A stretch of 64,000 nt of DNA from positions 682,001 to 746,000 of the forward strand of contig NZ_CP027557.1 in NCBI RefSeq assembly GCF_014854695.1, written 5' to 3'. This DNA comes from Rhodococcus rhodochrous (GTDB lineage: Bacteria > Actinomycetota > Actinomycetes > Mycobacteriales > Mycobacteriaceae). The position numbers were made by a program, and so were the translations under genes. This document shows, in pieces, positions 1 through 64,000 of the stretch. Positions within the stretch are counted from its first letter, which is position 1. Every line of letters starts with the position of its first letter. Below the pieces are notes generated by a model. The model saw nothing but the letters and a program-made list of their open reading frames with translations, was not told where the DNA came from and did no database searches.

Positions 1-244
<244 letters not shown>

Positions 245-255
245 GACTCCAATGT

Positions 256-285
256 ATTAATTGATCAACTCGTCAGTCAATTAAT
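256..285. promoter_or_regulatory. Candidate TetR operator (AT-rich inverted repeat)
   Basis: ATTAATTGA (256-264) and TCAATTAAT (277-285) are perfect inverted arms separated by 12 bases. The stretch is strikingly AT-rich for this genome and starts 11 bases before the start codon of the truncated TetR gene. It is most simply that repressor's own operator. An inner TTGATCAA palindrome (261-268) overlaps the first arm. Confidence 0.55.
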
Positions 286-323
286 TGGCCAAAGCCGAGC
301 GGGCTCGGTGTCGCGAGGCGGCC

Positions 324-896
324 TCAGCGCAGGCGCCGAAGATCCTCGGGCGTATCCACGTCGCCGGCCTCGGCGAGGTCGCTGCAGTCCACCCGGCGTA
401 CCCGATCCCGGTTGCGGGCGAGGAACGACCGCGCACCTTCGTCGCCGGTGGCCTCGTCGGCCGCAGTCAGCGCGTCGGCGTGGTCGAACACCACCGGGTG
501 ACCGGGACGATCCTCGAAGACGGGGAGCGTGACCGTGCCCGGCCGGTGCTCTGCCAGGACGTGACGCACCAGATCGGCCGTGATGCCGGGAAAGTCGACG
601 ACGGTGAGCGCGACCCGGTCGTGGGTGCGCGCAGCGTCGACCCCACGGCGCAGGGAGGTCGACATGCCGTCGGGCCAGTCGGGATTGTGCACTGCGGTGA
701 CGCCGGCCGGGCAGGCTGCGGCCACCTCGTCGCCGAACGCACCGACCACCACCACGACCTCGTCGCAACCACCGCCGAGCAGCGCATCGACGACGGTATG
801 CAGCAGGGGACGGCCACGGTGGGGGAGCAACGCCTTCGCGCGTCCACCCATCCGCGAGCCGTCCCCTGCTGCGAGAACGATTCCGGCGGTCGGCAT
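324..896 (-). CDS. MobA/MocA-like nucleotidyltransferase
   Basis: A 190-residue protein of the NTP_transf_3 family. It opens with the nucleotide-binding signature GIVLAAGDGSRMGGRAKALL (residues 5-24), followed by VDALLGGGCDEVVVVVG and the metal-binding TVVDFPGIT region. These are typical of MocA-type cytidylyltransferases that attach CMP to molybdopterin cofactor, and of related sugar nucleotidyltransferases. Length is normal for the family. It starts 10 bases after the SnoaL-like gene and is the last gene of the leftward operon headed by the DUF35 gene, so it is probably co-transcribed from the KstR-controlled promoter. Why a molybdenum-cofactor-type enzyme follows a steroid operon is unclear, and no molybdoenzyme is present in the window. 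Confidence 0.8.
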   Translation of the reverse strand: MPTAGIVLAAGDGSRMGGRAKALLPHRGRPLLHTVVDALLGGGCDEVVVVVGAFGDEVAAACPAGVTAVHNPDWPDGMSTSLRRGVDAARTHDRVALTVVDFPGITADLVRHVLAEHRPGTVTLPVFEDRPGHPVVFDHADALTAADEATGDEGARSFLARNRDRVRRVDCSDLAEAGDVDTPEDLRRLR

Positions 897-906
897 ACCG
901 CCGATG

Positions 907-1320
907 CTACGAGACCGGTCGCACAGTCTTCATCGCGCGATCCACTTCCCAGAACGCACGCAGCGACACGATCTTCCCGTCGTCGTCGACCCGGTAGACG
1001 AACACGCCCTCCGCGTCGATGAGATTGCCCGCCATCGTGGTGCGGATCGTGCCGATGTTGACGCACTCGCTGCCGCATACCAGCACGTCGTCGACGAGGA
1101 ACTCGAGCTTGTCGGTGTTCGCGATGGTCATGTCGTAGAACTTCGCGATCGCCTCGTGGCCGTGGTGTCCCTTGCCCTCGGGGTCGAAACCGGACGGGCC
1201 GACGGGATCTTCGACGCACGCATCCTCGGCGAACAGCGCGAGCCACTCGTCCTTGCATTTCCCGCTCGCCGCCGTCTGCGACGCCCGGGCCGCCACGCGC
1301 GCCGGATGTTCCTCGCTCAT
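907..1320 (-). CDS. SnoaL-like / ketosteroid-isomerase-fold (NTF2) protein
   Basis: A 137-residue protein with an NTF2-like fold: a helix with WLALFAEDACVEDPVGPS near residues 25-42, GHEAIAKFYDMTI in the middle, and a C-terminal sheet with VFVYRVDDDGKIVSLRAFWE. Single-domain members are isomerases, hydratases, cyclases or ligand binders. The order ALFAEDACVEDPVG is typical of steroid-locus members annotated as nuclear transport factor 2 family. The ATG overlaps the end of the upstream LLM oxidoreductase gene by 4 bases, so the two are translationally coupled. The operon context suggests action on a steroid CoA thioester or ketone. That is inference; the active residues cannot be assigned from sequence alone. 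Confidence 0.85.
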   Translation of the reverse strand: MSEEHPARVAARASQTAASGKCKDEWLALFAEDACVEDPVGPSGFDPEGKGHHGHEAIAKFYDMTIANTDKLEFLVDDVLVCGSECVNIGTIRTTMAGNLIDAEGVFVYRVDDDGKIVSLRAFWEVDRAMKTVRPVS

Positions 1321-2198
1321 GCCGCGTCCTTTCCGTGGATGTACTTGTCGGCGAACTTCCGCAGCGATTCCTGCTTCGCCTCGAGCGGCGAGTCGAATCC
1401 GTGCCCGTCGAAGATCCACGGCACCACGATGATGTCGGTGACCCCGGCGTCGGCGAGTTCGGCATAACCGGAGCTGCCGAACCTGTCGACGCACACGGCC
1501 TGGATCTCGAACGGCTCGTCGCTGCGGCCGTACTCGGCACGCAACTCGCGCAGGCGCGTGATGACCTCGACGAGATCGTCGTACTTGATCATCGCCGACG
1601 TCCAACCATCCCCGACCCGGGCCGCGCGCCGCAGCGCCACATCGGTGTGCCCACCGACGTAGAACGGCACCGGCTCGGTGGGGGCGGGGCTCATCTGGAG
1701 CCGGTCGAAATCGTAGAACTCGCCGTGGTGCTCGACCATGCCACCGCCGAGGATCAGCTTCAGCACGTCGATCATCTCGTCCACGCGCTTGCCGCGCTTG
1801 GCGTACGGGACGCCGCACCACTCGAATTCCTCCGGCGCCCATCCGATCCCGACACCGAGACCGAACCGGTTGCCGGTGAGATTGGCGACCGAACCGACCT
1901 GCCGGGCCAGCAACACCGGATTGCGCGAGCCGAGTTTGAGCACCTGCGTGTAGAACCGGATCGTCGACGTGGCGGCCGCCATGGACGCCGCGGCGATGAG
2001 CGGATCGACCCACGGGGTGTCGGGTGTCCACATCCGCGAACCGTCGGGGGTGTACGGATAGTCGACCGTCTGCTTCTCCATGTAGAACAGGGAGTCGGGC
2101 AGGGCGATCGACGTGTATCCGCACTCCTCGGCGGTCTGCGCGATGCCGGTGAGCTGGTCGAGCGGGGTCATCGCGACCCCGACGGTGAACGAGACCAT
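1317..2198 (-). CDS. LLM-class F420-dependent oxidoreductase
   Basis: A 293-residue TIM-barrel protein of the luciferase-like monooxygenase superfamily. It shows the N-terminal strand MVSFTVGVAMTPLDQL, ALPDSLFY, the family signature LTGNRFGLGVGIGWAPEEFE around residues 105-125, and the C-terminal AGVTDIIVVPWI strand. This group usually uses coenzyme F420 as hydride carrier. A strong ribosome site (AGGAGG) precedes the ATG at 2196-2198, and the gene lies 9 bases after ltp3 in the same operon. A redox step on the sterol side chain is plausible but unproven. It is a distant paralogue of the LLM protein at 5521-6558, which lies on the opposite strand of the same divergent promoter. Confidence 0.88.
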   Translation of the reverse strand: MVSFTVGVAMTPLDQLTGIAQTAEECGYTSIALPDSLFYMEKQTVDYPYTPDGSRMWTPDTPWVDPLIAAASMAAATSTIRFYTQVLKLGSRNPVLLARQVGSVANLTGNRFGLGVGIGWAPEEFEWCGVPYAKRGKRVDEMIDVLKLILGGGMVEHHGEFYDFDRLQMSPAPTEPVPFYVGGHTDVALRRAARVGDGWTSAMIKYDDLVEVITRLRELRAEYGRSDEPFEIQAVCVDRFGSSGYAELADAGVTDIIVVPWIFDGHGFDSPLEAKQESLRKFADKYIHGKDAA

Positions 2199-2207
2199 GC
2201 CCGCCTC

Positions 2208-3383
2208 CTAGTTCGTGGGCCGGTCGGAGCCCACGACCCACATCGAGAAGTACTGCGAGCCACCACCGTAGGCGTGGCCGAGCGCCTTGCGGGCACCGTC
2301 CACCTGGTGGTCTCCCGCCTTGCCCATCACCTGGATCGCGGCCTCGGCGAAGCGGATCATGCCCGACGCACCGATCGGGTTGGAGCAGAGCACGCCGCCG
2401 GACATGTTGATCGGCAACTGGCCGCCGATGGCCGTCTCGCCGGCCTCGGTGAGCTTCCAGCCCGAACCCTCGGGGGTGAAGCCGAGATTCTCGAGCCACA
2501 TCGGCTCGAACCACGAGAACGGCACGTAGATCTCGGCGCAGTCGATCTCGGTGAGCGGATCGGTGATACCGGCCTGCTTCCACAGCGCCGCGGCGGCGAC
2601 CCGGCCGGCCTCCGGATTGACCTGGTCGCGACCGGCATAGGTGGTCGGTTCGGTGCGCATCGCGGTGGCGTGGATCCAGGCCACCTTGCGGCCCGACTGC
2701 TCGGCGGCCTTCGCGGTGTCCTCGTCGCCGAGCACGACTGCGCACGCACCGTCGGACGACGGGCACGTCTCGTCGTACCGGATCGGGTCCCACAGCATCT
2801 GCGAGGCCTGCACCTTCTCCAGGGTGATCTCGGGCTGCTTCAGATGGGCGTACGGATTCTTGGCGCCGTTGAGACGGTCCTTGACCGCGACCATCGCTCC
2901 GATGTGCTCGGGCGCGCCGGACCGGCGGATGTACGAACGGACGTGCGGCGCGAAGTAGCCGCCCGCACCGGCACCGACCGGCATGGTGAACGGGACCGGT
3001 GTGGACAGCGCCCACATCGCGTTCGACTCGGACTGCTTCTCCCAGGCCACCGCGAGCACCCGGCGGTGCACACCGGCCTGTACGAGGCTTGCCGCGACGT
3101 TCGCCGTCGAGCCCCCGACGGACCCGGCGGTGTGCACGCGCAGCATCGGCTTGCCCGTGGCGCCGATGGCGTCGACCATCGACAGTTCGGGCATCATGAC
3201 GCCCTCGAACAGGTCGGGGGCCTTGCCGATCACGACGGCGTCGATGTCGTCCCAGCCCACCTGGGCGTCTGCCATGGCTCGGTCGATCGCCTCGCGGACG
3301 AGGCCGGACATCGACACGTCGTGCCGCTTGGCGACGTAGTGGGTCTGCCCGGTTCCGAGGACAGCTGCGGGTTGCTTCGCCAT
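2208..3383 (-). CDS. ltp3: Ltp3, thiolase-fold lipid-transfer/aldolase protein
   Basis: A 391-residue SCP2-thiolase-like protein, counterpart of M. tuberculosis Rv3523. In Rhodococcus, ltp3 and ltp4 are known to be needed for degrading C24-branched sterol side chains, probably by carbon-carbon cleavage. The fold is thiolase-like (ATGKPMLRVHTAGSVGG near residues 75-91; GGVLCSNPIGASG near the C terminus). The position that holds the nucleophilic Cys in true thiolases reads Ala-Gly-Ser, and the usual GHP reads SNP. It is therefore unlikely to be a classical thiolase and fits the Ltp2-type retro-aldolases. The ATG overlaps the stop of ltp4 by one base. Confidence 0.88.
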   Translation of the reverse strand: MAKQPAAVLGTGQTHYVAKRHDVSMSGLVREAIDRAMADAQVGWDDIDAVVIGKAPDLFEGVMMPELSMVDAIGATGKPMLRVHTAGSVGGSTANVAASLVQAGVHRRVLAVAWEKQSESNAMWALSTPVPFTMPVGAGAGGYFAPHVRSYIRRSGAPEHIGAMVAVKDRLNGAKNPYAHLKQPEITLEKVQASQMLWDPIRYDETCPSSDGACAVVLGDEDTAKAAEQSGRKVAWIHATAMRTEPTTYAGRDQVNPEAGRVAAAALWKQAGITDPLTEIDCAEIYVPFSWFEPMWLENLGFTPEGSGWKLTEAGETAIGGQLPINMSGGVLCSNPIGASGMIRFAEAAIQVMGKAGDHQVDGARKALGHAYGGGSQYFSMWVVGSDRPTN

Positions 3384-4444
3384 CAGTTGCGTCCCTCCAG
3401 AACGGCTACCAGATTCTGTTGCAGCACAGCACCGCTCGTCGCATGCGCGAGTGCACGTCCGGCCGTGCCGTCCATGATCGCCTGCGCTGCGTAACCGATG
3501 CGCTCGAGACCGCCGGAGAACATCGGGTTGCCCGTCAGCGGTCCGCCGGACGGGTTGATCGTCGTCGAATCGTCCAAGCCGATCGCCTCGCGGAGGATGA
3601 GCTCCTGATGCGTGAACGGCGCGTGCAGTTCGGCGACGTCGAAGGCGGTGTCGCCACCGGTGACCGCCTGCGCGGCAGCCCGTGCGGAGGCCGACACCGT
3701 GAGGTCGAGCGAGCCGAAGTTCGGTGAGTCGGTGCGATGTTCGATCCCGGTGATCCACGCGGGGTTCTCGCACAGCTCGCGGGCCCGGTCGCCGCTCGCG
3801 AGGACGATCGCGGCGGCACCGTCGGTGACCGGAGCGCAGTCGTGCTTGCGCAGCGGATCGGCGATGTACGGCTGCGAGAGCAGGTCCTCGATGTCGAGAT
3901 CACCCGAGAGCTGGGCCTTCGGGTTGTTCTTCGCGGCCGCGCGGCTGCGCACCGCGACCTCGGCCATCTCGCGGTCGGTCCACTTGCCGGAGTCGAGACC
4001 CATGCGGGCCTGCAGGCCGGCGAGTGAGACGGAGTCGACGCCGAGCGGTGCCACGAGGTACGGATCGAGCTGCAGGGAGAGGGTGCGCCGCAGGGTGCCG
4101 GCCGAGGACTTGCCGAAGCCGTAGACGAGGGCGGTGTCGACCTCACCGGTGATGAGCTTGACCCACGCCTCGTAGAGCGCCCAGGCCGCGTCCATCTCGA
4201 CATGCGACTCGTTGATGGGCGGGACCGCACCGATCGCGTCGATCGCCGAGATGAACGAGAACGCGCGTCCGGCAAGGTAATCGGAGGAACCCGAGCACCA
4301 GAATCCGATGTCGGACTTGGTGATGCCGAGCTTGTCGTACAGCTCCTGGAAGCACGGGACGAGCATCTCGACGCCGTTGGTGGTGCCGAACGTCTCGCGC
4401 ACGTGCGGAGCATGCGCGAAGCCGACGACTGCAATGTCTGTCAT
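3383..4444 (-). CDS. ltp4: Ltp4, thiolase-fold lipid-transfer/aldolase protein
   Basis: A 353-residue thiolase-superfamily protein, counterpart of Rv3522 and close to it in length. It begins MTDIAVVGFAHAPHV and has the thiolase-like elements GFWCSGSSDYLAGRAFSF, ALVYGFGKSSAG, APVTDGAAAIVLAS and NPSGGPLTGNPMFSGG. The segment that carries the active-site Cys in true thiolases reads INESHVEMDAAWALYEAW and has none. The motif ELHAPFTHQE resembles the Tyr/Phe-lined active site of Ltp2-type aldolases. It sits between its probable OB-fold partner (14 bases upstream) and ltp3, so a three-protein complex is likely. The steroid role is established for homologues; the complex is inference. Confidence 0.88.
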   Translation of the reverse strand: MTDIAVVGFAHAPHVRETFGTTNGVEMLVPCFQELYDKLGITKSDIGFWCSGSSDYLAGRAFSFISAIDAIGAVPPINESHVEMDAAWALYEAWVKLITGEVDTALVYGFGKSSAGTLRRTLSLQLDPYLVAPLGVDSVSLAGLQARMGLDSGKWTDREMAEVAVRSRAAAKNNPKAQLSGDLDIEDLLSQPYIADPLRKHDCAPVTDGAAAIVLASGDRARELCENPAWITGIEHRTDSPNFGSLDLTVSASARAAAQAVTGGDTAFDVAELHAPFTHQELILREAIGLDDSTTINPSGGPLTGNPMFSGGLERIGYAAQAIMDGTAGRALAHATSGAVLQQNLVAVLEGRN

Positions 4445-4458
4445 GGTGTCCGCTGCTC

Positions 4459-5430
4459 CTAGAGGTGGTGTTTGAAGGTGTCGTAGTCGGCGTCGGGTTC
4501 ACCGGTGGGCCGGAAGTACTCGATGTTGCGCAGCGTGTGGTCCCACTCCTCGCGCGGACGCCACTTGGCCTCGACGCGCATGCCCATCCGCACCTCGGAG
4601 GCGTCGCACTCGAGGATCAGGTGCAGGAACGGGATGTCGGCGCCGTCGAGCAGCACGTAGGCGGCGACGTAGGGCGGCTTGATCTGCTGGCCCATGAACG
4701 GGACGTTGACGATGCAGAAGGTGGTGACGATGCCCTTGTCGGAGACCTCCACCGGTTCCTTGGTGGGCACGCCGTCGGTCGGGCTCGCGCCGCGCGGCGG
4801 CACGTAGACCTTCCCGCCGGGGCCGGTGCGACCGCCGATGATCTTCCCCTCCGCGAGCCCGCGCAGGTACCAGGACTCCTCGGGGGAGGCCGAATGGCGG
4901 TAGTGCAGGTCGACGGGAGTGGTGATCATGGTGACCGGTTCACCGTCGGCCGCTTCCACGGTGAGGGTCGACTCGCCGGGTTCGAAGGCCTCGATGTCGT
5001 GGATCACGCCCGTGCGCTCGGCCGCCCAGCGCACGCGCACACGCAGACCCGTCCCGATCTCGTCCGGGGACGCGACGTCGACGGCGTGCAGCAGCGTCGT
5101 GTCGGCTCCGTCGAGACGGATCAGCGCCCACGCGAACGGCCGGTCGAACGGCTGTCCGGGCAACGGCTCGGCGTTCCACGTCCAGCTCACCACGGTGCCG
5201 GTCTGCCCGACCTCGACGAACTCGGTGAGCGGTTCATGGGTGACCGCGTCGAATTCGGGGGGCGGGACGAGGACCCGTCCGTCGGATCCGCGCGCGCCGA
5301 GAATGCGGCCGTCGCGCAGTCCGGTGACGAAGGCTCCGACGGTCGGCCCGGTGGATCGTGTGTAGTCGAACTTCAGATTCAGCGGTGCGCTCAGCGGTGG
5401 CTCGGCAACCGCGCTCTTTCCCAGGCTCAC
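4459..5430 (-). CDS. Tandem DUF35/OB-fold protein (Rv3521-like), Ltp partner
   Basis: About 323 residues from a GTG start at 5428-5430. Two copies of a DUF35-type module are visible: residues about 20-150 (VTGLRDGRILGARGSDGRVLVPP) and about 175-300 (LRGLAEGKIIGGRTGPGGKVYVPPRG). DUF35 proteins normally have a four-Cys zinc ribbon before an OB fold and act as subunits of thiolases or aldolases, as in ChsH2-Ltp2. In both copies here the cysteines are replaced by Gly, Thr or Ser while the downstream VPPRG-like motif remains, so the zinc ribbon is degenerate. It is the first gene of the leftward operon, 10 bases from the KstR box, and probably binds Ltp3/Ltp4. Confidence 0.85.
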   Translation of the reverse strand: MSLGKSAVAEPPLSAPLNLKFDYTRSTGPTVGAFVTGLRDGRILGARGSDGRVLVPPPEFDAVTHEPLTEFVEVGQTGTVVSWTWNAEPLPGQPFDRPFAWALIRLDGADTTLLHAVDVASPDEIGTGLRVRVRWAAERTGVIHDIEAFEPGESTLTVEAADGEPVTMITTPVDLHYRHSASPEESWYLRGLAEGKIIGGRTGPGGKVYVPPRGASPTDGVPTKEPVEVSDKGIVTTFCIVNVPFMGQQIKPPYVAAYVLLDGADIPFLHLILECDASEVRMGMRVEAKWRPREEWDHTLRNIEYFRPTGEPDADYDTFKHHL

Positions 5431-5439
5431 AATTTCGAG

Positions 5440-5453
5440 TAGAACAGGTTCTA
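5440..5453. promoter_or_regulatory. KstR operator (perfect 14-mer)
   Basis: TAGAACAGGTTCTA matches the KstR consensus TnnAACnnGTTnnA at every fixed position. It lies in the 90-base gap between the divergent DUF35 gene (start 5430) and LLM oxidoreductase gene (start 5521), so one repressor site can control both. KstR is the TetR-type repressor of cholesterol catabolism, relieved by sterol-derived CoA thioesters. Confidence 0.88.
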
Positions 5454-5520
5454 GTGTTGCTGGCAAGAGCGGCGCGCGAACTGCACCTCGCCGCGATTCG
5501 TCCGACAGGAAAGGCGTCCA

Positions 5521-6558
5521 ATGAAACTGGGACTGCAACTCGGTTACTGGGGTGCCCAGCCGCCCCCGAACGCACCGGAACTCGTTGCTGCGGCCGAGGC
5601 CGAAGGATTCGACGCCGTCTTCGCCGCTGAATCGTGGGGATCCGACGCGTTCACTCCGCTCGCCTGGTGGGGTTCGTCCACCGAACGGGTGCGACTCGGC
5701 ACGTCCGTCGTGCAGATCTCCGCGCGCACACCGACGAGTTGCGCGATGCACGCGCTCACGCTCGATCACCTCTCGGGTGGCCGGCACATCCTCGGCCTCG
5801 GCGTCTCGGGGCCGCAGGTGGTGGAGGGGTGGTACGGGCAGCCGTTCGCGAAGCCGCTCGCGCGCACCCGCGAGTACGTCGACGTGATCCGCAAGGTGCT
5901 CGCGCGCGAAGAGCCGGTGACCAGCGACGGACCGCACTTCCCGCTGCCCTATGCGGGCGCCGGCTCCACCGGGCTCGGCAAACCGCTCAAGCCCATCACG
6001 CATCCGTTGCGGTCGGACATCCCGATCTGGATCGGCGCCGAAGGCCCGAAGAACGTCGCACTCACCGCCGAGATCGCCGACGGCTGGCTCGCGATCTACT
6101 ACACCCCGCGGCTGGCGTCGATGTACGACGAGTGGCTCGACGAAGGGTTCGCCCGGCCGGGTGCCCGGCGCACCCGCGAGGACTTCGAGATCGCCGCGAC
6201 CTGCCAGGTGGTCGTCACCGACGACCGCGCGGCGACCATCGCGGCGATGAAACCGGTGACGGCGCTGTACGTCGGGGGAATGGGCGCACCGGAGTTGAAC
6301 TTCCACGCGCAGGTCTACCGGCGGATGGGGTACGACGTCGTGGTCGAGGAGGTGACCGCGCTGTTCCGTGCCGGTCGCAAGGACGAGGCGGCCGCCGCGA
6401 TCCCGGACGAGATGATCACCGAGACGATGATCGTCGGTAACGCCGACGAGGTACGCGAGGGCGTGAAGCGGTGGGAGGAGGCCGGCGTGACGATGCTGCT
6501 GGTCGGTTGCCGCGACGTCGACCAGGTCCGCACGATCGCCGACGTGGTGCTGCGCTAG
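5521..6558 (+). CDS. LLM-class F420-dependent oxidoreductase (Rv3520c-like)
   Basis: A 345-residue luciferase-like TIM-barrel protein, counterpart of Rv3520c. It shows MKLGLQLGYWGAQPPP, FDAVFAAESWGSDAF, LTLDHLSGGRHILGLGVSGPQVVEGWYGQPF and the C-terminal GVTMLLVGCRDVDQV strand. This branch is expected to use F420. It is transcribed away from the ltp operon from the shared KstR promoter, as in M. tuberculosis, where the same four genes stay together. An AGGAAAGG ribosome site precedes the ATG. The substrate is not known; a saturated or unsaturated steroid CoA ester is the natural guess from its neighbours. Confidence 0.88.
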   Translation: MKLGLQLGYWGAQPPPNAPELVAAAEAEGFDAVFAAESWGSDAFTPLAWWGSSTERVRLGTSVVQISARTPTSCAMHALTLDHLSGGRHILGLGVSGPQVVEGWYGQPFAKPLARTREYVDVIRKVLAREEPVTSDGPHFPLPYAGAGSTGLGKPLKPITHPLRSDIPIWIGAEGPKNVALTAEIADGWLAIYYTPRLASMYDEWLDEGFARPGARRTREDFEIAATCQVVVTDDRAATIAAMKPVTALYVGGMGAPELNFHAQVYRRMGYDVVVEEVTALFRAGRKDEAAAAIPDEMITETMIVGNADEVREGVKRWEEAGVTMLLVGCRDVDQVRTIADVVLR

Positions 6559-6605
6559 ACCGTGATCTTGCGCTGAACCGTGGTGCTGCGCTGGACACAC
6601 GGCAG

Positions 6606-6642
6606 CGGGCGGAAACCGTTCCGTGAGGACGGTTTCCACCCG
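6606..6642. terminator. Bidirectional hairpin terminator
   Basis: CGGGCGGAAACCGT (6606-6619) pairs with ACGGTTTCCACCCG (6629-6642), 13 of 14 positions, around a 9-base loop. It lies between two convergent genes, the LLM oxidoreductase ending at 6558 and the CoA ligase ending at 6656. There is no U tract, which is common in actinobacteria. Confidence 0.7.
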
Positions 6643-6655
6643 CCGCGTGCGGGCA

Positions 6656-8185
6656 TCAGGAAGCGTAGGCCGCCTTCAGCTTGCCCTTCACCAGCTTGCC
6701 CGTGGGGGTACGGGGCAGTTCGTCGACGAAGTCCACCGACCGCGGCACCTTGAAGTGGGCGACCCGCTCGCGGACGTACGCGATGAGCTCGTCGGCGAGA
6801 TCGGGTGATGCGGTGGCACCGGACGACACCTGCACGACGGCCTTGACCTCCTCGCCCATCTCCGGATGCGGCACGCCGATCACGGCGACGTCCTCGACGG
6901 CCGGATGCAGGGCGAGGACGTTCTCGATCTCCTGCGGATAGATGTTCACCCCGCCGGAGATGATCGTGAACGACTTGCGGTCGGTCAGATACAGGTAACC
7001 GTCCTCGTCGAGATAACCGAGGTCGCCGACCGTGGTCCAGGTGGGGTGCTCGGGATGTTGCGACGCCGCGGTCTTCTCGGGATCGTTGTGGTACGAGAAC
7101 GGAACCTTCTCGTACTCGAGATAGATCGTCCCCACCTCGCCGGCCGGAAGTTCGCGCCCTGCCTCGTCGCAGATGTGCGCGGGCCCGAGCACACTCTTAC
7201 CGACCGAACCCGGGTGTTCGAGCCATTCCTGACTGTTGATGAACGTGATCCCGTTGGCCTCGGTGGAGCTGTAGTACTCGTAGATCACCGGTCCGAGCCA
7301 GTCGATCATCGCCCGCTTGACCTCCGGCGGGCACGGCGCGGCGGCGTGGACGAGCACGCGCAGACTCGACAGGTCGTGGCGGGCGCGGATCTCGTCGTCG
7401 AGCTTGAGCATGCGCACGAACATCGTCGGCACCATCTGCCCCGCGGTGATCTTGTGCTCCTCGATGTGCCGGAGCGCGGTCTCGGCGTCGAACTTGTCGG
7501 CGAGGACCACCGTGCCACCGAGCGCGTGGATCGCCCCACCCCAGCGCAGCGGTGCTGCGTGATAGATCGGGGCGGGGGAGTAGTAGACGTCGGAGTCGGT
7601 GAGGCCGAAGAGGAACTGCGCCACCGTCACCAGCGGCTCACCGGGTTCGTCGACGCGACGTTCCGGGAGATCCGGCTGAATTCCCTTGGGGAAGCCCGTG
7701 GTTCCGGACGAGTACAGCATGATGGCACCGCACGGCTCCTCCTCGAGCCGTGGACCGGCCGCGGCGAGGGCGTCCTCGTACGACTCGAAACCGCGCACGG
7801 CGCCGCCGAACGCGAGTCGCGCGGAACCGATCGTGACCTTCTCGCCGACCTGCTCGGAGAGATCGCCCAGTGTGGCCGACACGATCAGGGCCTTGGCGCC
7901 GCTGTCCTCGACGATGTATGCCACCTCGCCGGCGGTGAGATGGCTGTTGACCGCCGTGATGTACAAGCCGGACCGCATTGCGGCCCAGAACACCTCGAAG
8001 GCCTCCGGCTGATTCTCCGTGAGGAGGGCGACGACGTCGCCGGGGCGGAGCCCGGAATCGTGCAGCACGCGGGCGAGCGCCGCCGACCGGTCGTCGAGTT
8101 CGCGGTAGGTCAGGCTCCGGCCGCTGTCGGCCAGGACGACGGCGAGCTTGTCCGGGGCGGTTCGGGCGTGGACTCCTGGATACAT
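6656..8185 (-). CDS. Acyl-CoA synthetase (FadD-type, AMP-forming)
   Basis: A 509-residue ANL-superfamily ligase. The phosphate-binding loop IMLYSSGTTGFPKG lies at about residues 155-168, the GYYSSTE-like motif YEYYSSTEANG in the centre, the adenylate-binding GDLGYLDEDGYLYLTDR toward the C terminus, and the catalytic lysine of PTGKL at residue 497. It activates a carboxylic acid to its CoA thioester through an acyl-AMP. I chose the ATG at 8183-8185 because GAGGAG lies just upstream; an ATG at 8197 is possible. It is separate from the ltp operon. No KstR box is visible, but a strong inverted repeat lies at 8210-8239, so regulation may differ from that of fadD19. The substrate is unknown. Confidence 0.85.
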   Translation of the reverse strand: MYPGVHARTAPDKLAVVLADSGRSLTYRELDDRSAALARVLHDSGLRPGDVVALLTENQPEAFEVFWAAMRSGLYITAVNSHLTAGEVAYIVEDSGAKALIVSATLGDLSEQVGEKVTIGSARLAFGGAVRGFESYEDALAAAGPRLEEEPCGAIMLYSSGTTGFPKGIQPDLPERRVDEPGEPLVTVAQFLFGLTDSDVYYSPAPIYHAAPLRWGGAIHALGGTVVLADKFDAETALRHIEEHKITAGQMVPTMFVRMLKLDDEIRARHDLSSLRVLVHAAAPCPPEVKRAMIDWLGPVIYEYYSSTEANGITFINSQEWLEHPGSVGKSVLGPAHICDEAGRELPAGEVGTIYLEYEKVPFSYHNDPEKTAASQHPEHPTWTTVGDLGYLDEDGYLYLTDRKSFTIISGGVNIYPQEIENVLALHPAVEDVAVIGVPHPEMGEEVKAVVQVSSGATASPDLADELIAYVRERVAHFKVPRSVDFVDELPRTPTGKLVKGKLKAAYAS

Positions 8186-8209
8186 GGGGCTCCTCATTAC
8201 CTCGACGAA

Positions 8210-8239
8210 CGCTGTGACTCTGTGTTGTGGGTCACAGCG
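8210..8239. promoter_or_regulatory. Candidate operator, perfect 9-bp inverted repeat
   Basis: CGCTGTGAC (8210-8218) and GTCACAGCG (8231-8239) are perfect inverted arms 12 bases apart, ending 25 bases upstream of the acyl-CoA synthetase start. The repeat is not KstR-like. The spacing is wrong for a CRP site, which needs 6 bases between TGTGA and TCACA. A dimeric repressor of the ligase gene is the simplest reading. Confidence 0.5.
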
Positions 8240-8314
8240 GGCAATGTAGCAGGGCCGAGGGCATGGCTGTGACCGCGCTCTCACCGGTGGGAGCGCGGTC
8301 AGCGACGCCGCAGG

Positions 8315-9178
8315 TCAGGAGCCGGTGAACTTCGGGGCGCGCTTCTCGGCAAACGCCCGTGGGCCCTCCTTGGCGTCGGCGCTCTTGAAGACGGCTGCGC
8401 CGAGCTCGGCGTCGATCCGGAACGCCTCCTCCTCGTGCAGACCTTCCGAGTCGCGGATGGTCCGGAGGATGGCCTGCACGGCAACCGGGCCGTTGTTCGC
8501 GATCGTCTCGGCGATCTCGAGGGCCTTGTCGAGTGCGGTGCCGTCGGGGACGACGTGACCGATGAGCCCGATCTCCTTGGCCTCGGCGGCCTTGATGTGG
8601 CGGCCGGTGAGCAGGATGTCGGCGGCGATCGTGTACGGGATCTGACGGACGAGGCGCACGGCGGATCCGCCGAGCGGGAACAGTCCCCACTTCGCCTCGG
8701 AGACGCCGAATTTCGCGCTCTCGCCGGCGACACGGATGTCGGTGCCCTGCAGGATCTCGGTGCCACCGGCGATGGCGGCGCCCTCGACGGCCGCGATCAG
8801 CGGCTTCGTCAGACGGCGGCCCTTCAGCAGTGCGGGAAGCCGGCTGAGGTCCCACCCACCGCCGTTGCCATTCCCGTCGCTCCGTTCGCCCTGCTCGAAC
8901 TTGTCTCCGGGAGGCGCTGCATTCATGGCCTTGAGATCTGCACCCGCGCAGAACGCGCCACCGGCGCCGGTGAGGATCGCGACGCGGATCTCGGGATCGT
9001 TGTCGACGCGGTCCCACGCCTCGTTCATGATCGCCATCATCTCGCCGGACAGCGCATTTCGTGCTTCGGGGCGATTGAGCGTGACGATCAGGACGTGGCC
9101 GCGTTGCTCGACGAGGCAGTGCGGTTCGCGGGACGAGATGTCCGAATCGGCTGCGCCGGGGGCTTCGGTAGCGGACAC
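8315..9178 (-). CDS. echA19: EchA19, enoyl-CoA hydratase of sterol side chain
   Basis: A 287-residue crotonase, very close in sequence to M. tuberculosis EchA19 (Rv3516), which hydrates an unsaturated sterol side-chain CoA ester. Visible elements are [18 protein letters not shown], the oxyanion-hole segment [56 protein letters not shown] (given here in part of its length only as landmarks) and [10 protein letters not shown] at the end. An extra Gly/Asn-rich stretch ([14 protein letters not shown]) lengthens the loop after the oxyanion motif. The GTG at 9176-9178 is chosen because AGGAG lies 8 bases upstream; the ATG at 9214 has no ribosome site. It is divergent from fadD19 with a KstR box between. 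Confidence 0.9.
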
Positions 9179-9234
9179 TGGCAGGACTCCTCGCGGTGTT
9201 GTGAACTGGATCATATTCGGGTCTTGTCAGAAAC

Positions 9235-9248
9235 GGTAACACGTTCTA
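9235..9248. promoter_or_regulatory. KstR operator (13 of 14)
   Basis: GGTAACACGTTCTA matches TnnAACnnGTTnnA except for the first base. It lies between the divergent echA19 (start 9178) and fadD19 (start 9260). It ends only 11 bases before the fadD19 start codon, so binding would block transcription initiation or early elongation. Confidence 0.78.
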
Positions 9249-9259
9249 CTTTTGTCAGC

Positions 9260-10927
9260 GTGGCCCTAAACATCGCAGACCTCGTCGAACACGCAATCGA
9301 CCTCGTTCCCGAGCGCGTCGCGCTGGCCTCGGACGGACGTGAGGTCACCTACGCACAGCTGGAGGAACGAGCCAACCGACTTGCTCATTACCTGCGCGAA
9401 CAAGGAGTGGAGCCGGGCGACAAGGTCGGCATCTACTCCCGGAACACCATCGAGGCCGTAGAGGCGATGATCGCGGTCTTCAAGATCCGCGCCATCATGA
9501 TCAACGTCAACTACCGCTATGTCGAGAACGAGTTGCAGTACATCTTCGACAACTCCGACATGGTGGCCCTCATCCACGAGCGCCGGTACTCCGACAAGGT
9601 GGCGAACGTCCTCCCGAGCACACCGCTGGTGAAGACCGTCGTGGTGGTCGAGGACGGCACCGACGTCGACTTCTCGGCCTACGGCGGCATCGAATACGAA
9701 GCGGCACTGGCGCAGAGCTCGCCGGAACGCGACTTCGAAGACCGCAGCGCCGACGACATCTACATCCTCTACACCGGCGGCACCACCGGCCACCCCAAGG
9801 GCGTGATGTGGCGTCACGAAGATGTCTGGCGCGTCCTCGGTGGCGGCATCAACTTCATGACCGGCGAGTGGGTCAAGGACGAATGGCAGCTGGCGAAGGA
9901 GGGCGCCGAGAATCCCGGTCTCGTGCGCTATCCCATCCCGCCGATGATCCACGGTGGCGCCCAGTGGGCGCTGTTCCAGTCGCTGTTCAGCGGCGGCAAG
10001 GTCATCATGCACCCCGAGTTCTCGGGCCACGAGGTGTGGCGCATCATCGACGACCACAAGGTCAACGTCATCTTCATCACCGGCGACGCGATGGCTCGCC
10101 CCATGCTCGACGCACTCGAGGAGGGCAACCCGAAGACCGGTCAGCCCTACGACCTCTCGACGCTGTTCGCCATGGCGTCGAGCGCCGCTCTGTTCTCCCC
10201 GTCCATCAAGGATCGTTTCCTCGACCTGCTGCCCGGCAAGGTCATCACCGACTCCATCGGTTCGTCCGAGACCGGCTTCGGCGGCATCGGTATCGCCGAG
10301 AAGGGCAAGACCCTCGGTGGCGGCCCCACGGTGAAGATCGACGAGTCGACCACCGTCCTCGACGACGACGGCAACCCGATCGAACCGGGTTCCGGCAAGG
10401 TCGGCATGGTCGCGCGCACCGGCAACATCCCGCTCGGCTACTACAAGGACGAGGCCAAGACCAAGGCGACCTTCCGCGAGTACAACGGGATCCGCTACTC
10501 GATCCCCGGCGACTACGCACGCGTCGAGGCCGACGGCACCGTCACGATGCTCGGCCGCGGTTCGGTCTCGATCAACAGCGGCGGCGAGAAGGTCTACCCC
10601 GAGGAGGTCGAGGGCGCACTCAAGCAGCACCCGGCGGTCTTCGACGCCCTGGTGGTCGGTGTGCCGGACGAGCGCTTCGGCGAGCGGGTCTCCGCCGTCG
10701 TCGCCCTGCGCGAGGGCGAGCAGACGACGCTCGACGAACTCATGTCGACGGCACGGTCGAGGATCGCAGGGTACAAGGTGCCGCGCGCGGTGTGGTTCGT
10801 CGACGAGATCAAGCGGTCGCCGGCGGGTAAGCCCGACTACCGGTGGGCCAAGGACCAGACCGGACTGCGTCCGGCCGACGAGGTCTACAACAACGGCGAC
10901 GGCAACGGCGCCGCGGCGACGGGATAG
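9260..10927 (+). CDS. fadD19: FadD19, steroid-CoA ligase
   Basis: A 555-residue AMP-forming ligase starting at GTG 9260 and reading VALNIADLVEHAIDLVPERV, near-identical in layout to M. tuberculosis FadD19 (Rv3515c). The P-loop ILYTGGTTGHPKGVMWRHED spans about residues 169-188; SIGSSETGFGG, GRGSVSINSGGEKVYPEEVE and RSPAGKPDYRWAK follow. In R. rhodochrous, FadD19 is the steroid-CoA ligase required for C24-branched sterol side chains. A KstR box lies immediately upstream. The nitronate-monooxygenase-type gene follows 8 bases after the stop, so the two form an operon. Identity is firm. Confidence 0.93.
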   Translation: MALNIADLVEHAIDLVPERVALASDGREVTYAQLEERANRLAHYLREQGVEPGDKVGIYSRNTIEAVEAMIAVFKIRAIMINVNYRYVENELQYIFDNSDMVALIHERRYSDKVANVLPSTPLVKTVVVVEDGTDVDFSAYGGIEYEAALAQSSPERDFEDRSADDIYILYTGGTTGHPKGVMWRHEDVWRVLGGGINFMTGEWVKDEWQLAKEGAENPGLVRYPIPPMIHGGAQWALFQSLFSGGKVIMHPEFSGHEVWRIIDDHKVNVIFITGDAMARPMLDALEEGNPKTGQPYDLSTLFAMASSAALFSPSIKDRFLDLLPGKVITDSIGSSETGFGGIGIAEKGKTLGGGPTVKIDESTTVLDDDGNPIEPGSGKVGMVARTGNIPLGYYKDEAKTKATFREYNGIRYSIPGDYARVEADGTVTMLGRGSVSINSGGEKVYPEEVEGALKQHPAVFDALVVGVPDERFGERVSAVVALREGEQTTLDELMSTARSRIAGYKVPRAVWFVDEIKRSPAGKPDYRWAKDQTGLRPADEVYNNGDGNGAAATG

Positions 10928-10935
10928 AAGGACAC

Positions 10936-12048
10936 ATGCAGACCGGCCTCAGCAAGAAGTTCGGTATCGAGTATCCGATCTTCGGATTCACGCCCTCCGA
11001 ACACGTCGCGGCGGCGATCAGCCGCACAGGCGGACTCGGTGTCCTCGGGTGCGTGCGGTTCAACGACCCGGAGGAACTCGACGCCGTTCTGACCTGGATG
11101 GACGAGAACACCGACGGCAAGCCGTACGGCGTCGACATCGTGATGCCCGCCAAGGTGCCCACCGAGGGCACCGCGGTGGACCTCGACAAACTGATCCCCG
11201 CCGAGCACCGTGCCTTCGTCAACCGCACGCTCGACGAACTCGGTGTGCCGCCGCTGTCCGACGACGTCGGCGAGGCGAGCGGTGTTCTGGGCTGGCTGCA
11301 TTCGGTCGCGCGTTCGCACGTCGACGTCGCCCTCGCGCACCGGCCCGCTCTGATCGCCAACGCCCTGGGGTCGCCGCCGAAGGACGTCATCGACCTCGCG
11401 CACGAGAAGGGAGTGCCGGTCGCGGCACTCGCGGGCGCGGTCGAGCACGCGAAGCGGCACGTCGAGAACGGTGTCGACATCGTGATCGCGCAGGGTTACG
11501 AGGCGGGCGGGCACACCGGTGAGATCGCGTCGATGGTGCTGTGGCCCGAAATCGTCGATGCACTCGGTGATTCCGCGGCAGTGCTCGCCGCCGGCGGCGT
11601 GGGATCGGGACGGCAGGTCGCGGCGGCGCTGGCCCTCGGTGCGTCCGGTGTGTGGATGGGTTCGTACTGGCTCACCACCTCGGAGTACAAGCTCGGGGCG
11701 GCCGCGCACGGCCCGTCGTCGATCCAGCGCGCGTTGCTCGGAGCGAGCTCGTCCGACACCGTGCGGTCGCGGATCTACTCGGGCAAGCCCGCGCGTCTGC
11801 TCAAGACCAAGTGGACGGAGGCGTGGTCGAAACCCGATGCGCCCGAACCGCTGCCGATGCCGTTGCAGAACATACTCGTGAGCGAGGCGCACCAGCGCAT
11901 GTCGGCGGCCGACGACCCCGAGGCCGTCGCGATGCCGGTCGGGCAGGTGGTGGGGCGGATGAACGAGATCCGTCCCGTCGCGGAGATCATGGCCGAACTC
12001 GTCCGGGGCTACGACGAGGCGGTCGAGCGGCTGAACGAGGCGCGCTAG
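10936..12048 (+). CDS. Nitronate monooxygenase-family FMN protein (fadD19 operon)
   Basis: A 370-residue TIM-barrel flavoprotein of the 2-nitropropane dioxygenase/NMO family: FGIEYPIFGFTPSEHVAAA at the N terminus, VIAQGYEAGGHTGE with the family's catalytic-type His, and VLAAGGVGSGRQVAAALALG for FMN phosphate binding. Family members oxidise nitronates or act on CoA-thioester intermediates; IpdC of steroid ring catabolism belongs here. A GAAGGA ribosome site lies before the ATG. Eight bases separate it from fadD19, so KstR control is likely. A paralogue lies at 23303-24433 with its own KstR box. Nitronate as substrate seems unlikely in this context; a flavin oxidation of a steroid ester is inferred. 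Confidence 0.85.
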   Translation: MQTGLSKKFGIEYPIFGFTPSEHVAAAISRTGGLGVLGCVRFNDPEELDAVLTWMDENTDGKPYGVDIVMPAKVPTEGTAVDLDKLIPAEHRAFVNRTLDELGVPPLSDDVGEASGVLGWLHSVARSHVDVALAHRPALIANALGSPPKDVIDLAHEKGVPVAALAGAVEHAKRHVENGVDIVIAQGYEAGGHTGEIASMVLWPEIVDALGDSAAVLAAGGVGSGRQVAAALALGASGVWMGSYWLTTSEYKLGAAAHGPSSIQRALLGASSSDTVRSRIYSGKPARLLKTKWTEAWSKPDAPEPLPMPLQNILVSEAHQRMSAADDPEAVAMPVGQVVGRMNEIRPVAEIMAELVRGYDEAVERLNEAR

Positions 12049-12075
12049 ACAGGACCACAGTGGTGGGGTGGCAGG

Positions 12076-12105
12076 TGCCCGGGGCGGAGTGATCCACCCC
12101 GGGCA
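12076..12105. terminator. Hairpin terminator between convergent genes
   Basis: TGCCCGGGGCGG (12076-12087) pairs with CCACCCCGGGCA (12094-12105) with one G-U-type mismatch around a 6-base loop. It lies between the NMO gene (ends 12048) and the TetR gene (ends 12153 on the other strand). Confidence 0.7.
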
Positions 12106-12152
12106 TCGTCCGTTCGAGAGCGGCGCCGGAGAAGGGCCAGGACCGAGAGGGA

Positions 12153-12734
12153 TCAGCGGCGGACCAGGATCTTCAACAGCTCCTGGATCTGCGTGGCCGT
12201 GGGGGAGGGCAGGCTGTCGCGGCCGTACAGGAAGCCGATCCCCGCGTAGACGAGGGTGCCGGCGCGCAGCTCCGCTTCTTCCTCGCCGAAACCCAGTTCG
12301 AGGAAACAGTTTCGGACGACGGCCATGATGCGCTGGTCGAGTGCACGGACCGATTCGGCGACCTGCGGATCGCTGCGCGCCCACTCGCGCACCGCGACCT
12401 CGGCCTCCCAGGCGCGTTCGTCGACGAGCATCGCACCCATGTGGGCGAGCCGTTCGTCGACGGGCAGTTCTTCGAGGCTCGTCAGGCCGCGCGCGGCGTC
12501 GTTGTCCTGCGAGGTGTAGCGGGTGGCGATGGCCTTCATCAGGTCGTCGATGTCGGAGAAGTGCCAGTAGAAGCTACCTTTGGTGACTCCGAGTTCGTCG
12601 CACAGTCGCGAGATCTTCACGGCGCTGCGTCCTTCGGAGACGAGCAGGCGCAGACCCGCCTCGGTCCAGTCGTCGAGGGACAGCCGTGGTCGTCTGCCCG
12701 ACCGGCGACCACTCCTCGCCGGTTGCTCTGCCAC
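12153..12734 (-). CDS. TetR/AcrR family transcriptional regulator
   Basis: A 193-residue one-domain repressor. The basic N terminus (GRRSGRRPRLSLDDWTEAGL) is followed by the helix-turn-helix ISRLCDELGVTKGSFYWHFSD (about residues 41-61). The C-terminal part is an all-helical ligand domain. The start is GTG at 12732-12734; no ATG alternative fits. An 8-bp inverted repeat begins 14 bases upstream (12748-12773) and is its likely operator. It is not KstR, whose helix-turn-helix sequence differs. Its target is either itself, the lipase-like gene upstream (same strand, ending inside the operator), or the oxidative operon at 13705. Confidence 0.88.
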   Translation of the reverse strand: MAEQPARSGRRSGRRPRLSLDDWTEAGLRLLVSEGRSAVKISRLCDELGVTKGSFYWHFSDIDDLMKAIATRYTSQDNDAARGLTSLEELPVDERLAHMGAMLVDERAWEAEVAVREWARSDPQVAESVRALDQRIMAVVRNCFLELGFGEEEAELRAGTLVYAGIGFLYGRDSLPSPTATQIQELLKILVRR

Positions 12735-12747
12735 GGATGGTCACCTC

Positions 12748-12773
12748 GTCTCGATCGGGTCCGAAATCGAGAC
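12748..12773. promoter_or_regulatory. Candidate autoregulatory TetR operator
   Basis: GTCTCGAT (12748-12755) and ATCGAGAC (12766-12773) form perfect arms with a 10-base spacer, directly upstream of the TetR start codon. The outer arm touches the stop codon of the lipase-like gene. Confidence 0.55.
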
Positions 12774-13594
12774 TACATGCCCGAACCGGGCAGTGCCGTG
12801 AGGACGGCGTCGCGTGCCGAGCCGTCGCGGGGGAGTTCCCAATGGTGAACGCATGGTGACGAATCCGGCCCGGGAAGCGTGACCACGGTCGAGGTGGGCA
12901 GCGCTCCGTTCTCGGGTGGGACGACGAGTCCGTCGCAGCGGGAGACGATGTCGGTGTAGTCGATCCCGGCCGTGGGCACGCCGCGTGAGTGCAGGTCGCG
13001 TAGGAGATCCGATCCGGCGATGATCTCGCGGCATCCGGCACACAGGGGGTCGACGAGCGGCTTCTCGAGGGCGAGGACCGCGTCGTAGGTGCCGAGATCG
13101 CGGCTGGTCTGCTCGGCGGCGGCCAGTCCGGCGATCTCCGTGCCGTGCCACATCGGGCCGAGTGTGGTCAGCGATCGGACCCGATCGTTGCCGTGATCCT
13201 GCAGGTATCGCTGGGTGACGAGGGAACCGGCGCCGTGCGCCACGACGTCGACCGTGCACTGCGATCGCTGCCCGCACAGCTCGTCCAGGGCGTCGGCCAG
13301 GTCGCGTGCGCCCGCGTCGACGCTCCGCAGGCCGGCGAGGGGGATCGGGACATCGGTGCCCGCCGGTTGGCCCCAGGTGACGGGGACGGTGCAGAAACCG
13401 GCTCCGGTGAGGTCGGCGCGCAGATCGGACCACACGTCCGGAGTGCTCGCGAGGTCGTGGACGAGTGCCACAGCAGCGTCTGCGCCGGAGCACGGCGCAG
13501 GGCTCGGATCGGCCGCTGCGGGCGCCGGAGCCACCGCGGCGAGGGTGAGAACAGCGACCGCCGAAACCATCGCCGAGCAGGGGGATCGAGTCAT
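12773..13594 (-). CDS. Secreted class-2 lipase-like protein lacking the nucleophilic Ser
   Basis: A 273-residue protein with a Sec signal peptide (hydrophobic residues about 8-28, AAADPS cleavage region), then an alpha/beta-hydrolase domain of the lipase class 2 type. The nucleophile elbow that should read AHSxGG reads VVAHGAGSLV, with Gly121 in place of the catalytic Ser. The acid (YTDIVSRCDGLVVP) and the His near the C terminus (CVHHWELPRDGS) are still present. Five or more cysteines suggest disulphides. The start has AGGAG five bases upstream. It may be a non-catalytic binding protein, or active through another residue. It is divergent from the multicopper oxidase gene. Confidence 0.82.
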   Translation of the reverse strand: MTRSPCSAMVSAVAVLTLAAVAPAPAAADPSPAPCSGADAAVALVHDLASTPDVWSDLRADLTGAGFCTVPVTWGQPAGTDVPIPLAGLRSVDAGARDLADALDELCGQRSQCTVDVVAHGAGSLVTQRYLQDHGNDRVRSLTTLGPMWHGTEIAGLAAAEQTSRDLGTYDAVLALEKPLVDPLCAGCREIIAGSDLLRDLHSRGVPTAGIDYTDIVSRCDGLVVPPENGALPTSTVVTLPGPDSSPCVHHWELPRDGSARDAVLTALPGSGM

Positions 13595-13624
13595 CTGCAC
13601 TCCTCTGTGCGCACTATTGACCAA

Positions 13625-13639
13625 ACCATACCGTATGGT
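13625..13639. promoter_or_regulatory. Candidate operator between lipase-like gene and oxidative operon
   Basis: ACCATAC-C-GTATGGT is a perfect 7-bp inverted repeat around a single central base. It lies 30 bases upstream of the lipase-like start and 66 bases upstream of the multicopper oxidase gene. Compact palindromes of this type are typical of TetR-family repressors. It does not resemble the arms at 12748-12773. Confidence 0.55.
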
Positions 13640-13704
13640 ACTGTGGCGGCGGTCACGATGACTGTCCGCATCGACTCCCGATCCGGAACACAGAAAGCCG
13701 CGTC

Positions 13705-15504
13705 ATGCAGAGACTCACCCGTAGAACCCTTCTCGCCGGGCTCGCCGCAGGAACCGGTGCGGTGCTTCTCGGTGGCCGAGCGTTCGCGGACGGGCCGGAC
13801 ATCTCCCGCCCCCTGTTGTTCCACTCCCCACGACTCGAACCCTTCGTCGACGGCCTGCCCGTCCTGCCGCGTCTGGACTCGTCGTCCTACCGGATCGACG
13901 CCGTCAGCACGATGCACAGCTTCCACCGCGACCTTCCGCCCGGTCCCGCTCTCGCCTACGGCGACAACACCTACGGCGGACCGACTCTCGTGGCGCACCG
14001 CGGGCAGGAGACGTCGATCGAGTACCGCAACCGCATCGACGCGCATCCCTTCGCCGTCGACTTCGACACCTCGCTGCACGGTCTGAGCGAACGCGACCGC
14101 ACCGACGTCCCCACCTCGATGCACCTGCACGGTGGGGTCACGCCTCCGGAATTTGACGGCAACCCCGAGCAGATCTCCCGGCCCGGACAGGGATTCACGT
14201 ACCGCTTCCCGAACCGTCAGGACGCGACGACGCTGTGGTACCACGACCACGCCATGGCCGTCACCCGCCTGAACGCCTACGCGGGACTGGCCGGCATGTA
14301 CCTGCTCCGCGACGACTACGACACCGGACTGCCCGGCAACCCGCTGGGCCTGCCCACCGGCGAGTTCGAACTCGATCTGGTGCTGCAGGAGAAGATCGTC
14401 AACGGCGACGGTTCGCAAAGCATCCGTTCCACCCCGATCGTCCCGCAGGGTCGCTGGGAGGGCGGCGCCGTCGGCGACGTCGGCGTCGTCAACGGCAGGA
14501 TCTGGCCCGAGGCCCGGGTCGCGCGCGGGCTCTACCGGGTCCGGCTGCTCAACGCGGCGTCGTTCAGCATCTGGGACCTGCACTTCTCCAACGGCATGCC
14601 GTTCTGGGTGATCGGCATGGAAGGTGGCCTGCTCGATGCGCCGGTTCCCACGACCCGCGTGCGACTGTCGCCCGGCGAACGCGTGGACCTGCTCGTCGAC
14701 TTCGCGCAGCTCGACGCGGACGCCACCGTCGAATTGCGCAACTCCGAACCCGCCGCACCGCAGGCCGCGCAGATCGGTGCCGTGCTCATGCCGCTGTTCA
14801 TGCGCTTCCGAGCCGAATCCGGCCGCGGGTTCACCGGTCCGGTCCCGGACCGCCTGCGCGGCGGCCCCGGTCTTCCACCCGCGGTCGGGCCGATCCCGGT
14901 GCCGCAGAACGTACGGAACGTATCGCTGAGCCAGCCCTCGGAGGTGCGGATCCCGCCGTCGATCATGTCGCTGAACAACCTGATGTACCACAGCACCGAC
15001 ATCGAGATGCCGCGTCAGGGCACCGTCGAGCAGTGGAACATCGTCAACGCGACGCCCGACCCGCACCCGATCCACCTGCATCTGGTGCACTTCCGCGTTC
15101 TGGGACGGCAGGCGATCAACACCCTCGCGATGTGTGCGCGGCAGCCGCAACCGCCCATCGGGCTCAAGTGGACGCCCGATCCCGACCCGTACGTCGTCGA
15201 ACCGATGCGGGGACCGGAGCCGTGGGAGACCGGCTACAAGGACACGGTCGTCTGCGATCCGAACTCGGTGACCCGCATCATCGCGTACTTCCCGACCGCC
15301 GACGAACTCGGCTTCGACCCCGACGCGACGTTCTCGCGCGCGGTGCACACCTTCGATCCGCACCGCGCCGGCCACGGCAAACACGGTGACCACGCCGACC
15401 ACGGCGACACTGCCGGCGGCGACCTGCAGGGATATGTGTGGCACTGCCACATCCTCGACCACGAAGACCACGACATGATGCTCAAATACCGGACGGTGAC
15501 ATGA
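13705..15504 (+). CDS. Tat-exported multicopper oxidase
   Basis: A 599-residue three-cupredoxin oxidase. It begins MQRLTRRTLLAGLAAGTG with a twin-arginine signal, so it is exported folded with copper. Copper ligands are complete: HLHGG (His140, His142), WYHDHAM (His180, His182), HPIHLHLVHF in the third domain, and HCHILDHEDHDMM at the end (His580, Cys581, His582, His586, axial Met591). A His-rich segment (HGKHGDHADHGD) precedes the last motif and could bind extra copper. The layout resembles CotA/phenoxazinone-synthase types that oxidise phenols. It is the first gene of a seven-gene operon and overlaps the next gene by 4 bases. Confidence 0.9.
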   Translation: MQRLTRRTLLAGLAAGTGAVLLGGRAFADGPDISRPLLFHSPRLEPFVDGLPVLPRLDSSSYRIDAVSTMHSFHRDLPPGPALAYGDNTYGGPTLVAHRGQETSIEYRNRIDAHPFAVDFDTSLHGLSERDRTDVPTSMHLHGGVTPPEFDGNPEQISRPGQGFTYRFPNRQDATTLWYHDHAMAVTRLNAYAGLAGMYLLRDDYDTGLPGNPLGLPTGEFELDLVLQEKIVNGDGSQSIRSTPIVPQGRWEGGAVGDVGVVNGRIWPEARVARGLYRVRLLNAASFSIWDLHFSNGMPFWVIGMEGGLLDAPVPTTRVRLSPGERVDLLVDFAQLDADATVELRNSEPAAPQAAQIGAVLMPLFMRFRAESGRGFTGPVPDRLRGGPGLPPAVGPIPVPQNVRNVSLSQPSEVRIPPSIMSLNNLMYHSTDIEMPRQGTVEQWNIVNATPDPHPIHLHLVHFRVLGRQAINTLAMCARQPQPPIGLKWTPDPDPYVVEPMRGPEPWETGYKDTVVCDPNSVTRIIAYFPTADELGFDPDATFSRAVHTFDPHRAGHGKHGDHADHGDTAGGDLQGYVWHCHILDHEDHDMMLKYRTVT

Positions 15505-16676
15505 CTTCCACCAGTTCCACCACGACCCGAGACCACTTCCAGCGCATCCCGTACGAACCGGCGAACGACGGTCGCGTCGAGATGCACTCCGGGCTCAGCC
15601 GCCACTACCCGACGCTGCACGGCAACCTCGTCGCGCAACCCGGGTACTCGAAGGACGTCGGTGTGGTCATGTGCCACCCGGCCTCGAACTTCCTGAGCCA
15701 CTTCCTGCTCCGCGCCTTCGCCGAAGCAGGCGTCCCCGCAATGGGACTCAACACCCGCTACTCGTCCAACGAACCGGCACTCATCATGGAGCGGGCCGCC
15801 TTCGACCTCGGCACCGGAGTGCGGTGGATGACCGACGAACTCGGCTTCGAGAAGGTCGTACTCCTCGGGTTCAGCGGCGGCGGGTCGCTCGCGTCGTTCT
15901 ACCAGTCGCAGGCGCAGAACTCGACCGTGACGACCACACCCGCGGGCGACCCGGCACCGTTCGCCGAGGCGAACCTGCGACCGGCCGACGCCCTGATGCT
16001 CGTCGGCGCGCACCCCGGCCGAGCACGCGTTCTCCGGCACTGGATCGACGGCGCGGTCACCGACGAATCCGACCCCTACGCCACCGATCCCGATCTCGAC
16101 CTCTACGCCCCCGGGCGCACGGCACCACTCGATTCCGAATGGGTGCAGAGGTACCGCGACGCGCAGCTCGCCCGCATGCGCCGCATCGACGCGTGGGCGC
16201 TCGAGCAACTCGCCGACCTCGAACGCACCGGCGCCTCCGATCGCGGCTTCGTCGTGCACCGCACCGTCGCGGATCCGCGCTTCGTCGACCTGAGCCTCGA
16301 CCCGAGCGACCGCGCACTCGGCTCCATGTACGGAGATCCGAAGGCGGCCAACACCGCCGCCGGTGGACTGGCCCGCTTCGTCACGGTGCGCAGCTGGCTC
16401 AGCACGTGGAGCGTCGACCACACCCACGCCGACGCACTCACCGACCTCCGCAACGTCACCACCCCGACGATGGTGATGAGCCTGCTCGGAGACCAGGCGG
16501 CCTTCGCCGAGGATTCCCGGCTGATGTACGACGCGCTGGCGGGCACCCACAACGAACTGATCGAGATGCGGAACCTCAACCACTATCTCGTGGATCAACC
16601 GGACGGTCTCTCCGACGTCGTCGGACGACTGGTCGAGTGGATCCGCCGAACGGTACTCGAGGAGGTATCGGCATGA
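15501..16676 (+). CDS. Alpha/beta hydrolase
   Basis: A 391-residue hydrolase without a signal peptide. The elbow VVLLGFSGGGSLASFYQ carries the nucleophilic Ser; a late Asp (MSLLGDQAAFAEDSR) and a His (EMRNLNHYLVDQPDG) complete a likely triad. The region between is longer than usual and probably forms a lid. It overlaps its neighbours on both sides by ATGA, so it is translated together with the multicopper oxidase and the DUF2236 protein. It is likely to cleave an ester, thioester or C-C bond in an intermediate of this operon's substrate. The precise subfamily is not recognised. Confidence 0.82.
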   Translation: MTSTSSTTTRDHFQRIPYEPANDGRVEMHSGLSRHYPTLHGNLVAQPGYSKDVGVVMCHPASNFLSHFLLRAFAEAGVPAMGLNTRYSSNEPALIMERAAFDLGTGVRWMTDELGFEKVVLLGFSGGGSLASFYQSQAQNSTVTTTPAGDPAPFAEANLRPADALMLVGAHPGRARVLRHWIDGAVTDESDPYATDPDLDLYAPGRTAPLDSEWVQRYRDAQLARMRRIDAWALEQLADLERTGASDRGFVVHRTVADPRFVDLSLDPSDRALGSMYGDPKAANTAAGGLARFVTVRSWLSTWSVDHTHADALTDLRNVTTPTMVMSLLGDQAAFAEDSRLMYDALAGTHNELIEMRNLNHYLVDQPDGLSDVVGRLVEWIRRTVLEEVSA

Positions 16677-17950
16677 CCCGAACACTCGCCGGTCCCGGAC
16701 GCACCGCACAGGACCGATGCCCGAGCGCCTTCCCCTACTGGCAGGCGCTGGAGAAGCCCGGGGTGAAGCGCACCCGCAACCTCGTCCGACGGCTCACCGG
16801 CTTCGACTTCCTGCCCACCGACGAACAGGCCCGGGCCCTGTGCAACGACCTGTTCAGCGGCGATCCCACGGCGGAGCGCTTCGTCGACGAGGTCTACCAC
16901 GGTGAACTCGGGCCGAAGAAGACCCGCGAGATGCTCGACAAGGCACTCGTCGACGGCATCGACTCGCTCGACGACGTGCCCGACGCGATGAAGGCCCTGT
17001 TCGAGGAGTTCGAGACCGTGCCCGACTGGGTGCAGCCCGAACTCGTCGAGCAGGGTGCCGCGATCTGGCGTCGCTGGGGCACGATGCTGTTCAGCTTCGC
17101 GGGCGCCGAGACCCTCGAGATCTACACCGAGGCAGCCGTCGCGACACCGCTGTCGCTCGCCGGAGGTTATGCCGGCGACAACGCTCTGCGACGTTTCCTC
17201 GAGACCTGCCGGTTCTGGATCGACGTATCCGAACCCGGCGCGCTGCTCGCCCCGGGTTCGAAAGGGCGGGCCACCGCGCTGAAGGTCCGCGTGATGCACG
17301 TGTCCGTGCGCTCACGCGTCGCGAAACACCCCGAATGGGACATCGCCAAGTGGGGACTGCCGATCAGCCAGACCTACATGCTGCTCACCCTCATCGCCGG
17401 CAGCCTCACCCCGGGTCTGGCCCTGTGGACCCTCGGCTACCACACCACCCCGCGAGAGATCCGCGCGCTCATCCACTTCCAGAAGTACATGGGCTACCTG
17501 CTCGGGGTGCGTATGCAGTGGTACCCCGAGACCATCGCCGACAGCATCCGCGCGCTCATGAGCACCGTGATCTCCCGCTCGTACGACTCGGGTGAGCACG
17601 GCAAGGAACTCATCGAGTCCTACCCGCAGGCGTTCGCCCCGCGCGACGGGCACCGCGGCCTGAAGAGACTGCGGGAGCACTACAACTTCCGCATCAACTC
17701 GGTGTACTCGGCGATGTTCATGGGGCCGGGCACCCGACGCAAGTACTCGATGCCGAAAGTGCTTCCCTGGATGATCATCCCGATCGTCCGCTTCCCGCTC
17801 ATCACCGCGATGGAACTCACCCGGCGGTTCGTCCCCGGCGCGGCCGGCGTGCACGAGAAGATCATGTGCGCCCATCGCGAGAACTGGTACCGCGCCCAGA
17901 TGGAAGGGCGCGAAGCACAATTCGACGCCAGCGGAGCACTCCGTCGCTGA
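16673..17950 (+). CDS. DUF2236 oxygenase (MpaB / latex-clearing-protein-like)
   Basis: A 425-residue, mostly helical protein with the DUF2236 signature: RVMHVSVR with His209 at the expected haem-ligand position, then WDIAKWGLPISQTYMLLTL, and YMGYLLGVRMQWYPETIAD. The family includes Lcp, a b-type haem dioxygenase that cleaves polyisoprene, and MpaB, which cleaves a farnesyl side chain of a prenylated phenol. Unlike secreted Lcp there is no signal peptide. A hydrophobic stretch near residues 355-375 (VLPWMIIPIVRFPLI) may tether it to the membrane. It is coupled to the hydrolase upstream. An oxidative cleavage of an isoprenoid-like or fatty chain is a reasonable expectation. Confidence 0.85.
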   Translation: MTRTLAGPGRTAQDRCPSAFPYWQALEKPGVKRTRNLVRRLTGFDFLPTDEQARALCNDLFSGDPTAERFVDEVYHGELGPKKTREMLDKALVDGIDSLDDVPDAMKALFEEFETVPDWVQPELVEQGAAIWRRWGTMLFSFAGAETLEIYTEAAVATPLSLAGGYAGDNALRRFLETCRFWIDVSEPGALLAPGSKGRATALKVRVMHVSVRSRVAKHPEWDIAKWGLPISQTYMLLTLIAGSLTPGLALWTLGYHTTPREIRALIHFQKYMGYLLGVRMQWYPETIADSIRALMSTVISRSYDSGEHGKELIESYPQAFAPRDGHRGLKRLREHYNFRINSVYSAMFMGPGTRRKYSMPKVLPWMIIPIVRFPLITAMELTRRFVPGAAGVHEKIMCAHRENWYRAQMEGREAQFDASGALRR

Positions 17951-17998
17951 TCGGCCCGGACAGTCCCGCCCCACTAGACCTCGTACGGAGAGAACTCG

Positions 17999-19051
17999 AT
18001 GACCCTACACATCGTCGAAGCATGGAACGGCCCCGGACGCCGCGACGGTGAGATCACCGCCGTGGAGGCCGCCGACAACGGTGCCCACCCGTCCACCGAC
18101 AAGCACGCCTTCGAACACTGGTACTTCGACGCCCATCTCGACGACGGACGGATCGTCGTGGCGATGATCCAGACCCGGGAACTGGTGCACCGCAAGCCCG
18201 GTGTGGAGATCCACGTCTACAGCGCGGACGGCAAGCGACGCGAAGCGAGCCGGTCGTACACCGACGCCGACCTCTCGGTGTCCACCGAACGGTGCGACGT
18301 GCGCGTCGGTGAGAGCTTCGCGAAGCTGATCGGCGAGGAGGACGGGCTGCCCGTCTACCGCGTGTCGGTGTCCGAAGGCGACCTCGCCTTCGACCTGACC
18401 TTCACCGCGGAGGTCCCGCCGTGGATGCCCGGTCGCGGCCGGACCAGCTACAACGAACGCGAATTCTTTGCGTGGGTCGTCGGCGCGCCGCGAGCGCGAG
18501 TCGCGGGGACGGTGACGGTGGACGGGAAGTCCACCGAGGTCACCGGTCGCGGCTACCACGACCACAACTGGGGCGTCGGCGACATGAAGCGCCTCATCGA
18601 CAAGTGGTACTGGGGCCGGCTGTACACCGAGGACTTCACCCTCGTCTACGCCATGGTGAACACCCAGAAGAAGTACGGATCGCACTGGTCGCAGCCGGTG
18701 ATGGTCGCGCAGGGGCGCGAGGTGGTCCTCAGCAACGGCGAGGTGGAACTGACGGAGGGGCCGATCGTGCACAACGCGGTCGCCGACCGCACCTACCCGG
18801 CGTGGATCCGCCTCCGCATCCCGGGCTCGCTCGACGTCAAGCTCACCGTCCGCGAGATCGTGCACGCCCACAACCTGCTCGAGGACGTTCCACTCGCGTC
18901 GAGCAGGTTGCTCAAGCCTCTCGTCAACCGGCTCGTCGGTCATCCCGGTTACTTCCGCTTCCGGTCGGATTTCACGATGACGGTGACCGTCGACGGAACC
19001 GATCACGAGCGTTCGGGTTCGACGCTGCACGAGATGGTCGCGTTGACATGA
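17999..19051 (+). CDS. CrtC/AttH-like lipocalin-fold protein
   Basis: A 350-residue beta-rich protein resembling the carotenoid 1,2-hydratase/hydroxyneurosporene synthase (CrtC) and AttH group. Landmarks are [19 protein letters not shown] near the N terminus, then [21 protein letters not shown] and [18 protein letters not shown] in the middle. The family has two lipocalin-like barrels that hold hydrophobic, often terpenoid, ligands. Members act as hydratases, cyclases or pericyclases. It follows the DUF2236 gene after 48 bases (the largest gap in the operon) and overlaps hmgA by ATGA. No carotenoid genes are nearby, so hydration or binding of a terpenoid side chain is inferred from fold and context only. 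Confidence 0.78.
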
Positions 19052-20391
19052 GCGAGCGCGCGGACGTCGGTGTGGAGCCCGGCTTCGCGGGCATCGAGTA
19101 TCTGCACGGCTTCGGCAACGAGCACCACAGCGAGGCCGTTCCGGGTGTGCTTCCGTGGGGACAGAATTCGCCCCAGCGGGTCGCGTACGGGCTCTACGCC
19201 GAACAACACTCGGCCACCGCGTTCACCGAGCCCCGCGAGATCAACCGCCGCACATGGACGTACCGGATCATGCCGTCCGCCGCGCACGGTCCCTTCGAGC
19301 GGATCGACGACGCCGGCTGGGTGTCGGCACCCGACGCCGGGGGAGTGCTCACCCCGAACCGGTTGCGATGGGATCCGCAGCCGGAACCGGCACCGGGCAC
19401 GGACTTCCTCGACGGCGTGACGACCTACGCAGTCAACGGGGACGTCCGCGCCCGCACCGGCGTCGCCGTCCATCTGTACGCGGCGTCGCAGTCGATGACC
19501 GACCGTTACTTCGTCGACGCCGACGGAGAACTGCTGTTCGTCCCGCAGGACGGCGCGCTGCTGCTGTGCACCGAACTGGGACGGCTGCTCGTCGAACCCG
19601 GTGAGATCGCGGTGATCGGACGAGGTCTGCGGTTCCGCGTGGATCTGGTGAGTGAGAAGGCGACCGGTTACCTGCTCGAGAACTACGGGGCCGCCCTGGC
19701 CCTGCCGGAACTCGGCCCCATCGGCGCGAACGGTCTCGCCCACGCCCGCGACTTCCTGTACCCGACGGCCTGGTACGAGGACCGTTCGGGCACGGTGCAA
19801 CTCGTGCAGAAGTTCGGTGGGCACCTGTGGGCCACCGAACTCGACCACTCGCCCCTCGACGTCGTCGCCTGGCACGGCACGCACGGTGCCTACAAGTACG
19901 ATCTGGGCCGCTTCAACGCGATGACCACGGCCGGCTGGGACCATCCCGATCCGTCGATCTTCACCGTGCTCACCTCGCCCACCCCGATTCCGGGGCAGGC
20001 CAATGTCGACTTCTGTGTCTTCCCCGACCGCTGGGTGGTCGGGGAGCACACCTTCCGGCCGCCGCACTTCCACCGCAACGTCATGACCGAGTTCATGGGA
20101 CTCGTTCGTGGACAGCACGACTCGAAGGCGGAAGGATTCGTCCCGGGCGGCGCGTCGCTCCACAACCAGTGGGGCGCTCACGGACCCGACGTCGAGACCT
20201 TCGATCTCGCGACGTCGGCCGAACTGAAGCCGGTCAAGCTCGTGAACACCCTGTCGTTCATGTTCGAGACGAGACTCGCCCTCTCCGTCACCGACGCGGC
20301 CCATCGCGCAGCGCATCGCCAGCCGAACTACGACTCCTCGTGGTCCGGCCTCACCCGACGCTTCACCCCACCTTCTCCCCAGGAGTCGTGA
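19048..20391 (+). CDS. hmgA: Homogentisate 1,2-dioxygenase
   Basis: A 447-residue protein of full normal length and clear HmgA sequence ([20 protein letters not shown] at the N terminus). It opens the ring of homogentisate to maleylacetoacetate with non-haem iron. By alignment to the human enzyme the iron ligands fall on His342, Glu348 ([11 protein letters not shown]) and His378 (AHGPD), with the acid-base His at 299 ([11 protein letters not shown]); all are present. The maleylacetoacetate isomerase and fumarylacetoacetase that usually accompany it are not in this operon. It overlaps the CrtC-like gene by 4 bases and the dehydrogenase by 1, so it is integral to the operon. The substrate may be a substituted homogentisate. 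Confidence 0.93.
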
Positions 20392-21866
20392 TGACCGAAC
20401 TGTCCACCCCCGCACCCGTCGTCGTACCCGACCCGCAGCTGCGGATCGGCGGCCGGGCCGTGCCCGCCCGTTCGGGTGCCCACTTCTCGTCGATCAACCC
20501 GGCGACGGAAGAGGCCGTCGCCGAGGTCGCGGCGGGTGGGGCCGCCGACATCGACGCGGCCGTCCTCGCCGCGCGCGACACCTTCGAATCCGGTGTCTGG
20601 TCGCGGATGGCCGGTGCCGAACGCGGCCGGATCCTCTCCCGCGCCGCCGACCTCATCGAGCAGCACGCCCCCGAACTGTCGGCGCTCGAGACCGCGGAGA
20701 TGGGCAAGCTCTACGCCGACACCGTCGCCGGGGACATCCCCGTCGCCGCGGCGTCGTTCCGGCACTACGCAGGCTGGGCCGACAAGATCGCCGGTGAGGC
20801 GATGATCCTGCCCGATGTGGGTCCGCAGCACCGCTTCGGATTCACCCTGCGCCAGCCCCTCGGTGTGGTCGGTGCGATCACTCCGTGGAACAACCCGACG
20901 GTCGTCGCGGCCTGGAAGATCGCCCCGGCCCTGGCCGCCGGATGCTCGGTGGTCGTCAAGCCCGCCGAGGACGCTTCGCTGTCGACCCTGAAGCTCGCCG
21001 ACCTGCTCGCCGAGGCCGGAGTACCGGACGGCGCGTTCAACGTCGTGCCCGGTCTCGGTCCCGAAGCCGGTGCTGCGCTGGCCGCCCACGAGGGCATCGA
21101 CAAGATCACCTTCACCGGCAGCCCGGCCGTCGGGAAGACCATCACCTCGCTCGCCGGCGAGAAGTTCCGGAAGGTGACCCTCGAACTCGGCGGCAAGGCG
21201 CCGCAGCTGATCTTCCCCGACGCCGACCTCGAGGCGTCGCTGCCGTGGATCGCGATGGGCAACTTCTACCACCAGGGTCAGGTGTGTGCCGCCGGCACGC
21301 GCGTGATCGTGCACGAGTCGATCGCCGATCAGGTCGTCGAGGGACTCGTCGAGTTCGCCCGCGGAGCGGTGATCGGTGATCCCTTCGACGCGTCGACGAC
21401 GCAGGGCACCATCGTCAACCGCAAGCAGCTCGACCGCATCCTCGGCTACATCGAGAAGGGCAAGAACGAAGGCGCTCAACTGCTGACCGGCGGGTCGCGG
21501 GTGGGGGAGCGCGGTTTCTTCGTGGAGCCGACCGTCTTCCGCGGCACCAACGACCTCACCATCGCCCGCGAGGAGATCTTCGGCCCCGTCGCCACGGTCA
21601 TCACCTTCAAGACCACCGAGGAGGCCGTGCAGCTGGCGAACGCCACGAAGTACGGTCTCAACGCGTTCGTCTTCAGCCAGAACCTGTCGACCGTGCACAG
21701 CGTGATCCCGCAGTTGCGTGTGGGCACGGTGTGGGTCAACGGCTGGGGTGTCCCCGATCCGGCACTACCCTGGGGTGGACGTGACGCGAGCGGCATCGGG
21801 CGTGAACTGGGCCGCAGCGGGCTCGAAGCGTTCACCGAGGAGAAGACGGTTCACCTCGGTTACTGA
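20391..21866 (+). CDS. Aldehyde dehydrogenase (NAD(P)-dependent)
   Basis: A 491-residue ALDH-superfamily enzyme with all catalytic elements: PWNNP (about 165-169), FTGSPAVGK for the dinucleotide, general base Glu265 in LELGGK, and nucleophile Cys299 in FYHQGQVCAAGTR. It oxidises an aldehyde to the acid. The start codon overlaps the hmgA stop by one base (TGATG), and the CoA-transferase gene follows 19 bases later. An aldehyde made by oxidative chain cleavage upstream in the operon (DUF2236 oxygenase) followed by CoA transfer would be a coherent order of steps, but this is inferred. Confidence 0.9.
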   Translation: MTELSTPAPVVVPDPQLRIGGRAVPARSGAHFSSINPATEEAVAEVAAGGAADIDAAVLAARDTFESGVWSRMAGAERGRILSRAADLIEQHAPELSALETAEMGKLYADTVAGDIPVAAASFRHYAGWADKIAGEAMILPDVGPQHRFGFTLRQPLGVVGAITPWNNPTVVAAWKIAPALAAGCSVVVKPAEDASLSTLKLADLLAEAGVPDGAFNVVPGLGPEAGAALAAHEGIDKITFTGSPAVGKTITSLAGEKFRKVTLELGGKAPQLIFPDADLEASLPWIAMGNFYHQGQVCAAGTRVIVHESIADQVVEGLVEFARGAVIGDPFDASTTQGTIVNRKQLDRILGYIEKGKNEGAQLLTGGSRVGERGFFVEPTVFRGTNDLTIAREEIFGPVATVITFKTTEEAVQLANATKYGLNAFVFSQNLSTVHSVIPQLRVGTVWVNGWGVPDPALPWGGRDASGIGRELGRSGLEAFTEEKTVHLGY

Positions 21867-21885
21867 CCAGAGGACGGAAGAGGCA

Positions 21886-23136
21886 GTGACACAAGTCGAG
21901 TCGACACAAGGCGAGTCGACACAAGGCGAGTCGCAGGCAGCGGGAGCGCTGGCGGGCATCAGGGTGCTCGAACTGGGAACCCTGATCGCCGGTCCGTATG
22001 CAGGACGTCTGCTCGGCGACATGGGTGCCGACGTCATCAAGATCGAGGATCCGAAGCGTCCCGACCCGCTCCGCACCTGGGGACAGGGTGAGCGGGACGG
22101 GCATCGCTACTTCTGGACGGTGCACGCGCGCAACAAGCGTTGCGTCACCCTCGATCTTCGGGCGCCCGACGGGCAGGAACTGTTCCGGCGTCTCGTCGCC
22201 GAGTCCGACGTGGTGGTCGAGAACTTCCGTCCCGGCACGCTCGAGAAGTGGGGGCTCGGCTACGACGTGCTCTCCGAGATCAATCCGGGCATCGTGTTGG
22301 CCCGCGTCTCCGGTTACGGGCAGACCGGCCCCAAGGCCGGGCAGGCCGGTTACGCGTCGGTGGCCGAGGCGGAGAGCGGGTTGCGGCACCTCAACGGATA
22401 TCCCGGCCAGGCACCCCCGCGACTCGCGCTGTCCCTCGGCGACTCCCTCGCCGGGATGTTCGCCGTGCAGGGCATCCTCGCCGCGTTGCTCGGCCGCGAA
22501 CGGACCGGACGCGGGCAGGTCGTCGACGTGGCGCTCACCGAGGCGTGCCTCGCGATCCAGGAATCGGTGATCCCCGACTACGACGTCGCAGGGGTCGTCC
22601 GCGGCCCCTCCGGTACCCGCCTCGAGGGCATTGCCCCGTCGAACCTGTACCGGACGTCCGACGACATGTGGATCGTCATCGCCGCCAACCAGGACACGGT
22701 CTTCCGTCGCCTGTGCGCGGCGATGGAGCGCCTCGAGCTCGCCGACGACCCGCGCTTCGCCGACCATCTCGCGCGTGGCGTGAACCAGGACGAGCTCGAC
22801 GCCCTCATCGGTGAGTGGGCGGCGACGTGGACGCTCGACGACCTGCTGGCGCATCTGTCGTCGTCGGGTGTGGTGTCCGGGCCGGTGAACACGGTCGCGG
22901 AGGTCGTCGCCGATCCGCAGTTCCAGGCACGGGACATGATCGTCCCGCATCACGACGAGCGCACCGGCGCAGACGTACTCGGCCCGGGTGTGGTGCCGAC
23001 GCTCACCGGGACGCCGGGTTCGGTGCGTCGCGCCGGCCCGCCCGTCGCGGGATACGACAATGCGGCGGTCTACGGCGAGATCCTCGGACTGAGCGACATC
23101 GAGCAGAAGGAACTCCGCGAGCGGGGAATCATCTAG
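21886..23136 (+). CDS. Class III (CaiB/BaiF-type) CoA-transferase
   Basis: A 416-residue member of the formyl-CoA transferase family: GIRVLELGTLIAGPYAGRLLGDMGADVIKIE (landmark from residue 24 on), NKRCVTLDLR, VVVENFRPGTLEKWGLGYD, and RVSGYGQTGPK. The start is GTG at 21886. Where FRC-type enzymes have the aspartate that forms the acyl anhydride, this protein reads GYASVAEAESGL with Ala157, as some subgroups do. The first 16 residues contain a duplicated STQGE unit encoded by a 15-bp direct repeat. As last gene of the oxidative operon it probably activates the acid product as a CoA ester. A long palindrome follows the stop. Confidence 0.87.
   Translation: MTQVESTQGESTQGESQAAGALAGIRVLELGTLIAGPYAGRLLGDMGADVIKIEDPKRPDPLRTWGQGERDGHRYFWTVHARNKRCVTLDLRAPDGQELFRRLVAESDVVVENFRPGTLEKWGLGYDVLSEINPGIVLARVSGYGQTGPKAGQAGYASVAEAESGLRHLNGYPGQAPPRLALSLGDSLAGMFAVQGILAALLGRERTGRGQVVDVALTEACLAIQESVIPDYDVAGVVRGPSGTRLEGIAPSNLYRTSDDMWIVIAANQDTVFRRLCAAMERLELADDPRFADHLARGVNQDELDALIGEWAATWTLDDLLAHLSSSGVVSGPVNTVAEVVADPQFQARDMIVPHHDERTGADVLGPGVVPTLTGTPGSVRRAGPPVAGYDNAAVYGEILGLSDIEQKELRERGII
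21898..21927 (+). repeat. In-frame 15-bp tandem duplication
   Basis: GAGTCGACACAAGGC occurs twice in direct succession (21898-21912, 21913-21927), followed by a third partial copy. It encodes ESTQG-ESTQG-ES in the non-conserved N terminus of the CoA-transferase and is probably a slippage expansion. Confidence 0.8.
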
Positions 23137-23151
23137 CACGGCATCATCCGA

Positions 23152-23230
23152 GGTACGCAACGCGAGGTGAAGGCTCGCAACATCGGCAGTCACTGCCGAT
23201 GTTGCGAGCCTTCATCCGTTGTTGCGTGCC
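23152..23230. terminator. Very long palindrome (47 bp perfect core), probable terminator
   Basis: Arms of 23 bases (23168-23190 and 23192-23214) are perfectly complementary around a single central C. Outside them GGTACGCAAC (23152-23161) and GTTGCGTGCC (23221-23230) pair at 9 of 10 positions, giving a hairpin of up to 79 bases. It lies 15 bases after the CoA-transferase stop and before the KstR box of the next gene. The position suggests transcription termination without a U tract. The length and perfection are unusual for that role. Confidence 0.65.
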
Positions 23231-23258
23231 TTCCGCACAGGGCCATCTCGCACTAAGG

Positions 23259-23272
23259 TAGAACACGTTACA
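23259..23272. promoter_or_regulatory. KstR operator (perfect 14-mer)
   Basis: TAGAACACGTTACA matches TnnAACnnGTTnnA at every fixed base. It lies 30 bases upstream of the ATG at 23303 and puts this NMO-type gene in the sterol regulon independently of the oxidative operon before it. Confidence 0.86.
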
Positions 23273-23302
23273 GTCTTCTACGTTTCTCTCGAGGAGTGCC
23301 GA

Positions 23303-24433
23303 ATGCACACGCCCATCTGCGACGAACTCGGCATCGAGTTCCCGATCTTCGCATTCACCCACTGCCGCGACGTTGTCGTCGCCGTCGCCAAGGCCGGCGG
23401 CTTCGGCGTCCTCGGCGCCGTCGGGTTCACGCCGGAAGAGCTCGAAATCGAGCTGAACTGGATCGACGAGCACATCGGCGACCGCCCGTACGGTGTCGAC
23501 ATCGTCATCCCCAACAAGTACGAAGGTATGGACGCGAACCTCTCCGCCGAGGAACTCACGAAGATGCTGCAGTCGATGGTGCCGCAGGAGACCCTCGAAT
23601 TCGGCCGTAAGATCCTCACCGACCACGGCGTCCCGCTGCCCGAAGGCGACGATAACGCGTTGCAGCTTCTCGGTTGGACCGAGGCCACCGCGACCCCGCA
23701 GGTGGAGGTGGCACTGCAGCATCCGAAGGTCACGCTCATCGCCAACGCGCTCGGCACCCCGCCGGCCGACATGATCGAGCACATCCACAAGGCCGGTCGC
23801 AAGGTCGCGGCGCTGTGCGGTTCGCCGAAACAGGCCCGCAAGCACGCCGACGCCGGTGTCGACATCATCATCGCCCAGGGCGGCGAAGGTGGTGGGCACT
23901 GCGGTGAGGTCGGCTCGATCGTGCTGTGGCCGCAGGTCGTCAAGGAGGTCGCACCGGTCCCGGTGCTGGCCGCCGGCGGTATCGGCAGCGGCCAGCAGAT
24001 CGCTGCGGCACTCGCGCTCGGCGCCCAGGGCGCGTGGACCGGTTCGCAGTGGCTCATGGTCGAGGAGGCCGAGAACACTCCGGTGCAGCAGGAGGCCTAC
24101 ATCAAGGCGAGCAGCCGCGACACCGTCCGCAGCCGCTCGTTCACCGGTAAGCCCTGCCGCATGCTCCGCAACGACTGGACCGAGGCGTGGGAGCAGGAGG
24201 GCAACCCGAAGCCCCTCGGAATGCCGTTGCAGTACATGGTGTCCGGCATGGCCGTCGCCGCCACCCACAAGTACCCCGACGAGTCCGTCGACGTCGCGTT
24301 CAACCCGGTCGGTCAGGTCGTCGGGCAGTTCACGAAGGTCGACAAGACCTCCACCGTCATCGAACGCTGGGTGCAGGAGTACCTCGAGGCGACCGGCACG
24401 CTGGAGAAGCTGAACGAGGCCGCGAGCGTCTGA
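23303..24433 (+). CDS. Nitronate monooxygenase-family FMN protein with own KstR box
   Basis: A 376-residue NMO/NPD-family TIM barrel: LGIEFPIFAFTHCRDVVVAVA at the start, IIAQGGEGGGHCGEVGSIVLWP with the family His, and VLAAGGIGSGQQIAAALALG for FMN binding. It is a clear paralogue of the protein at 10936-12048, with the same core and a shared C-terminal WTEAW motif; the two differ in the lid region. A GAGGAG ribosome site precedes the ATG. It is a single-gene unit ending 16 bases before the convergent DUF3253 gene. KstR control implies a role in sterol breakdown rather than nitroalkane detoxification. Confidence 0.86.
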   Translation: MHTPICDELGIEFPIFAFTHCRDVVVAVAKAGGFGVLGAVGFTPEELEIELNWIDEHIGDRPYGVDIVIPNKYEGMDANLSAEELTKMLQSMVPQETLEFGRKILTDHGVPLPEGDDNALQLLGWTEATATPQVEVALQHPKVTLIANALGTPPADMIEHIHKAGRKVAALCGSPKQARKHADAGVDIIIAQGGEGGGHCGEVGSIVLWPQVVKEVAPVPVLAAGGIGSGQQIAAALALGAQGAWTGSQWLMVEEAENTPVQQEAYIKASSRDTVRSRSFTGKPCRMLRNDWTEAWEQEGNPKPLGMPLQYMVSGMAVAATHKYPDESVDVAFNPVGQVVGQFTKVDKTSTVIERWVQEYLEATGTLEKLNEAASV

Positions 24434-24449
24434 TCCGCTCGGATTCGTC

Positions 24450-24971
24450 TCACGGGGAGGGACGAGGGTGCTCGAGGTTCGGTCCGGGTGCGATCCGGAT
24501 CGGACCTCGAGCCGTCTCCACGTCCACCGGCTCGCCCTTCTGCGTGATCACCACGTGCTCGCTGCGTTCGAGTTCGGCGGCTACCGAGCGGGCGATGTCC
24601 ATCAGGTCGCGCCACGCCCCTCCGCCGGCGACCCGCGCGGCGTCACTGGGGCAGATGGTGGACGGATTCCGTTCCCGGAGCAGCGCGCAGATCGTGGCCG
24701 CGAGTCGCTCGCGGGCCGCGTCGTCGTCGCGCGGCTCCCACCACGGATGTCCGCGTTCGCCGAGTGCGACCTTGGCGTCCTGGACACGATGCCGCGCGGC
24801 GTCTCCCTCGCTCTTCACGAGACGGCGGGCCCGCATCAGCTCCGCCACCAGCTGTTTCCGCAGAGGTTCGGGAATCGCGGGATCGGTGGCACGCCAACGT
24901 CGCCCCTTGACCACCACATATCTGCCGTCGGGCGTGCGCTCGGTCTCGCCGGATGACCCGTCGGTGTCCAT
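24450..24971 (-). CDS. DUF3253 protein downstream of second mce operon
   Basis: A 173-residue protein whose C-terminal half has the DUF3253 pattern: RERLAATICALLRERNPSTI, then CPSDAARVAGGGAWRDLMDI, then VVITQKGEPVDVETARGPIRI. This is a small winged-helix-like domain of unknown role. The N-terminal half (GRRWRATDPAIPEPLRKQLV; RLVKSEGDAARHRVQDAKVALGER) is basic and helical, also seen in such proteins. It starts 16 bases after mceF on the same strand and may be the last gene of that operon, where mce4-type operons carry Mam genes instead. Function is unknown. Confidence 0.78.
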   Translation of the reverse strand: MDTDGSSGETERTPDGRYVVVKGRRWRATDPAIPEPLRKQLVAELMRARRLVKSEGDAARHRVQDAKVALGERGHPWWEPRDDDAARERLAATICALLRERNPSTICPSDAARVAGGGAWRDLMDIARSVAAELERSEHVVITQKGEPVDVETARGPIRIAPGPNLEHPRPSP

Positions 24972-24987
24972 CGGCCCCGCCCGTCGC

Positions 24988-26199
24988 TCAGTTCGGCGGC
25001 GACAGAAGCCCTTCCAGGCTCGTCGCCGAATAACCACCGTCGCGGCACAACTGTACCGTGGGGGCACGGCGCCCCGGGTACTCGATGCACGGCATGTTCC
25101 GTGCCCCGCGCACCGCGATGGGGGAGTCCGCCGGCAGCTTGCAGTACAGATCGGGCGGGGTGTCGGGCACGTCGAACTCGGTGGGTGAGCGCCGCTGTTC
25201 CGGCGGCAGGAAGCCGGTGATGCACGGCGGCGGGTCGTTGAAGGTCGCGGTGAAGTAGGTGTTCTGCGAGGGGTTGTCGACATTGGGCAGACCCGCCGAC
25301 TGGGTCGACGCCATGATCGACGGGAACAGCACCAGCATCTGTTCGAGCGACGGCCGGTACACCGCGGCGACCTGCTCGACGGTGACCAGATTGGCGAGCA
25401 GCAGGGGGAGGGTCGGTTCGGCCTCCTCGAACAGCGCCTGCACCTGCGCGGCGGCAGGGGCCGTCACGCCGAGGAGGGTGCGCACGTCGCTGTCGGAGTC
25501 GCGCAACTGTGCGGTGGTGCCCGCCAGGGAGGACGCCCATCGGGCGATCGCATCCGACGACGCGACCTGCGTGTCGAGCAACGGACCGACCTGATCGATC
25601 AGTGCCGCGGTGCTGTCCGCGCTCGCAGCGGCCTCGGCGCTCACCGCCGCGCCGGCCTCGACGAGGATCCGCAGGGCGTCGCCGGAATCGGCCACCGCCG
25701 TGTGGGTCTCGTCGAGCAGCAGGGCGAGGCGGTCGGGTCCCACGGACTGCAGCGTGGCGTCGAGCTGGTCGAGCGCACCGCCGATCGGTTCGGGCACGGA
25801 GATGCGATCGCGGGGAACGATCGACCCCGCGGTCAGATACGGGCCGTCCTCGCCGTCGGGCAGGAACTCGACGTACTGCTCGCCGATCGCCGACATGCTG
25901 CGGATCTGCGCCGCCGAATCGGCCGGCACCGGAACATCCGAGTCGAGCGAGAGAACCGCCTCGGCGCCGCTCGTGGTCATGGTCAGTGACGTCACCCGGC
26001 CGATCTCGATGCCGCGGTAGGTGACGTTCGCCGAGGGATACAGACCCCCGGCGTCGGCGAGGTCGAGACGCACCTCGTAGCGTCCCACCCCGAACAGGGC
26101 GGGCACCTCGACGATGAACAGCGCGACGATCAGCACCGCCGCGATCCCGACCGAGAAGAACACCGCCAGTTTGCGGCGCAGCACCGCAGCCGGGCTCAT
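24988..26199 (-). CDS. mceF: MceF of second mce operon
   Basis: A 403-residue Mce-family protein. A single N-terminal membrane helix (about residues 11-33) is followed by ALFGVGRYEVRLDLADAGGL, where the MCE domain begins (to about residue 115). A helical stretch follows, and then a Cys-containing C terminus with DPPPCITGFLPPEQRRSPTEF and NMPCIEYPGRRAPT, as in Mce4F. Its C terminus is about 65 residues shorter than that of the Mce4F at 46664-48076. Mce proteins form a periplasm-spanning channel that carries lipids to a YrbE/MceG ABC permease. The start overlaps mceE by 4 bases. Confidence 0.9.
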   Translation of the reverse strand: MSPAAVLRRKLAVFFSVGIAAVLIVALFIVEVPALFGVGRYEVRLDLADAGGLYPSANVTYRGIEIGRVTSLTMTTSGAEAVLSLDSDVPVPADSAAQIRSMSAIGEQYVEFLPDGEDGPYLTAGSIVPRDRISVPEPIGGALDQLDATLQSVGPDRLALLLDETHTAVADSGDALRILVEAGAAVSAEAAASADSTAALIDQVGPLLDTQVASSDAIARWASSLAGTTAQLRDSDSDVRTLLGVTAPAAAQVQALFEEAEPTLPLLLANLVTVEQVAAVYRPSLEQMLVLFPSIMASTQSAGLPNVDNPSQNTYFTATFNDPPPCITGFLPPEQRRSPTEFDVPDTPPDLYCKLPADSPIAVRGARNMPCIEYPGRRAPTVQLCRDGGYSATSLEGLLSPPN

Positions 26200-27290
26200 C
26201 GGGTCGGCTCCGACACTGGCGGGACGAGCAGCGACACCGGATCCGGCACGGGTCGCCCGCCGCCGGTGAGTGCGTTCTCGAAGGGCGTGCCGAGCAGCAG
26301 TGCGTTCTCGAGGGTCGGCAGGGTGAGGTCGAGGATGACCGTGCCGTTCGCGTAGTCGCCGCGCACCGCGTTGCGGTAGGTGTCGATGGGGAACGGGAAG
26401 GTCAGCAGGTAGCGCAGCGACTCGGTGAGCGAGTCGCCCGCCGACGCGAGCGAGGCCAGCACCGGTTCGAGATCACGCAGGTTCGCGACGACGTCGTCGC
26501 CGCTCGCCTCGACGACCTCGTTCGCGACGCGCCCGAACTGCCCGAGCGCATCGGCGGCGCGGGTCAGGTCGTCGCGCTGGGTGGACAACACCTCCATGGC
26601 GGGCGCGAGATCGTCCGTCGCCGCCGCGATCTCGGTGTTGTGCTCGGCGACCTCGACGGCGAGTGCGTCGAGCGATTCCATCGCGCTCACGATCTGCTCC
26701 TTCTGGCCGTCCAGCCCGGCGAGCACCGCGTCGAGGCGGGTGAGCAGGGCCCGCACCGACTCCTGCCGTCCGTCCATCGCCCGGTTGAGTTCGCGGGTGA
26801 TCTCCTGGGCTTGGGCGAGGCCACCGCCGCTGAGCACCAGCGACAGCGACGACAGGGTCTGCTCGGTGGTGGGGAACGCACCCGCCCGCTCGAGGGGGAT
26901 GACGTCGCCGTCCCCGAGCCGGCCACGGGCGGGTTCGGCGAGCGGGGGAGAGAGTTCGACGTGGGCGGACCCGAGCAGGCTCGTCTGCCCGATCTTCGCG
27001 ACCGTGTTCTCCGGAAGCACCGTGCTGCCGTCGACCATCACCGTCACGAGCGCATGTCCGTCGCCGAGCCGCAGGTCGGCGACCCGCCCGACGGTGACGT
27101 CGCCGACGCGGACCCGTGAATTGCGTTCGAGGGTCGTGACGTCGGGCATCTCGATGGTCACGGCGAACGCGTCGTCGCCGCGACCGTGCGTGCCGGGAAG
27201 GGGCAGGCTGTTCAGGCCGCGCCACTCGCACCCGGCGGTCAGGGCCAGGCAGGCGAGGACACCGACCGCGCGCAGGACTCGTGTTCTCAC
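26196..27290 (-). CDS. mceE: MceE lipoprotein of second mce operon
   Basis: A 364-residue Mce lipoprotein starting at GTG 27288-27290. The signal sequence ends in the lipobox LTAGC, with the lipidated residue at Cys21, followed by EWRGLNSLPLPGTHGRGDDA, the usual start of MceE. The MCE domain (about 40-125) and a long helical region with PTTEQTLSSLSLVLSGGGLAQ follow. MceE is the lipid-anchored member of the hexameric lipid-transport assembly. The start codon overlaps the mceD stop (GTGA), and its own stop overlaps mceF, so the operon is tightly coupled. Confidence 0.9.
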   Translation of the reverse strand: MRTRVLRAVGVLACLALTAGCEWRGLNSLPLPGTHGRGDDAFAVTIEMPDVTTLERNSRVRVGDVTVGRVADLRLGDGHALVTVMVDGSTVLPENTVAKIGQTSLLGSAHVELSPPLAEPARGRLGDGDVIPLERAGAFPTTEQTLSSLSLVLSGGGLAQAQEITRELNRAMDGRQESVRALLTRLDAVLAGLDGQKEQIVSAMESLDALAVEVAEHNTEIAAATDDLAPAMEVLSTQRDDLTRAADALGQFGRVANEVVEASGDDVVANLRDLEPVLASLASAGDSLTESLRYLLTFPFPIDTYRNAVRGDYANGTVILDLTLPTLENALLLGTPFENALTGGGRPVPDPVSLLVPPVSEPTR

Positions 27291-28504
27291 GGCGCCCCCG
27301 GGGAGAGCAGATCGGCCAGTGAGGCCGGCGACGGCGCACCGGGCGCCGGCATCAACTCGGGCTCGGTGTAGACGAGCTGGTCGGGCAATGCCCCCACGCC
27401 GCGCGTCGGGTTGAGGCGCACGGGTGGGTAGTCCATCGCGAGCAGCGGCAGGATCGGGCCGAGATACTGCACGCACAACTCCGACGCGGTGTGCGCGTCG
27501 ACCTGCTCGGCCGCGGCGAGCGCAGAGCAGACGAACTGGGCAGGATTGGCGAAGTTGGTCAGCGACAACGCCGAGACCACCGTGTTGTGCGCGGGCTGAT
27601 AGATGCCCTGCAGGTTCGACAACGCCGTCGGTGCGACGTGCAGTACCTGCGCGATCCCGTCGCGCTGCGCCGCCAGGGTCTCGGTCAGTGCGGCCGTGCG
27701 ATCGACGGTCGTGTCGACGCGTTCGCGGTTGTCGCGGACGAACCGCTCGACGTCGACGAGGACGGCATCGAGTCCCGCCAGTGCGGCGCCCATGTCGTCG
27801 CGGTTCGCGTCGAGGATCTCGGTGACGGACGCGAGCCGGTCGTGGAAGGAGACGATCTGGTCGCCGCTCATCGACAGCGCCTCGACGAAGACCTGCAGGT
27901 TGCCGAGGGTGCCGAACAGGTCGTGCCGGCCGTCGGAGATCGTGCGCATCGCCGTTGCGAGCTGCTGCAGGCTGTCGCGCAGGGCGGGGCCGTGTCCCTC
28001 GGCGTTGGCGGCCGCAACGTCGAGGACCTCACCGAGTGCCCCCTGCGGGTCGGTGTCGTCGGGCCCCAGTTCGGTCGTCAGTCGCGTCAGTTGTTCGGTG
28101 ATCTCGTCCCATTCGACCGGGACCGCGGTGCGTTCGACGGGAATCGTTGCTCCCACCGGCAGTTCCGGTCCTCCCGTGTGCGGTGGGGTGAGCTGGACGA
28201 AGCGGGCGGAAACCAGAGTGGGGGCGACGATCGCGGCCTGTGCGTCGGCGGGGATGCGGCGCTCGGAGTCGATGTCGAAGCGCACGAGGACGCGATCGCC
28301 GCGCGGTTCGATCTTCGTCACACGCCCGACCTCGACCCCCATGATGCGCACGTCGTCACCCACGTACAGGCCACGGCTCGAGGTGAATTCGGCCGCGTAT
28401 TCGTCGGCCGACCGCCACGGCGCGACGGTGAACGACACCACCGCGACGACGGCGAGAAGCAGGATCGGGACACCCCACGAGATCAGGGGACGCAGTCGCG
28501 TCAC
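27287..28504 (-). CDS. mceD: MceD of second mce operon
   Basis: A 405-residue Mce protein. A membrane helix at about residues 9-28 is followed by the MCE domain (YAAEFTSSRGLYVGDDVRIMGVEVGRV and ALVSARFVQLTP-type strand), a helical core, and a Pro/Ala-rich C terminus (PAPGAPSPASLADLLSPGAP). Sequence order and motifs (VPVEWDEITEQLTRLTTELGP) match Mce4D at 44128-45453. It overlaps both neighbours by 4 bases. It is expected to form the channel with MceA-F; the lipid carried is unknown. Confidence 0.9.
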   Translation of the reverse strand: MTRLRPLISWGVPILLLAVVAVVSFTVAPWRSADEYAAEFTSSRGLYVGDDVRIMGVEVGRVTKIEPRGDRVLVRFDIDSERRIPADAQAAIVAPTLVSARFVQLTPPHTGGPELPVGATIPVERTAVPVEWDEITEQLTRLTTELGPDDTDPQGALGEVLDVAAANAEGHGPALRDSLQQLATAMRTISDGRHDLFGTLGNLQVFVEALSMSGDQIVSFHDRLASVTEILDANRDDMGAALAGLDAVLVDVERFVRDNRERVDTTVDRTAALTETLAAQRDGIAQVLHVAPTALSNLQGIYQPAHNTVVSALSLTNFANPAQFVCSALAAAEQVDAHTASELCVQYLGPILPLLAMDYPPVRLNPTRGVGALPDQLVYTEPELMPAPGAPSPASLADLLSPGAP

Positions 28505-29520
28505 GGTGTACCTCCCGGCGGCGTGATGCCGGCCTTCTCGAGCGCGGCGGTCAGGGCCGGCTCGATGATCTGCATGGGCAACAGGTTCTGGATGTACGAG
28601 TTGAAGAACGGACCGGACGCGACGGCCTCGCCGAGTTCGGTCGCGTACGGGCCCAGCCGCTCGATGGCCAGGGCGATGTTGTCGCGGTTGCGTTCGAGGA
28701 TCCCGAGGACGGCGTTCAGCTTGCCCAGGGTGGGTTCGAGCTGGGCCTCGTTGTCGGCGACGAGATTCGAGATCTGGACCGACAACGCATCGACGTTCGC
28801 GAACAGGGTGTCGAGAGCGGCTCGGCGGCGGTGCAGTTCGCCGAGGATGCGGTCGGCGTCGACGATCAGCGCGTCGATCGCGTCGCTGCGCTCGGCGAGG
28901 ACCGCGGTGACCTGTTCGGCGTGCGCGAGGAGCGCCCGCAGGGATTCGTCCCGCGACGCGACGGTCTCGGACAGTCGCCGCACACCGTCGAGCGCCGCGC
29001 CGACGTCGTCGGGCGTCTCGCGCAGGGTGTCGGACAGTACTTCCATCGACTCGCGCAGTTGCTCGGTGTCGATCGCAGCGGCGGTATCGGTGAGATCGCC
29101 GAGGGCGTCGGTCAACTGGTAGGGCGCGAGGGTGCGGTCGAGGTCGATGGTGGCGCCGTCCTCGAGTCGTCCCGGACCGGCGGGGCGCACGCGCAGGTTG
29201 CGTGCCCCGAGCGCGGTGGCGGTGGCGATCTCGACGGTGGTGTCGGTTCCGAGGACGACCGCCCGGTCGACGGTGAACGTGACGGCCACGGCGTCGTGGT
29301 CGATGTCGATGTCGGTCACCCGCCCGGCGTCCTTGCCCGCGACCTGCACGGTGTCGCCGGTGTTCAGGCCACCGGCGTCGACGAATCTCGCCCGGTAGGT
29401 CGTGCCGCCGTCGAGGAACGGCAGGGAGCGGATGTTCAGGGCGCCGAGCACGAGCACGACGAGCACGATCGTGCCGACGACGCCGACACGCACGGGATTC
29501 ATCTCGCGGAACTGGGTCAT
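28501..29520 (-). CDS. mceC: MceC of second mce operon
   Basis: A 339-residue Mce protein beginning MTQFREMNPVRVGVVGTIVL, with one membrane helix (about residues 11-29). The MCE domain YRARFVDAGGLNTGDTVQVAGKDAGRV follows, then long coiled helical repeats (LLAHAEQVTAVLAERSDAIDALI) and the conserved end ASGPFFNSYIQNLLPM. It is shorter at the C terminus than some MceC proteins, with no Pro-rich tail. The ATG overlaps the mceB stop by 4 bases. It is structurally equivalent to Mce4C at 43073-44131. Confidence 0.9.
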   Translation of the reverse strand: MTQFREMNPVRVGVVGTIVLVVLVLGALNIRSLPFLDGGTTYRARFVDAGGLNTGDTVQVAGKDAGRVTDIDIDHDAVAVTFTVDRAVVLGTDTTVEIATATALGARNLRVRPAGPGRLEDGATIDLDRTLAPYQLTDALGDLTDTAAAIDTEQLRESMEVLSDTLRETPDDVGAALDGVRRLSETVASRDESLRALLAHAEQVTAVLAERSDAIDALIVDADRILGELHRRRAALDTLFANVDALSVQISNLVADNEAQLEPTLGKLNAVLGILERNRDNIALAIERLGPYATELGEAVASGPFFNSYIQNLLPMQIIEPALTAALEKAGITPPGGTP

Positions 29521-30533
29521 GCCGGAGCGCACCTGCCCGTCGTCTGCCCGAACAGCGGTGAGGTGACCTTGTTGCCGGACAGGTCGTTGATCTCGATGAG
29601 CATGCCGCACAGGTAGTAGTTGAAGAATCCGCCGTAGGCGCCGAGTCGCGTGAGGGCCTTGTAGGCGTCGGGCAGTTCGGTCGTCAGTTGTTCGACGGTG
29701 TCGCTGCGCGAGTCGACCTGCGCGGCGACGTTGCCTGTTTCGCGGATCGTGCCGGCGAGTGAGGTGCGGGACTGCGCGAGCAGATCGGTGAGCGACCCGC
29801 CGATCGCATCGATGTGGGTGACGGCGTCGCCGACCAGCGTGGCGTCCTGTGCGAGTCGCGCGGCCACCTCGTGGGCGCGCACCAGTGCGGTGTCGAAGGT
29901 GTCGCGGTGCGCGGCGAGATTCGCGAGGACCGAGTCGAGGTTCGTGATCACCTGCCCGACGAGGACGTCGCGGTCGGCGATGTGCGAGGTGAGCGAAGCC
30001 GCTTGGGCGAGGACGGATTCGACGGTGCCGCCCTGGCCCTGCAGCACGGTGATGAGATCGGCCGACAACCGGTTGACCTGTTCGGGTTCGAGCGCGCGGA
30101 ACAACGGTGTGAAGCTGCCGATGAGCACGTCCAGATCGAGTGCCGGCCGGGTCCGGTCGGTGCCGATCGTCTCGTCGGCCGCCATGGGTGTGGGATCGCC
30201 GGCACCGTCGGACAATTCGAGGTACCGGTCGCCGACGAGGTTGAGATAACGCACGGTGGCGATGCTCGCGCGGGTCGGGGTGTACGACGAGTCGACCTCG
30301 AAGGCCACGTCGATGCGGTTGTTCTCGGCGAACTCCACGGCGGTGACCCTGCCGACCTCGACCCCGGAGACGCGGACGAACTGGCCCTCCTCGAGACCGG
30401 AGACGTCGTCGAAGAGCGCGTGGTAGCGCGTGTGTTCACCGAACCGGACCTGGCCGAAGACGACGAACAGTCCGGCCAGGATCAGAACCATGACGAGGGC
30501 GTAGATGCCCGCGGCGATCGCGGTGCGTGTCAT
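29517..30533 (-). CDS. mceB: MceB of second mce operon
   Basis: A 338-residue Mce protein: membrane helix at residues about 7-27 (GIYALVMVLILAGLFVVFGQ), then FDDVSGLEEGQFVRVSGVEVGRVTAVEF of the MCE domain, NLVGDRYLEL, and the conserved C-terminal LPDAYKALTRLGAYGGFFNYYLCG. All match the MceB group and Mce4B at 42051-43076. It overlaps both adjacent mce genes by 4 bases. It is part of the lipid channel and sits in the cell envelope with the bulk of the protein outside the membrane. Confidence 0.9.
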   Translation of the reverse strand: MTRTAIAAGIYALVMVLILAGLFVVFGQVRFGEHTRYHALFDDVSGLEEGQFVRVSGVEVGRVTAVEFAENNRIDVAFEVDSSYTPTRASIATVRYLNLVGDRYLELSDGAGDPTPMAADETIGTDRTRPALDLDVLIGSFTPLFRALEPEQVNRLSADLITVLQGQGGTVESVLAQAASLTSHIADRDVLVGQVITNLDSVLANLAAHRDTFDTALVRAHEVAARLAQDATLVGDAVTHIDAIGGSLTDLLAQSRTSLAGTIRETGNVAAQVDSRSDTVEQLTTELPDAYKALTRLGAYGGFFNYYLCGMLIEINDLSGNKVTSPLFGQTTGRCAPA

Positions 30534-31696
30534 CCGGCGCCTCCGGTGAGCAGTTCGAACAGCGAGTCGGGGACGAAGACCGGTGAGGTGTTGCCGGCCT
30601 CGAACGGATTGGCGCCGGTGTTCGCTACGACGTACGGGGCGGGGGTCTCGTCGACCGTCACGATGGGCAGGGGACCGCAGCGTGGCCCGCCGGTGGCCTC
30701 GACGACCGGAAGATTGCGCGGATATTCGTACGGGTCGGTGCCGAGCAGGAAGGTCGACTTCAGCATCATCGACGAGCCGTTGCCACCCGAGGCCGGTTCG
30801 GCGAGCTGCCGGGCACGGTCGGCGCCCTGCAGGAAGCAGGGGAGGACCGGCGAGTACTCCTCGAGGAGAGAAGCCGTGGGGCGCAGGAGATCGAGCACGT
30901 CGACGATCTGCTCGCTGTTCGGCTCGACCACACGGCGACCGGCGTCACCCATGCCGATCGCGGCGAGCAGGACGCGGTCGAGGTCGTCGGCGCGGTCGAC
31001 GAGGGTCGTGCCGGTGACGGCGAGATTGTCGAACGACGCCACGATCCCGTCGGTGGCTCCGGCGTAGATGTCGGCGGTCGCCTCGGCGGCGGCGAGATCG
31101 CGTCGCAGTGTCTCGGTGCGCGGTTCGATCCGGGTGAGGACGGCGTCGGTGTCGACGAGCGCGCGGCCGAGCGACTCGCCCTGTCCGCGCAACGCCGACG
31201 ACAGCGCACCGAGCGTGCGGTTCAGCTTCGCCGGATCGACCGCGTGCAGGACGTCGGACAACGATTCGAAGACGGTGTTCGTCTCCACGGTCACGCTCGA
31301 TGCGCGCAGCACCGTGCCCTCGGCCAGTCCGACCGGGCCGGGCGACGGTGGGTCGGTGAGGGTGACGTACTTGGCGCCGAAGACCGTCGTCGCGCGGATG
31401 TCGGCGCCGGGGTCGGCGGGCAGCCGGGCGGCGGCGTCCGGATCCAGGCGCAGTTCGATCACCGCGCCGGACGGCGTCTGCTGCACCGCCGTGACGCTGC
31501 CGACGTGCACCCCGTGCGCCTTGACCATGGCGCCGTCCTCGAGCATCAGACCGGAGCGGCCGCTCTCGACGGTCACCTTCACGCCGGGCGTGAACGAGCC
31601 GCGGAAGCCGTGGTAGACGAACACGAGAACGAGCGCGGAGACGACGACGAAGCACGTCGCAGCGACCTTCGGCAACCAGGTGGGCACGCTCCTCAC
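30530..31696 (-). CDS. mceA: MceA of second mce operon
   Basis: A 388-residue Mce protein. I chose the GTG at 31694-31696 because it overlaps the yrbEB stop as GTGA, like the other junctions; a second GTG at 31687 is possible. One membrane helix near residues 11-30 is followed by the MCE domain (VTVESGRSGLMLEDGAMVKAHGVHVGSV), VFGAKYVTLTDPP, and the helical LNRTLGALSSALRGQGESLGRAL. The C terminus has NLPVVEATGGPRCGPLP and PYVVANTGANPFEAGNTSPV, as in Mce4A. It is the first Mce subunit after the two permease genes. Confidence 0.88.
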   Translation of the reverse strand: MRSVPTWLPKVAATCFVVVSALVLVFVYHGFRGSFTPGVKVTVESGRSGLMLEDGAMVKAHGVHVGSVTAVQQTPSGAVIELRLDPDAAARLPADPGADIRATTVFGAKYVTLTDPPSPGPVGLAEGTVLRASSVTVETNTVFESLSDVLHAVDPAKLNRTLGALSSALRGQGESLGRALVDTDAVLTRIEPRTETLRRDLAAAEATADIYAGATDGIVASFDNLAVTGTTLVDRADDLDRVLLAAIGMGDAGRRVVEPNSEQIVDVLDLLRPTASLLEEYSPVLPCFLQGADRARQLAEPASGGNGSSMMLKSTFLLGTDPYEYPRNLPVVEATGGPRCGPLPIVTVDETPAPYVVANTGANPFEAGNTSPVFVPDSLFELLTGGAG

Positions 31697-32553
31697 CCCG
31701 CCAGATGCAGCTGGCGGCTGCTGCCGTAGAGGACCAGGGAGATCAGCAGGGTCACCGTCACCACCGCAATGAGCGACATCCGCACCGCGCGACCCGTCGC
31801 GACACCGACGCCGGATGGTCCGCCCGAGGCGGTGTAGCCGTAGTAGCTGTGCACGGTCATGACGACCACGGCCATGGTGATCGCCTGCCCGAACGACCAC
31901 AGCACGTCGGTCGGGCGCAGGAAGGTCGCGAAATAGTGGTCGTAGACGCCGGGCGACTGGCCGAGCACCACGACGGTCGCGATGCGGCTCGACAGGAACG
32001 ACGCCAGCACCGACAGCGAGTACAGGGGCACGACGGCGATCAGGCCCGCCAGGATGCGTGTGCCGACGAGATACGGCACCGACTTGATGGCCATGACCTC
32101 GAGCGCGTCGATCTCCTCGCTGATCCGCATCGCGCCGAGTTGAGCGGTGGTCCCGGCACCGATGGTCGCGGCGAGACCGACACCGGCCGTCACAGGTGCG
32201 ACGACCCGGACGTTGACGTAGGCGGACAGGAAGCCGGTGAGCGCTTCGACACCGATGTTGCCGAGTGAGGTGAAACCCTGCACGGCGACGGTCGCGCCGG
32301 CGAACAGGGTGAGGAAACCCATGATGGCGACGCTGCCGCCCACCATCGCGAGCACGCCGGTGCCGAGGCCGATCTCCGAGACCACACGCAGGGTCTCGCG
32401 CGGATAGTGCCGGGCCGCCCGCACCGTCGAGAACAACGCGCCGACGAGGAAGACGACCTGGCGTCCCAGGATGTCGATGCTGCGTGAGATCCCGTGGCCG
32501 AGGCGGCGCACCACCTGCGCAGTCCGACCGGTGGCCGCCCCCGTGATACTCAT
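31693..32553 (-). CDS. yrbEB: YrbEB/MlaE-type permease of second mce operon
   Basis: A 286-residue integral membrane permease of the MlaE family. It has hydrophobic helices near residues 25-45, 65-95, 145-165, 195-220 and 250-275, and the conserved cytoplasmic motif LGAMRISEEIDALEVMAIKSVPYLVGTRILAG (landmarks only), which contacts the ATPase MceG. No ATPase gene is present, as is usual since MceG is shared. The ATG overlaps the yrbEA stop as ATGA. It works as a heterodimer with YrbEA to move lipid delivered through the Mce channel. Confidence 0.92.
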   Translation of the reverse strand: MSITGAATGRTAQVVRRLGHGISRSIDILGRQVVFLVGALFSTVRAARHYPRETLRVVSEIGLGTGVLAMVGGSVAIMGFLTLFAGATVAVQGFTSLGNIGVEALTGFLSAYVNVRVVAPVTAGVGLAATIGAGTTAQLGAMRISEEIDALEVMAIKSVPYLVGTRILAGLIAVVPLYSLSVLASFLSSRIATVVVLGQSPGVYDHYFATFLRPTDVLWSFGQAITMAVVVMTVHSYYGYTASGGPSGVGVATGRAVRMSLIAVVTVTLLISLVLYGSSRQLHLAG

Positions 32554-33314
32554 CGCCCCATCACCGCGATACCGATCGAGGTGAGCAGCATGTTGGCAAG
32601 GAACAACGCGACGAACGCGAAGACCACCGTCTCGTTGACGGCCTCGCCGACGCTCTTCGGGCCGCCGCTGACCGAGAGCCCGCGATGGCACGCGATCAGA
32701 CCGGCGAGCAGACCGAAGACCGCCGCCTTGATCTCCGAGAGCAGCAGCTCACCGGGACCGACGAGCAGCGTGACCCCCGCGGCGTAGGCGCCGGGATCGA
32801 CGTTCTGGAGTGTCACCGAGAAGAAGAACCCGCCGATCAGACCGATCGCGCACACCGCCCCGTTGAGCGTGACCGCGACGGCGGTCGACGCCAGTGCGCG
32901 CGGCAACACGAGCCGGGCGGCGGGGTCGATGCCGAGCACCTCGAGCGCGGCGATCTCGTCGCGGATGGTGCGGGAGCCGAGGTCGGCGGCGATCGCGGTG
33001 GCGCCGGCCCCGGCGACCACCAGCACCGTCACGAGCGGGCCGATCTGCGTGATGGCGCCGAGCCCGGCACCCGCTCCGCTCAGGTCGCCGGCACCGATCT
33101 CGAGCAGCAGCGAATTGAGCGTGAACACGACGAGGACGGTGAACGGGACGGACATCAGGATCGTGGGCACGAGCGACACCCGGGCGATGAACCAGAACTG
33201 GGTGAGGAATTCGCGCCATTGGAAGCGGGAGCGGAACAGGGCGGTGAACGCGTCGAGGGACAGCGCATAGAAACCGCCCAGTGCGTGTGCGGTCGCGCGT
33301 GGCACCGATCCCAT
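32550..33314 (-). CDS. yrbEA: YrbEA/MlaE-type permease of second mce operon
   Basis: A 254-residue MlaE-family permease, the same length as YrbE4A at 39236-40000 and closely similar (REFLTQFWFIARVSLVPTIL; GAGATAIAADLGSRTIRDEIAALEVLGIDP). I chose the ATG at 33312-33314, preceded by GCGAGG; an upstream ATG at 33341 lacks a ribosome site. It heads the leftward mce operon. The upstream gap to fadD17 (120 bases) holds an 18-bp palindrome but no KstR box, so this copy is probably controlled separately from mce4, although read-through from fadD17 is possible. Confidence 0.9.
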   Translation of the reverse strand: MGSVPRATAHALGGFYALSLDAFTALFRSRFQWREFLTQFWFIARVSLVPTILMSVPFTVLVVFTLNSLLLEIGAGDLSGAGAGLGAITQIGPLVTVLVVAGAGATAIAADLGSRTIRDEIAALEVLGIDPAARLVLPRALASTAVAVTLNGAVCAIGLIGGFFFSVTLQNVDPGAYAAGVTLLVGPGELLLSEIKAAVFGLLAGLIACHRGLSVSGGPKSVGEAVNETVVFAFVALFLANMLLTSIGIAVMGR

Positions 33315-33377
33315 GAATCCTCGCTTCTTCCACGGTCGCATCGACGAAACCGCGTCCCGACCTCTCGGGTGCGCCGA

Positions 33378-33395
33378 ACATACCCCAGGGTATGT
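33378..33395. promoter_or_regulatory. Candidate operator of second mce operon (18-bp palindrome)
   Basis: ACATACCC-CA-GGGTATGT is a perfect inverted repeat of 8 bases with a 2-base centre. It lies 64 bases upstream of the yrbEA start and 39 bases downstream of the fadD17 stop. It fits a dimeric repressor such as the TetR- or GntR-type regulators known to control other mce operons. It could also be a short attenuator, but it lacks a stable loop. Confidence 0.55.
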
Positions 33396-33433
33396 AGAGC
33401 GGCAAGGGATCGATCCCGGGTCTCGGGACGACG

Positions 33434-35068
33434 CTATCGCGCAGAAGTGCCGACGGAGGCGGGTTCGAGAAGGTGCACCAGTTCGTCTGACAACAGCCGG
33501 AATTCGGAATCGCCACGTTCCCGAAGCCACACCGGATCGCTACAGGACCAGCGTTCGGCGGCCAGGGAACGGGTCAGGACCTTGAAGGTCGCGGTACGGG
33601 GGAACTCGCTGCAGACACGGATCAGACCGGGCATCTGCTTGGGGCCGAGATCGGTCTGCGCATCGAGGAAACGCGCGAACGCGACCGGATCGAAGTCGGA
33701 GCCCGCCGCAGGGATCACCGCGGCCATCACCCGGTCGCCGACGTTGCGGTCGGGCACCCCGTACACCGCAACCTGAGCGAAACCCTCGTACCGCATCAGG
33801 ATGCGCTCGATGGGTGCCGCACCGAGATTCTCCCCGTCCACCCGGAGCCAGCCCGAGCTGCGTCCGGCGAAGTAGACGAAGCCGTTCGCGTCCCGGTAGG
33901 CGAGGTCGCCGCTGTGATAGCGCCCGTCGCGGAGGCGTTCGGCGTCGGCCTCGGGGTTGTTGTAGTAGCCGTCGAACAGACCGGCACCGCGCACGTTGAC
34001 GAGCTCGCCCGTCGCGGCGTCGGCGTTGGTGATCCTGCCGTTCGCGTCGAACACCGCCGGAGGGCAGCGTCGCCCCGTCTCGGGATCGAGGATCTCGATG
34101 CCCTCGGGAAGCCGGCCGAGGGCGCCGGCCGGGGCGTCGGGTGCCGACGCGATCGCGATGCCGCCCTCGGTCGAGCCGAATCCGTCGACCACCCGTGCGC
34201 CGAAGCGCCGCGTGAACTCGGCGACGTCGGCGGCCGACGCCTCGTTGCCGTACACGATGCGCAGCGGGTTGTCGTGGTCGTCGGGCTGCTCGGGAGTCGC
34301 CACGACATACGACAGCGGCTTGCCGACGTAGTTCGCGAAGGTCACCCCGTAGCGGCGGACGTCGGGAAGGAAACCCGACGCCGAGAACCGTCGACGCAGA
34401 GCGATGCTGCCGCGCGCCGCGAGCCCGATCGCCCAGCCGGCGATCATCGCGTTGGAATGGAACAGGGGCATCGACACGTACACGGTGTCGTCGGGGCCGA
34501 GACCGAACCGCGTGGCGAGCATCGTCGCGGGATCGGTGAACTTGCGGTGCGTGCACCGCACGGCCTTCGGGTCGCCGCTCGTGCCCGACGTGAAGATCAG
34601 CATGAACAGGTCGTCGGGGGAGGGCGAGGCAGTCTCCCCGACCGTGTCGGCGAACGGGGCGAGCATCGCCGTCCACTCGGGCGAGTCGACGTCGATCACC
34701 CGCACGTCGCCGAGATCCACACCGTCGAGCAGGGACGCATGTGCGGCCTCGGTGAACACGACCCGGCAATCGGCGAGCGCGATGTCGCGGGCGAGCGCCG
34801 CACCGCGCCGGGTCGTGTTCAGGCCCACCACCACCGAACCGGAGAAGGCCGCGGCGCCCAGCAGCAACGAGAACTCCGGGACGTTGTCCATGAGGATCCC
34901 GATGTGCTTCGGCGCCGGGCCGTCGAGCAGGTCGCGTAACAGTGCGGCGCGTCGCCGGGACTGCGCGACGTGTTCGCGCCACGACAGTTCGGTCTCCTCG
35001 AAACGCAGGCCTCGATCGTCGACGTCGGCGAGTCGTTCGAGCAGTTCGGTGACGGTGAGAGCGGTCAT
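33434..35068 (-). CDS. fadD17: FadD17-type acyl-CoA synthetase
   Basis: A 544-residue AMP-forming ligase, counterpart of Rv3506 by sequence and position beside fadE27 and fadE26. The P-loop reads LIFTSGTSGDPKAVRCTHRK, followed by YVSMPLFHSNAMIAGW, VVDGFGSTEGGIA, and GDLAYRDANGFVYFAGRSSGWLRVDGEN. The C-terminal lysine motif is altered from PTGK (PRTATFKVLTRSLA), with Lys still present. FadD17 in mycobacteria makes CoA esters of C24/C27 steroid acids. It is the third gene after the KstR box at 37462, 4 bases after fadE27. It is about 40 residues longer at the C terminus than I recall for the M. tuberculosis protein. Confidence 0.88.
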   Translation of the reverse strand: MTALTVTELLERLADVDDRGLRFEETELSWREHVAQSRRRAALLRDLLDGPAPKHIGILMDNVPEFSLLLGAAAFSGSVVVGLNTTRRGAALARDIALADCRVVFTEAAHASLLDGVDLGDVRVIDVDSPEWTAMLAPFADTVGETASPSPDDLFMLIFTSGTSGDPKAVRCTHRKFTDPATMLATRFGLGPDDTVYVSMPLFHSNAMIAGWAIGLAARGSIALRRRFSASGFLPDVRRYGVTFANYVGKPLSYVVATPEQPDDHDNPLRIVYGNEASAADVAEFTRRFGARVVDGFGSTEGGIAIASAPDAPAGALGRLPEGIEILDPETGRRCPPAVFDANGRITNADAATGELVNVRGAGLFDGYYNNPEADAERLRDGRYHSGDLAYRDANGFVYFAGRSSGWLRVDGENLGAAPIERILMRYEGFAQVAVYGVPDRNVGDRVMAAVIPAAGSDFDPVAFARFLDAQTDLGPKQMPGLIRVCSEFPRTATFKVLTRSLAAERWSCSDPVWLRERGDSEFRLLSDELVHLLEPASVGTSAR

Positions 35069-35072
35069 GCGA

Positions 35073-36188
35073 TCAGGCCGGGACGTCGGCGAGTTCGTGT
35101 CCGAGCGCGCGCAACTGGTCGGTGGCGGAGCCGAGCAGGAACTCGTGGTGCTTGGCCGCGAGGAAGTAGCGGTGCACCGGATGGTCCTCGTCGAGCCCGA
35201 CACCGCCGTGCACGTGCACGGTCGTGTGCGCGACACGGTGTCCCGCATCGGCCGCCCAGAAGGCCGCGGTGCGCAGGGCGTCGTCGTGACGCTCACCCGA
35301 GGCCATCCGGAAGGCGGCCTGCCACAACGTCAGTCGCACCGCCTTGACGTCGATGTAGGCGTCGGCGAGTCGCTGGGAGACGGCCTGGAAACTACCGATC
35401 GGGCGATCGAACTGGACGCGTTCGCGCGCGTACTGCGCGGTGAGCTCGAGGGCCTGTTCGAGGACGCCGCACTGGTAGGCGGCGGAGCCGAGCAGGCTGC
35501 GGTCGCGCAACCACGTCGCCACGGCGACGCCGTCGGTGCCGAGAACACGGTCGGCCGGGAGCGGGACCTGCTCGAGGGTGACGATGCCGCGACTGTCGAA
35601 GTCGGTGGTCTGCTGCCGGGTGATCGAGACACCCGGATCGTCGGGTCGCACGAGGAAGACCGCCACCGAGTCGCTTACGGTGGCCGGGACGAGGAAACCG
35701 TCGGCGACCGGCGCCGCGTCGACGACGATCTTCACGCCGTCGAGCACGTGCCCGTCGCCCGTGGCCTGCGCCCGGGTCGCCGGGGTCGTGGGATCGGGAT
35801 TCAGTTCCTCGGCAAGGGCTGCGGAGAGGATCTGCTCACCGGTCGCCGCGGGACGCCCCCACTCGGCCTGCTGCTCGGCGGTGCCGAACTCCGCGATCGC
35901 CGACGCGCACGCGGCGATCGAGCCGATGTAGGGGACGGCGGCGACGCCGCGGCCGAGTTCGCGCAGGATGCTCGCCTGCTCGAGTGGGCCGTACCCGTCT
36001 CCGCCCAGCGACTCGGGAAGAGCGGCGCCGAGCACGCCCGACGATGCGAGCGTGTCCCACAGGGTGCGGTCGATGCGGTCCTCGGAGGCGTCGAGTGTGC
36101 GCAGGTGTTCGTTGGTGACGATGTCCGCGACGATGCTGCGGGTCAGTTCTGCGAGATCCTGCTGGGCCTCGGTAAGGGTGAAGTCCAC
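35073..36188 (-). CDS. fadE27: FadE27 (ChsE5-type), acyl-CoA dehydrogenase subunit
   Basis: A 371-residue acyl-CoA dehydrogenase fold: MDFTLTEAQQDLAELTRSIV, LPESLGGDGYGPLEQASILRELGRG, the C-terminal RVQFDRPIGSFQAVSQRLAD and VHVHGGVGLDEDHPVHRYFL. In M. tuberculosis FadE26-FadE27 (ChsE4-ChsE5) form an alpha2beta2 enzyme that oxidises sterol side-chain CoA esters of several lengths. This subunit supports FAD binding but lacks the catalytic glutamate at the usual position. It follows fadE26 by 15 bases and is co-transcribed with it and with fadD17. Confidence 0.9.
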   Translation of the reverse strand: MDFTLTEAQQDLAELTRSIVADIVTNEHLRTLDASEDRIDRTLWDTLASSGVLGAALPESLGGDGYGPLEQASILRELGRGVAAVPYIGSIAACASAIAEFGTAEQQAEWGRPAATGEQILSAALAEELNPDPTTPATRAQATGDGHVLDGVKIVVDAAPVADGFLVPATVSDSVAVFLVRPDDPGVSITRQQTTDFDSRGIVTLEQVPLPADRVLGTDGVAVATWLRDRSLLGSAAYQCGVLEQALELTAQYARERVQFDRPIGSFQAVSQRLADAYIDVKAVRLTLWQAAFRMASGERHDDALRTAAFWAADAGHRVAHTTVHVHGGVGLDEDHPVHRYFLAAKHHEFLLGSATDQLRALGHELADVPA

Positions 36189-36203
36189 GGTGCGCGTCCT
36201 TTT

Positions 36204-37388
36204 CTAACGCTTGGCGGGCGGCTGGCCGAGAGCGGTCATCGCGATGATGTCGCGCTGTACCTCGTTGGTGCCGCCCCCGAAGGTGAGGATGAGGGAGCTG
36301 CGGTGCATGCGTTCGATCCGGCCGCGGAGCAACGCGCCGGCCGAGTTCTGCCGTACCGTCGCAGCGGGGCCGAGGACCTCCATGAGCAACCGGTAGGCCT
36401 CGGTCGCGAATTCGGTTCCGAACACCTTGTTGGCCGAGGCGGCCTCCGGGCCGAGCGGGGTCGTGCCGGCGCTCGAGGCGATGTCCCAGTTCATCAGCTG
36501 CAGGTATTCGGCCTTGGCATGGACGCGTGCCAGGTTGATCTGCACCCATTCCTGGTCGATCACCCGCCGCCCGTCGGGCAGATGCGTCTCCTGCGCCCAG
36601 CGCCGGACCTCGGTCAGCGCGGTGCGCACGGGGCCGGCGGAGGTGAGCGCGACCCGCTCGTGGTTGAGCTGGTTGGTGATGAGCGCCCAGCCGCCGTCGA
36701 CCTCGCCGACGAGCGCGGACGCCGGGACGCGCACGTCCTGGTAATAGGTGGCGCTCGTGTCGGGGCCGGCCATGGTGTGCACAGGGGTGTACGAGAAGCC
36801 GGGAGTATCGGTCGGCACGATGAAGACGCTGATCCCCTTGTGCTTCTTGACATCCGGGTTGGTGCGCGCGGCGAGCCAGACGTAGTCGGCGTAGGCGATC
36901 AGGCTCGTCCACATCTTCTGCCCGTTGATGACCCACTCGTCGCCGTCACGCACCGCGGTGGTGCGCAGGGAGGCGAGATCGGTGCCGGCGCCGGGTTCGG
37001 AATAGCCGATCGAGAAGTGCAGTTCTCCCGCGGAGATGCGGGGGAGGAAGAACTCCTTCTGCTCGTCCGTGCCGTAGTGCATGATCGTCGGCGCGACCGA
37101 ATCGATGGTGAGGAACGGGACGGGCGCGCCGGCGATGGCCGCCTCGTCGGTGAAGATCAATTGGTCCATCGCGGAACGGTTCTGACCGCCGTACTCCTCG
37201 GGCCACCCGAGCGTGAGCCAACCGTCCTTGCCCATCTGCTGCACGACCTCGCGGTACACGTTGCCGGAGCCGTACTCCCCGGTCGTGGCCGCGAGCGCCT
37301 CGCGGCGCTCGGGTGTCATGATCTGTGCGAAATAGGCCCGCAATTCCTCGCGGAGGGCTTGTTGCCCGGGGGTGTAGGAGATGTCCAC
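36204..37388 (-). CDS. fadE26: FadE26 (ChsE4-type), acyl-CoA dehydrogenase catalytic subunit
   Basis: A 394-residue acyl-CoA dehydrogenase closely matching M. tuberculosis FadE26 (MDQLIFTDEAAIAGAPVPFLTI; HFSIGYSEPGAGTDLASLRT; TFGGGTNEVQRDIIAM). The proposed catalytic base is Glu244 in NQLNHERVAL, the position I recall as Glu247 in the mycobacterial enzyme. I chose the GTG at 37386-37388, which has GGAG five bases upstream and gives the N terminus VDISYTPGQQ that aligns with the family. It is the first gene of the leftward fadE26-fadE27-fadD17 unit, directly downstream of a perfect KstR box. Confidence 0.92.
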   Translation of the reverse strand: MDISYTPGQQALREELRAYFAQIMTPERREALAATTGEYGSGNVYREVVQQMGKDGWLTLGWPEEYGGQNRSAMDQLIFTDEAAIAGAPVPFLTIDSVAPTIMHYGTDEQKEFFLPRISAGELHFSIGYSEPGAGTDLASLRTTAVRDGDEWVINGQKMWTSLIAYADYVWLAARTNPDVKKHKGISVFIVPTDTPGFSYTPVHTMAGPDTSATYYQDVRVPASALVGEVDGGWALITNQLNHERVALTSAGPVRTALTEVRRWAQETHLPDGRRVIDQEWVQINLARVHAKAEYLQLMNWDIASSAGTTPLGPEAASANKVFGTEFATEAYRLLMEVLGPAATVRQNSAGALLRGRIERMHRSSLILTFGGGTNEVQRDIIAMTALGQPPAKR

Positions 37389-37461
37389 GAACGCTCCGTT
37401 TCGTCGCTGCGTGTCCCCGCGAATCGTCTCTGTGGGATCATCGCGAATCATTGCACAGAAT

Positions 37462-37475
37462 TGGAACGCGTTCTA
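37462..37475. promoter_or_regulatory. KstR operator (perfect 14-mer)
   Basis: TGGAACGCGTTCTA matches TnnAACnnGTTnnA throughout. It lies between the divergent fadE26 (start 37388) and fdxD (start 37521) and can repress both directions. Confidence 0.88.
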
Positions 37476-37520
37476 GTCTGGACCCGATCGGTCGGCGCGA
37501 ATGTGAAGCGAGGTCCCGGA

Positions 37521-37706
37521 ATGGATGTCAAGGTCGACTTCGACCGCTGTGAAGCGAACGGCGTGTGTGTCGGGCTGGCGCCCGACGTCTTCGATCTCAA
37601 CGACGACGACGAGCTGATCGTCACGCATCCCGTACCCGAGGGTAGTGAGGACGCCGTCCGCGAGGCCGTCGCCCAGTGCCCGCGTGCGGCCCTCGCCGAG
37701 GCGTGA
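37521..37706 (+). CDS. fdxD: FdxD, small [3Fe-4S]-type ferredoxin
   Basis: A 61-residue ferredoxin, counterpart of Rv3503c. It begins MDVKVDFDRCEANGVCVGLAPDVFDL and ends VAQCPRAALAEA. Three cysteines remain (Cys10, Cys16, Cys53) with Asn at position 13, where [4Fe-4S] proteins have Cys. This pattern is typical of [3Fe-4S] ferredoxins that feed electrons to P450 enzymes such as CYP125, which starts sterol side-chain oxidation. No P450 is in the window. It is read rightward from the KstR promoter shared with fadE26. Its size and position match M. tuberculosis. Confidence 0.9.
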   Translation: MDVKVDFDRCEANGVCVGLAPDVFDLNDDDELIVTHPVPEGSEDAVREAVAQCPRAALAEA

Positions 37707-37744
37707 GCGTCGGACGGTGACCGGCACCGACCCTTGCCAGGAAA

Positions 37745-37758
37745 AATAACAAGTTCTA
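37745..37758. promoter_or_regulatory. KstR-like operator (13 of 14)
   Basis: AATAACAAGTTCTA matches the consensus except for the first base. It lies 82 bases upstream of the hsd4A start and 39 bases after the fdxD stop, suggesting hsd4A has its own KstR-controlled promoter. Confidence 0.72.
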
Positions 37759-37839
37759 CATTTTCGGTGCCCCCGGGTCCTGGTGGGGAGAGTACCGGCG
37801 TGCGGCCGGCAATCGGCCCGAATCTCGAGGAGTACGTGG

Positions 37840-38766
37840 ATGAGTGCGGACGCCAACGGTGGCGTGGGGAACGACGATCGGGTGTCTCTCGAAGGGCGGG
37901 TCGCCGTCGTCACGGGAGCCGGAGCGGGTCTCGGACGTGCCGAGGCGCTCGCGCTCGCGCGGGCCGGAGCATCGGTGGTGGTCAACGATCTCGTGGAGAA
38001 CGACGCGGTGGAGGACACTCTCGCGCGGATCCGCGATCTCGGTGCCGCAGCGGAGTTCGTGCCCGGCAGCGTCGCCGAGCGTGAGACGGCCGATGCGATG
38101 CTCGCCGCGGCGCAGGGCAAGTTCGGTGGTCTCGACATCGTCGTCAACAATGCGGGCATCACGCGGGATCGGATGCTGCCCAACATGTCCGACGACGAAT
38201 GGGATTCGGTGGTCGCCGTGCACCTGCGCGGTCACTTCCTGCTCTCCCGCAATGCGGCGGCCTACTGGCGCGACAGGTCGAAGCAGGAGGGCGGCCCGGT
38301 CTACGGGCGGCTGGTCAACACGTCCTCGGAGGCCGGTCTGCTCGGGCCGCCCGGGCAGCCCAACTACGGCGCCGCCAAGGCCGGCATCACCGCACTCACC
38401 CTTTCGGCCGCCCGAGGTCTCGAGCGGTACGGGGTCCGGGCGAACGTGATCTGCCCCCGCGCGCGCACGTCGATGACCGAGGCGGTCTTCGGCGACGCAC
38501 CGGACGACGGTATCGATCCGCTCTCGCCCGACCATGTGGCGAATCTGGTCGCCTATCTCGCCTCCCCGGCCGCCGATCGCGTCAACGGGCAGGTCTTCAT
38601 CGTCTACGGACCCATGGTGGCCCTGATGGCCGCGCCGGTCGTCGAGCAGCGTTTCGACGCCGACGGGCAGTGGACCCCCGCAGCGCTCGCCGACGAGCTC
38701 GGCGGTTACTTCGCCGATCGTGATCCGGGCCGGACGTTCTCGGCCTCGACGGCTCTCGATCTGTAG
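37840..38766 (+). CDS. hsd4A: Hsd4A-type short-chain dehydrogenase (Rv3502c-like)
   Basis: A 308-residue SDR of the MFE-2/17-beta-HSD4 type. Cofactor motif TGAGAGLG is at residues 25-32, NNAG at 103-106, the catalytic Ser in NTSSEAG (about 162), and YGAAK with Tyr176 and Lys180. Homologues act as beta-hydroxyacyl-CoA dehydrogenases of the sterol side chain and also show 17-beta-hydroxysteroid dehydrogenase activity. It completes the beta-oxidation set here (ligase, dehydrogenase, hydratase, this enzyme, thiolase-like). A GAGGAG ribosome site precedes the ATG. A KstR-like box upstream and a terminator downstream frame it as a single-gene unit before mce4. Confidence 0.88.
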   Translation: MSADANGGVGNDDRVSLEGRVAVVTGAGAGLGRAEALALARAGASVVVNDLVENDAVEDTLARIRDLGAAAEFVPGSVAERETADAMLAAAQGKFGGLDIVVNNAGITRDRMLPNMSDDEWDSVVAVHLRGHFLLSRNAAAYWRDRSKQEGGPVYGRLVNTSSEAGLLGPPGQPNYGAAKAGITALTLSAARGLERYGVRANVICPRARTSMTEAVFGDAPDDGIDPLSPDHVANLVAYLASPAADRVNGQVFIVYGPMVALMAAPVVEQRFDADGQWTPAALADELGGYFADRDPGRTFSASTALDL

Positions 38767-38775
38767 TTCCGGCCA

Positions 38776-38807
38776 CCCCTGCTGTTCCCGTTCGGGGACA
38801 GCAGGGG
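38776..38807 (+). terminator. hsd4A terminator hairpin
   Basis: CCCCTGCTGTTCCC (38776-38789) pairs with GGGGACAGCAGGGG (38794-38807) with one G-U pair around the loop GTTC, starting 9 bases after the hsd4A stop. It is very stable and has no U tract. Confidence 0.8.
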
Positions 38808-38930
38808 ATGCCGTGTCTTCGTCCTGGGGCCGGGATCCTGCAACTACGGGTGACGGACACCGGGGATTCCGGTAGCGTCACGCCCACTCGGGCCGTTCCT
38901 CCGGCTCTCGCCGGGTCCCGGATTTTCGCC

Positions 38931-38944
38931 TGGTACGTGTTCTA
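38931..38944. promoter_or_regulatory. KstR-like operator, distal to mce4 (13 of 14)
   Basis: TGGTACGTGTTCTA differs from TnnAACnnGTTnnA at one fixed base (TAC for AAC). It is about 290 bases upstream of yrbE4A. Confidence 0.55.
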
Positions 38945-39144
38945 GTTTTTTCTTCCGCTGCGACGACCCGATCGGCCGTGACGGCCTCTCGCGCCGAGGC
39001 GATCGAGCTCGGGCCCGGCGTCGAAAATCTCACGGAAACCCCAGCGTAAAACCACTTATGAGCGTGTCGATGCGCGTCGGTCGACGCCCGTGTGTCCGTT
39101 CGGACGGAAATGGATCGAGATGCCCCTCGACGGATCTTTGACAG

Positions 39145-39158
39145 GTGAACACGTTCTA
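39145..39158. promoter_or_regulatory. KstR operator, proximal to mce4 (13 of 14)
   Basis: GTGAACACGTTCTA differs from the consensus only at the first base. It lies 77 bases upstream of the yrbE4A start, the expected place for control of mce4, which is KstR-regulated in Rhodococcus and mycobacteria. Confidence 0.78.
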
Positions 39159-39235
39159 GTTACTATGACCCGGGTCACAGCACACGCCATCGATCGGCCG
39201 CGCGCCGACGACGTGAGGATCGAAGGGGGCACACG

Positions 39236-40000
39236 ATGGTAGACCTCCTCGAGGTTCCCTTACGGGCCGTCGGCGGACTGTTCGCCATGACCGGCGAGAC
39301 CGCCCGGGCGGCCTTCCGTCGCCCCTTCCAACGGCGCGAGTTCATCGACCAGGCCTGGTTCGTCGCACGCGTTTCGCTCGTGCCCACCGTGCTCGTCGCG
39401 GTGCCGTTCACGGTTCTGGTGAGCTTCACCCTCAACATCCTGCTCCGGGAGATCGGCGCCGCCGACCTCAGCGGAGCGGGCGCGGCCCTCGGCGCGGTGA
39501 CGCAGGTGGGTCCCATGGTCACGGTGCTCATCGTCGCCGGTGCCGGCGCCACCGCGATCTGCGCCGATCTCGCGGCGCGCACCATCCGCGAGGAGATCGA
39601 CGCGATGCGTGTGCTCGGCATCGATCCGATCCAGCGTCTCGTCGTGCCCCGGGTGCTCGCGTCCACCGTCGTCGCGCTGCTGCTCAACGGTCTCGTGTGC
39701 ACGATCGGCATCCTCGGCGGGTTCGCCTTCTCGGTCTTCCTCCAGGACGTCAACCCCGGCGCGTTCATCAACGGCATCACCCTGCTCACCGGCTTCGGAG
39801 AACTGATGATCTCCCAGGTCAAGGCGGGGCTGTTCGGCATGATCGCGGGACTGGTCGCGTCCTATCTCGGTCTCAATGTCAAAGGTGGAGCGAAGAGTGT
39901 CGGCGACGCCGTCAACCAGACGGTCGTGTTCGCGTTCATGGCGCTGTTCGTGGTCAACCTCCTCGTCACGGCCGTCGGCATCAAGCTGACCGCGGGATGA
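39236..40000 (+). CDS. yrbE4A: YrbE4A, MlaE-type permease of the Mce4 sterol importer
   Basis: A 254-residue MlaE-family membrane permease closely matching M. tuberculosis YrbE4A (RAAFRRPFQRREFIDQAWFVARVSLVPTVL as N-terminal landmark; ADLAARTIREEIDAMRVLGIDP as the coupling motif). With YrbE4B it forms the inner-membrane permease that takes sterol from the Mce4 channel, powered by the shared ATPase MceG encoded elsewhere. It is the first gene of the mce4 operon, with ribosome site GAAGGGGG and two KstR-like boxes upstream. The order yrbE4A-yrbE4B-mce4ABCDEF-mam is complete. Confidence 0.95.
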   Translation: MVDLLEVPLRAVGGLFAMTGETARAAFRRPFQRREFIDQAWFVARVSLVPTVLVAVPFTVLVSFTLNILLREIGAADLSGAGAALGAVTQVGPMVTVLIVAGAGATAICADLAARTIREEIDAMRVLGIDPIQRLVVPRVLASTVVALLLNGLVCTIGILGGFAFSVFLQDVNPGAFINGITLLTGFGELMISQVKAGLFGMIAGLVASYLGLNVKGGAKSVGDAVNQTVVFAFMALFVVNLLVTAVGIKLTAG

Positions 40001-40016
40001 GGGGAGCGGAGATTAC

Positions 40017-40865
40017 ATGGCAGTGATGTCCTGGCGCTTCCCCCGTGCGGTTCGGCGCGTGACACGTGCGTCGTCCACGGTGGACCGGGTGGGGGAGCAG
40101 GCGCTGTTCTTCGGGCGCGCCCTCGCGACGGTCCCCCGGGCGCTGATGCACTATCCCAAGGAGACGGTGCGTCTGGTCGCCGAGATCAGCATGGGCACCG
40201 GTGCACTCGCCGTCATCGGCGGCACCGTCGTGATCGTCGGCTTCCTGACGCTCTTCACCGGCGGCATCATCGCCGTGCAGGGCTTCAGCTCCCTCGGCAA
40301 CATCGGCGTCGAAGCGCTCACCGGGTTCTTCGCGGCCTTCATCAATGTGCGTATCGCGGCCCCGACGATCGCCGGTATCGGGCTGGCGGCCACCATCGGC
40401 GCCGGCTCCACCGCCCAGCTCGGAGCCATGCGTGTCTCCGAGGAGATCGACGCGCTCGAGACCATGGCGATCCCGTCCATCCCGTATCTGGTGTCCACGC
40501 GCGTGCTCGCAGGGATGATCGCGATCGTCCCGCTGTACTCGCTCGCCGTGATCGCCTCGTTCGTCGCGAGCCGTTTCGCGACGGTGGTGCTCTACGGTCA
40601 GTCGGCCGGCGTGTACGACCACTACTTCACGACCTTCCTGATACCCACCGACATCCTGTGGTCGTTCGTCCAGGCCATCGTGATGGCGATCGCCGTGATG
40701 CTCATCCACACCTACTACGGCTTCAACGCAGGTGGCGGCCCCGTCGGTGTGGGTGTCGCGGTCGGCAACGCGGTGCGGGCCTCGCTCGTCGCGGTCGTCA
40801 CCGTCACCCTGCTCATCTCGCTCGCCGTCTACGGCGCGACCGGCAACTTCAACCTGTCGGGATAG
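40017..40865 (+). CDS. yrbE4B: YrbE4B, MlaE-type permease of the Mce4 sterol importer
   Basis: A 282-residue MlaE-family permease: helical MGTGALAVIGGTVVIVGFLTL, GFSSLGNIGVEALTGFFAAF, the cytoplasmic motif MRVSEEIDALETMAIPSIPYL, and a C-terminal helix ending YGATGNFNLSG. It pairs with YrbE4A. It begins 16 bases after yrbE4A with GGGGAG as ribosome site, and mce4A follows 10 bases after it. This junction and the next are the only mce4 junctions without overlap from here to mce4F. Identity by sequence and position is firm. Confidence 0.95.
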   Translation: MAVMSWRFPRAVRRVTRASSTVDRVGEQALFFGRALATVPRALMHYPKETVRLVAEISMGTGALAVIGGTVVIVGFLTLFTGGIIAVQGFSSLGNIGVEALTGFFAAFINVRIAAPTIAGIGLAATIGAGSTAQLGAMRVSEEIDALETMAIPSIPYLVSTRVLAGMIAIVPLYSLAVIASFVASRFATVVLYGQSAGVYDHYFTTFLIPTDILWSFVQAIVMAIAVMLIHTYYGFNAGGGPVGVGVAVGNAVRASLVAVVTVTLLISLAVYGATGNFNLSG

Positions 40866-40875
40866 GGCGCGCGAC

Positions 40876-42054
40876 ATGGACACTCCTTCGTGGAAGAAGA
40901 AGCTCGCCGCCTTCGGTCTCGTGGGCGGCCTCGCCGCGATCGTCGCGGTGGCATTGACGATGTTCGCCGGTGGGTTCACCTCGACGGTCCCGCTCACCGT
41001 CACCTCACCCCGGTCGGGTCTGGTGATGGAGCCCGACGCCAAGGTGAAGATGCGCGGCGTCGAGGTGGGGCGCGTGGCGTCGATCGAGCACACACCGGCC
41101 GGTGCGGTCCTGCATCTGGACATGCAGCCCGGGCAGATGCAGCTCATCCCCTCGAACGCGCGGGTGGCGATCGAATCCACCACCGTCTTCGGTGCCAAGT
41201 TCGTCGACATCGTCGTCCCCGACGATCCGTCCTCGGTGCCGATGCAGGAAGGCGCCGTGATCGCGGCCGACAACGTCACCGTCGAGTTCAACACGGTCTT
41301 CGAGCACCTGTCCGACGTGCTCGCGCAGATCCAGCCCGAGAAGCTCAACGCCACCCTCGGCGCGCTGTCGGAAGCGCTCAACGGACGCGGCAACGCTCTC
41401 GGTGCCGCCCTGGCCGAGGCCGATGCGTATCTCGCCGAGATGAATCCGTCGCTGCCGCAACTGCAGGCCGACCTCGTCTCGGCCGCGCAGGTCACCGACG
41501 TCTACGCCGACACGGCCCCCGACCTCATGACCACGATCGGCAACGCCACCGACGTCGGCAACACCGTCGTCGACGAACAACAGCAACTCGACCTGCTGCT
41601 GATGAACCTCACCGGTCTCGCGAACACCGGACGGGACGTCCTGGGGGAGAACGAAGCACAGTTGACCACCGCACTCGACAGCCTGAGCCACACCACCGGC
41701 CTGCTCGGTGAGTACTCGCCCGAACTGACCTGCTTCATCGTCGGTCTCAACGACGCCCGGGTGGCGTTCGAACCGATGGCCGGCACCGGCGAGTACGCGG
41801 CCCTGACCCTGAGCACGAGCTTCATGGGCGGTGCCACGCCGTACAACGACGCCCAGGATCTGCCCGTGGTCGGCGCGACCGGCGGACCGAACTGCTGGGG
41901 CCTGCCGAACTTCGACCCGCGCCGCGACGGTCACGCGCCGTTCGTCGTGTCGAACACCGGCGAAACACCGTACAAGCCCGCAACGGAGGCCTGGATCCGC
42001 TACCCGACGATCTTCCAGTACCTGTTCGGCGACCATCTCGCGGGCGGGCGGTGA
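40876..42054 (+). CDS. mce4A: Mce4A
   Basis: A 392-residue Mce protein: membrane helix at about residues 11-31 (FGLVGGLAAIVAVALTMFAG), MCE domain about 37-112 (SPRSGLVMEPDAKVKMRGVEVGRV), then a long helical region (LNATLGALSEALNGRGNALGAAL) and a C-terminal part with LPVVGATGGPNCWGLPNFDP. It is one of six subunits of the Mce4 channel that imports cholesterol and related sterols across the envelope. It overlaps mce4B by GTGA. Its closest relative in the window is the MceA at 30530-31696. Confidence 0.94.
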   Translation: MDTPSWKKKLAAFGLVGGLAAIVAVALTMFAGGFTSTVPLTVTSPRSGLVMEPDAKVKMRGVEVGRVASIEHTPAGAVLHLDMQPGQMQLIPSNARVAIESTTVFGAKFVDIVVPDDPSSVPMQEGAVIAADNVTVEFNTVFEHLSDVLAQIQPEKLNATLGALSEALNGRGNALGAALAEADAYLAEMNPSLPQLQADLVSAAQVTDVYADTAPDLMTTIGNATDVGNTVVDEQQQLDLLLMNLTGLANTGRDVLGENEAQLTTALDSLSHTTGLLGEYSPELTCFIVGLNDARVAFEPMAGTGEYAALTLSTSFMGGATPYNDAQDLPVVGATGGPNCWGLPNFDPRRDGHAPFVVSNTGETPYKPATEAWIRYPTIFQYLFGDHLAGGR

Positions 42055-43076
42055 CCATGAGAGCGACCACCGTCAAGTTCCTGATCTTCGCCGTCACGAT
42101 GGCGTTGATCTTCGCCGGGCTGGCCGTCGTGTTCAGTCAAGCGCGGTTCACCGGCACCGAGAACTACCGGGCCACCTTCACCGATGTCTCCGGTCTCGGT
42201 GCCGGCGACAAGGTCCGCATCGCGGGGGTGCAGGTCGGCTCGGTGAAGAAGGTCGACATCGGCCGCGACAACACCGCCGAGATCGAGTTCGATGTGGACG
42301 CGAAACACACGCTGTTCACCGGCACCCGCGCCACCGTGCGGTACGAGAACCTCGTCGGCGACCGGTATCTCGAACTGCTCGAAGGTGCCGGCAGCGTCGA
42401 CGTCCTGCCCGCCGGTGGCAGCATCCCGATCGAACAGACCGAACCGGCCCTCGACCTCGACCTGCTCCTCGGCGGATTCAAGCCGCTGCTGCAGGGCCTC
42501 GACGCGCAGCAGGTCAACGACCTCTCCGGAGCGCTGTTGCAGGTCTTCCAGGGGCAGGGCGACACGCTCGTGTCGCTGCTGGGGAACACCAACTCGTTCA
42601 CCAACTCCCTCGCCGACCGCGACCAGCTGATCGGCGACGTCATCGACAACCTCAACGCCGTCCTCGGCACGATCGACGATCACGACCGCGAGTTCGAGAA
42701 CACGATCGAACAGCTGCACACCCTGGTGGGCGGGCTGTCCGCGGATCGTGATCCCATCGGCGCGTCGATCCCGCAGATCGCCTCCGGCACCGCGGATCTC
42801 GCCGCACTGTTGCAGAACAACCGGCCCGACCTGCAGACGGTCATCGCCGAGACGAACCGCACCATGACCCAGCTCGATCTCGGCAAGGACGACATCAACC
42901 GCACGCTCGAACGTCTGCCCTCCGATTACAAGAAACTCATCCGCGTGGGTGCATACGGAAACTTCTTCCAATTCTTCCTCTGTGCCAACACTTTCAAGTT
43001 CTCCGGACCGGACGGCACCACCATCCGGTACACCACGGCGAACCACGACACGGGAAGGTGTGCGAAGGTCGAATGA
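42051..43076 (+). CDS. mce4B: Mce4B
   Basis: A 341-residue Mce protein. I chose the GTG at 42051, which overlaps the mce4A stop; an ATG at 42057 would remove two residues. Membrane helix about 9-28, MCE domain YRATFTDVSGLGAGDKVRIAGVQVGSV, NLVGDRYLELLEG, and the conserved C terminus LPSDYKKLIRVGAYGNFFQFFLC. It forms the sterol-conducting channel with the other Mce4 subunits. It overlaps mce4C by 4 bases. Confidence 0.94.
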   Translation: MTMRATTVKFLIFAVTMALIFAGLAVVFSQARFTGTENYRATFTDVSGLGAGDKVRIAGVQVGSVKKVDIGRDNTAEIEFDVDAKHTLFTGTRATVRYENLVGDRYLELLEGAGSVDVLPAGGSIPIEQTEPALDLDLLLGGFKPLLQGLDAQQVNDLSGALLQVFQGQGDTLVSLLGNTNSFTNSLADRDQLIGDVIDNLNAVLGTIDDHDREFENTIEQLHTLVGGLSADRDPIGASIPQIASGTADLAALLQNNRPDLQTVIAETNRTMTQLDLGKDDINRTLERLPSDYKKLIRVGAYGNFFQFFLCANTFKFSGPDGTTIRYTTANHDTGRCAKVE

Positions 43077-44131
43077 GTGCACCTCGTGACCCCAACTACA
43101 TCCGGACGGGCATCGTCGGCCTGGCCGTGTCCGCCGCGATCGTGCTCGCCGGTCTGCAGTACGACCAGCTGCACTTCCTCTCCGGTGGCCTGAGCTACTC
43201 CGCCCGTTTCCAGGACGCCGGTGGCCTCGTCCCCGGCGACGACGTCATGCTCGCGGGCGTGAACGTCGGCGACGTCACCGACGTGCGGCTCGACGATCAG
43301 GCCGTGCTGGTCACCTTCCGCATCCGCGACGGCATCGGGCTCGGCGACACCACCGGTGCCGACATCAAGACCAACACCGTCCTCGGCCGGAAGTCCTTGG
43401 CGTTGCGCCCCGGTGGCGAGGGCGTGATGCGCCCGGGTTCGGTGATCGCGCTCGAACGCACCAACTCGCCGTACTCGTTGACCGACGCTCTCGGCGACCT
43501 CACGACGTCGGTCTCCGAACTCGACACCGACCGGATCAACGAGTCGCTCGACGCGTTGTCGCAGTCGCTCGAGAACACCCCGCCCGAGATCCAGGGCGCC
43601 CTGGAGGGCATGACCCGCCTGTCGCAGTCGATCAACGCCCGCGACGAATCGCTCGACCAGCTGCTCGAACGCGCCGAGGGGGTGACGAGCATCCTCGCCG
43701 AGCGCAGCGACCAGGTCAACGCGCTCATCGTCGACGCGAATGCACTGTTCGGCGAACTGAGTCTGCGCCGCGACGCCATCACCGAACTGATCGCGAACAT
43801 CTCGTCCGTCTCACGTCAGCTCACCGGCCTCGTGCAGGACAACCAGGCGCAGATGGCGCCGACGCTCGAGAAGCTCAACCTCGTGACGGCCAACCTGCAG
43901 GCGAACAAGGAGAACATCGCCGGCGCACTCGACGGTCTGGGCCCGTACATCGGCGCGCTCGGCGAATCCGTCGCCAGCGGACCGTTCTTCAACGCCTACG
44001 TGTCCAACATCCTGCCGGCACCGTGGTGGAAGGCCGTGGTGGACAGCCAGGTCGCGCCCGATCTCCTCCCCGAGGATCTGCAGGACGTGATCCCGGACGA
44101 ACCCCCGACGATCAAGAGGGACGGCGAATGA
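43073..44131 (+). CDS. mce4C: Mce4C
   Basis: A 352-residue Mce protein beginning MSAPRDPNYIRTGIVGLAVS, with a membrane helix at about 12-30 and the MCE domain YSARFQDAGGLVPGDDVMLAGVNVGDV. Helical repeats follow (LLERAEGVTSILAERSDQVNALI), then ASGPFFNAYVSNILPAPWW near the end. The last 30 residues (VAPDLLPEDLQDVIPDEPPTIKRDGE in part) are acidic. Overlaps of 4 bases with mce4B and mce4D indicate coupled translation. Confidence 0.94.
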   Translation: MSAPRDPNYIRTGIVGLAVSAAIVLAGLQYDQLHFLSGGLSYSARFQDAGGLVPGDDVMLAGVNVGDVTDVRLDDQAVLVTFRIRDGIGLGDTTGADIKTNTVLGRKSLALRPGGEGVMRPGSVIALERTNSPYSLTDALGDLTTSVSELDTDRINESLDALSQSLENTPPEIQGALEGMTRLSQSINARDESLDQLLERAEGVTSILAERSDQVNALIVDANALFGELSLRRDAITELIANISSVSRQLTGLVQDNQAQMAPTLEKLNLVTANLQANKENIAGALDGLGPYIGALGESVASGPFFNAYVSNILPAPWWKAVVDSQVAPDLLPEDLQDVIPDEPPTIKRDGE

Positions 44132-45453
44132 GTACCGATACCGTCGCAACGACCCGGCGGCGCCCGGCCTGGCTGATGGCGGCGATCATCGGTGCCGTCG
44201 TCGTGCTCGTGCTCGGCGCCCTCGCCGTGTTCGTCCTCCCGGACCTCGGCAAGCGCACCATCCACGCCGAATTCGCTTCCACCAGCGGCCTGTACGAGGG
44301 CGACGACGTGCGGGTGCTCGGGGTGTCGGTGGGACGCATCAGCGACATCGAACCCCGCGACGACCTCGTGCGGGTGACGATGCAGGTCGACAGCGGCGTC
44401 GAGATCCCGTCCGAGGCGAACGCCGTCGTCATCGCACAGAGCCTCGTCTCGGCACGCTTCGTCCAGCTCACCCCGGTCTACTCGGGTGGTCCGACGATCG
44501 AGGACGGCGCGACGATCCCGATGCAGCGCACGGCCTCTCCGGTCGAATGGGACCAGATCAAGACCGAACTGATGCGGCTGTCCGAAGCGCTCGGCCCCGA
44601 GGAACTCGACCCGCAAGGATCCCTCGGCCGGTTCATCGACACCGCAGCCGAGAATCTCGAGGGCAACGGGCAGACCGTGCGTGGGGCCCTGCGCGAGTTG
44701 TCGGACACGATGCGCACGCTCTCCGAGGGACGCACCGACCTGTTCTCGACGATCCGCAACCTGCAGACCTTCGTGTCGGTCCTCTCGTCGAGCAACGAGC
44801 AGATCGTCCAGTTCGGCGGTCGTCTCGCGTCGGTCTCCGACGTGCTCGCGCAGAGCTCCGACCAGCTCGGGGTCTCGTTGTCCGAGTTGAACATCGCCGT
44901 CGGCGACGTGCAGCGGTTCGTGCAGGACAACCGGGCCGGTCTCACCGAATCGGTGCAGCGACTCGCCGACGCGACCGAGGTGCTCGCCCGCAAGCGACCC
45001 GAGATCGAGCGGGTGCTGCACTCGGGCCCGACCTCCCTCGCGAACTTCTACAACATCTACAAACCGGCGCAGGGTTCGCTCACGGGCGCACTCGCGATCA
45101 ACAACCTCGCCAACCCCGTCGAGTGGATGTGCGGGTCGGTCGCGGCCGCCGCCAACGCGACCTCCGAACGCAGCGAGGAACTGTGCCGCCAGCAGCTCGG
45201 ACCGGTGCTGTCGTCCATCAACGCCAACTACCTTCCGCTGCTGGTCAATCCGCTCGCCGGTGTGCAGGCCTTCGACGGCGACATCGTCTACACCGAACCC
45301 TGGCTCGAAGGGGCGTCGGAAGGACGCGGCACCGCACCCGGACCGTCGCTGTCGGAAGCGGCGTCGCCGCTCGACGGGATCCTCGGCGGCCTGCCGTCGC
45401 TGCAGGTCCCGCAGGATCTCGGTTCCCTGCTGCAGCCGGGAGGAGGACGATGA
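44128..45453 (+). CDS. mce4D: Mce4D
   Basis: A 441-residue Mce protein. An Arg-rich start (TTRRRPAWL) precedes a membrane helix at about 15-36. The MCE domain (FASTSGLYEGDDVRVLGVSVGRI), the strand SLVSARFVQLTPVYSGG, a helical region with SPVEWDQIKTELMRLSEALGP, and a Gly/Ser/Pro-rich C terminus follow. The C terminus is longer than that of the second-operon MceD. It is part of the Mce4 channel; no enzymatic motif is seen. It overlaps both neighbours by 4 bases. Confidence 0.94.
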   Translation: MSTDTVATTRRRPAWLMAAIIGAVVVLVLGALAVFVLPDLGKRTIHAEFASTSGLYEGDDVRVLGVSVGRISDIEPRDDLVRVTMQVDSGVEIPSEANAVVIAQSLVSARFVQLTPVYSGGPTIEDGATIPMQRTASPVEWDQIKTELMRLSEALGPEELDPQGSLGRFIDTAAENLEGNGQTVRGALRELSDTMRTLSEGRTDLFSTIRNLQTFVSVLSSSNEQIVQFGGRLASVSDVLAQSSDQLGVSLSELNIAVGDVQRFVQDNRAGLTESVQRLADATEVLARKRPEIERVLHSGPTSLANFYNIYKPAQGSLTGALAINNLANPVEWMCGSVAAAANATSERSEELCRQQLGPVLSSINANYLPLLVNPLAGVQAFDGDIVYTEPWLEGASEGRGTAPGPSLSEAASPLDGILGGLPSLQVPQDLGSLLQPGGGR

Positions 45454-46667
45454 CCGGCCGATCGATGTTCCGCCGCCTGGGCGTCGCGGTCACTGCCGTC
45501 GCGGTGGGCACGACGCTCACCGCGTGCGAGTGGGGCGGGCTCAACTCGATTCCCATGCCCGGCACCGCCGGCCGCGGGGAGGGCGCCTACCGGGTGCAGA
45601 TCGAGATGCCCAACGTGACGACCCTGACCCAGAACTCGCCCGTGCGGGTCGACGACGTCACCGTGGGGTCGATCTCGGGGATCGAACTCGACGGCTGGCA
45701 CGCGCTCGTGACGGTCTCGCTCGACGAAGGCGTGATCGTTCCGGCCAACTCGCTCGCCCGGATCGGGCAGACGAGTCTGCTCGGATCGCAGCACCTCGAA
45801 CTGATCCCACCCGTCGGCGAACCCCCGCAGGGCCGGCTCGAGGACGGCGACGTCATCCCGCTCGAACGCGCCGGTGCGTATCCGACCACCGAACAGACGC
45901 TCTCGTCGCTCTCGGTGGTGCTCAACGGTGGTGGGCTCGCGCAGATCAACGACATCACCACCGAGCTGAACGCGGCACTCGTCGGCCGGGAGGACTCGAT
46001 CCGGAACCTGCTCCCGCGCCTGGACGAACTGGTGTCGACCCTCGACACGCAGCGCGGCGACATCATCGCCGCGCTGGAGGGCATGGACCGCCTGGCCGCG
46101 ACCGTCGACGACCAGAACGCGACCCTCGTCCGGGCTCTCGAGGAACTGCCGCCCGCGCTCGAGGTGCTGGCCGATCAGCGCTCGAACCTCACGGCCGCGA
46201 TGAGTTCGCTCGGCGAGATGAGCACCGTGGCGAGCCGGGTCGTGGAGACCTCGAACGACGACCTGAAGGCGAATCTCGAAGGGCTCGCGCCGACATTGAA
46301 GGCCCTGGCCGATTCGGGCAGTGCCCTCACCGAGGTGCTCGGTGTGCTGCTCACCTATCCCTTCCCGCAGGCGGGCATCAACAACATCATCCGCGGCGAC
46401 TACGCGAACCTCGCGATGACGATCGACCTCAGTCTCGAACGCCTCGACCTGAACTTCCTGTCCGGGACGCCACTCGCGGGACGCCTCGCGGGTCCGGAAG
46501 GGATCCTCGGCCGCGACGCGGGACTCGCTGCGCAGGCGACCGATCCGTTCCGTGCGCCGCTCGAGCCGCCACCGCCGCCACCGCCCGGTCCCGAAGGAAA
46601 ACTGACGATCCCCGGCATCGGTGAGATCACCATTCCCGGCCTGCCCCTGGGGGTGCCCGCGCCATGA
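45450..46667 (+). CDS. mce4E: Mce4E lipoprotein
   Basis: A 405-residue Mce lipoprotein with signal and lipobox LTAC, lipidated residue Cys26, then EWGGLNSIPMPGTAGRGEGAY. The MCE domain spans about 48-130, followed by PTTEQTLSSLSVVLNGGGLAQ and helical repeats. A C-terminal Pro-rich segment (LEPPPPPPPGPEGK) and a short Ile/Gly/Pro repeat (LTIPGIGEITIPGLPLG) follow; the second-operon MceE lacks these. The tail may contact the cell wall or other Mce subunits. A strong GGAGGA ribosome site lies before the ATG. Confidence 0.94.
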   Translation: MTGRSMFRRLGVAVTAVAVGTTLTACEWGGLNSIPMPGTAGRGEGAYRVQIEMPNVTTLTQNSPVRVDDVTVGSISGIELDGWHALVTVSLDEGVIVPANSLARIGQTSLLGSQHLELIPPVGEPPQGRLEDGDVIPLERAGAYPTTEQTLSSLSVVLNGGGLAQINDITTELNAALVGREDSIRNLLPRLDELVSTLDTQRGDIIAALEGMDRLAATVDDQNATLVRALEELPPALEVLADQRSNLTAAMSSLGEMSTVASRVVETSNDDLKANLEGLAPTLKALADSGSALTEVLGVLLTYPFPQAGINNIIRGDYANLAMTIDLSLERLDLNFLSGTPLAGRLAGPEGILGRDAGLAAQATDPFRAPLEPPPPPPPGPEGKLTIPGIGEITIPGLPLGVPAP

Positions 46668-48076
46668 TGCTCACGCGGTTCGTCCGCATCCAGCTCACGA
46701 TCTTCGCGATCCTCACGGTCGTCGGACTCGTCGTGATGTCGCTGATGTACGTGCGGCTGCCCGCTCTGTTCGGGGTCGGGCGGTACGAGGTGGTCGTCGA
46801 ACTCCAGTCGACCGGTGGCCTGTACCCGCATTCGAACGTCACCTACCGCGGCAACACCGTCGGCACCGTCCGGAGCGTCTCGTTGTCGCCGACGGGCGTC
46901 GAGGCGACGTTGTCCATCGACAGCGACGCGAAGATCCCCGCCGACGTCGACGCGGCCGTGCGCAGCGTCTCGGCGGTCGGTGAGCAGTACGTCGATCTCG
47001 TGCCCCGCGCCGACGGTTCGGGCGGCGAACGCCTGGCCGACGGCGACGTGATCCCGATCGACCGCACGACGGTGCCGCAGGAGGTCGGTGCCCTGCTCGA
47101 CCAGGCCGACGTGCTGCTCGCCTCGATCGGCGACACGCGACTGCAGACCGTGGTCGACGAGGCGTTCGACGCCTTCAACGGTTCCGGACCCGAACTGCAG
47201 GAACTGATCGACTCGACGCGCCTGTTCGTGCAGGAGGCCTCGGCGAACAGTGCCGAGACACGGCAGTTGATCGACCAGATCGGTCCGCTGCTCGACACGC
47301 AGGTGGTCACGAGCGACGCCATCCGGTCGTGGACACGCGACATGGTGACGTTCACCGATCGTCTGCGCGAGAGCGACCCCGACCTGCGGGCCCTGCTCGA
47401 CATCGGACCGGGCGCTGCCGCCGAAGCCGAATCGCTACTGCAGGACCTGAAACCGACGCTGCCGCTGCTGCTCGCGAATCTGGTGAGCGTCGGCGAGGTG
47501 GGCGTCATCTACAACGCCGGCATCGAGCAGATCCTGGTGCTGTACCCGCCGATGACGACGGCCCTGATCACCGCGGCCGGCGACGGCCCGCCCGAGGACG
47601 GTGCCGTGGTGGACTTCCACCTGCAGTTGCACGATCCGCCGCCGTGTCTGGCCGGTTTCGTGCCGCCGGAACAGTGGCGCAGCCCGGCCGACACGTCCAT
47701 GGTCGACACCCCGGGCGACGTCTTCTGCCAACTGCCGCAGGACTATCCGAACGCGATCCGCGGTGCCCGGAACCTGCCGTGCATGGAGTACCCGGGCCGT
47801 CGCGCACCGACGCCCGACACGTGCCGCACCGGGTACAGCCCCACCTACTCGGACAATCCGTGGACCGGGCCGCCCACGCCGGTGGCCTCGGAGAACGTCG
47901 CACCCACGCCCGCCTCCTACGGCGGGGGAGACGACACGGCTCCCGCGGGGGTCGCGGCGCGACGGATCGATCCGCAGACCGGGACGTACATTGGTCCCGA
48001 CGGCACCGTGTACACGCACGCCGATCTCGGTGGAGATCGGAGCTTGGAGAGTTACATGAAGGCGCAGCAGGGCTGA
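46664..48076 (+). CDS. mce4F: Mce4F
   Basis: A 470-residue Mce protein: membrane helix about 9-30, RLPALFGVGRYEVVVELQSTGGL opening the MCE domain, and helical repeats. The Cys-containing C-terminal region has DPPPCLAGFVPPEQWRSPADT and NLPCMEYPGRRAPTPDTC. A tail of about 90 more residues (PTYSDNPWTGPPTPVASENVAPTP and DGTVYTHADLGGDRSLESYM) is absent from the second-operon MceF. It ends with TGATG, overlapping mam4A by one base. Confidence 0.94.
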   Translation: MMLTRFVRIQLTIFAILTVVGLVVMSLMYVRLPALFGVGRYEVVVELQSTGGLYPHSNVTYRGNTVGTVRSVSLSPTGVEATLSIDSDAKIPADVDAAVRSVSAVGEQYVDLVPRADGSGGERLADGDVIPIDRTTVPQEVGALLDQADVLLASIGDTRLQTVVDEAFDAFNGSGPELQELIDSTRLFVQEASANSAETRQLIDQIGPLLDTQVVTSDAIRSWTRDMVTFTDRLRESDPDLRALLDIGPGAAAEAESLLQDLKPTLPLLLANLVSVGEVGVIYNAGIEQILVLYPPMTTALITAAGDGPPEDGAVVDFHLQLHDPPPCLAGFVPPEQWRSPADTSMVDTPGDVFCQLPQDYPNAIRGARNLPCMEYPGRRAPTPDTCRTGYSPTYSDNPWTGPPTPVASENVAPTPASYGGGDDTAPAGVAARRIDPQTGTYIGPDGTVYTHADLGGDRSLESYMKAQQG

Positions 48077-48588
48077 TGGCAGACGAGATCGACAAGAAGA
48101 CGACGCCGAGATGGGCCAAGCCGGTCGCGATCATCGCGTCCGTGCTGGTGATCGCGCTCGTGGCGGTCGGGGCCTGGCTCATCGTCGACCGGCAGTCCGC
48201 GAACGAACGCGACGAGCGGCGGGAGGCGTACCTGCAGGCCGCACGGCAGACGGTGCTCAACCTGACCACCATCAACGCCGACACCGCCGACGCCGACGTC
48301 GCCCGTCTGCTCGACGGCGCGACGGGTGATTTCAAGGCCGAGTTCGAGGGCCGCGAAGGACCTTTCGTGGAGGTCGTGCAACAGGCGGGTGTCGACACCA
48401 CCGGTGAGGTCCTCGAAGCGGGGATTCAGAACGAGGACGGCACGTGCGCGTCGTCGCTCGTTGCCTCCCGCGCGATGGTGAGCAACGCCGACCAGACCGA
48501 ACCCGAAGCACGCGACTTCCGACTGCGGGTGACGATCTGCGACGAGAACGGCAGATTGTTGGCGTCGAAGGTGGAGTTCGTGCCGTGA
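48076..48588 (+). CDS. mam4A: Mam4A, Mce-associated membrane protein
   Basis: A 170-residue protein with a short cytoplasmic N terminus (MADEIDKKTTPRWAKP), one membrane helix (about 16-38) and an outer NTF2-like domain (AYLQAARQTVLNLTTINADTADADVARLLDGATGDF, landmarks). Mce-associated proteins of this type (Rv3493c/Rv3492c position) stabilise Mce complexes. It starts on the mce4F stop (TGATG) and overlaps mam4B by GTGA, so it is made in step with the importer. Function is known for relatives only in general terms. Confidence 0.88.
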   Translation: MADEIDKKTTPRWAKPVAIIASVLVIALVAVGAWLIVDRQSANERDERREAYLQAARQTVLNLTTINADTADADVARLLDGATGDFKAEFEGREGPFVEVVQQAGVDTTGEVLEAGIQNEDGTCASSLVASRAMVSNADQTEPEARDFRLRVTICDENGRLLASKVEFVP

Positions 48589-49301
48589 CCGACGAGAAGG
48601 ACGATCGCGTGACGCTCGACAAGACGACCGATGACACTGTGTCCGACGAAGCCGTGTCCGGCAAGGTGTCCGACGAAGCCGTGTCGGGCAAGGTGTCCGA
48701 CGACGCCGTGTCCGGCAAGGTGTCCGACGACGCCGTGTCCGGCGAGACCGAGGAGACGGGCGGATCCACCGCCGTCGAGGCTTCACCAGCGGACCCCTCC
48801 GACGCGGAGGCGACAAAGGCATCGTACCTGCCGCACATCGCGATCGGATTGTCGGTCGTGGCACTGGTTTTCGCGGTCCTGGTGGGATGGCTCGCCTACG
48901 GCACCGCCCAGCAGTCCGCCGCCGAGACGGCACGGACGGAGGCGCGGGTCGCTGCGGAGGAACAGGCGGTCGCGATGCTCGCCTACACCCACGATCAGGT
49001 GGACGCGCAGACCGACGCCGCCGCAGAGGGTCTCACCGGCGACTTCCGCGACGAGTACACGAATCTGATGAAGAACATCATCGCGCCGGGCGCCAAGGAG
49101 AAGGCGATCAGCGTGCAGGTGAGCGTGCAGGCGTCGTCGGTGGTCTCCGCCGACGCCGACAGCGCCGTGACCCTGCTGTTCCTCAACCAGATCACGACGA
49201 GTTCGGAGAACCCCGAAGCGGTGAGCAGCGGCAGCCGGGTGCGTGTCGAACTCGAAAAGCAGGACGGGCGTTGGCTCGTCGGCCGGTTGACCCCGATCTA
49301 G
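48585..49301 (+). CDS. mam4B: Mam4B, Mce-associated membrane protein with repeat-containing N terminus
   Basis: A 238-residue protein starting at GTG 48585. A long acidic, probably disordered cytoplasmic region (about 1-80) contains four tandem copies of a nine-residue unit VSD(E/D)AVSG(K/E). One membrane helix follows (about 88-112, IAIGLSVVALVFAVLVGWLAYG), then an outer NTF2-like domain (VDAQTDAAAEGLTGDFRDEYTNLM; SVQASSVVSADADSAVTLLFL). The outer domain is typical of Mam proteins; the repeat region is not. It is the last gene of mce4, 10 bases from the convergent otsA stop. Confidence 0.88.
   Translation: MTDEKDDRVTLDKTTDDTVSDEAVSGKVSDEAVSGKVSDDAVSGKVSDDAVSGETEETGGSTAVEASPADPSDAEATKASYLPHIAIGLSVVALVFAVLVGWLAYGTAQQSAAETARTEARVAAEEQAVAMLAYTHDQVDAQTDAAAEGLTGDFRDEYTNLMKNIIAPGAKEKAISVQVSVQASSVVSADADSAVTLLFLNQITTSSENPEAVSSGSRVRVELEKQDGRWLVGRLTPI
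48639..48746 (+). repeat. Four 27-bp tandem repeats in mam4B
   Basis: Units at 48639-48665, 48666-48692, 48693-48719 and 48720-48746 encode VSDEAVSGK twice, then VSDDAVSGK and VSDDAVSGE. The units are nearly identical at DNA level, which implies recent or homogenised duplication, and copy number may vary between strains. Confidence 0.92.
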
Positions 49302-49311
49302 GAGAGAGCCG

Positions 49312-50823
49312 TCAGGTGGGGTCGGGTTCGCCGTCCTCACCCGGCGCGATCAGCGCGCGCCCGGCGGCGCCGGTGTTGGCGAGGGTGTCGAGGAACGAAC
49401 GGGCCCAGCGATCCACGTCGTGCGTGAGCACCTGACGGCGCAGCGCACGCATCCTCTTGCGGCCGTCCTCGCGCGGCACCTCGATCGCGGCCTGGATCTT
49501 GTCCTTGACGTCCTCGAGGTCGTGCGGGTTGCACTGGAACGACTGCCGCAGTTCGGCTGCGGCACCGGTGAACTCGCTGAGCACCAACGCGCCGCCGAGA
49601 TCGCTGCGGCACGCGATGTACTCCTTGGCGACGAGGTTCATGCCGTCGCGCAAGGGGGTCACCAGCATGACGTCGGCCGCGACGAAGAACGCGATGAGCT
49701 CGTCGCGGGGGACCGGGCGGTGGATGTAGTGCACCACCGGACGCCCCACCTCGGCGTACTCGCCGTTGATGCGGCTGACCGTCCGCTCGATCTCGCCGCG
49801 CATGTGGACGTAGGAATCGACGCGCTCCCGGCTCGGGGTCGCGAGCTGCACCATCACGGTGTCCTTCGGGTCCATGCGACCCTCGGCGAGAAGTTCGTGC
49901 ACCGCCTCGAGCCGCACGTCGATGCCCTTGGTGTAGTCGAGGCGGTCGACGCCGAGCAGGATCTTCTTCGGGTTGCCGAGTTCCTTGCGCAACGCCTTGG
50001 CGCGATCGCGGATGGCCTTGCTCCGCGACTGCTGGTCGAGCCGGCCCGATTCGATGGAGATGGGGAAAGCGCCGACGCGCACCGAGCGGAAGCCGACCTG
50101 GACCACGCCGAGCTTCGACCGGATCCCGATGTTGCCGCGTGAGGTCTGGGCACCTGCCAGACGTCGGGCGAGATACAGGAAGTTCTGGGCACCACCGGGA
50201 AGGTGGAAACCGATGAGATCGGCGCCGAGCAGACCCTCGACGATCTCGGTGCGCCACGGCAGTTGCATGAACAGCTCGATGGGCGGGAACGGGATGTGCA
50301 GGAAGAAGCCGATCGTCAGATCGGGACGGAGCATCCGCAGCATCTTCGGCACCAGCTGCAGCTGGTAGTCCTGGATCCAGACGGTCGCGCCCTCCGCGGC
50401 GGCCTTCGCGGTCTCCTCGGCGAAGCGGCGGTTGATCTCGACGTAGGAGTTCCACCATTCGCGCCGGTACTCCGGGCGCACGATCACGTCGTGGTAGAGC
50501 GGCCACAGCGTGGCGTTGGAGAACCCCTCGTAGTATTCGGCGATGTCCTCGGTGCTCAACCGCACCGAGTGCAGGGTCAGCCCGTCCTCGACGATGACAC
50601 CGGACTCGGCGTCGGCCACGCCGGCCCAGCCGACCCACGCGCCGTTGTTCGAACGCAGGATCGGCTCGAGCGCGGTGACGAGTCCGCCCGGACTGCGCTT
50701 CCAGCGGGTGGTGCCGTCGGGAAGCCGTTCGAGGTCGACCGGCAGGCGATTGGCGACGACCACGAAGTCCGACCCGGCGTGCGAGTCGTGGTTCCCCGCT
50801 GCGTTCGCTTCGCCTGCTGTCAC
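49312..50823 (-). CDS. otsA: OtsA, trehalose-6-phosphate synthase
   Basis: A 503-residue GT20 glycosyltransferase that makes trehalose 6-phosphate from glucose 6-phosphate and a nucleotide-glucose. Landmarks are [67 protein letters not shown], and [18 protein letters not shown] with the sugar-nucleotide-binding Asp/Glu. I chose the GTG at 50821-50823 because GAGGA lies 8 bases upstream. It is the position of Rv3490, next to mce4 as in M. tuberculosis. It is convergent with mam4B with 10 bases between, and no hairpin is seen. Confidence 0.95.
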
Positions 50824-50909
50824 GTTGTGGTCCTCTTTCGGGGCCGGTGCCGTCGCCGGCCCGGCAGGGGTGGGTGCCGCCACCGGCACCGGGGTGGGTG
50901 TCGTGCTCG

Positions 50910-51080
50910 TCAGTGCTTGTCGCTGGGACCGATGCCGAGCATCGACAGCAGCATGCGGCACTCGTCCGCATTCTCTGCGTAGGCGGCGACGACTCGCTGC
51001 GCCTGCCGTGCGGTTTCGTCGGCGACGGGTTCGAGATCCTCGTCGGCGATGTCGTTCGCGGTGGTCGGATCCGCGGCCAT
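50910..51080 (-). CDS. Small conserved protein upstream of otsA (Rv3489 position)
   Basis: A 56-residue acidic protein beginning [27 protein letters not shown] in part, with the helical segment [32 protein letters not shown] ribosome site precedes the ATG at 51078-51080. M. tuberculosis has an equally small gene of unknown function (Rv3489) at the same place before otsA, so conserved linkage supports it as real. One Cys, no signal, and no recognised domain. It is likely co-transcribed with otsA, whose start lies 86 bases downstream. Confidence 0.72.
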
Positions 51081-51314
51081 GATGTCCTCCCGGGGTCGCT
51101 GCTCTGTGCGAGCACGCATCGTCCTTCGACTCTAGGAGAATCGGACAGCTCACCGCCACCCGCCTTCCGAGGGCGGTCCTGGCACGGTCCTGCACGTCTA
51201 CGTCGCGGTACCGTAGGACGGTCGTGCTGTAGGTACACGGTGTGTGTTTCCGGCGCACGACGTCACGGCGCCGACCCGCGGCGCACAACCGCGCTCTCGT
51301 CGAGGAAGGTATTC

Positions 51315-52115
51315 ATGCCCATTGCCACCGTGAACGGCATCCCGCTGAACTACCAGGTCAAGGGAACGGGCGATCTCGTCGTCCTCATCATGGGAACGGG
51401 TAGTCCGGGGCGCGTGTGGGATCTGCACCAGGTGCCCGCGCTCGTCAAGGCCGGCTACCGGGTCGCCACCTTCGACAACCGCGGCATCGCACCGTCGGGC
51501 GAGAGCCTCGGCGGCATGACCATCGACGACCTGGTGAAGGACACCGCCGGTCTGATCGAACTGCTCGGCGGCCCCGCCTACGTGATCGGTACGTCGATGG
51601 GGGCGCGTGTCGCGCAGGAGCTGGCGCTCGCCCGTCCCGAACTCGTCCGCAAGGCCGTCTTCCTGGCCGGCCACGCCCGCATGGACCAGTTCCAGCTGAC
51701 GCTCACCGAGGGCGAGCGGCAGCTCTACGACAGCGGCGTCGAACTGCCGCCGAAGTACCAGGCCGCCGTCACGGCCGTGATGAATCTGTCGCCGGCCTCG
51801 CTGGCCGACGAGCACACCGCCCGCGACTGGCTGGATGTCTTCGAGTTCAGCGGAGGAAAGGTGTCGGCAGGGGTGCGCGCGCAGCTCGGCATGGACCGGG
51901 AGTTCGATCGGCGCGCGGCCTACCGCGGCATCACCGTGCCGTGCCTGGCCGTCGGATTCGCCGACGACCGGATGATCCCGGCCTATCTGTCGCGCGAGGT
52001 GGCGGACGCCATTCCGGGTGCGCGCTACGAGGAGATCCCGGACGCCGGGCACTACGGCTATCTCGAGCGGCCCGAGGCGGTCAACAAGATCCTGGTGGAC
52101 TTCCTGGCTTCTTAG
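51315..52115 (+). CDS. Alpha/beta hydrolase
   Basis: A 266-residue single-domain hydrolase. The strand VVLIMGTGSPGRVWDLHQVPAL contains the oxyanion region, the nucleophile elbow is VIGTSMGARVAQELAL, and the acid and His are probably in GFADDRMIPA and DAGHYGYLERPE. A VATFDNRGIAPSG segment is typical of esterases and haloperoxidase-like enzymes. The ATG is preceded by GAGGAAGG. It is divergent from the small otsA-linked gene, and a strong terminator follows before the siderophore genes, so it is a single-gene unit. The substrate is unknown. Confidence 0.85.
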   Translation: MPIATVNGIPLNYQVKGTGDLVVLIMGTGSPGRVWDLHQVPALVKAGYRVATFDNRGIAPSGESLGGMTIDDLVKDTAGLIELLGGPAYVIGTSMGARVAQELALARPELVRKAVFLAGHARMDQFQLTLTEGERQLYDSGVELPPKYQAAVTAVMNLSPASLADEHTARDWLDVFEFSGGKVSAGVRAQLGMDREFDRRAAYRGITVPCLAVGFADDRMIPAYLSREVADAIPGARYEEIPDAGHYGYLERPEAVNKILVDFLAS

Positions 52116-52145
52116 AGGAATCCCTTCACAAGGGAAATCGGCAGG

Positions 52146-52182
52146 CGGGCGCGGTGGGATCGGCGACGAACCACCGCGCCCG
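52146..52182 (+). terminator. Hairpin terminator after hydrolase gene
   Basis: CGGGCGCGGTGG (52146-52157) and CCACCGCGCCCG (52171-52182) are perfectly complementary, with a 13-base loop, starting 30 bases after the stop codon. Confidence 0.8.
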
Positions 52183-52270
52183 TCGTCGTCGACATGCGAC
52201 GAAGGTCCCCTGTGATCCGGGAGATCGGGACGTCCCGCGGACCGTCGGGCACTGGTACGCTCACCGAACA

Positions 52271-52291
52271 AAGGTTAGCCTGAGCTACCTT
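52271..52291. promoter_or_regulatory. Iron box (IdeR/DtxR-type)
   Basis: AAGGTTAGCCTGAGCTACCTT contains an exact left half (AGGTTAGCCT) of the IdeR consensus TTAGGTTAGSCTAACCTAA and a weaker right half. It lies 59 bases upstream of the N-monooxygenase gene. Repression by iron-loaded IdeR fits the siderophore function of the two genes downstream. Confidence 0.7.
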
Positions 52292-52350
52292 CGAGTCTCG
52301 TACGAACCGATCATGGGCCCCTCCGGCCCCCCTAGTACGGAAGTTGAGTG

Positions 52351-53742
52351 ATGACCGACCGTTCCAGCCTTGTCGCCGATGACGCGGGGAGGTCGGAGGG
52401 CAACTCGCAAGGAGACGTCTTCGACCTCGTCGGTATCGGTTTCGGCCCCTCGAACCTGGCGCTCGCGATCGCCGTCGAGGAGCACAACACCGACAATCCC
52501 TCCTCGGCGATCCGGGCACGTTTCTTCGAACGCCGGTCGGCCTTCGCCTGGCACCCGGGCATGCTGCTCGAGGGCGCCACGATGCAGATCGCGTTCCCCA
52601 AGGATCTGGTCACCTTCCGTAACCCCACGAGCTCGTACAGTTTCTTCTCCTACCTGCACGACCGTGGCCGTCTCGTGGACTTCGTCAACCACCAGACGTT
52701 CTTCCCCACACGTCACGAGTTCCAGGACTACCTGCAGTGGGCGGCCACGCGCGTCGATGCCGACGTCCGCTACGGAACCGAGGTCGTCTCGGTCGAGACC
52801 GTCCGCAACCACAACGGGGTTGCCGACCTGTTCGCCGTGCGGACCGCCGACGGCGCCGTCGTGTACGCGCACAGCGTCGTGGTCGGAGTCGGACTGCGTG
52901 CCCGGCTCCCGAAGTGGGCGACCGAGTCCGCCCGCTGCTTCCACAACCACCACTTCCTCTTCCACATCGAGGACATGCCGGAGCCGCAGCACCAGCGCTT
53001 CGTGGTGGTCGGTGCGGGGCAGAGCGCTGCCGAGGTCGTGCAGTACCTCCACACGCACTACCCGCAGGCCGAGGTCCACAACGTCTTCAACCGCTTCGGG
53101 TACAGCCCCGCCGACGACAGCCCGTACGCGAACCGCATCTTCGACCCGCAGGTCGTCGACGAGCTGCACGCGGCCCCGCTGTCCGAGCGTGAGCGTCTGC
53201 TCGCCCTGCACCGCAGCACCAACTACTCGGTCGTCTCGCCCGAACTCATCGAGGCGCTCTACGCGACCGAATACCGCGAACGGGTGAGCGGTCGTCGCCG
53301 CCTGTTCATGCGTCGTGCCTCGGAGGTCGTGTCGGCGATCGAGATCGACGCGGGAGTCACCGTCGAGATCCGCGACAATCTCGAAGGCGACACCGAGACC
53401 CTCGAGTGCGATGCCGTGGTCCTCGCGACCGGCTTCGAGCCCACGCCTCTCACGCCGCTGCTGGGGGATCTCGCGCCCGAGACACCCGTTCTGTCCGTCG
53501 CCCGCGACTACCGTCTGCCGCTGCCCGAGAACGTCACGGCCGACGTCTACCTGCAGGGCGGAACCGAGAAGACACACGGTCTGACCGCGTCGTTGCTGTC
53601 CAACGCAGCGATCCGCGCGGGTGAGATCCTGACCTCGATCGTCGAACGCCGCGAGCTCCGTCTGCCCGGAGCCGGGGGAGGAATCGACGAGCTTGGTAGG
53701 ATATCGGACCATCACACCTACGCAACAAGTGAGGCGAGATGA
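52351..53742 (+). CDS. L-ornithine/L-lysine N-monooxygenase (siderophore biosynthesis)
   Basis: A 463-residue flavin-dependent N-hydroxylase. The FAD motif GIGFGPSN is at residues 28-35, the substrate and NADPH region follows with [22 protein letters not shown] (in part), the NADPH motif [11 protein letters not shown], and the C-terminal ATGFEP. Such enzymes hydroxylate the side-chain amine of ornithine or lysine to make the hydroxamate of a siderophore. Ornithine is the more common substrate in Rhodococcus, but the sequence alone does not decide. An iron box lies upstream and the MbtH gene overlaps downstream by 4 bases. The NRPS that would use the product is not in the window. Confidence 0.9.
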
Positions 53743-53975
53743 GCACGAATCCATTTGACGACGAAGACGGCCGCTTCTACGTCCTCATCAATGATGAGGA
53801 GCAGTACTCGCTGTGGCCGACCTTCGCCGAGGTTCCGCAGGGGTGGCGGGTGGTATTCGGCGAAGAGTCGCGCGCCGCTTGCGTCGAGTACGTCGAGCAG
53901 AATTGGACCGATATGCGTCCGAAGAGCCTTCGCGACGCAATGGAAGCCGACGAGAAGGCCCGCCAGGGCAGCTGA
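53739..53975 (+). CDS. MbtH-like NRPS activator
   Basis: A 78-residue MbtH-family protein with the full signature: [10 protein letters not shown] (Asn18, Glu20, Gln22, Ser24, Trp26, Pro27), [11 protein letters not shown], and [14 protein letters not shown]. MbtH proteins bind adenylation domains of NRPSs and are needed for their activity or folding. It overlaps the N-monooxygenase gene by ATGA, so both are expressed under the iron box. It ends 9 bases from the convergent exporter gene. The partner NRPS must be encoded elsewhere. Confidence 0.95.
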
Positions 53976-53984
53976 ACGCTTCCG

Positions 53985-55694
53985 TCAGATCCGCCGAGAG
54001 TCACGCCCGCGCCGAAAGCGCAGCGTGGCTCTCGTCGTCTGTACGGACGATCCTGCCTCCCGGCCCGACGACGACCCGTGCGAAGCGACGGGGATCGGGC
54101 CCGTGGCCAGCGGACCCGACGCGATCGGGCCCGTGGGTATCGGGCCGGTCGCGATCGGTCCCGTCGCGAGGGGGCCCGTCCCGGGAGCTGTGGGTATCGG
54201 GCCGGTGTGCAGCGATCCCACCGGGATGGGACCCGTGGCGGGGCCGGGCGCCGGACGCCACACCGGGCGGTTCTTGTCGAGCCGGATCCGGGGGATACGC
54301 CGCAGCTGCGGGCGACGCAGCGCACCGACGCGGAGGACACCGCGCGGGTTGCGGGTGCGGCGGGCGAGCCATTCCCCGAGCGTGACACCCGCGGCGAGCG
54401 CGCACCCGATACCGAACGCCGAGAACAGCGCCGTCATGCCGGTGGCCATCTGATTGCGGAGCATCGCGTACAGGCCGCGATAGAGGGCGAGACCGGGTAG
54501 CAGCGGCGTGATGCCGGCGACCGCGACGACCAGCGGTGGTGTGAGCGCGCGGCGGGCCATCAGACCACCGGCGAAACCGATGACGGTCGCGGCCAGCGCC
54601 GACGAGATGATCGGGCCGAGCGACAGCCCGAGCGCGAGCTGGTAGCCGAGGCTGCCGGTGGCGCCGGCGAGCGCGGCGACCGTGAGAGCGCGACGTTCGG
54701 CGTAGCAGGCGAGGGCGTAGAACAACGCCGCTGCGGCACCGGCGAGGATCTTCGTCGGCAGCTGTGTGAGGTCGGGGAGTGCCTCGTAACTGATGAGAGG
54801 GAGTTCGGCGCCGAACACCGACGCGACCCGCAGGGTCGTTGCGACGCCCGCGATGATGCCGCCCGTCATCATCAGCACTTCGAAGAAACGCGCCGACGCC
54901 GTGATGGGGGCACCGGTGATGGCGTCCTGCACCGAACCCACGAGCGACAGACCGGACAGCAGCACCGTCACGCCGGCCGCGATGATCAGTCCCGGTGACA
55001 CTTCGATCCCGATCGTCTCCCGTATCCCGTACAGCGTGATCGCCGGGGCCGTCGCGACGATGCCGCCCACCAGATGCTGGAAGAAGAACGGCAACCCGGC
55101 CGCGTTCAGTTTGCGGTTGACGCGGTCGATCACGAACGTCGAACCGAAGGCGACGAGGGCGACCAGCGCGTCGCCGCCGAGGAGCACGGAGATCGAGGCC
55201 GCCATTGCCGACCACGCGATCGTCGCCACCCAGCGGTTGTACGGATGCGCCTTGGTGGTGATGGCGAGCAGTTCTTCGTGCGCCTGCGCCGGGGAGATCG
55301 CGTCGCGGCGGATGCGGCGGGTCAGACGGTCGACGGCCGCGAGTCGCGTGAAGTCCATCGAGCGGTAGTGCACCACCCGCATCGTGCTCGACGGCGGCAT
55401 GGTCGGTCCGCGATAGGCGGACAGCACGATCGAGTTGTAGGTGACGTCGACGTCGCACTGCGCCAGACCGTAGGTGGCGGCGACGAACCGCACCTGTTCG
55501 GCGGTGTCGATCGCGCCGGTGCCCGAGGCGAGCAGAACCTCGCCGACACGCACGGCGACGTCGAGCGCCTCGGCGACCACTGCATCGTCGGTCAGATCGA
55601 TCGGCTGCAGTGGCGCGGGCGCCTCGGTGACCGCGTCGATGGTCGCGCGGCGGGTACCGAGAACCCGATCGAGGAAGTCGTCGAAGCGGCTCAC
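53985..55694 (-). CDS. ThrE-family threonine/serine exporter with repetitive C-terminal tail
   Basis: About 569 residues from the GTG at 55692-55694, chosen over a TTG further out because GGAGG lies upstream. The N-terminal cytosolic ThrE domain has VGEVLLASGTGAIDTAEQVRFVAATYG, CDVDVTYNSIVLSA and ISPAQAHEELLAI. About ten membrane helices follow (residues about 160-470), including the second ThrE half (TPPLVVAVAGITPLLPGLALYRGLYAML, in part). The tail from about residue 480 is basic and then repeats TGP(I/L) nine or so times. ThrE exports threonine and serine in Corynebacterium. The repeats are not part of the family. Confidence 0.88.
   Translation of the reverse strand: MSRFDDFLDRVLGTRRATIDAVTEAPAPLQPIDLTDDAVVAEALDVAVRVGEVLLASGTGAIDTAEQVRFVAATYGLAQCDVDVTYNSIVLSAYRGPTMPPSSTMRVVHYRSMDFTRLAAVDRLTRRIRRDAISPAQAHEELLAITTKAHPYNRWVATIAWSAMAASISVLLGGDALVALVAFGSTFVIDRVNRKLNAAGLPFFFQHLVGGIVATAPAITLYGIRETIGIEVSPGLIIAAGVTVLLSGLSLVGSVQDAITGAPITASARFFEVLMMTGGIIAGVATTLRVASVFGAELPLISYEALPDLTQLPTKILAGAAAALFYALACYAERRALTVAALAGATGSLGYQLALGLSLGPIISSALAATVIGFAGGLMARRALTPPLVVAVAGITPLLPGLALYRGLYAMLRNQMATGMTALFSAFGIGCALAAGVTLGEWLARRTRNPRGVLRVGALRRPQLRRIPRIRLDKNRPVWRPAPGPATGPIPVGSLHTGPIPTAPGTGPLATGPIATGPIPTGPIASGPLATGPIPVASHGSSSGREAGSSVQTTRATLRFRRGRDSRRI
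54087..54239 (-). repeat. TGP(I/L)-repeat coding segment in ThrE-type exporter
   Basis: The segment encodes 51 residues built of irregular TGPI/TGPL units separated by AT, PT, AS and similar (ATGPIPVGSLHTGPIPTAPG, then TGPLATGPIATGPIPTGPIA). It is Gly/Pro-rich and presumably disordered at the cytosolic end of the transporter. Confidence 0.88.
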
Positions 55695-55794
55695 CGTCCG
55701 CGGCCTCCGGTACGGCTGGGGGAAACGGGGAGGGTGGGCATGCAATCCACCGTAACGAAGGCGGGTGGGTGCGCGCCGGGAGTGTGACGCGCTA

Positions 55795-55800
55795 TATGAT
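55795..55800 (+). promoter_or_regulatory. Probable -10 element of the tRNA-Thr promoter
   Basis: TATGAT lies 39 bases before the mature tRNA 5' end, in an otherwise GC-rich stretch. No clear -35 TTGACA is visible, so this is tentative. Confidence 0.4.
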
Positions 55801-55839
55801 GGCGTCGCTCACGCGTCGTCCGCGACCGTCGAGTTCTGT

Positions 55840-55914
55840 GCCTCCTTAGCTCAGTGGTAGAGCACTCGCCTTGTAAGCGAGCGGTCGTCAGTTCAATCCT
55901 GACAGGGGGCTCCA
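55840..55914 (+). tRNA. tRNA-Thr (anticodon TGT)
   Basis: The cloverleaf closes completely: acceptor GCCTCCT pairs with AGGGGGC, D arm GCTC-AGTGGTA-GAGC, anticodon stem CTCGC/GCGAG with loop CTTGTAA (anticodon TGT, reading ACA), and T arm GTCAG-TTCAATC-CTGAC. CCA is encoded at 55912-55914. The short D loop and compact variable region are normal for this tRNA. Confidence 0.97.
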
Positions 55915-55946
55915 GTAGGGCCCGTCGCGTACCGCGCGGGCCTGTT

Positions 55947-56234
55947 TCATCCGGTGCTGCTGTGAACCGCTGCGAAGACCACGAATACGGCGAACAGTGC
56001 CGCAGCGCCCAGACAGGCACCGATCAGAGCTTCGCGACGGTGCGTCGCCGTACCCTTGTCGACCCGTTCGAGACCGATCCATCCGCACACCACTGCGACC
56101 AGACCTGCCGGGATCGCGACGAAGTCGCCGATGACGGGTACGAAGGCGAAGACGAGCGCGACGATCCCCGAGATCAGTGCCGTGTTCCCGGCGCCGTTGC
56201 GGGGCGGGACCGGGGTGAGGCGGTCTGCGGTCAT
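55947..56234 (-). CDS. Small DUF4190-like membrane protein
   Basis: A 95-residue protein with a short polar N terminus (MTADRLTPVPPRNGAGNTAL) and two or three hydrophobic stretches (ISGIVALVFAFVPVIGDFVAIPAGLVAVVCGWIGL in part, and IGACLGAAALFAVFVVFAAV). The GNTALISGIVALVFA pattern is that of DUF4190-type membrane proteins of unknown function. It ends 32 bases from the tRNA on the opposite strand. No neighbour suggests a role. Confidence 0.72.
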   Translation of the reverse strand: MTADRLTPVPPRNGAGNTALISGIVALVFAFVPVIGDFVAIPAGLVAVVCGWIGLERVDKGTATHRREALIGACLGAAALFAVFVVFAAVHSSTG

Positions 56235-56319
56235 CGTCCCTCGATCCGGGAGGCACACATGCACGGGCGGGTGTTCGCCCGGACCGGATCCCTGTCCCGT
56301 CGAAGGCGAGAAGGACAAC

Positions 56320-56547
56320 TTACATCGGAAGATAGGGCTCCGGGAGGGTTGCCGGGCCGTTGCCGTCCTGCTCCGGCCGGTGGTGTTCACCGAGGCGGAG
56401 TGCTCGGCGGTCGGACAGGTCGATCACCGGCGCGATCGTGCGCGGCGCCTCGTGAAGGTCGCGGGCCGCGGCGACGCGGCCGAATACGAGGGCGACCACC
56501 GAGGATGCCGTGAACCATCCGAGCAGCGGCCAACCGATCCATGTCAT
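56320..56547 (-). CDS. Hypothetical small membrane-anchored protein
   Basis: A 75-residue frame from an ATG at 56545-56547 with a hydrophobic start (MTWIGWPLLGWFTASSVVALVFG) that would form one membrane helix, then a polar tail rich in Arg, Asp and His (LSDRRALRLGEHHRPEQDG). The ribosome site is weak. The composition matches actinobacterial small membrane proteins, but I do not recognise a family. Moderate confidence that it is a real gene. Confidence 0.5.
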   Translation of the reverse strand: MTWIGWPLLGWFTASSVVALVFGRVAAARDLHEAPRTIAPVIDLSDRRALRLGEHHRPEQDGNGPATLPEPYLPM

Positions 56548-56669
56548 ATCCGGAGAACGGTTCGGGCACACCGAGCGTTAACGGATCCGGTGCAGTTCAC
56601 CCGGCATTTCACCCCTCACATGTCACTGCAGGGGCGTGTGAATACGGAAGTGACGAATTGGATCGGATA

Positions 56670-56912
56670 TCAGGACTTCGAGGATTCGAATGCGTCCATA
56701 TCGACGAATATCAGCCGTCCGTCGTCGAGTGCCACAGCCCAGCGGCGCACGGGCGCCCAGTCGCGACCCAGCTTGTCGCCCACGGCTTCCTGTGCAGGAC
56801 CGAAGTCTTCGACGATCGTGCCGGGACAGGCCTTGTCGCCCGCGACACCCGCGCGTACGACGACCTTCGAGCCCACAGCAGGCTTCGGGGGAGTATTCGA
56901 CGATCCGGCCAT
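56670..56912 (-). CDS. Hypothetical conserved-looking small protein
   Basis: An 80-residue frame (ATG 56910-56912; an in-frame ATG 12 bases earlier is possible) reading VGSKVVVRAGVAGDKACPGTIVEDFGPAQE, GRDWAPVRRWAVALDDGRLIFVD. The beta-strand-rich pattern with KVVVR and PGTIVEDFG resembles small SH3-like barrels that follow a binding strand. No family is recognised. Amino acid composition is that of a real protein, and it is the only good frame in this stretch. Base composition here is noticeably less GC-rich than in the flanking genes. Confidence 0.62.
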   Translation of the reverse strand: MAGSSNTPPKPAVGSKVVVRAGVAGDKACPGTIVEDFGPAQEAVGDKLGRDWAPVRRWAVALDDGRLIFVDMDAFESSKS

Positions 56913-57032
56913 AACTCGAATCATGCCATCAGTGGAAAGAAATGACCGGGCAAACACGGATTATCCGCATCGGACGAATGTGGAGATTCGGGCGAAACAT
57001 CCCTTTTGCGTTGTTCTTTCCTGTGGAAACGA

Positions 57033-57062
57033 CTTCGCCCACGCCTTGCGGCGTGGGCGAAG
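57033..57062. terminator. Hairpin terminator after stress-protein gene
   Basis: CTTCGCCCACGCC (57033-57045) and GGCGTGGGCGAAG (57050-57062) are perfectly complementary around TTGC. On the minus strand it lies 30 bases after the stop of the gene at 57093-57566 and is followed by TCGTTTCC. Confidence 0.85.
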
Positions 57063-57092
57063 AGGTTCTCGAATCGGAGAAACAATGGTCGG

Positions 57093-57566
57093 TCAGCGCA
57101 GTGCGAGCTTCTCGCGCGCCTGATCGACGAACTCGGAATCGACCATGAGGTCGTAGCGCGAGGCCTCGATGCTCTTTCTCGAGACGAAGTCGCGGCGTCC
57201 CCCGGTGCTCCAGTGGGTGAAGAAGCCGAGTGATCCGCCCCATACCGCGCCGAAGACGACAGCGGCGAGGATCACGGTGGCCATGCCGGTGGCGGGCAGG
57301 AGCAGTGCCAGGAGCAGACCGAAGAGCAAGCCCGTCCAGACGCCTGCGGCGGCGCCGCGAAGGGCGGCCTTGCCGTTGGTCATGCGGCCTTCGATGTGTT
57401 CGACGGTGGTGACTCCCTGGCCCACGACCCGCAGGTATTCGACGGGAAAGCCTTCGTCGGACAGGTGGTCGATGGCCCGCTCGACGGCGTCGTAGGTGCG
57501 ATAGCTCTCGAGGACGGTTTCGGAGTCGGTGTAGTGCCCGGGTGTCGGTGTGTAGATATCTGTCAT
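57093..57566 (-). CDS. General stress protein (GSP17M/YflT-like) membrane protein
   Basis: A 157-residue protein. The N-terminal domain (ESYRTYDAVERAIDHLSDEGFPVEYLRVVGQGVTTVE, in part, about residues 20-55) matches the GSP17M/YflT stress-protein domain. Two adjacent membrane helices follow (about 75-120, GLLFGLLLALLLPATGMATVIL and AAVVFGAVWGGSLGFF), then a polar C terminus with YDLMVDSEFVDQAREKL. Its promoter region holds an 11-bp inverted repeat shared with the divergent TetR gene, so that TetR probably controls it. The exact role is unknown; relatives respond to envelope or osmotic stress. Confidence 0.82.
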   Translation of the reverse strand: MTDIYTPTPGHYTDSETVLESYRTYDAVERAIDHLSDEGFPVEYLRVVGQGVTTVEHIEGRMTNGKAALRGAAAGVWTGLLFGLLLALLLPATGMATVILAAVVFGAVWGGSLGFFTHWSTGGRRDFVSRKSIEASRYDLMVDSEFVDQAREKLALR

Positions 57567-57590
57567 GCGTTCCCCTTCGTCGACGATTGG

Positions 57591-57618
57591 AACGATACGC
57601 TCATCGTAGCGTATCGTT
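57591..57618. promoter_or_regulatory. Operator between stress-protein and TetR genes
   Basis: AACGATACGCT (57591-57601) and AGCGTATCGTT (57608-57618) are perfect 11-bp arms with a 6-base centre. The site sits 25 bases upstream of the stress-protein start and 83 bases upstream of the TetR start, the classic place for a divergently acting autorepressor. Confidence 0.72.
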
Positions 57619-57700
57619 TCGTAGTGTTTGATTCGGGGTCGCCTTTTCGGGGAGACTCGGGAATCCTGCGGGTGTATGCCCGCGCGAGGAGGATGTAGAC

Positions 57701-58312
57701 ATGGTGGGCGAGGTCGAGACGGAGTCCGTGGCCCTGACGTCGCGGCGCCCCGTCAAGGAGCGTGCCGGGACCGACGCACGCATCGTGAAGGCCGCGCTCG
57801 AGATCCTGCGCCTTCACGGACCCAACCGCGTCACCGTCGAGGCGGTCGCGGCGCTGTCGGGCGTCGCGAAGACGACGATCTACCGGCGCTACGCGAACCG
57901 CGAGGAGATCCTCGACGCGGCATTGCACTCGCAGGTCGCCTCACCGTGCGTTCCAGACGGGTTGTGCGTCTACGACCGCGTCAAGTGGACCCTCGAGCTG
58001 ATCCGTCGCGGACTGTCGAACGAGGTGGGCATGGGCAGTGTCGGCGCACTGCTCACCGACCAGGAACCCGAGTTCACCGAGCCGATCCGCGAGATCATCA
58101 ATGCCCGGAGCGAGGTCGTCGCCGACGTGCTCCGCACCGCCATCGAGTCCGGCGCGGTCCGCAAGGACATCGACGTCGACACCGCCGTCTCGATGCTCGT
58201 CGGCGCGTATCTCGGCGCCTATCTGCGTCACGGCGAGGTGGGGGAGTCCTGGGCTGATGAGGTGGTCCACATCGTCTGCCCCGAACTGGAACCGGACACG
58301 AAGGGACAGTGA
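57701..58312 (+). CDS. TetR/AcrR family regulator (divergent from stress-protein gene)
   Basis: A 203-residue repressor: RIVKAALEILRLHGPNRVTV, then the helix-turn-helix VEAVAALSGVAKTTIYRRYANREEIL (about residues 47-72, shown in part) and a helical C-terminal domain of the TetR_C type (VGMGSVGALLTDQEPEFTEPIREI in part). A GAGGAGGA ribosome site lies before the ATG. The strong inverted repeat in the divergent promoter is its probable operator. The ribokinase gene follows after 44 bases and could be co-transcribed. The inducer is unknown. Confidence 0.9.
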   Translation: MVGEVETESVALTSRRPVKERAGTDARIVKAALEILRLHGPNRVTVEAVAALSGVAKTTIYRRYANREEILDAALHSQVASPCVPDGLCVYDRVKWTLELIRRGLSNEVGMGSVGALLTDQEPEFTEPIREIINARSEVVADVLRTAIESGAVRKDIDVDTAVSMLVGAYLGAYLRHGEVGESWADEVVHIVCPELEPDTKGQ

Positions 58313-58356
58313 TCGTAGGTCCGCACCCGCGGGTCGATCGGTCGTAGGCTCGACCC

Positions 58357-59226
58357 GTGACCGAGTCGAGTCGATGCGTGGTGGCGGTCGTGGGATCGCT
58401 GAACCTCGACCTGACGGTCGTCGTGGCACGTGCTCCCGAAGAGGGCGAGACGGTACTCGGCCGGCATCTGCGCACCTATCCGGGAGGCAAGGGCGCGAAC
58501 CAGGCCATCGGTGCTGCCCGGCTGGCTCCCACCGCCATCGTCGGCGCGGTGGGCAGCGATCATGCCGCCGACGTGCTGCGCGGCGTGCAACAGAGGGCCG
58601 GGGTCGACACCTCCCATCTGCGCACCACACCGGGGCCGACCGGTCGGGCCGTCATCATCGTCTCCGACGACGGGCAGAACCGGATCGTCGTCGTTCCCGA
58701 GGCCAATTCGCTGCTGAAGGCCGAGGACGTGACCACCGCACTCGATGCCCTCGATCCCGCGGTGGTGCTCACCCAACTCGAACTGCTCCCCGCGGTGACC
58801 TGGGCCGCCGCCCAGTGGGCGCGCGATCACGACCGCCGGTTCGTGCTCAACCCGAGCCCGGTGATCGACCTGGACGAACACGTCCTCGCCGGTGCCGATC
58901 CGCTCGTGCTCAACGAGCAGGAAGCCCTGCACTACGCGGGTCTTCCCGCAGGGACCCCCTTCGACGAGATCGTGACCCGCCTGCTCGAACAGGTGCACAC
59001 CGTGGTGATCACCCGGGGTGGGGAGGACGTCGTGGTCGGAACCGAGGACGCGATCGAACATCTGCGGGTCCCGCAGGTCGACGTCGTCGACACGACGGGG
59101 GCCGGCGATCATTTCGCCGGCACGCTCGCCGCGTTGCTCGGCACGGGGGATGATCTGTTCGCGGCAGCGCGCCGGGCCTCGGCCGACGCTGCCCGACTGG
59201 TCGCATCCCGTCGCTCCGATCGCTGA
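58357..59226 (+). CDS. rbsK: Ribokinase (PfkB family)
   Basis: A 289-residue PfkB-family sugar kinase starting at GTG 58357. The substrate-binding GSLNLDL and YPGGKGANQA (residues about 13-19 and 41-50) and the C-terminal signature DTTGAGDHFAG with catalytic Asp251 are intact. The N-terminal pattern GGKGANQA with Asn is the ribokinase type, which phosphorylates D-ribose to ribose 5-phosphate; related nucleoside kinases cannot be fully excluded. No ribose transporter is adjacent. It ends 15 bases from the convergent repeat-protein gene. Confidence 0.87.
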   Translation: MTESSRCVVAVVGSLNLDLTVVVARAPEEGETVLGRHLRTYPGGKGANQAIGAARLAPTAIVGAVGSDHAADVLRGVQQRAGVDTSHLRTTPGPTGRAVIIVSDDGQNRIVVVPEANSLLKAEDVTTALDALDPAVVLTQLELLPAVTWAAAQWARDHDRRFVLNPSPVIDLDEHVLAGADPLVLNEQEALHYAGLPAGTPFDEIVTRLLEQVHTVVITRGGEDVVVGTEDAIEHLRVPQVDVVDTTGAGDHFAGTLAALLGTGDDLFAAARRASADAARLVASRRSDR

Positions 59227-59241
59227 AACGGCGGAACCGCG

Positions 59242-60072
59242 TCAGGGCGGCGGAAGCAGTTCGCCCTTGCCGCTGCGCAGCCAACGCCCGGGAAGGCGGC
59301 CGGCGAGGTCGCCGAGCGGACCGACGGCCCCGCGCAGCAGCTCGACCGTTTCCTGCAGCATGTCGATGCTCGCGTTCATCTGCGAGATGCCGGGCGTGAG
59401 ATGCGCGAGTGTCTCCGAGAGCGAGACGATCTGATCGAGCGGACCGCCCTCGGCGAGCAGTCGTTCGAGGGCGCCCTGTTCGGAGAGCAGGACGTCGAGG
59501 ACGCCGCCCTGGGCGAGAGCCCGCTCGACGACCCCGCCGGGCCGGATCGCCACGTCGACGATGCCGCCCGGTGCGGTGAGCCGCTCCACCGCCCCGTCCT
59601 GGGCGAGCAGCCGCTCGAGCGGGCCGTCGTGCGCGGTGAGGCGATCGAGCAGACCCCCTTCCGACACGAGGCGGTCGAGGGCACCGTCGTCGGCGAGGAT
59701 CCGGTCGAGGGGACCACCCGGTGCGGTGAGCCGGTCGACGGGTCCGCCCGGTTCGAGCAACCGATCGAGCAGGCCACCCGGCTCGGTGAGCCGATCCACG
59801 GGACCACCCGGCGCGAGCAACCGGTCGAGGGGACCACCGGGACGCAGCGCGTGACCGAGTCCGCGGTCCTCCGACGTGAGCTTCGAGATCTGCTGCAGCA
59901 GACCCACCGAACTGCGGGTGTCGGGCAGGCCGACCGCGCCGAGTGCGGAGTAGGTGGTGGGCGACACCGCGACCCGCACTGTGCCGACGACCGTCTCGGC
60001 GACGCTCAGGGCGGCCTCGGCGGCGGTCAGACCCACACGCACCGGCATCACGAGTACGGACCCGAGGTTCAT
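59242..60072 (-). CDS. Decapeptide-repeat protein of unknown function
   Basis: A 276-residue protein in three parts. Residues 1-77 begin with a hydrophobic amphipathic stretch (MNLGSVLVMPVRVGLTAAEAALSVAETVV, in part). Residues 78-217 are 14 consecutive ten-residue repeats of consensus (P/x)GG(P/x)(L/V)(D/E)RL(L/T)(A/E). Residues 218-276 are helical and end in a basic Pro tail. The repeats alternate between LLA and LTE/LTA endings, so the true unit may be 20 residues. I do not recognise a family. A regular solenoid with Gly-Gly turns is the simplest structural idea; scaffolding at the membrane is a guess. Confidence 0.85.
   Translation of the reverse strand: MNLGSVLVMPVRVGLTAAEAALSVAETVVGTVRVAVSPTTYSALGAVGLPDTRSSVGLLQQISKLTSEDRGLGHALRPGGPLDRLLAPGGPVDRLTEPGGLLDRLLEPGGPVDRLTAPGGPLDRILADDGALDRLVSEGGLLDRLTAHDGPLERLLAQDGAVERLTAPGGIVDVAIRPGGVVERALAQGGVLDVLLSEQGALERLLAEGGPLDQIVSLSETLAHLTPGISQMNASIDMLQETVELLRGAVGPLGDLAGRLPGRWLRSGKGELLPPP
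59422..59841 (-). repeat. Fourteen 30-bp repeats (decapeptide array)
   Basis: The array encodes residues 78-217 of the repeat protein. Individual units vary: PGGPLDRLLA and PGGPVDRLTE are the clearest, while later ones read DDGALDRLVS, QDGAVERLTA or EQGALERLLA. The spacing of exactly 30 bases never slips across all 14 units. Confidence 0.92.
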
Positions 60073-60104
60073 GGAACCGACTGTAACGGTCAGTGCTCCA
60101 GAAC

Positions 60105-60152
60105 GTCGGTGTCCGAGAAGGTCGGTGTCCGAGAAGGTCGGTGTCCGAGAAG
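60105..60152. repeat. Three 16-bp tandem direct repeats
   Basis: GTCGGTGTCCGAGAAG occurs three times head to tail (60105-60120, 60121-60136, 60137-60152), followed by a degenerate fourth start (GTCAGTGC). It fills the gap between the SMR transporter stop and the decapeptide-repeat gene start, so it lies in the latter's promoter/leader. Confidence 0.92.
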
Positions 60153-60153
60153 G

Positions 60154-60468
60154 TCAGTGCACGAGTTTGAGGCCGACGACGCACAGCACGATGCCCGCGA
60201 TCAGTGCGAGCTTCAGCAGCGAGGCGGCCTCGGTGCCGGTGACCATCGCATATCCGACCGTGAGAGCGGCGCCGATACCCACCCAGATCGCGTAGGACGT
60301 CCCGACCGGCAGGGTGCGCAGGGCATACGCGAGCCCGGCCATGCTCAGGACGAGAGCGACGACGAACACCAGTGTCGGGGTGAGCCGGCTGAAACCGGCA
60401 GATCTGCCGAGGGCCGTGGCCCACACGGCTTCGAGCACACCGGAGAGGACGAGAACGATCCAGGCCAT
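60154..60468 (-). CDS. Small multidrug resistance (SMR) family transporter
   Basis: A 104-residue four-helix protein: MAWIVLVLSGVLEAVWATAL with the essential membrane Glu13, LPVGTSYAIWVGIGAALTVG, and a last helix ending CVVGLKLVH. The pattern SGVLEAVWATALG is of the SugE/Gdx type, which in characterised cases exports guanidinium, rather than the EmrE drug type. It works as a dimer in proton antiport. I chose the ATG at 60468 with AGGAG about 11 bases upstream; a TTG nine bases earlier is possible. No guanidine riboswitch is evident upstream. Confidence 0.87.
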   Translation of the reverse strand: MAWIVLVLSGVLEAVWATALGRSAGFSRLTPTLVFVVALVLSMAGLAYALRTLPVGTSYAIWVGIGAALTVGYAMVTGTEAASLLKLALIAGIVLCVVGLKLVH

Positions 60469-60587
60469 GACGTACAACGCTCCTGCACCGTCTTGTCGCT
60501 GGCCGGGTACGGTGCGCTCGTCCGGGAGGCCGACCGGCGGCCACCTCTGTCGAGGTTAGGAATCCCGGGCGAGTATTGGCAAATTGC

Positions 60588-60794
60588 TCAGGACACGCGC
60601 AGCAGCTGTGATTCCTGCGCAATCACCGTGCACGAGCATCCGCCGTGCAGTTCGGTGCAGTCGAGAACGAGGGTGTGCCGCACGATCTCGAAGTCGACGC
60701 AGTCGGGTTCGGTGCAGTCGACCCGAGTATCGGCGTGGATCACGAGGGTGCCGTGGCAGTGGTCGAGATCGTGGTTGCACTGTGAGCACGTCAT
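60588..60794 (-). CDS. Cys/His-rich small protein
   Basis: A 68-residue protein with eight cysteines and several histidines in an ordered pattern: MTCSQCNHDLDHCHGTLVIH, then VDCTEPDCVDFEIVRH and LDCTELHGGCSCT. The CxxC-x5-HxCH start and paired later cysteines suggest one or two zinc sites. Similar small proteins occur widely in actinobacteria as hypotheticals (recalled, not searched). It is a single gene between the SMR transporter and the divergent PhaC-like hydrolase. Function is unknown; metal binding or a redox role is inference. Confidence 0.75.
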   Translation of the reverse strand: MTCSQCNHDLDHCHGTLVIHADTRVDCTEPDCVDFEIVRHTLVLDCTELHGGCSCTVIAQESQLLRVS

Positions 60795-60941
60795 GCACCA
60801 CTTGATAGCACTGCCGTCGGACAGGTTCTCCGAGGCGGGTCGTCGTGCCGTCCGGTTCGTCCGGTGCGCGGGCCCCGACGTCCCACGACTATCGTGAGCA
60901 CGCGCAACAAGCAGGTATGCCGACTCGGGGAGGAGTCACAC

Positions 60942-62042
60942 ATGGGGATCACGGACGTGGTCGGGAAGGCCGCGCGGAACGCGTGGTCTTTGTTCGTCGC
61001 CGACGGAATCGCGCCGCCCCATCGCACTCCCTCGGTGGTCGTCGGGGACGGTCGCCACCGGACGCTGCGTCGCTTCGGCCCGGAGAACGCCGGTCCGCCG
61101 GTGCTGCTCGTGACCCCGCTCGCCGCGTCGCCCACCTGCTTCGACCTGATGCCCGGCCGCAGTCTCGTCGAGCACCTGCTCGAGCTCGGCCGCAGCGTCT
61201 TCCTCGTCGAATACGGCGAGATGACCTCCGACGACCGCGACCTCGGCCTCGAGTTCGGGATCGACGACGTCATCCCCGAAGCGATCGCCCGCACGTCCGA
61301 ACTGTGCGGGAACCGCGAGGTGGACGTCGTAGCGTGGAGCATCGGCGGCACGCTGGCGATGCTCACCGCCGCGGCGCATCCCGACCTGCCGATGCGGTCG
61401 CTGACGGCATTCGGCAGTCCACTCGACTATTCCGCGATCCCGCTGATGGCGCTGCCCCGGCTCGTCGGCCGGTTCGTCGCCGAGCCCGCACTCGGCCTGC
61501 TCGACGCCGTCTTCGGTGGCGTACCCGCACCCATCGTCCGCACGGCCTACCGTCTCACCGCGATCGAACGCGAGATCCAGCGTCCGTGGTTCGTTGCGAC
61601 GCACCTCGCCGACGCGGAGACGCTCGCGCGGATGGAACGCGTCGACCGGTTCCAGGACGAGATCCACGGCTACGCGGGACGCGTGTTCCACCAGCTCGCG
61701 ACGAGCGTGACCATCGACAACGAACTCGCCACCGGACGTCTGCACCTCGGCGACCGGGTCGTCGACCTCGCCGACGTCACGGTGCCGGTGCTCGCGTTCG
61801 GCGGCGAGGACGACGTGCTCGCCCCTGTCCCGGCGGTCGAGCCCGTCACGAGGCTGCTCGTCGGCACGCAGGTGCGCTTCGTCCGCGTCCCGGGAACGCA
61901 CCTCGGCATGCTCACCGGCAGCGCCGCGCGCGATACCTCGTGGGCCGAACTGGACGCCTTCCTCCGCGAACCGTGTGCGGACAGCAACGCGCCGGCCGCC
62001 ACGCTTCCCGTCGAACAGGAAGTCGTGACGACCGGCGCGTGA
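60942..62042 (+). CDS. PhaC/depolymerase-like alpha/beta hydrolase
   Basis: A 366-residue alpha/beta-hydrolase of the PHA synthase-like group: PVLLVTPLAASPTCFDLMPG, LLELGRSVFLVEYGEM, the elbow VDVVAWSIGGTLAML, and VPVLAFGGEDDVLAP with the acid, then VPGTHLGML with the His. PHA synthases use Cys in the lipase-like box GxCxG. Here it is Ser (AWSIGG), so polymerase activity is unlikely and hydrolysis or acyl transfer is expected. A strong GGGGAGGAG ribosome site precedes the ATG. It is convergent with the MFS exporter. Confidence 0.83.
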   Translation: MGITDVVGKAARNAWSLFVADGIAPPHRTPSVVVGDGRHRTLRRFGPENAGPPVLLVTPLAASPTCFDLMPGRSLVEHLLELGRSVFLVEYGEMTSDDRDLGLEFGIDDVIPEAIARTSELCGNREVDVVAWSIGGTLAMLTAAAHPDLPMRSLTAFGSPLDYSAIPLMALPRLVGRFVAEPALGLLDAVFGGVPAPIVRTAYRLTAIEREIQRPWFVATHLADAETLARMERVDRFQDEIHGYAGRVFHQLATSVTIDNELATGRLHLGDRVVDLADVTVPVLAFGGEDDVLAPVPAVEPVTRLLVGTQVRFVRVPGTHLGMLTGSAARDTSWAELDAFLREPCADSNAPAATLPVEQEVVTTGA

Positions 62043-62067
62043 TTGCCGGGCCGGTGTGTACTGCCGG

Positions 62068-63588
62068 CTAATGCGTTCCGGCGGTCTCGGGGACCGGCAC
62101 CTCCACCGCATCCGCCTCGGGCTCCGGGGCCCGTCGGACGAACAGCGAGCCGACGACCGCGATCACCGCGATCACCGCGCCCCACGTGAAAGCGCCGTGG
62201 ACACCGTCCGCGAGCGCAGCGGCGGGATCGCCCGCGCTCTCGGCGCCCGCGACGCTCGTGCGGGTCAGCACCGTGATGAACAACGCCGTACCGGCAGCGC
62301 CGGCGACCTGCTGCATCGTGCTGACGATGGCACTGCCGTGGGAGTACAGCCGCCGCGGCAGTGCTCCGAGCGCCGAGGTCAGCAGCGGCGAGAACATCAA
62401 CGCGAGGCCGATGTTGAGCAGCACGTGCCACGCGATGACCGTGCCGATCGTGGTGGTGGCATCGAAGGTCGTCATGCCCCACATCGCGACGCAGGCGATG
62501 ATCGCGCCCGGTGCGACGAGCGGCCGCGGACCGAACCGGTCGAACAGGCGTCCGACGATGTAGCCGAGCAGACCCATGACCAGGCCACCGGGCAGCAGCA
62601 TCAGGCCGGTGGTCAGCGTCGACTGACCCAGCACGCTCTGCAGGTAGATCGGCAGCAGGATGAGGGTGCCGAACAGCGACATCATGCTCACGGACACGAG
62701 TGCGACCGCGAGCGAGAACGCCGGGGTGCGGAACGCGCGCATGTCCAGCAGAGCGCTGTCGCCGAGGCGGATCTGACGCAGGACGAAGGCCGTCAGCGAC
62801 GCGATGCCGACGACCAGCGGCAGCCACGGCGGCATGAGCGGATCGCCCTCGGCAGCCTCACCGAGACTGCTCAGGCCGAAGACGAGACCGCTGAACCCGA
62901 GGGCCGACAACACCACCGACGGCGCGTCGAGCGGAACCGCGACCGGTTCGGTGACGTTGCGGATCCAGCTCAGGCCGAGTGCCGTCGCGACGACGGCGAT
63001 CGGCAGCACCAGCCAGAACATCCACCGCCAGCTCAGCTGGTCGAGCACGACGCCACCGATGGTCGGGCCGACCGCGGGCGCGACCGCGATGACGATCGAG
63101 ATCACGCCCATCGTGCGTCCGCGACGATCGGCGGGAACCAGGTTGAGCACCGTCGTGAACAGCAACGGCAACATCACCGCGGTGCCCACGGCCTGGACGA
63201 CACGACCCAGCACGAGGACCGAGAAGATCGGTGCGCTCGCGGCGATCAGGGTGCCGAGCAGGAAGCTGCCCATCGCGATCGCGAAGACCGTGCGCAGCGA
63301 CAGCCGGGTGAGCAGGTAACCCGTGATCGGGATGACGACGGCCATGGTCAGCATGAACGCCGTGGTGAGCCATTGGGCGGTGGCTGCGCCGACGTCGAAC
63401 TCGACCATCAGCTTCGGCAGCGCGACGCTCATGATCGTCTCGTTGAGGATGACGACGAATGCGGCCCCGACGAGAACGGCGATCAGCAGACCGGCGCGCG
63501 GTGCGGCAGCGGCCTGCGGCTCGGTCGTACCCGCCGGGGCTGGGGAACTCGGTGGAGTAGCTGGGGAACTCGGTGGAGTAGAAGACAC
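62068..63588 (-). CDS. MFS exporter, DHA2 (EmrB/QacA) type
   Basis: A 506-residue major facilitator protein with about 14 hydrophobic helices. It has the DHA2 motifs LNETIMSVALPKLMVEF in helix 1, QWLTTAFMLTMAVVIPITGYL, and AVAPAVGPTIGGVVLDQLSWRW, which is the antiporter motif C region. It should export drugs or metabolites by proton exchange. The start GTG at 63586-63588 gives a Pro/Ser-rich N terminus with a small internal repeat (TPPSSPATPPSSPA). The ribosome site is weak, so the true start could be slightly later. No adjacent regulator is seen on this side. Confidence 0.88.
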   Translation of the reverse strand: MSSTPPSSPATPPSSPAPAGTTEPQAAAAPRAGLLIAVLVGAAFVVILNETIMSVALPKLMVEFDVGAATAQWLTTAFMLTMAVVIPITGYLLTRLSLRTVFAIAMGSFLLGTLIAASAPIFSVLVLGRVVQAVGTAVMLPLLFTTVLNLVPADRRGRTMGVISIVIAVAPAVGPTIGGVVLDQLSWRWMFWLVLPIAVVATALGLSWIRNVTEPVAVPLDAPSVVLSALGFSGLVFGLSSLGEAAEGDPLMPPWLPLVVGIASLTAFVLRQIRLGDSALLDMRAFRTPAFSLAVALVSVSMMSLFGTLILLPIYLQSVLGQSTLTTGLMLLPGGLVMGLLGYIVGRLFDRFGPRPLVAPGAIIACVAMWGMTTFDATTTIGTVIAWHVLLNIGLALMFSPLLTSALGALPRRLYSHGSAIVSTMQQVAGAAGTALFITVLTRTSVAGAESAGDPAAALADGVHGAFTWGAVIAVIAVVGSLFVRRAPEPEADAVEVPVPETAGTH

Positions 63589-63646
63589 GAGGAACTCAAC
63601 GGGATACCGGTCGGAATTGTTCCGCCGATATCCCGCCCGCCGGAGA

Positions 63647-64000
63647 TCAGTCCGGGACGTGCTCGCCGTGACCCTGCTCGCGCAGCGCGTCCTTGATCTT
63701 CTGCTGCGCGCGGTCGAGCGATTCGGGGGAGGGATCCTTCTCGGCCGTCGCGAAATCGAAGTCGCCGAGGGAGTAGGCCGGGAAGACGTGCAGGTGCAGG
63801 TGGGGGACCTCCAGGCCGGCGATCATCAGGCCGGCGCGCGGGGCGTCGAAGGCGGCAGTGACGGCGCGGCCGAGGATGCGGGCGACGTCGTTCACCTTCG
63901 CCCACAGGTCGTCGTCCACGCTCTGCCAGTGGTCGACCTCCTGCCGCGGCACGACCAGCACGTGCCCCTCGGTGAAGGGGTTGATGGTCAGGAACGAGAC
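63647..64000 (-). CDS. HIT family protein (N terminus beyond window)
   Basis: At least 118 residues. The frame remains open to the right edge and reads [19 protein letters not shown], the usual first strand of HIT proteins, so the start codon lies outside. The histidine triad [11 protein letters not shown] is intact. HIT hydrolases cleave nucleoside phosphoramidates or dinucleotides such as AppppA. The C terminus ([21 protein letters not shown]) is complete. It lies upstream of the MFS gene on the same strand with 58 bases between; common transcription is possible. Confidence 0.9.

Follow-up and report, generated by a model that had tools for sequence, protein, structure and literature searches.

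Why would a bacterium encode a homogentisate 1,2-dioxygenase (HmgA) relative in one operon with a multicopper oxidase, a haem-oxygenase-like protein and a CoA-transferase, and on what compound would such a set of enzymes act? The question is raised by seven genes in a 64,000-nucleotide stretch of the Rhodococcus rhodochrous genome (hereafter the window), which a first-pass annotation, made from the sequence alone, had described as a single oxidative unit that would suit a prenylated hydroquinone. Prenylquinones and tocopherols are abundant plant products, and no bacterial gene set that would open their rings is known to us. A search of open-licence PMC articles on the breakdown of tocopherols or prenylquinones, and on HmgA in combination with Mce or DUF2236, brought up no description of such an operon among the matches listed.

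Organization of the locus

All seven genes were found on the + strand at 13705-23136, as first described. The operon begins with a PhsA-like multicopper oxidase (MCO; 13705..15504, 599 aa, PF07731/PF07732) that has a twin-arginine signal and four Cu-ligand motifs read in its sequence, and whose best NCBIfam match is the o-aminophenol oxidase PhsA (209 bits, below the cut-off of 950). It is followed by an alpha/beta hydrolase (15501..16676, 391 aa; fold assigned by reading the sequence), a DUF2236 (MPAB_Lcp_cat) haem-oxygenase-like protein (16673..17950, 425 aa), a CrtC-like calycin protein (17999..19051, 350 aa) and an HmgA-family ring-cleavage dioxygenase with HgmA_N/C domains (19048..20391). 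The last two genes encode an aldehyde dehydrogenase (ALDH; 20391..21866, 491 aa, PF00171 (Aldedh) 552 bits), with the phenylacetaldehyde dehydrogenase StyD as best NCBIfam match (608 bits, below the cut-off of 800), and a class III CoA-transferase (21886..23136, taking the GTG at 21886 as its start; PF02515 (CoA_transf_3) 417 bits) that is nearest to succinate-glutarate CoA-transferase and scores 276 bits against NF052585, below the cut-off of 750. Four of the six junctions overlap, as had been reported: by 4 nt at MCO/hydrolase, hydrolase/DUF2236 and CrtC-like/HmgA, and by 1 nt at HmgA/ALDH. The two gaps measure 48 nt (DUF2236 to CrtC-like) and 19 nt (ALDH to CoA-transferase).

The functional unit is larger than these seven genes, and includes two divergent genes, an operator and, in relatives, an Mce importer. 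The divergent genes, both on the - strand, encode a TetR-family regulator that is probably the local repressor (12153..12734, 193 aa, PF00440 40 bits) and a secreted lipase-like protein (12773..13594, 273 aa), whose signal peptide and resemblance to lipases come from direct reading of the sequence; it has an AHGAGS motif with Gly at the position of the nucleophile Ser, and no match in Pfam or NCBIfam. The operon is conserved in related genera, and a plasmid search returned partial, low-identity matches only.

The hydrolase and HmgA are kept or lost together

The operon hydrolase has no match in Pfam, and a PDB profile search with it matched no solved structure. Its S125 (in GFSGGG), D331 and H361, which are invariant in 20 aligned sequences, form a candidate catalytic triad. 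What sets the protein apart is its distribution. An HmgA scoring above the curated cut-off is present in 21 of the 151 family genomes, and it is these 21 that also have, within 4 kb of it, a hydrolase at least 67% identical to this one. When 93 hydrolase matches were ranked, an HmgA-family gene lay within 5 kb of every one of the top 45 but of only one of the other 48. In the 80 named loci (with L232/L233, duplicates of L084/L085, each counted once), both genes are present in 22, both are absent in 58, and neither ever occurs alone; eight of the 58 loci without HmgA have short flanks. Locus L055 (G057) is truncated by the end of its contig before ALDH and CrtC. Hydrolases above 46% identity were likewise absent from all 31 HmgA-less genomes that were searched whole, out of the 58 such loci. 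The two genes co-vary in this way even though DUF2236 and, mostly, CrtC sit between them, and the coupling holds in 9/9 independent pairs (p 0.004); their co-occurrence is far beyond chance. Because this coupling is obligatory, we propose that the hydrolase may act on the ring-fission product of its HmgA partner.

An altered HmgA and a separate homogentisate route

The operon HmgA scores 601 bits against TIGR01015 (homogentisate 1,2-dioxygenase; curated cut-off 511), so turnover of homogentisate itself may persist. The iron ligands that had been read in it, H342, E348 and H378 (His331, Glu337 and His367 of the P. putida enzyme), are present, and are invariant in 21/21 operon HmgA sequences. 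The difference lies at H357, which replaces Tyr346 (P. putida numbering), a residue described as contacting the substrate homogentisate (PMC6337169). This position is His in all 32 distinct operon HmgA sequences checked (21 from family genomes and 11 from 19 named loci, the other eight being treated as repeats of family genomes; L129, L132 and L166, three of the 22 named HmgA-positive loci, were left out for a short or missing gene call). It is Tyr in 42/42 HmgA sequences of other families, in the P. putida and human enzymes, and in the 24/24 fumarylacetoacetase-linked homologues examined, of 58. The type II HmgA-like proteins of 15 loci fall outside the comparison, their alignment ending at the first iron ligand. 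As the 32 operon sequences are all close kin, the change from Tyr to His may be a single inherited event. The altered contact residue suggests that the ring substrate of the operon enzyme differs from homogentisate with its plain acetate chain, and bears out the earlier view that this is not ordinary tyrosine catabolism.

The first-pass annotation had also remarked that the usual partners of HmgA are missing. Locally this stands: no maleylacetoacetate isomerase was recognised among the seven operon genes, and 0/21 operon HmgA genes have a full-length fumarylacetoacetase within 10 kb. Genome-wide it does not, since a fumarylacetoacetase lies at 5.03 Mb, adjoining another, divergent HmgA-family gene, and this pair rules out that the missing enzyme marks a broken tyrosine pathway. 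Each of the 58 full-length fumarylacetoacetase places, one of them (in G042) below the family cut-off, has a gene of the HmgA family no more than 5 kb away. Such a pair is found elsewhere in 14/21 operon genomes, the other seven having no full-length fumarylacetoacetase elsewhere. The tyrosine/homogentisate pathway of this genome appears to sit at 5.03 Mb, away from the operon. Across the 151 family genomes, all 21 genes above the TIGR01015 cut-off of 511 bits are of the operon type; the members of the HmgA family next to fumarylacetoacetase reach only about 48 to 71 bits.

The operon would resemble the homogentisate central pathway in having an HmgA-family dioxygenase with all iron ligands together with possible ring-fission-product enzymes, and depart from it in its Pfam-less hydrolase in place of an adjoining fumarylacetoacetase, in the Tyr346 position, and in the addition of a secreted MCO, an Mce importer, DUF2236, CrtC, ALDH and CoA-transferase. 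That it is nonetheless a second, ordinary homogentisate pathway for tyrosine or phenylacetate-type acids, with the hydrolase as a fumarylacetoacetase analogue, we consider unlikely: the TIGR01015 score, the intact iron ligands, an ALDH nearest to StyD (though under its cut-off) and the seven genomes without another fumarylacetoacetase are in keeping with such a role, but the other 14 already own a fumarylacetoacetase with an HmgA-family partner, His occupies the contact position in all 32 operon enzymes checked, and the MCO, Mce importer, DUF2236 and CrtC would have no place in it.

A predicted operator ties the operon to Mce importer genes

Upstream of the operon lies a perfect inverted repeat, ACCATAC-N-GTATGGT (ACCATACCGTATGGT; 13625..13639, strandless, with C at the centre), a putative TetR target situated 65 nt upstream of the start codon of MCO. 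The 15-mer occurs at a single place in the R. rhodochrous genome and in 11 others of the 151 family genomes, and its reversed-sequence control at 0 places; the inner 13-mer also has one place in this genome, but so does its reversed control. With up to two mismatches, 48 sites were found in 40/100 loci (some genomes entering twice, as family genome and as named locus), none of them within a called gene. The position is kept in relatives, where the repeat precedes MCO, hydrolase or DUF2236, and a TetR homologue is encoded near the DUF2236 relative in 68/80 named loci. On the best reading, the operon is probably controlled by its own TetR through the predicted operator.

In seven relatives with a rearranged locus the operator stands before Mce genes, preceding MCO-YrbE-Mce in six and YrbE-Mce directly in one (G103), whose MCO is on the opposite strand and is preceded by a site of its own. 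Two opposite-strand genes separate Mce from the hydrolase in five of the seven, and only two are co-directional throughout; in Tomitella the operator is found before YrbE. Mce genes are seen in 16/22 loci with HmgA versus 3/58 without. This association is weak after correction for relatedness (median p 0.06), so the case for the importer rests on the operator and gene order instead. The earlier suggestion of a probably hydrophobic substrate gains from the placement of the operator before Mce genes in all seven rearranged relatives. In the window itself, an Mce importer operon of two YrbE and six Mce genes (24988..33314, - strand) is convergent to the seven-gene operon, with no operator match of up to three mismatches before it; its homologue is the importer operon tied to the operator in the seven rearranged relatives.

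The window lies in a steroid/mce4-type locus, with two Mce operons and FadD17-, FadE26/27- and Hsd4A-like genes. A scan with the KstR site consensus gave exact KstR-like sites at 5440, 23259 and 37462 (three observed versus 0.10 expected). Like an mce4 steroid locus, the operon has an Mce importer beside lipid-catabolic genes. These features would suit an accessory KstR/mce4 branch for an aromatised steroid or a sterol side-chain product, a role that we judge distinctly unlikely, as the window scan found no KstR-like site before the seven-gene operon, and the site at 23259..23272 (+ strand) belongs to the next transcription unit, outside the operon, where it precedes an NMO gene (23303). Unlike an mce4 locus, moreover, the operon has its own TetR, its own predicted operator and HmgA-type ring cleavage; in the seven rearranged relatives it is retained together with an Mce operon linked to this operator, and in steroid degradation ring A is cleaved at the catechol stage by HsaC, which is not of the HmgA type.

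Two modules within the operon

The seven genes had been taken as one unit whose free separation in relatives would speak against it. They do appear to work together, and hydrolase and HmgA are never apart, but the stricter claim fails in part: in 58/80 named loci hydrolase and HmgA are absent while DUF2236 is present, whether or not CrtC and MCO accompany it, which rules out strict indivisibility and divides the operon into two modules. On a DUF2236 tree built from 79 sequences, one from the window and the others from 78 of the 80 named loci, the HmgA label switches at least nine times. Of the 18 HmgA-positive loci with complete flanks, only nine have the CoA-transferase, which in some relatives is followed by HMG-CoA lyase.

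The operon DUF2236 protein scores 62 bits against PF09995 (gathering score 23). Its R174, T178 and H209 align with R164, T168 and H198 of Lcp, haem-site residues of which H198 is a haem ligand (PMC5522427), and are invariant in the 20/20 called sequences (of 21, L049 not being called). It is unlike Lcp/MpaB in its low similarity (36 bits to 5o1m/5o1l) and, counting along the alignment, in having Glu177 at Lcp Lys167 and Thr158 at Lcp Glu148. Direct reading of its N-terminus (MTRTLAGPGRTAQDR) showed no signal peptide, so that it may also differ in secretion. With 16 members in this genome the family is large, which weakens the isoprenoid reading. The CrtC-like protein is the sole PF07143 match in the genome (34 bits), and 7a0q was the only match in PDB searches with it. 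Its YxDHNWG motif, invariant in 37 aligned sequences, resembles the YxEKNWG motif of tocopherol cyclases (PMC4963081). Assignment to the PF14249 tocopherol cyclase-like family was ruled out, since the only PF14249 match in the genome (E <= 1) is another gene, at C1:4137640 (4.14 Mb), and the protein also differs from the CrtC carotenoid 1,2-hydratase, reaching 27 bits where the NCBIfam equivalog cut-off is 400.

The recurrence of TetR-DUF2236 loci without the hydrolase and HmgA, and the repeated switching on the tree, would fit a detoxification island for quinones or phenolic antimicrobials (MCO, DUF2236 and CrtC under TetR) that acquired ring-degrading genes, but we hold this to be improbable, because the Mce linkage of HmgA-positive loci (usual, though weaker after correction) and the CoA-transferase or HMG-CoA lyase that follow in some genomes fit growth on a compound better.

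A proposed route for a lipophilic para-hydroquinone

The reading that we favour, and think rather probable, is that the operon, under TetR control and supplied by an Mce importer, degrades a lipophilic para-hydroquinone, with the hydrolase standing in for the isomerase and fumarylacetoacetase. The secreted MCO would oxidise a phenol or hydroquinone outside the cell, and the Mce system, preceded by the same operator in relatives, would import the compound. Judging from their families, the DUF2236 and CrtC-like proteins may attack the hydrophobic portion of the compound, probably an isoprenoid, and the ALDH would oxidise the resulting aldehyde. The altered HmgA would then open a para-hydroquinone ring bearing a substituent other than the plain acetate chain, the hydrolase would cleave the ring-fission product directly, and the CoA-transferase, aided in some relatives by HMG-CoA lyase, would finish the acids. 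Prenylquinones or tocopherol relatives are the most likely substrate class. More tentatively, the operon could be a dedicated pathway for growth on plant prenylated hydroquinones derived from homogentisate, such as plastoquinone, tocotrienols and tocopherols; MCO and Mce would then capture the lipid and bring it into the cell, DUF2236 and the CrtC-like protein would cut and hydrate its isoprenoid chain, and the HmgA relative with its altered pocket, together with its own C-C hydrolase, would open the ring.

For annotation in this family, these results carry a warning: the curated homogentisate-dioxygenase cut-off picks out the operon-type genes and misses those linked to fumarylacetoacetase. 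With a distinctive operator and an enzyme pair that is kept or lost together, the operon offers a small, tractable system, in which one HmgA residue, the change of Tyr346 to His, predicts a changed substrate for ring cleavage.

Gene content and enzyme signatures

The 6.09 Mb genome that carries the window (C1:682001-746000) is that of a Rhodococcus-type actinobacterium, and the DUF2236 protein encoded here is 91% identical to its counterpart in Rhodococcus sp. CH91. The first-pass annotation had proposed an oxidative operon at 13705-23136, comprising genes for a multicopper oxidase (MCO), a hydrolase (15501-16676), a DUF2236 protein, a CrtC-like protein, a homogentisate dioxygenase family protein (HmgA), an aldehyde dehydrogenase (ALDH) and a class III CoA-transferase; all seven genes and their junctions are present as described, on the plus strand. 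The enzyme signatures look intact at the sequence level: HmgA has its three iron ligands, MCO four copper-ligand motifs, ALDH the motifs LELGGK and GQVCAA, and the CoA-transferase a GDS motif, which we take to mark the place of the catalytic Asp of formyl-CoA transferase, and S125, D331 and H361 of the hydrolase are invariant across 20 aligned sequences. A TetR gene and a gene for a secreted lipase-like protein (12773-13594, minus strand) are divergent from the operon. The latter protein, which may bind lipid rather than cleave it, carries AHGAGS, with Gly at the position of the would-be nucleophile Ser, as in 6 of the 9 relatives examined; in the other 3 this pattern was not found. In Rhodococcus the operon stands between two nitronate-monooxygenase-like genes (10936-12048 and 23303-24433); in tblastn searches of relatives the upstream gene shows 44-46% identity to the downstream gene. 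A tocopherol-cyclase-like protein (PF14249, 62 bits) is encoded elsewhere in the same genome (G000:C1:4137640-4138185, locus L234).

Conservation and coupling of the hydrolase and HmgA

Across 151 genomes of the family, HmgA passed the TIGR01015 cut-off in 21, and the hydrolase was found at 67-100% identity in exactly the same 21, the two genes starting no more than 3.8 kb apart; an operon-type HmgA is present in 12 of the 18 genomes of the genus. By tblastn, hydrolase, DUF2236 and HmgA were present in 20/20 relatives, ALDH and CrtC in 19/20 (one exception interrupted by a contig end), the CoA-transferase in 12/20, and MCO in 13/20 of the stretches first compared and in the missing 7 once upstream DNA was added. 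The conservation check suggested in the first-pass annotation is thus positive for the gene set, but its order varies, with CrtC lying either behind DUF2236 or behind ALDH or the CoA-transferase. The HmgA matches in G146, G559, G560, G561 and G563 (5 of 12 rows) were reported with one internal TAG, which is probably the native stop codon close to where the alignment ends, since a separate HmgA search showed none in G146.

A DUF2236 profile scan of named genomes gave 126 relatives, the best 80 of which were used. These loci contain a TetR homologue in 68 cases, CrtC in 59, MCO in 35, and the hydrolase and HmgA in 22 each; the last two are never separated, even though DUF2236, mostly together with CrtC, stands between them. 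A DUF2236 tree (79 rows) shows at least nine changes of the HmgA label on well-supported branches, and the hydrolase accompanies HmgA in 9/9 independent pairs (p 0.004). Among the 58 HmgA-less loci, 31 genomes were searched whole, and none contained a hydrolase exceeding 46% identity. Of 93 hydrolase matches across the family, each of the best 45 has an HmgA-family gene no more than 5 kb away, as does only one of the remaining 48; 24 of these 45 are ~40% identical and paired with a divergent HmgA-like protein. Most simply read, the hydrolase would act on the dioxygenase product.

A second type of operon, found in relatives' loci L066, L068, L069, L071 and similar, combines a Pfam-less HmgA-like protein of ~365 aa with a ~40% identical hydrolase. 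A CoA-transferase 64-72% identical to that of the window occurs in 11 of the 20 such loci fetched, and HMG-CoA-lyase-like, acyl-CoA dehydrogenase, APH-kinase and DUF6285 genes follow downstream in some, the last three forming what we take to be a levulinate-operon-like trio.

Probable separation from the tyrosine pathway

The operon is probably something other than the tyrosine pathway. In the 151 genomes, each of the 58 full-length fumarylacetoacetase places has an HmgA-family gene no more than 5 kb away, and fumarylacetoacetase lies within 10 kb of the operon HmgA in 0/21 genomes. A fumarylacetoacetase-HmgA pair is found elsewhere in 14 of these 21, and in 7 there is none. The pair of the window genome, at 5.03 Mb (L114:7087-10348), is inferred to serve tyrosine because of its fumarylacetoacetase; its HmgA-family protein scores 53 bits against a TIGR01015 cut-off of 511, and the curated model therefore overlooks a probable tyrosine-pathway enzyme. 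One paper (PMC6337169) describes Tyr346 of the P. putida enzyme as a homogentisate-interacting residue that folds a loop over the site. This position is Tyr in 24/24 fumarylacetoacetase-linked proteins examined (of 58), in 42/42 HmgA of other families, and in P. putida and human; it is His in 32/32 distinct operon HmgA checked. A third type, represented by three hydrolase-linked proteins, has Thr or Ala there. The operon HmgA being close kin, the Tyr-to-His change may be a single event; we predict that it points to a changed HmgA substrate.

A shared operator

Between the divergent genes lies a perfect inverted repeat, ACCATAC-C-GTATGGT (13625-13639). Twelve of the 151 family genomes, the window's included, have this 15-mer at a single place, and its reversed control occurs in 0/151; the inner 13-mer alone proves little, because both it and its reversed control occur once in the window genome. 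Of these 12, eleven carry the operon; the twelfth, G066, is apparently the genome of locus L127, which has the order TetR-site-MCO-DUF2236-CrtC without HmgA. Allowing up to two mismatches gave 48 sites, spread over 40 of 100 loci from relatives (1.88 Mb, some genomes represented twice), none within called genes; the genes starting away from them are MCO, hydrolase, DUF2236, TetR, lipase-like, Mce-associated or, in Tomitella, YrbE. No match arose in 20 simple shuffles of the window, nor is there a further one within the window at up to three mismatches; at four mismatches there are 10 chance-level matches, among them a site at 33377 in front of the window's YrbE gene.

Linkage to an Mce importer

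Seven family genomes that at first seemed to lack MCO have an Mce operon upstream of the hydrolase. Upstream DNA revealed the order operator-MCO-YrbEA-YrbEB-Mce in six, with TetR divergent in all six and the lipase-like gene also divergent in four; in the seventh, G103, a two-mismatch operator directly precedes YrbEA, and MCO lies on the opposite strand behind its own two-mismatch site. All genes from MCO or YrbEA through CrtC run in one direction in 2/7 genomes, and two opposite-strand genes stand between Mce and the hydrolase in 5/7. Gene order thus places the importer of these genomes in the same locus, and the operator places it in the same regulon. Among the named loci, Mce genes occur in 16/22 with HmgA against 3/58 without, a contrast that is weak once kinship is corrected for (median p 0.06).

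The homologous Mce operon of the window (24988-33314) is convergent to the operon and lies behind FadE26/FadE27/FadD17-like genes, which are preceded by a KstR-like site (37462). Scanning the window with what we take to be the KstR consensus gave three sites (5440, 23259 and 37462; 0.10 expected), none of them before the operon. The span 24988-49301 holds two Mce operons separated by FadD17-, FadE26/27- and Hsd4A-like genes and reads as a steroid/mce4-type locus. In R. ruber, one study assigns FadD17, FadE27, FadE26, Hsd4A and SupAB to a single Mce system and describes a separate hmgA cluster with fumarylacetoacetate hydrolase (PMC6498646).

Proposed pathway and novelty

Beyond the gene content, operator, coupling, importer linkage and residue change, which the DNA and protein comparisons themselves establish, we infer a route in which MCO would act as an extracellular oxidase and import would follow. 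The DUF2236 protein, whose R174, T178 and H209 correspond to Lcp residues R164, T168 and H198 and are kept in 20/20, would attack the chain together with the CrtC-like protein; the resulting aldehyde would be oxidised, HmgA would open the ring, and the hydrolase would perform direct C-C hydrolysis, followed by CoA transfer and, in some relatives, putative retro-Claisen cleavage by the HMG-CoA-lyase-like enzyme. Prenylated hydroquinones, the substrate suggested in the first-pass annotation, would fit all of these proposed steps. Neither the operon pathway nor an HmgA-hydrolase pairing without fumarylacetoacetase was described among the matches listed from the open-licence literature. The parts of the operon are known families; we rate the whole as a catabolic operon for ring cleavage in which the enzyme pairing is new and the substrate probably so.

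What the first reader, a model, noticed from the sequence alone, without database searches (positions are those of the whole stretch)
13705..23136. Seven-gene oxidative operon with no recognised pathway
Multicopper oxidase, hydrolase, DUF2236 (Lcp/MpaB-type) oxygenase, CrtC-like barrel protein, homogentisate dioxygenase, aldehyde dehydrogenase and class III CoA-transferase are joined by 1-4 base overlaps at four of six junctions, so they are one unit. HmgA has all iron ligands but its usual partners (maleylacetoacetate isomerase, fumarylacetoacetase) are missing. DUF2236 enzymes cleave isoprenoid chains and CrtC-like proteins handle terpenoids. Phenol-oxidising MCO plus homogentisate ring opening plus chain cleavage to an aldehyde, acid and CoA ester would suit a prenylated hydroquinone (tocopherol or quinone-like). 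The substrate is my inference; the gene content is seen.
Basis: partly seen in the sequence, partly recalled or inferred. Interest (0 to 1): 0.78.

Follow-up and report, generated by a model that had tools for sequence, protein, structure and literature searches.

The report
Probable prenyl-hydroquinone (vitamin E-like) breakdown cluster
A conserved gene cluster in Rhodococcus and relatives, usually beside a lipid importer, looks like an undescribed way to break down prenylated quinone lipids such as vitamin E, with an altered homogentisate dioxygenase to open the ring; the substrate is inferred, not shown.

Summary
The seven genes, coordinates and junctions are as described (four of six overlap, by 4, 4, 4 and 1 bases). 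The unit is conserved: all seven in this order in 10 of 18 genomes of the genus; HYD-DUF2236-CRTC-HmgA-ALDH consecutive in 18 of 20 full-form loci (Rhodococcus, Tomitella, Speluncibacter, Nocardia, Amycolatopsis). It has two parts. DUF2236 with TetR, often CRTC, sometimes MCO or COAT, occurs without the rest; hydrolase+HmgA+ALDH comes and goes as a block (about 11 changes on the DUF2236 tree), and Mce import genes lie beside 14 of 20 full loci but 1 of 44 without the block. A conserved palindrome precedes the first gene. The HmgA is probably not the tyrosine enzyme: the genome has another HmgA-like gene near a fumarylacetoacetase, and every cluster HmgA examined has His where P. putida HmgA has Tyr346. 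CRTC has the prenyl-hydratase Asp/Trp/Trp motif (nearest solved relative: kievitone hydratase); DUF2236 keeps the Lcp haem triad; the hydrolase recurs beside other HmgA-family genes. Best reading: a prenylated hydroquinone is cleaved to an arylacetaldehyde, oxidised to a substituted homogentisate and ring-opened. All reactions and the substrate are inferred.

The parts
12153..12734 (-). TetR-family regulator, divergent from the operon
   Evidence: PF00440; a homologue in 64 of 80 named DUF2236 loci, 14 of 20 full form and 50 of 60 others
12773..13624 (-). second hydrolase-like gene (abh0; start uncertain, 13471 or 13624), no Pfam match
   Evidence: in 8 of 20 full-form loci and 0 of 60 others
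13625..13639 (.). palindrome ACCATACCGTATGGT, proposed TetR operator, 65 bases between it and the MCO start
   Evidence: its 13-base core (MCATACNGTATGK) has one exact place in the own genome; one hit within 3 mismatches in the window, where shuffles give 0.51 on average; in the 80 named loci (1.51 Mb) 28 of 28 hits within 2 mismatches lie upstream of a cluster, regulator or mce gene, reversed-pattern control 0
13705..15504 (+). MCO: multicopper oxidase with a twin-arginine-like N-terminus (TRRTLLAG, read by eye), CotA / phenoxazinone-synthase type
   Evidence: CotA best solved match; copper motifs HLHGG, WYHDH, HPIHLH, HCHILDHEDHDMM
15501..16676 (+). HYD: alpha/beta hydrolase, S125/D331/H361 invariant in 35 aligned; proposed hydrolase of the ring-fission product
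   Evidence: alignment A3, AF2 pLDDT 93.6 and alpha/beta-hydrolase fold matches; beside an HgmA-family gene in 15 of 20 fetched HYD loci
16673..17950 (+). D2236: MpaB/Lcp-family haem oxygenase, R174/T178/H209 = Lcp R164/T168/H198
   Evidence: PF09995, Lcp 5o1m E 1e-11 with the profile, residues
17999..19051 (+). CRTC: CrtC/kievitone-hydratase-like prenyl hydratase or dehydratase; W41, D188, W203, W205 invariant in 36 aligned
   Evidence: PF07143, 7a0q by sequence, AF2 pLDDT 93.5 and fold matches, motif
19048..20391 (+). HMG: homogentisate 1,2-dioxygenase family, subfamily with His357 in place of P. putida Tyr346
   Evidence: TIGR01015, residues, tree
20391..21866 (+). ALDH: aldehyde dehydrogenase, best NCBIfam match phenylacetaldehyde dehydrogenase (607.8, below its cut-off 800)
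21886..23136 (+). COAT: class III (CaiB/BaiF) CoA-transferase
   Evidence: PF02515; a 67-70% identical homologue follows HMGlike-HYD in another cluster
23303..24433 (+). flavin oxidoreductase of the nitronate monooxygenase / FabK superfamily; possible quinone or enoyl reductase
   Evidence: PF03060; beside the operon in Rhodococcus loci
24988..33314 (-). Mce import operon (two YrbE-like and six Mce-like genes by position), convergent with the catabolic operon
   Evidence: PF02470 for 24988-26199; TIGR00996 over cut-off for the two proteins scanned; Mce genes beside 14 of 20 full-form clusters, 61 of 66 Mce proteins from full loci nearer to this operon than to the window's second one
9260..12048 (+). 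acyl-CoA synthetase (9260-10927) and a second NMO-family flavoprotein (10936-12048); possible accessory genes
   Evidence: beside the cluster in many Rhodococcus loci

Best explanation
A catabolic cluster for an imported prenylated hydroquinone or chromanol lipid (tocopherol, plastoquinol or similar). Proposed order: the exported MCO oxidises the phenol to the quinone form; the Mce system imports it; it is reduced to the hydroquinone inside the cell. CRTC adds or removes water at the tertiary carbon of the isoprene unit; for tocopherylquinone it would remove water and create the Ar-CH2-CH=C(CH3)-R bond. D2236 cleaves this bond as Lcp cleaves rubber, giving Ar-CH2-CHO and a methyl ketone. ALDH oxidises the arylacetaldehyde to a ring-substituted homogentisate. 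The His346-type HmgA opens the ring. HYD hydrolyses the ring-fission product in place of fumarylacetoacetase, and COAT activates an acid. Shown: gene content, conservation, block structure, palindrome, motifs, pocket residue. Inferred: every reaction, their order and the substrate.
For: D2236: Lcp relation with R174, T178 and H209, the three residues reported as haem-site and activity-critical in Lcp (passages of PMC5522427 and PMC6311187); Lcp products end in CHO-CH2- and -CH2-COCH3 (start of the abstract of PMC5522427), the aldehyde type ALDH would need. CRTC: nearest solved relative by sequence is kievitone hydratase (title), which hydrates the prenyl group of a phenolic isoflavonoid (start of the abstract of PMC5805349); D188/W203/W205 have the spacing of CrtC D268/W283/W285, whose mutants lose activity (PMC12402844 passages), and are invariant in 36 of 36 aligned; the fold also holds a 25-phosphosteroid lyase. 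ALDH nearest to phenylacetaldehyde dehydrogenase. HmgA: Fe ligands kept; His at Tyr346 in 34 of 34 loci rows from clusters or their remains, Tyr in 33 of 33 other loci rows and in 3zds; those 33 show no D2236, HYD, CRTC or MCO in the DNA held, 2.8 kb or more each. HYD: beside an HgmA-family gene in 15 of 20 fetched loci, in 11 of them a different, divergent HgmA-like gene, ten of these also with a COAT homologue. HYD, HmgA and ALDH all present or all absent in 58 of 63 well-flanked loci, with about 11 changes on the tree. Mce genes beside 14 of 20 full loci, 1 of 44 without the block. Palindrome. Separate HmgA-like/fumarylacetoacetase locus.
Against: No biochemistry, expression or growth data. 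The HmgA scores over the ordinary hmgA cut-off, so plain homogentisate is not excluded; His346 also arose once more in a metagenomic group of unknown context. ALDH, CRTC and MCO miss the cut-offs of the specific NCBIfam equivalogs. D2236 has Glu177 in place of the Lcp distal lysine and no signal peptide that I can see. Within the 60 non-full loci CRTC is in 38, MCO in 21, COAT in 6, and 20 have none of the three, so CRTC is not always needed with D2236. MCO is in 14 of 20 full loci; COAT in 8 of 20, and its homologue also occurs without D2236, so its step is unsure. L125 keeps ALDH without HYD or HmgA. L141 and L194 are full with 10-kb flanks but show no Mce genes; in L191 the Mce proteins are not nearer to the window's first Mce operon (1 of 3). 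In the window itself no palindrome stands before the Mce operon, and with one mismatch the reversed control pattern is commoner in the genome than the palindrome (11 against 6). Literature searches gave no report for or against.
Confidence: 0.56

Rival explanations
1. Second homogentisate/tyrosine-type pathway: HmgA cleaves plain homogentisate made from tyrosine or hydroxyphenylacetates, and the other genes are unrelated passengers.
For: TIGR01015 600.6 bits, over cut-off; Fe ligands, H288 and N333 equivalents kept.
Against: The genome has a separate HmgA-like + fumarylacetoacetase locus; Tyr346 is replaced in 34 of 34 cluster rows; HmgA is lost together with HYD and ALDH; two proteins named Amycolatopsis acidicola, on contigs of different length, are one Tyr346 and one His346 HmgA (P0030, P0079).
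Confidence: 0.15
2. Catabolism or detoxification of prenylated plant phenolics (prenyl-flavonoids, kievitone- or xanthohumol-like) or fungal meroterpenoids: CRTC hydrates and D2236 cleaves the prenyl group; ring opening acts on a fragment.
For: CRTC is related to kievitone hydratase, which also acts on xanthohumol (passage and figure legend seen in PMC5805349); the reduced form without ring cleavage could serve detoxification.
Against: HmgA needs a 1,4-dihydroxy ring with an ortho side chain (family knowledge), unlike flavonoid A-rings; the Mce link favours a lipid.
Confidence: 0.14
3. A terpenoid, carotenoid or steroid pathway in which the hydroquinone arises from an aromatised terpenoid ring; the Mce operon and neighbouring thiolase/ChsH2-like/FadD genes are part of it.
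For: Thiolase, ChsH2-like OB-fold protein, luciferase-like and FadD genes at 1317-10927; CrtC and 25-phosphosteroid lyase fold.
Against: In the maps close relatives of those neighbours accompany the cluster only in Rhodococcus loci; steroid ring A cleavage uses extradiol enzymes (general knowledge), not HmgA.
Confidence: 0.1

Closest known systems
Homogentisate central pathway (HmgA, maleylacetoacetate isomerase, fumarylacetoacetase)
   Same: HmgA family ring-opening dioxygenase with all Fe ligands; hydrolysis of the ring-fission product expected
   Different: Tyr346 replaced by His; no isomerase or fumarylacetoacetase in the operon; an alpha/beta hydrolase instead; joined to D2236, CRTC, ALDH, MCO and usually Mce genes
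Mycobacterium-type HMGlike-HYD-COAT cluster seen here (L207-L217, L223, L224); I did not search the literature for it
   Same: HgmA-family gene, then a homologue of HYD (38-41%), then (10 of 11 loci L207-L217) a homologue of COAT (67-70%)
   Different: HgmA of the divergent type; F420H2-quinone reductase and HMG-CoA-lyase-like genes (L223); no D2236, CRTC or window-type ALDH labelled in the L223 and L224 maps
Latex clearing protein Lcp / MpaB (DUF2236)
   Same: haem triad R/T/H; oxidative isoprenoid cleavage would give CHO-CH2- ends
   Different: no secretion signal seen, no distal Lys, clustered with aromatic-ring enzymes
Kievitone hydratase / carotenoid 1,2-hydratase CrtC
   Same: fold and Asp...Trp-x-Trp motif; water addition at a prenyl double bond
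   Different: below the equivalog cut-off of CrtC; possibly runs in the dehydration direction

Membership tests
Homogentisate 1,2-dioxygenase (TIGR01015) | score over curated cut-off; Fe ligands His/Glu/His | tested here: met
   600.6 vs 510.75 bits; H342, E348, H378
[quoted passage not shown]
   His in 34 of 34 loci rows from clusters or their remains; Tyr in 33 of 33 other loci rows and in 3zds
Homogentisate 1,2-dioxygenase (TIGR01015) | activity on homogentisate | not testable with these tools
   needs purified enzyme
Tyrosine-type homogentisate operon | fumarylacetoacetase and maleylacetoacetate isomerase beside hmgA | tested here: not met
   no such match among the eight proteins 13705-24433; fumarylacetoacetase found at another locus
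DUF2236 / Lcp haem oxygenase | PF09995 over cut-off and R164/T168/H198 | tested here: met
   62.1 vs 23 bits; R174, T178, H209
Latex clearing protein proper | distal haem ligand Lys167 | tested here: not met
   Glu177 at that place
Latex clearing protein proper | export from the cell | tested here: inconclusive
   no signal peptide seen by reading the N-terminus; no predictor was run
CrtC / kievitone hydratase | CrtC domain, catalytic Asp and two Trp | tested here: met
   34.3 vs 22.5 bits; D188, W203, W205 invariant in 36 sequences
Carotenoid 1,2-hydratase equivalog | NCBIfam cut-off 400 bits | tested here: not met
   26.6 bits
Phenylacetaldehyde dehydrogenase StyD equivalog | NCBIfam cut-off 800 bits | tested here: not met
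   607.8 bits, best match of 44 families
Multicopper oxidase | Cu-oxidase domains and copper motifs | tested here: met
Mce transporter-linked catabolic locus | the same Mce operon beside the cluster across genera | tested here: met
   Mce genes in 14 of 20 full-form loci vs 1 of 44 without the block; in 13 of the 14 most of the genes found are nearer to the window's first Mce operon than to its second, L191 being the exception
Prenyl-hydroquinone (tocopherol/plastoquinone) degradation | growth on, or conversion of, such a lipid | not testable with these tools
   needs strain and metabolite work

The most novel reading that the evidence does not exclude
This is a dedicated bacterial route for mineralising prenylquinone and chromanol lipids (vitamin E, plastoquinone): Mce import, prenyl (de)hydratase, haem cleavage of the first isoprene bond to an arylacetaldehyde, oxidation to an alkylated homogentisate, opening by a new His346 subfamily of homogentisate dioxygenase, and hydrolysis by an alpha/beta hydrolase that replaces fumarylacetoacetase.
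Probability: 0.42. Interest if true: 0.88.

Novelty: new variant of a known kind. Interest (0 to 1): 0.72.

Why it matters
Plant tocopherols and plastoquinone enter soil in quantity (general knowledge), yet the listings of four searches of one open-access library showed no described bacterial pathway for them; one search found 346 papers and I saw the ten listed. The cluster makes the question testable: seven defined genes, a predicted operator and a single changed active-site residue. It would also assign a substrate class to one Mce importer, give roles to a DUF2236 enzyme and a CrtC-like enzyme, and define a homogentisate-dioxygenase subfamily and a non-homologous fumarylacetoacetase substitute, which source names give as ordinary homogentisate 1,2-dioxygenase and 'alpha/beta hydrolase'.

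Tried and rejected
Rejected: (1) 'HmgA lacks partners so the pathway is unknown': a separate HmgA-like/fumarylacetoacetase locus is in the genome. (2) Internal stop codons reported in HmgA matches: in the seven loci checked, the only stops inside an alignment (L069, L071) lie at the last residues, so they are C-terminal ends; L070 matches in two frames (broken or a sequencing error) and was left as it is. (3) Strict single-unit model: refuted by block loss. (4) Calling CRTC a Diels-Alderase because CghA and Fsa2 rank highest by VIA-align: shared fold only; kievitone hydratase is the only sequence relative below E 0.01 (one further hit at E 0.92 looks like noise). (5) HYD fold search: generic alpha/beta hydrolases (monoglyceride lipase, HsaD and others), not informative about substrate. 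(6) Literature: the listings gave no report of tocopherol or prenylquinone degradation genes in these genera; two searches found no paper; Jeoung 2013 is not held, so its Tyr346 statement is taken from a passage of PMC6337169. (7) First full/reduced label count (12 changes) included loci cut by contig ends; recounted with 11 of these unlabelled: 11 changes, at least 9 forced by starred branches. L125 (ALDH kept, HYD and HmgA absent) was put with the remnant group.

Limits: gene calls in relatives come from my own simple caller. Several named and G-handle loci are the same genome fetched twice (for example L103/L118, L112/L074), so locus counts are not counts of independent genomes; the 33 Tyr346 rows stand for 28 genomes. 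The 80 named loci are the best 80 of 118 and anchored on D2236, so they cannot show HYD or HmgA without D2236. Outside that anchor: of 45 HmgA matches in the class search 30 gave loci, and one more (L114) was fetched; His346 was seen there only in the own, G067 and G136 clusters; the other 14 were not read. One HYD relative at 55% (L201/L218) sits beside an FAD ring hydroxylase with no D2236 labelled on its 9-kb contig. Treekit's origin labels for L124 (Cyanobacteriota) and L136 (Frankiaceae) look mistaken.
Full report
OBSERVATION. The seven ORFs exist at the stated coordinates with junctions -4, -4, +48, -4, -1 and +19 bases. Pfam and NCBIfam give multicopper oxidase, no family for the hydrolase (HYD; one weak NCBIfam hit far below cut-off), MPAB_Lcp_cat, CrtC, HgmA_N/HgmA_C (TIGR01015 over cut-off), aldehyde dehydrogenase and class III CoA-transferase. 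The genome (6.09 Mb, unnamed) lies among Rhodococcus: the DUF2236 gene matches Rhodococcus sp. CH91 at 90%.

CONSERVATION. HmgA search in 18 genomes of the genus: 12 have it. In 10 of the 18 (own included) all seven genes stand in this order (one of them, L110, has HmgA in two frames, on L070); one more (L108) is cut by a contig end; in one (L111) MCO, HYD, DUF2236 and CRTC are gone, HmgA lacks its normal N-terminal part and ALDH is short. R. phenolicus (L042/L123), one of the six without HmgA, has HYD, HmgA and ALDH reduced to scraps while MCO, DUF2236, CRTC and COAT stay; the other five were not mapped. In 397 genomes of the order, DUF2236 has ortholog-like matches in 24 (10 at 60% or more, 14 at 47-52%), then a gap to 36%. 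Nine of those 14 were mapped and show no operon gene next to it (weak ALDH and TetR matches kilobases away in L052 and L056).

TWO BLOCKS. A scan of named genomes with the DUF2236 alignment gave 118 relatives, best 80 kept. Twenty are 'full' (HYD and HmgA at 75% or more of their length): Rhodococcus, R. spelaei, R. qingshengii, Rhodococcus sp. KRD197, Tomitella, Speluncibacter, six Nocardia, Amycolatopsis acidicola, Dietzia aerolata and Gordonia hirsuta; HYD-DUF2236-CRTC-HmgA-ALDH are consecutive in 18 of 20 and all seven in 8 of 20. The order is not universal: Gordonia hirsuta has HYD-DUF2236-HmgA up to its contig end, and G067 (L050) has HYD-DUF2236-HmgA-ALDH-CRTC. Of the 63 loci that one search counted as well flanked, 44 have none of HYD, HmgA and ALDH, 14 have all three, 5 are partial or scraps (L123, L125, L138, L166, L167); 17 edge loci were set aside. 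The 60 non-full loci hold TetR in 50, CRTC in 38, MCO in 21 and COAT in 6; 20 of them have none of CRTC, MCO and COAT. On a DUF2236 tree of 68 rows (edge loci without the block left out) the full state needs 11 changes, at least 9 forced, against 18 for shuffled labels. So HYD, HmgA and ALDH behave as one functional block added to a DUF2236-centred core.

IMPORTER AND OPERATOR. At least two Mce-operon families lie within the fetched stretch in 14 of 20 full loci, 1 of 5 partial and 1 of 44 without the block. Of the six full loci without this, L118, L120, L124 and L127 are cut by a contig end (L127 shows one YrbE of another type), and L141 and L194 have room but none. Of 66 Mce proteins from full loci, 61 are nearer to the window's first Mce operon (24988-33314) than to its second; the exceptions are in L127 (1 of 1), L191 (2 of 3), L160 (1 of 4) and L197 (1 of 6). 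The palindrome ACCATACCGTATGGT at 13625-13639 is the only exact place of its 13-base core in the genome. That alone is not striking: at one mismatch the reversed pattern was commoner (11 against 6). In the 80 named loci, however, 28 of 28 hits within two mismatches (some overlapping) fall upstream of cluster, regulator or mce genes, in 24 loci, with none for the reversed control. It moves with whichever gene comes first, MCO, DUF2236 or HYD, and in Tomitella biformata also stands before YrbE. Fifteen of 20 full loci have it; the other five, all Nocardia, carry a three-mismatch form before HYD. In the window no copy stands before the Mce operon.

HmgA. The genome has another HmgA-like gene (51.7 bits to TIGR01015) with one gene between it and a fumarylacetoacetase over its cut-off, so the operon copy is probably not needed for that role. 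In an alignment of 189 rows (window and P. putida included), 34 of 34 loci rows from clusters or their remains have His where P. putida has Tyr346, and 33 of 33 other loci rows (28 genomes, mostly family f33, which I take to be Streptomyces) have Tyr; Fe ligands are constant apart from one gap. The 33 show no D2236, HYD, CRTC or MCO in the DNA held. On the tree (186 rows) 77 His346 rows form one group (SH-aLRT 99); a second group of 10 rows gained His separately. [quoted passage not shown] I infer a changed, probably ring-substituted, substrate.

CRTC, DUF2236, HYD. CRTC (AF2 pLDDT 93.5) has one clear solved relative by sequence, kievitone hydratase 7a0q (title). Its Asp and Trp-x-Trp align and have the same spacing as CrtC D268/W283/W285, whose mutants lose activity (PMC12402844 passages). 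The fold also includes a 25-phosphosteroid lyase (titles), which suggests elimination at a tertiary carbon is possible in this fold. DUF2236 carries the Lcp haem triad (PMC5522427 and PMC6311187 passages) but not the distal Lys. HYD relatives occur in 75 of 397 genomes of the order at E 1e-20. Of the 20 loci fetched, 15 stand beside an HgmA-family gene: this operon (3), a divergent HgmA-like gene (11, ten also with a COAT homologue) and a gene 64% like the window organism's other HgmA (1); two stand beside an FAD ring hydroxylase, three beside neither (the three operon loci). This suggests that HYD hydrolyses HgmA-type ring-fission products.

MECHANISM. Oxidative cleavage of Ar-CH2-CH=C(CH3)-R by a Lcp-type enzyme would give Ar-CH2-CHO; ALDH, nearest to phenylacetaldehyde dehydrogenase, would give Ar-CH2-COOH, which for a hydroquinone is a (substituted) homogentisate, the HmgA substrate type. 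This accounts for the order of steps and for the block structure: core first, ring block after. With MCO (phenol to quinone) and a CRTC acting as dehydratase, tocopherol fits as well as prenyl-quinols do; tocopherylquinone chemistry is from general knowledge. HMG-CoA-lyase-like genes in some relatives (family k38, one member scanned: L126; others include L129, L132, L160 and L188) and in the Mycobacterium-type cluster suggest that a CoA ester is split by a lyase; which acid this is remains open.

VERDICT. Real, conserved and coherent; substrate class inferred with moderate confidence. New variant of a known kind (homogentisate-type ring cleavage with a prenyl-cleaving front end and an importer).

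Noticed in passing
L223 5979-13972; L224; L207-L217: Second cluster in Mycobacterium/Nocardia-type genomes (genomes unnamed, type inferred): divergent HgmA-like, HYD homologue and COAT homologue, with (mapped in L223) acyl-CoA-dehydrogenase-like, F420H2-quinone reductase and HMG-CoA-lyase-like genes.
   Followed up: partly
10 protein rows among P0067-P0091: Independent His346 group of HmgA, nearest to rows that include a Streptosporangiaceae MAG; genomic context unknown.
   Followed up: no
window 39236-49301: A second Mce operon; 61 of 66 Mce proteins from full-form loci are less like it than like the first.
   Followed up: partly
window 907-8185: SnoaL-like, two luciferase-like, two thiolase-like, ChsH2-type OB-fold and FadD genes, resembling side-chain retro-aldol modules (resemblance from general knowledge).
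   Followed up: no
L041 8268-9149: 293-aa protein without Pfam match between the fumarylacetoacetase and the divergent HmgA-like gene.
   Followed up: no
window 12773-13624: Second hydrolase-like gene (abh0) next to TetR, in 8 of 20 full-form and 0 of 60 other loci, no Pfam match.
   Followed up: no
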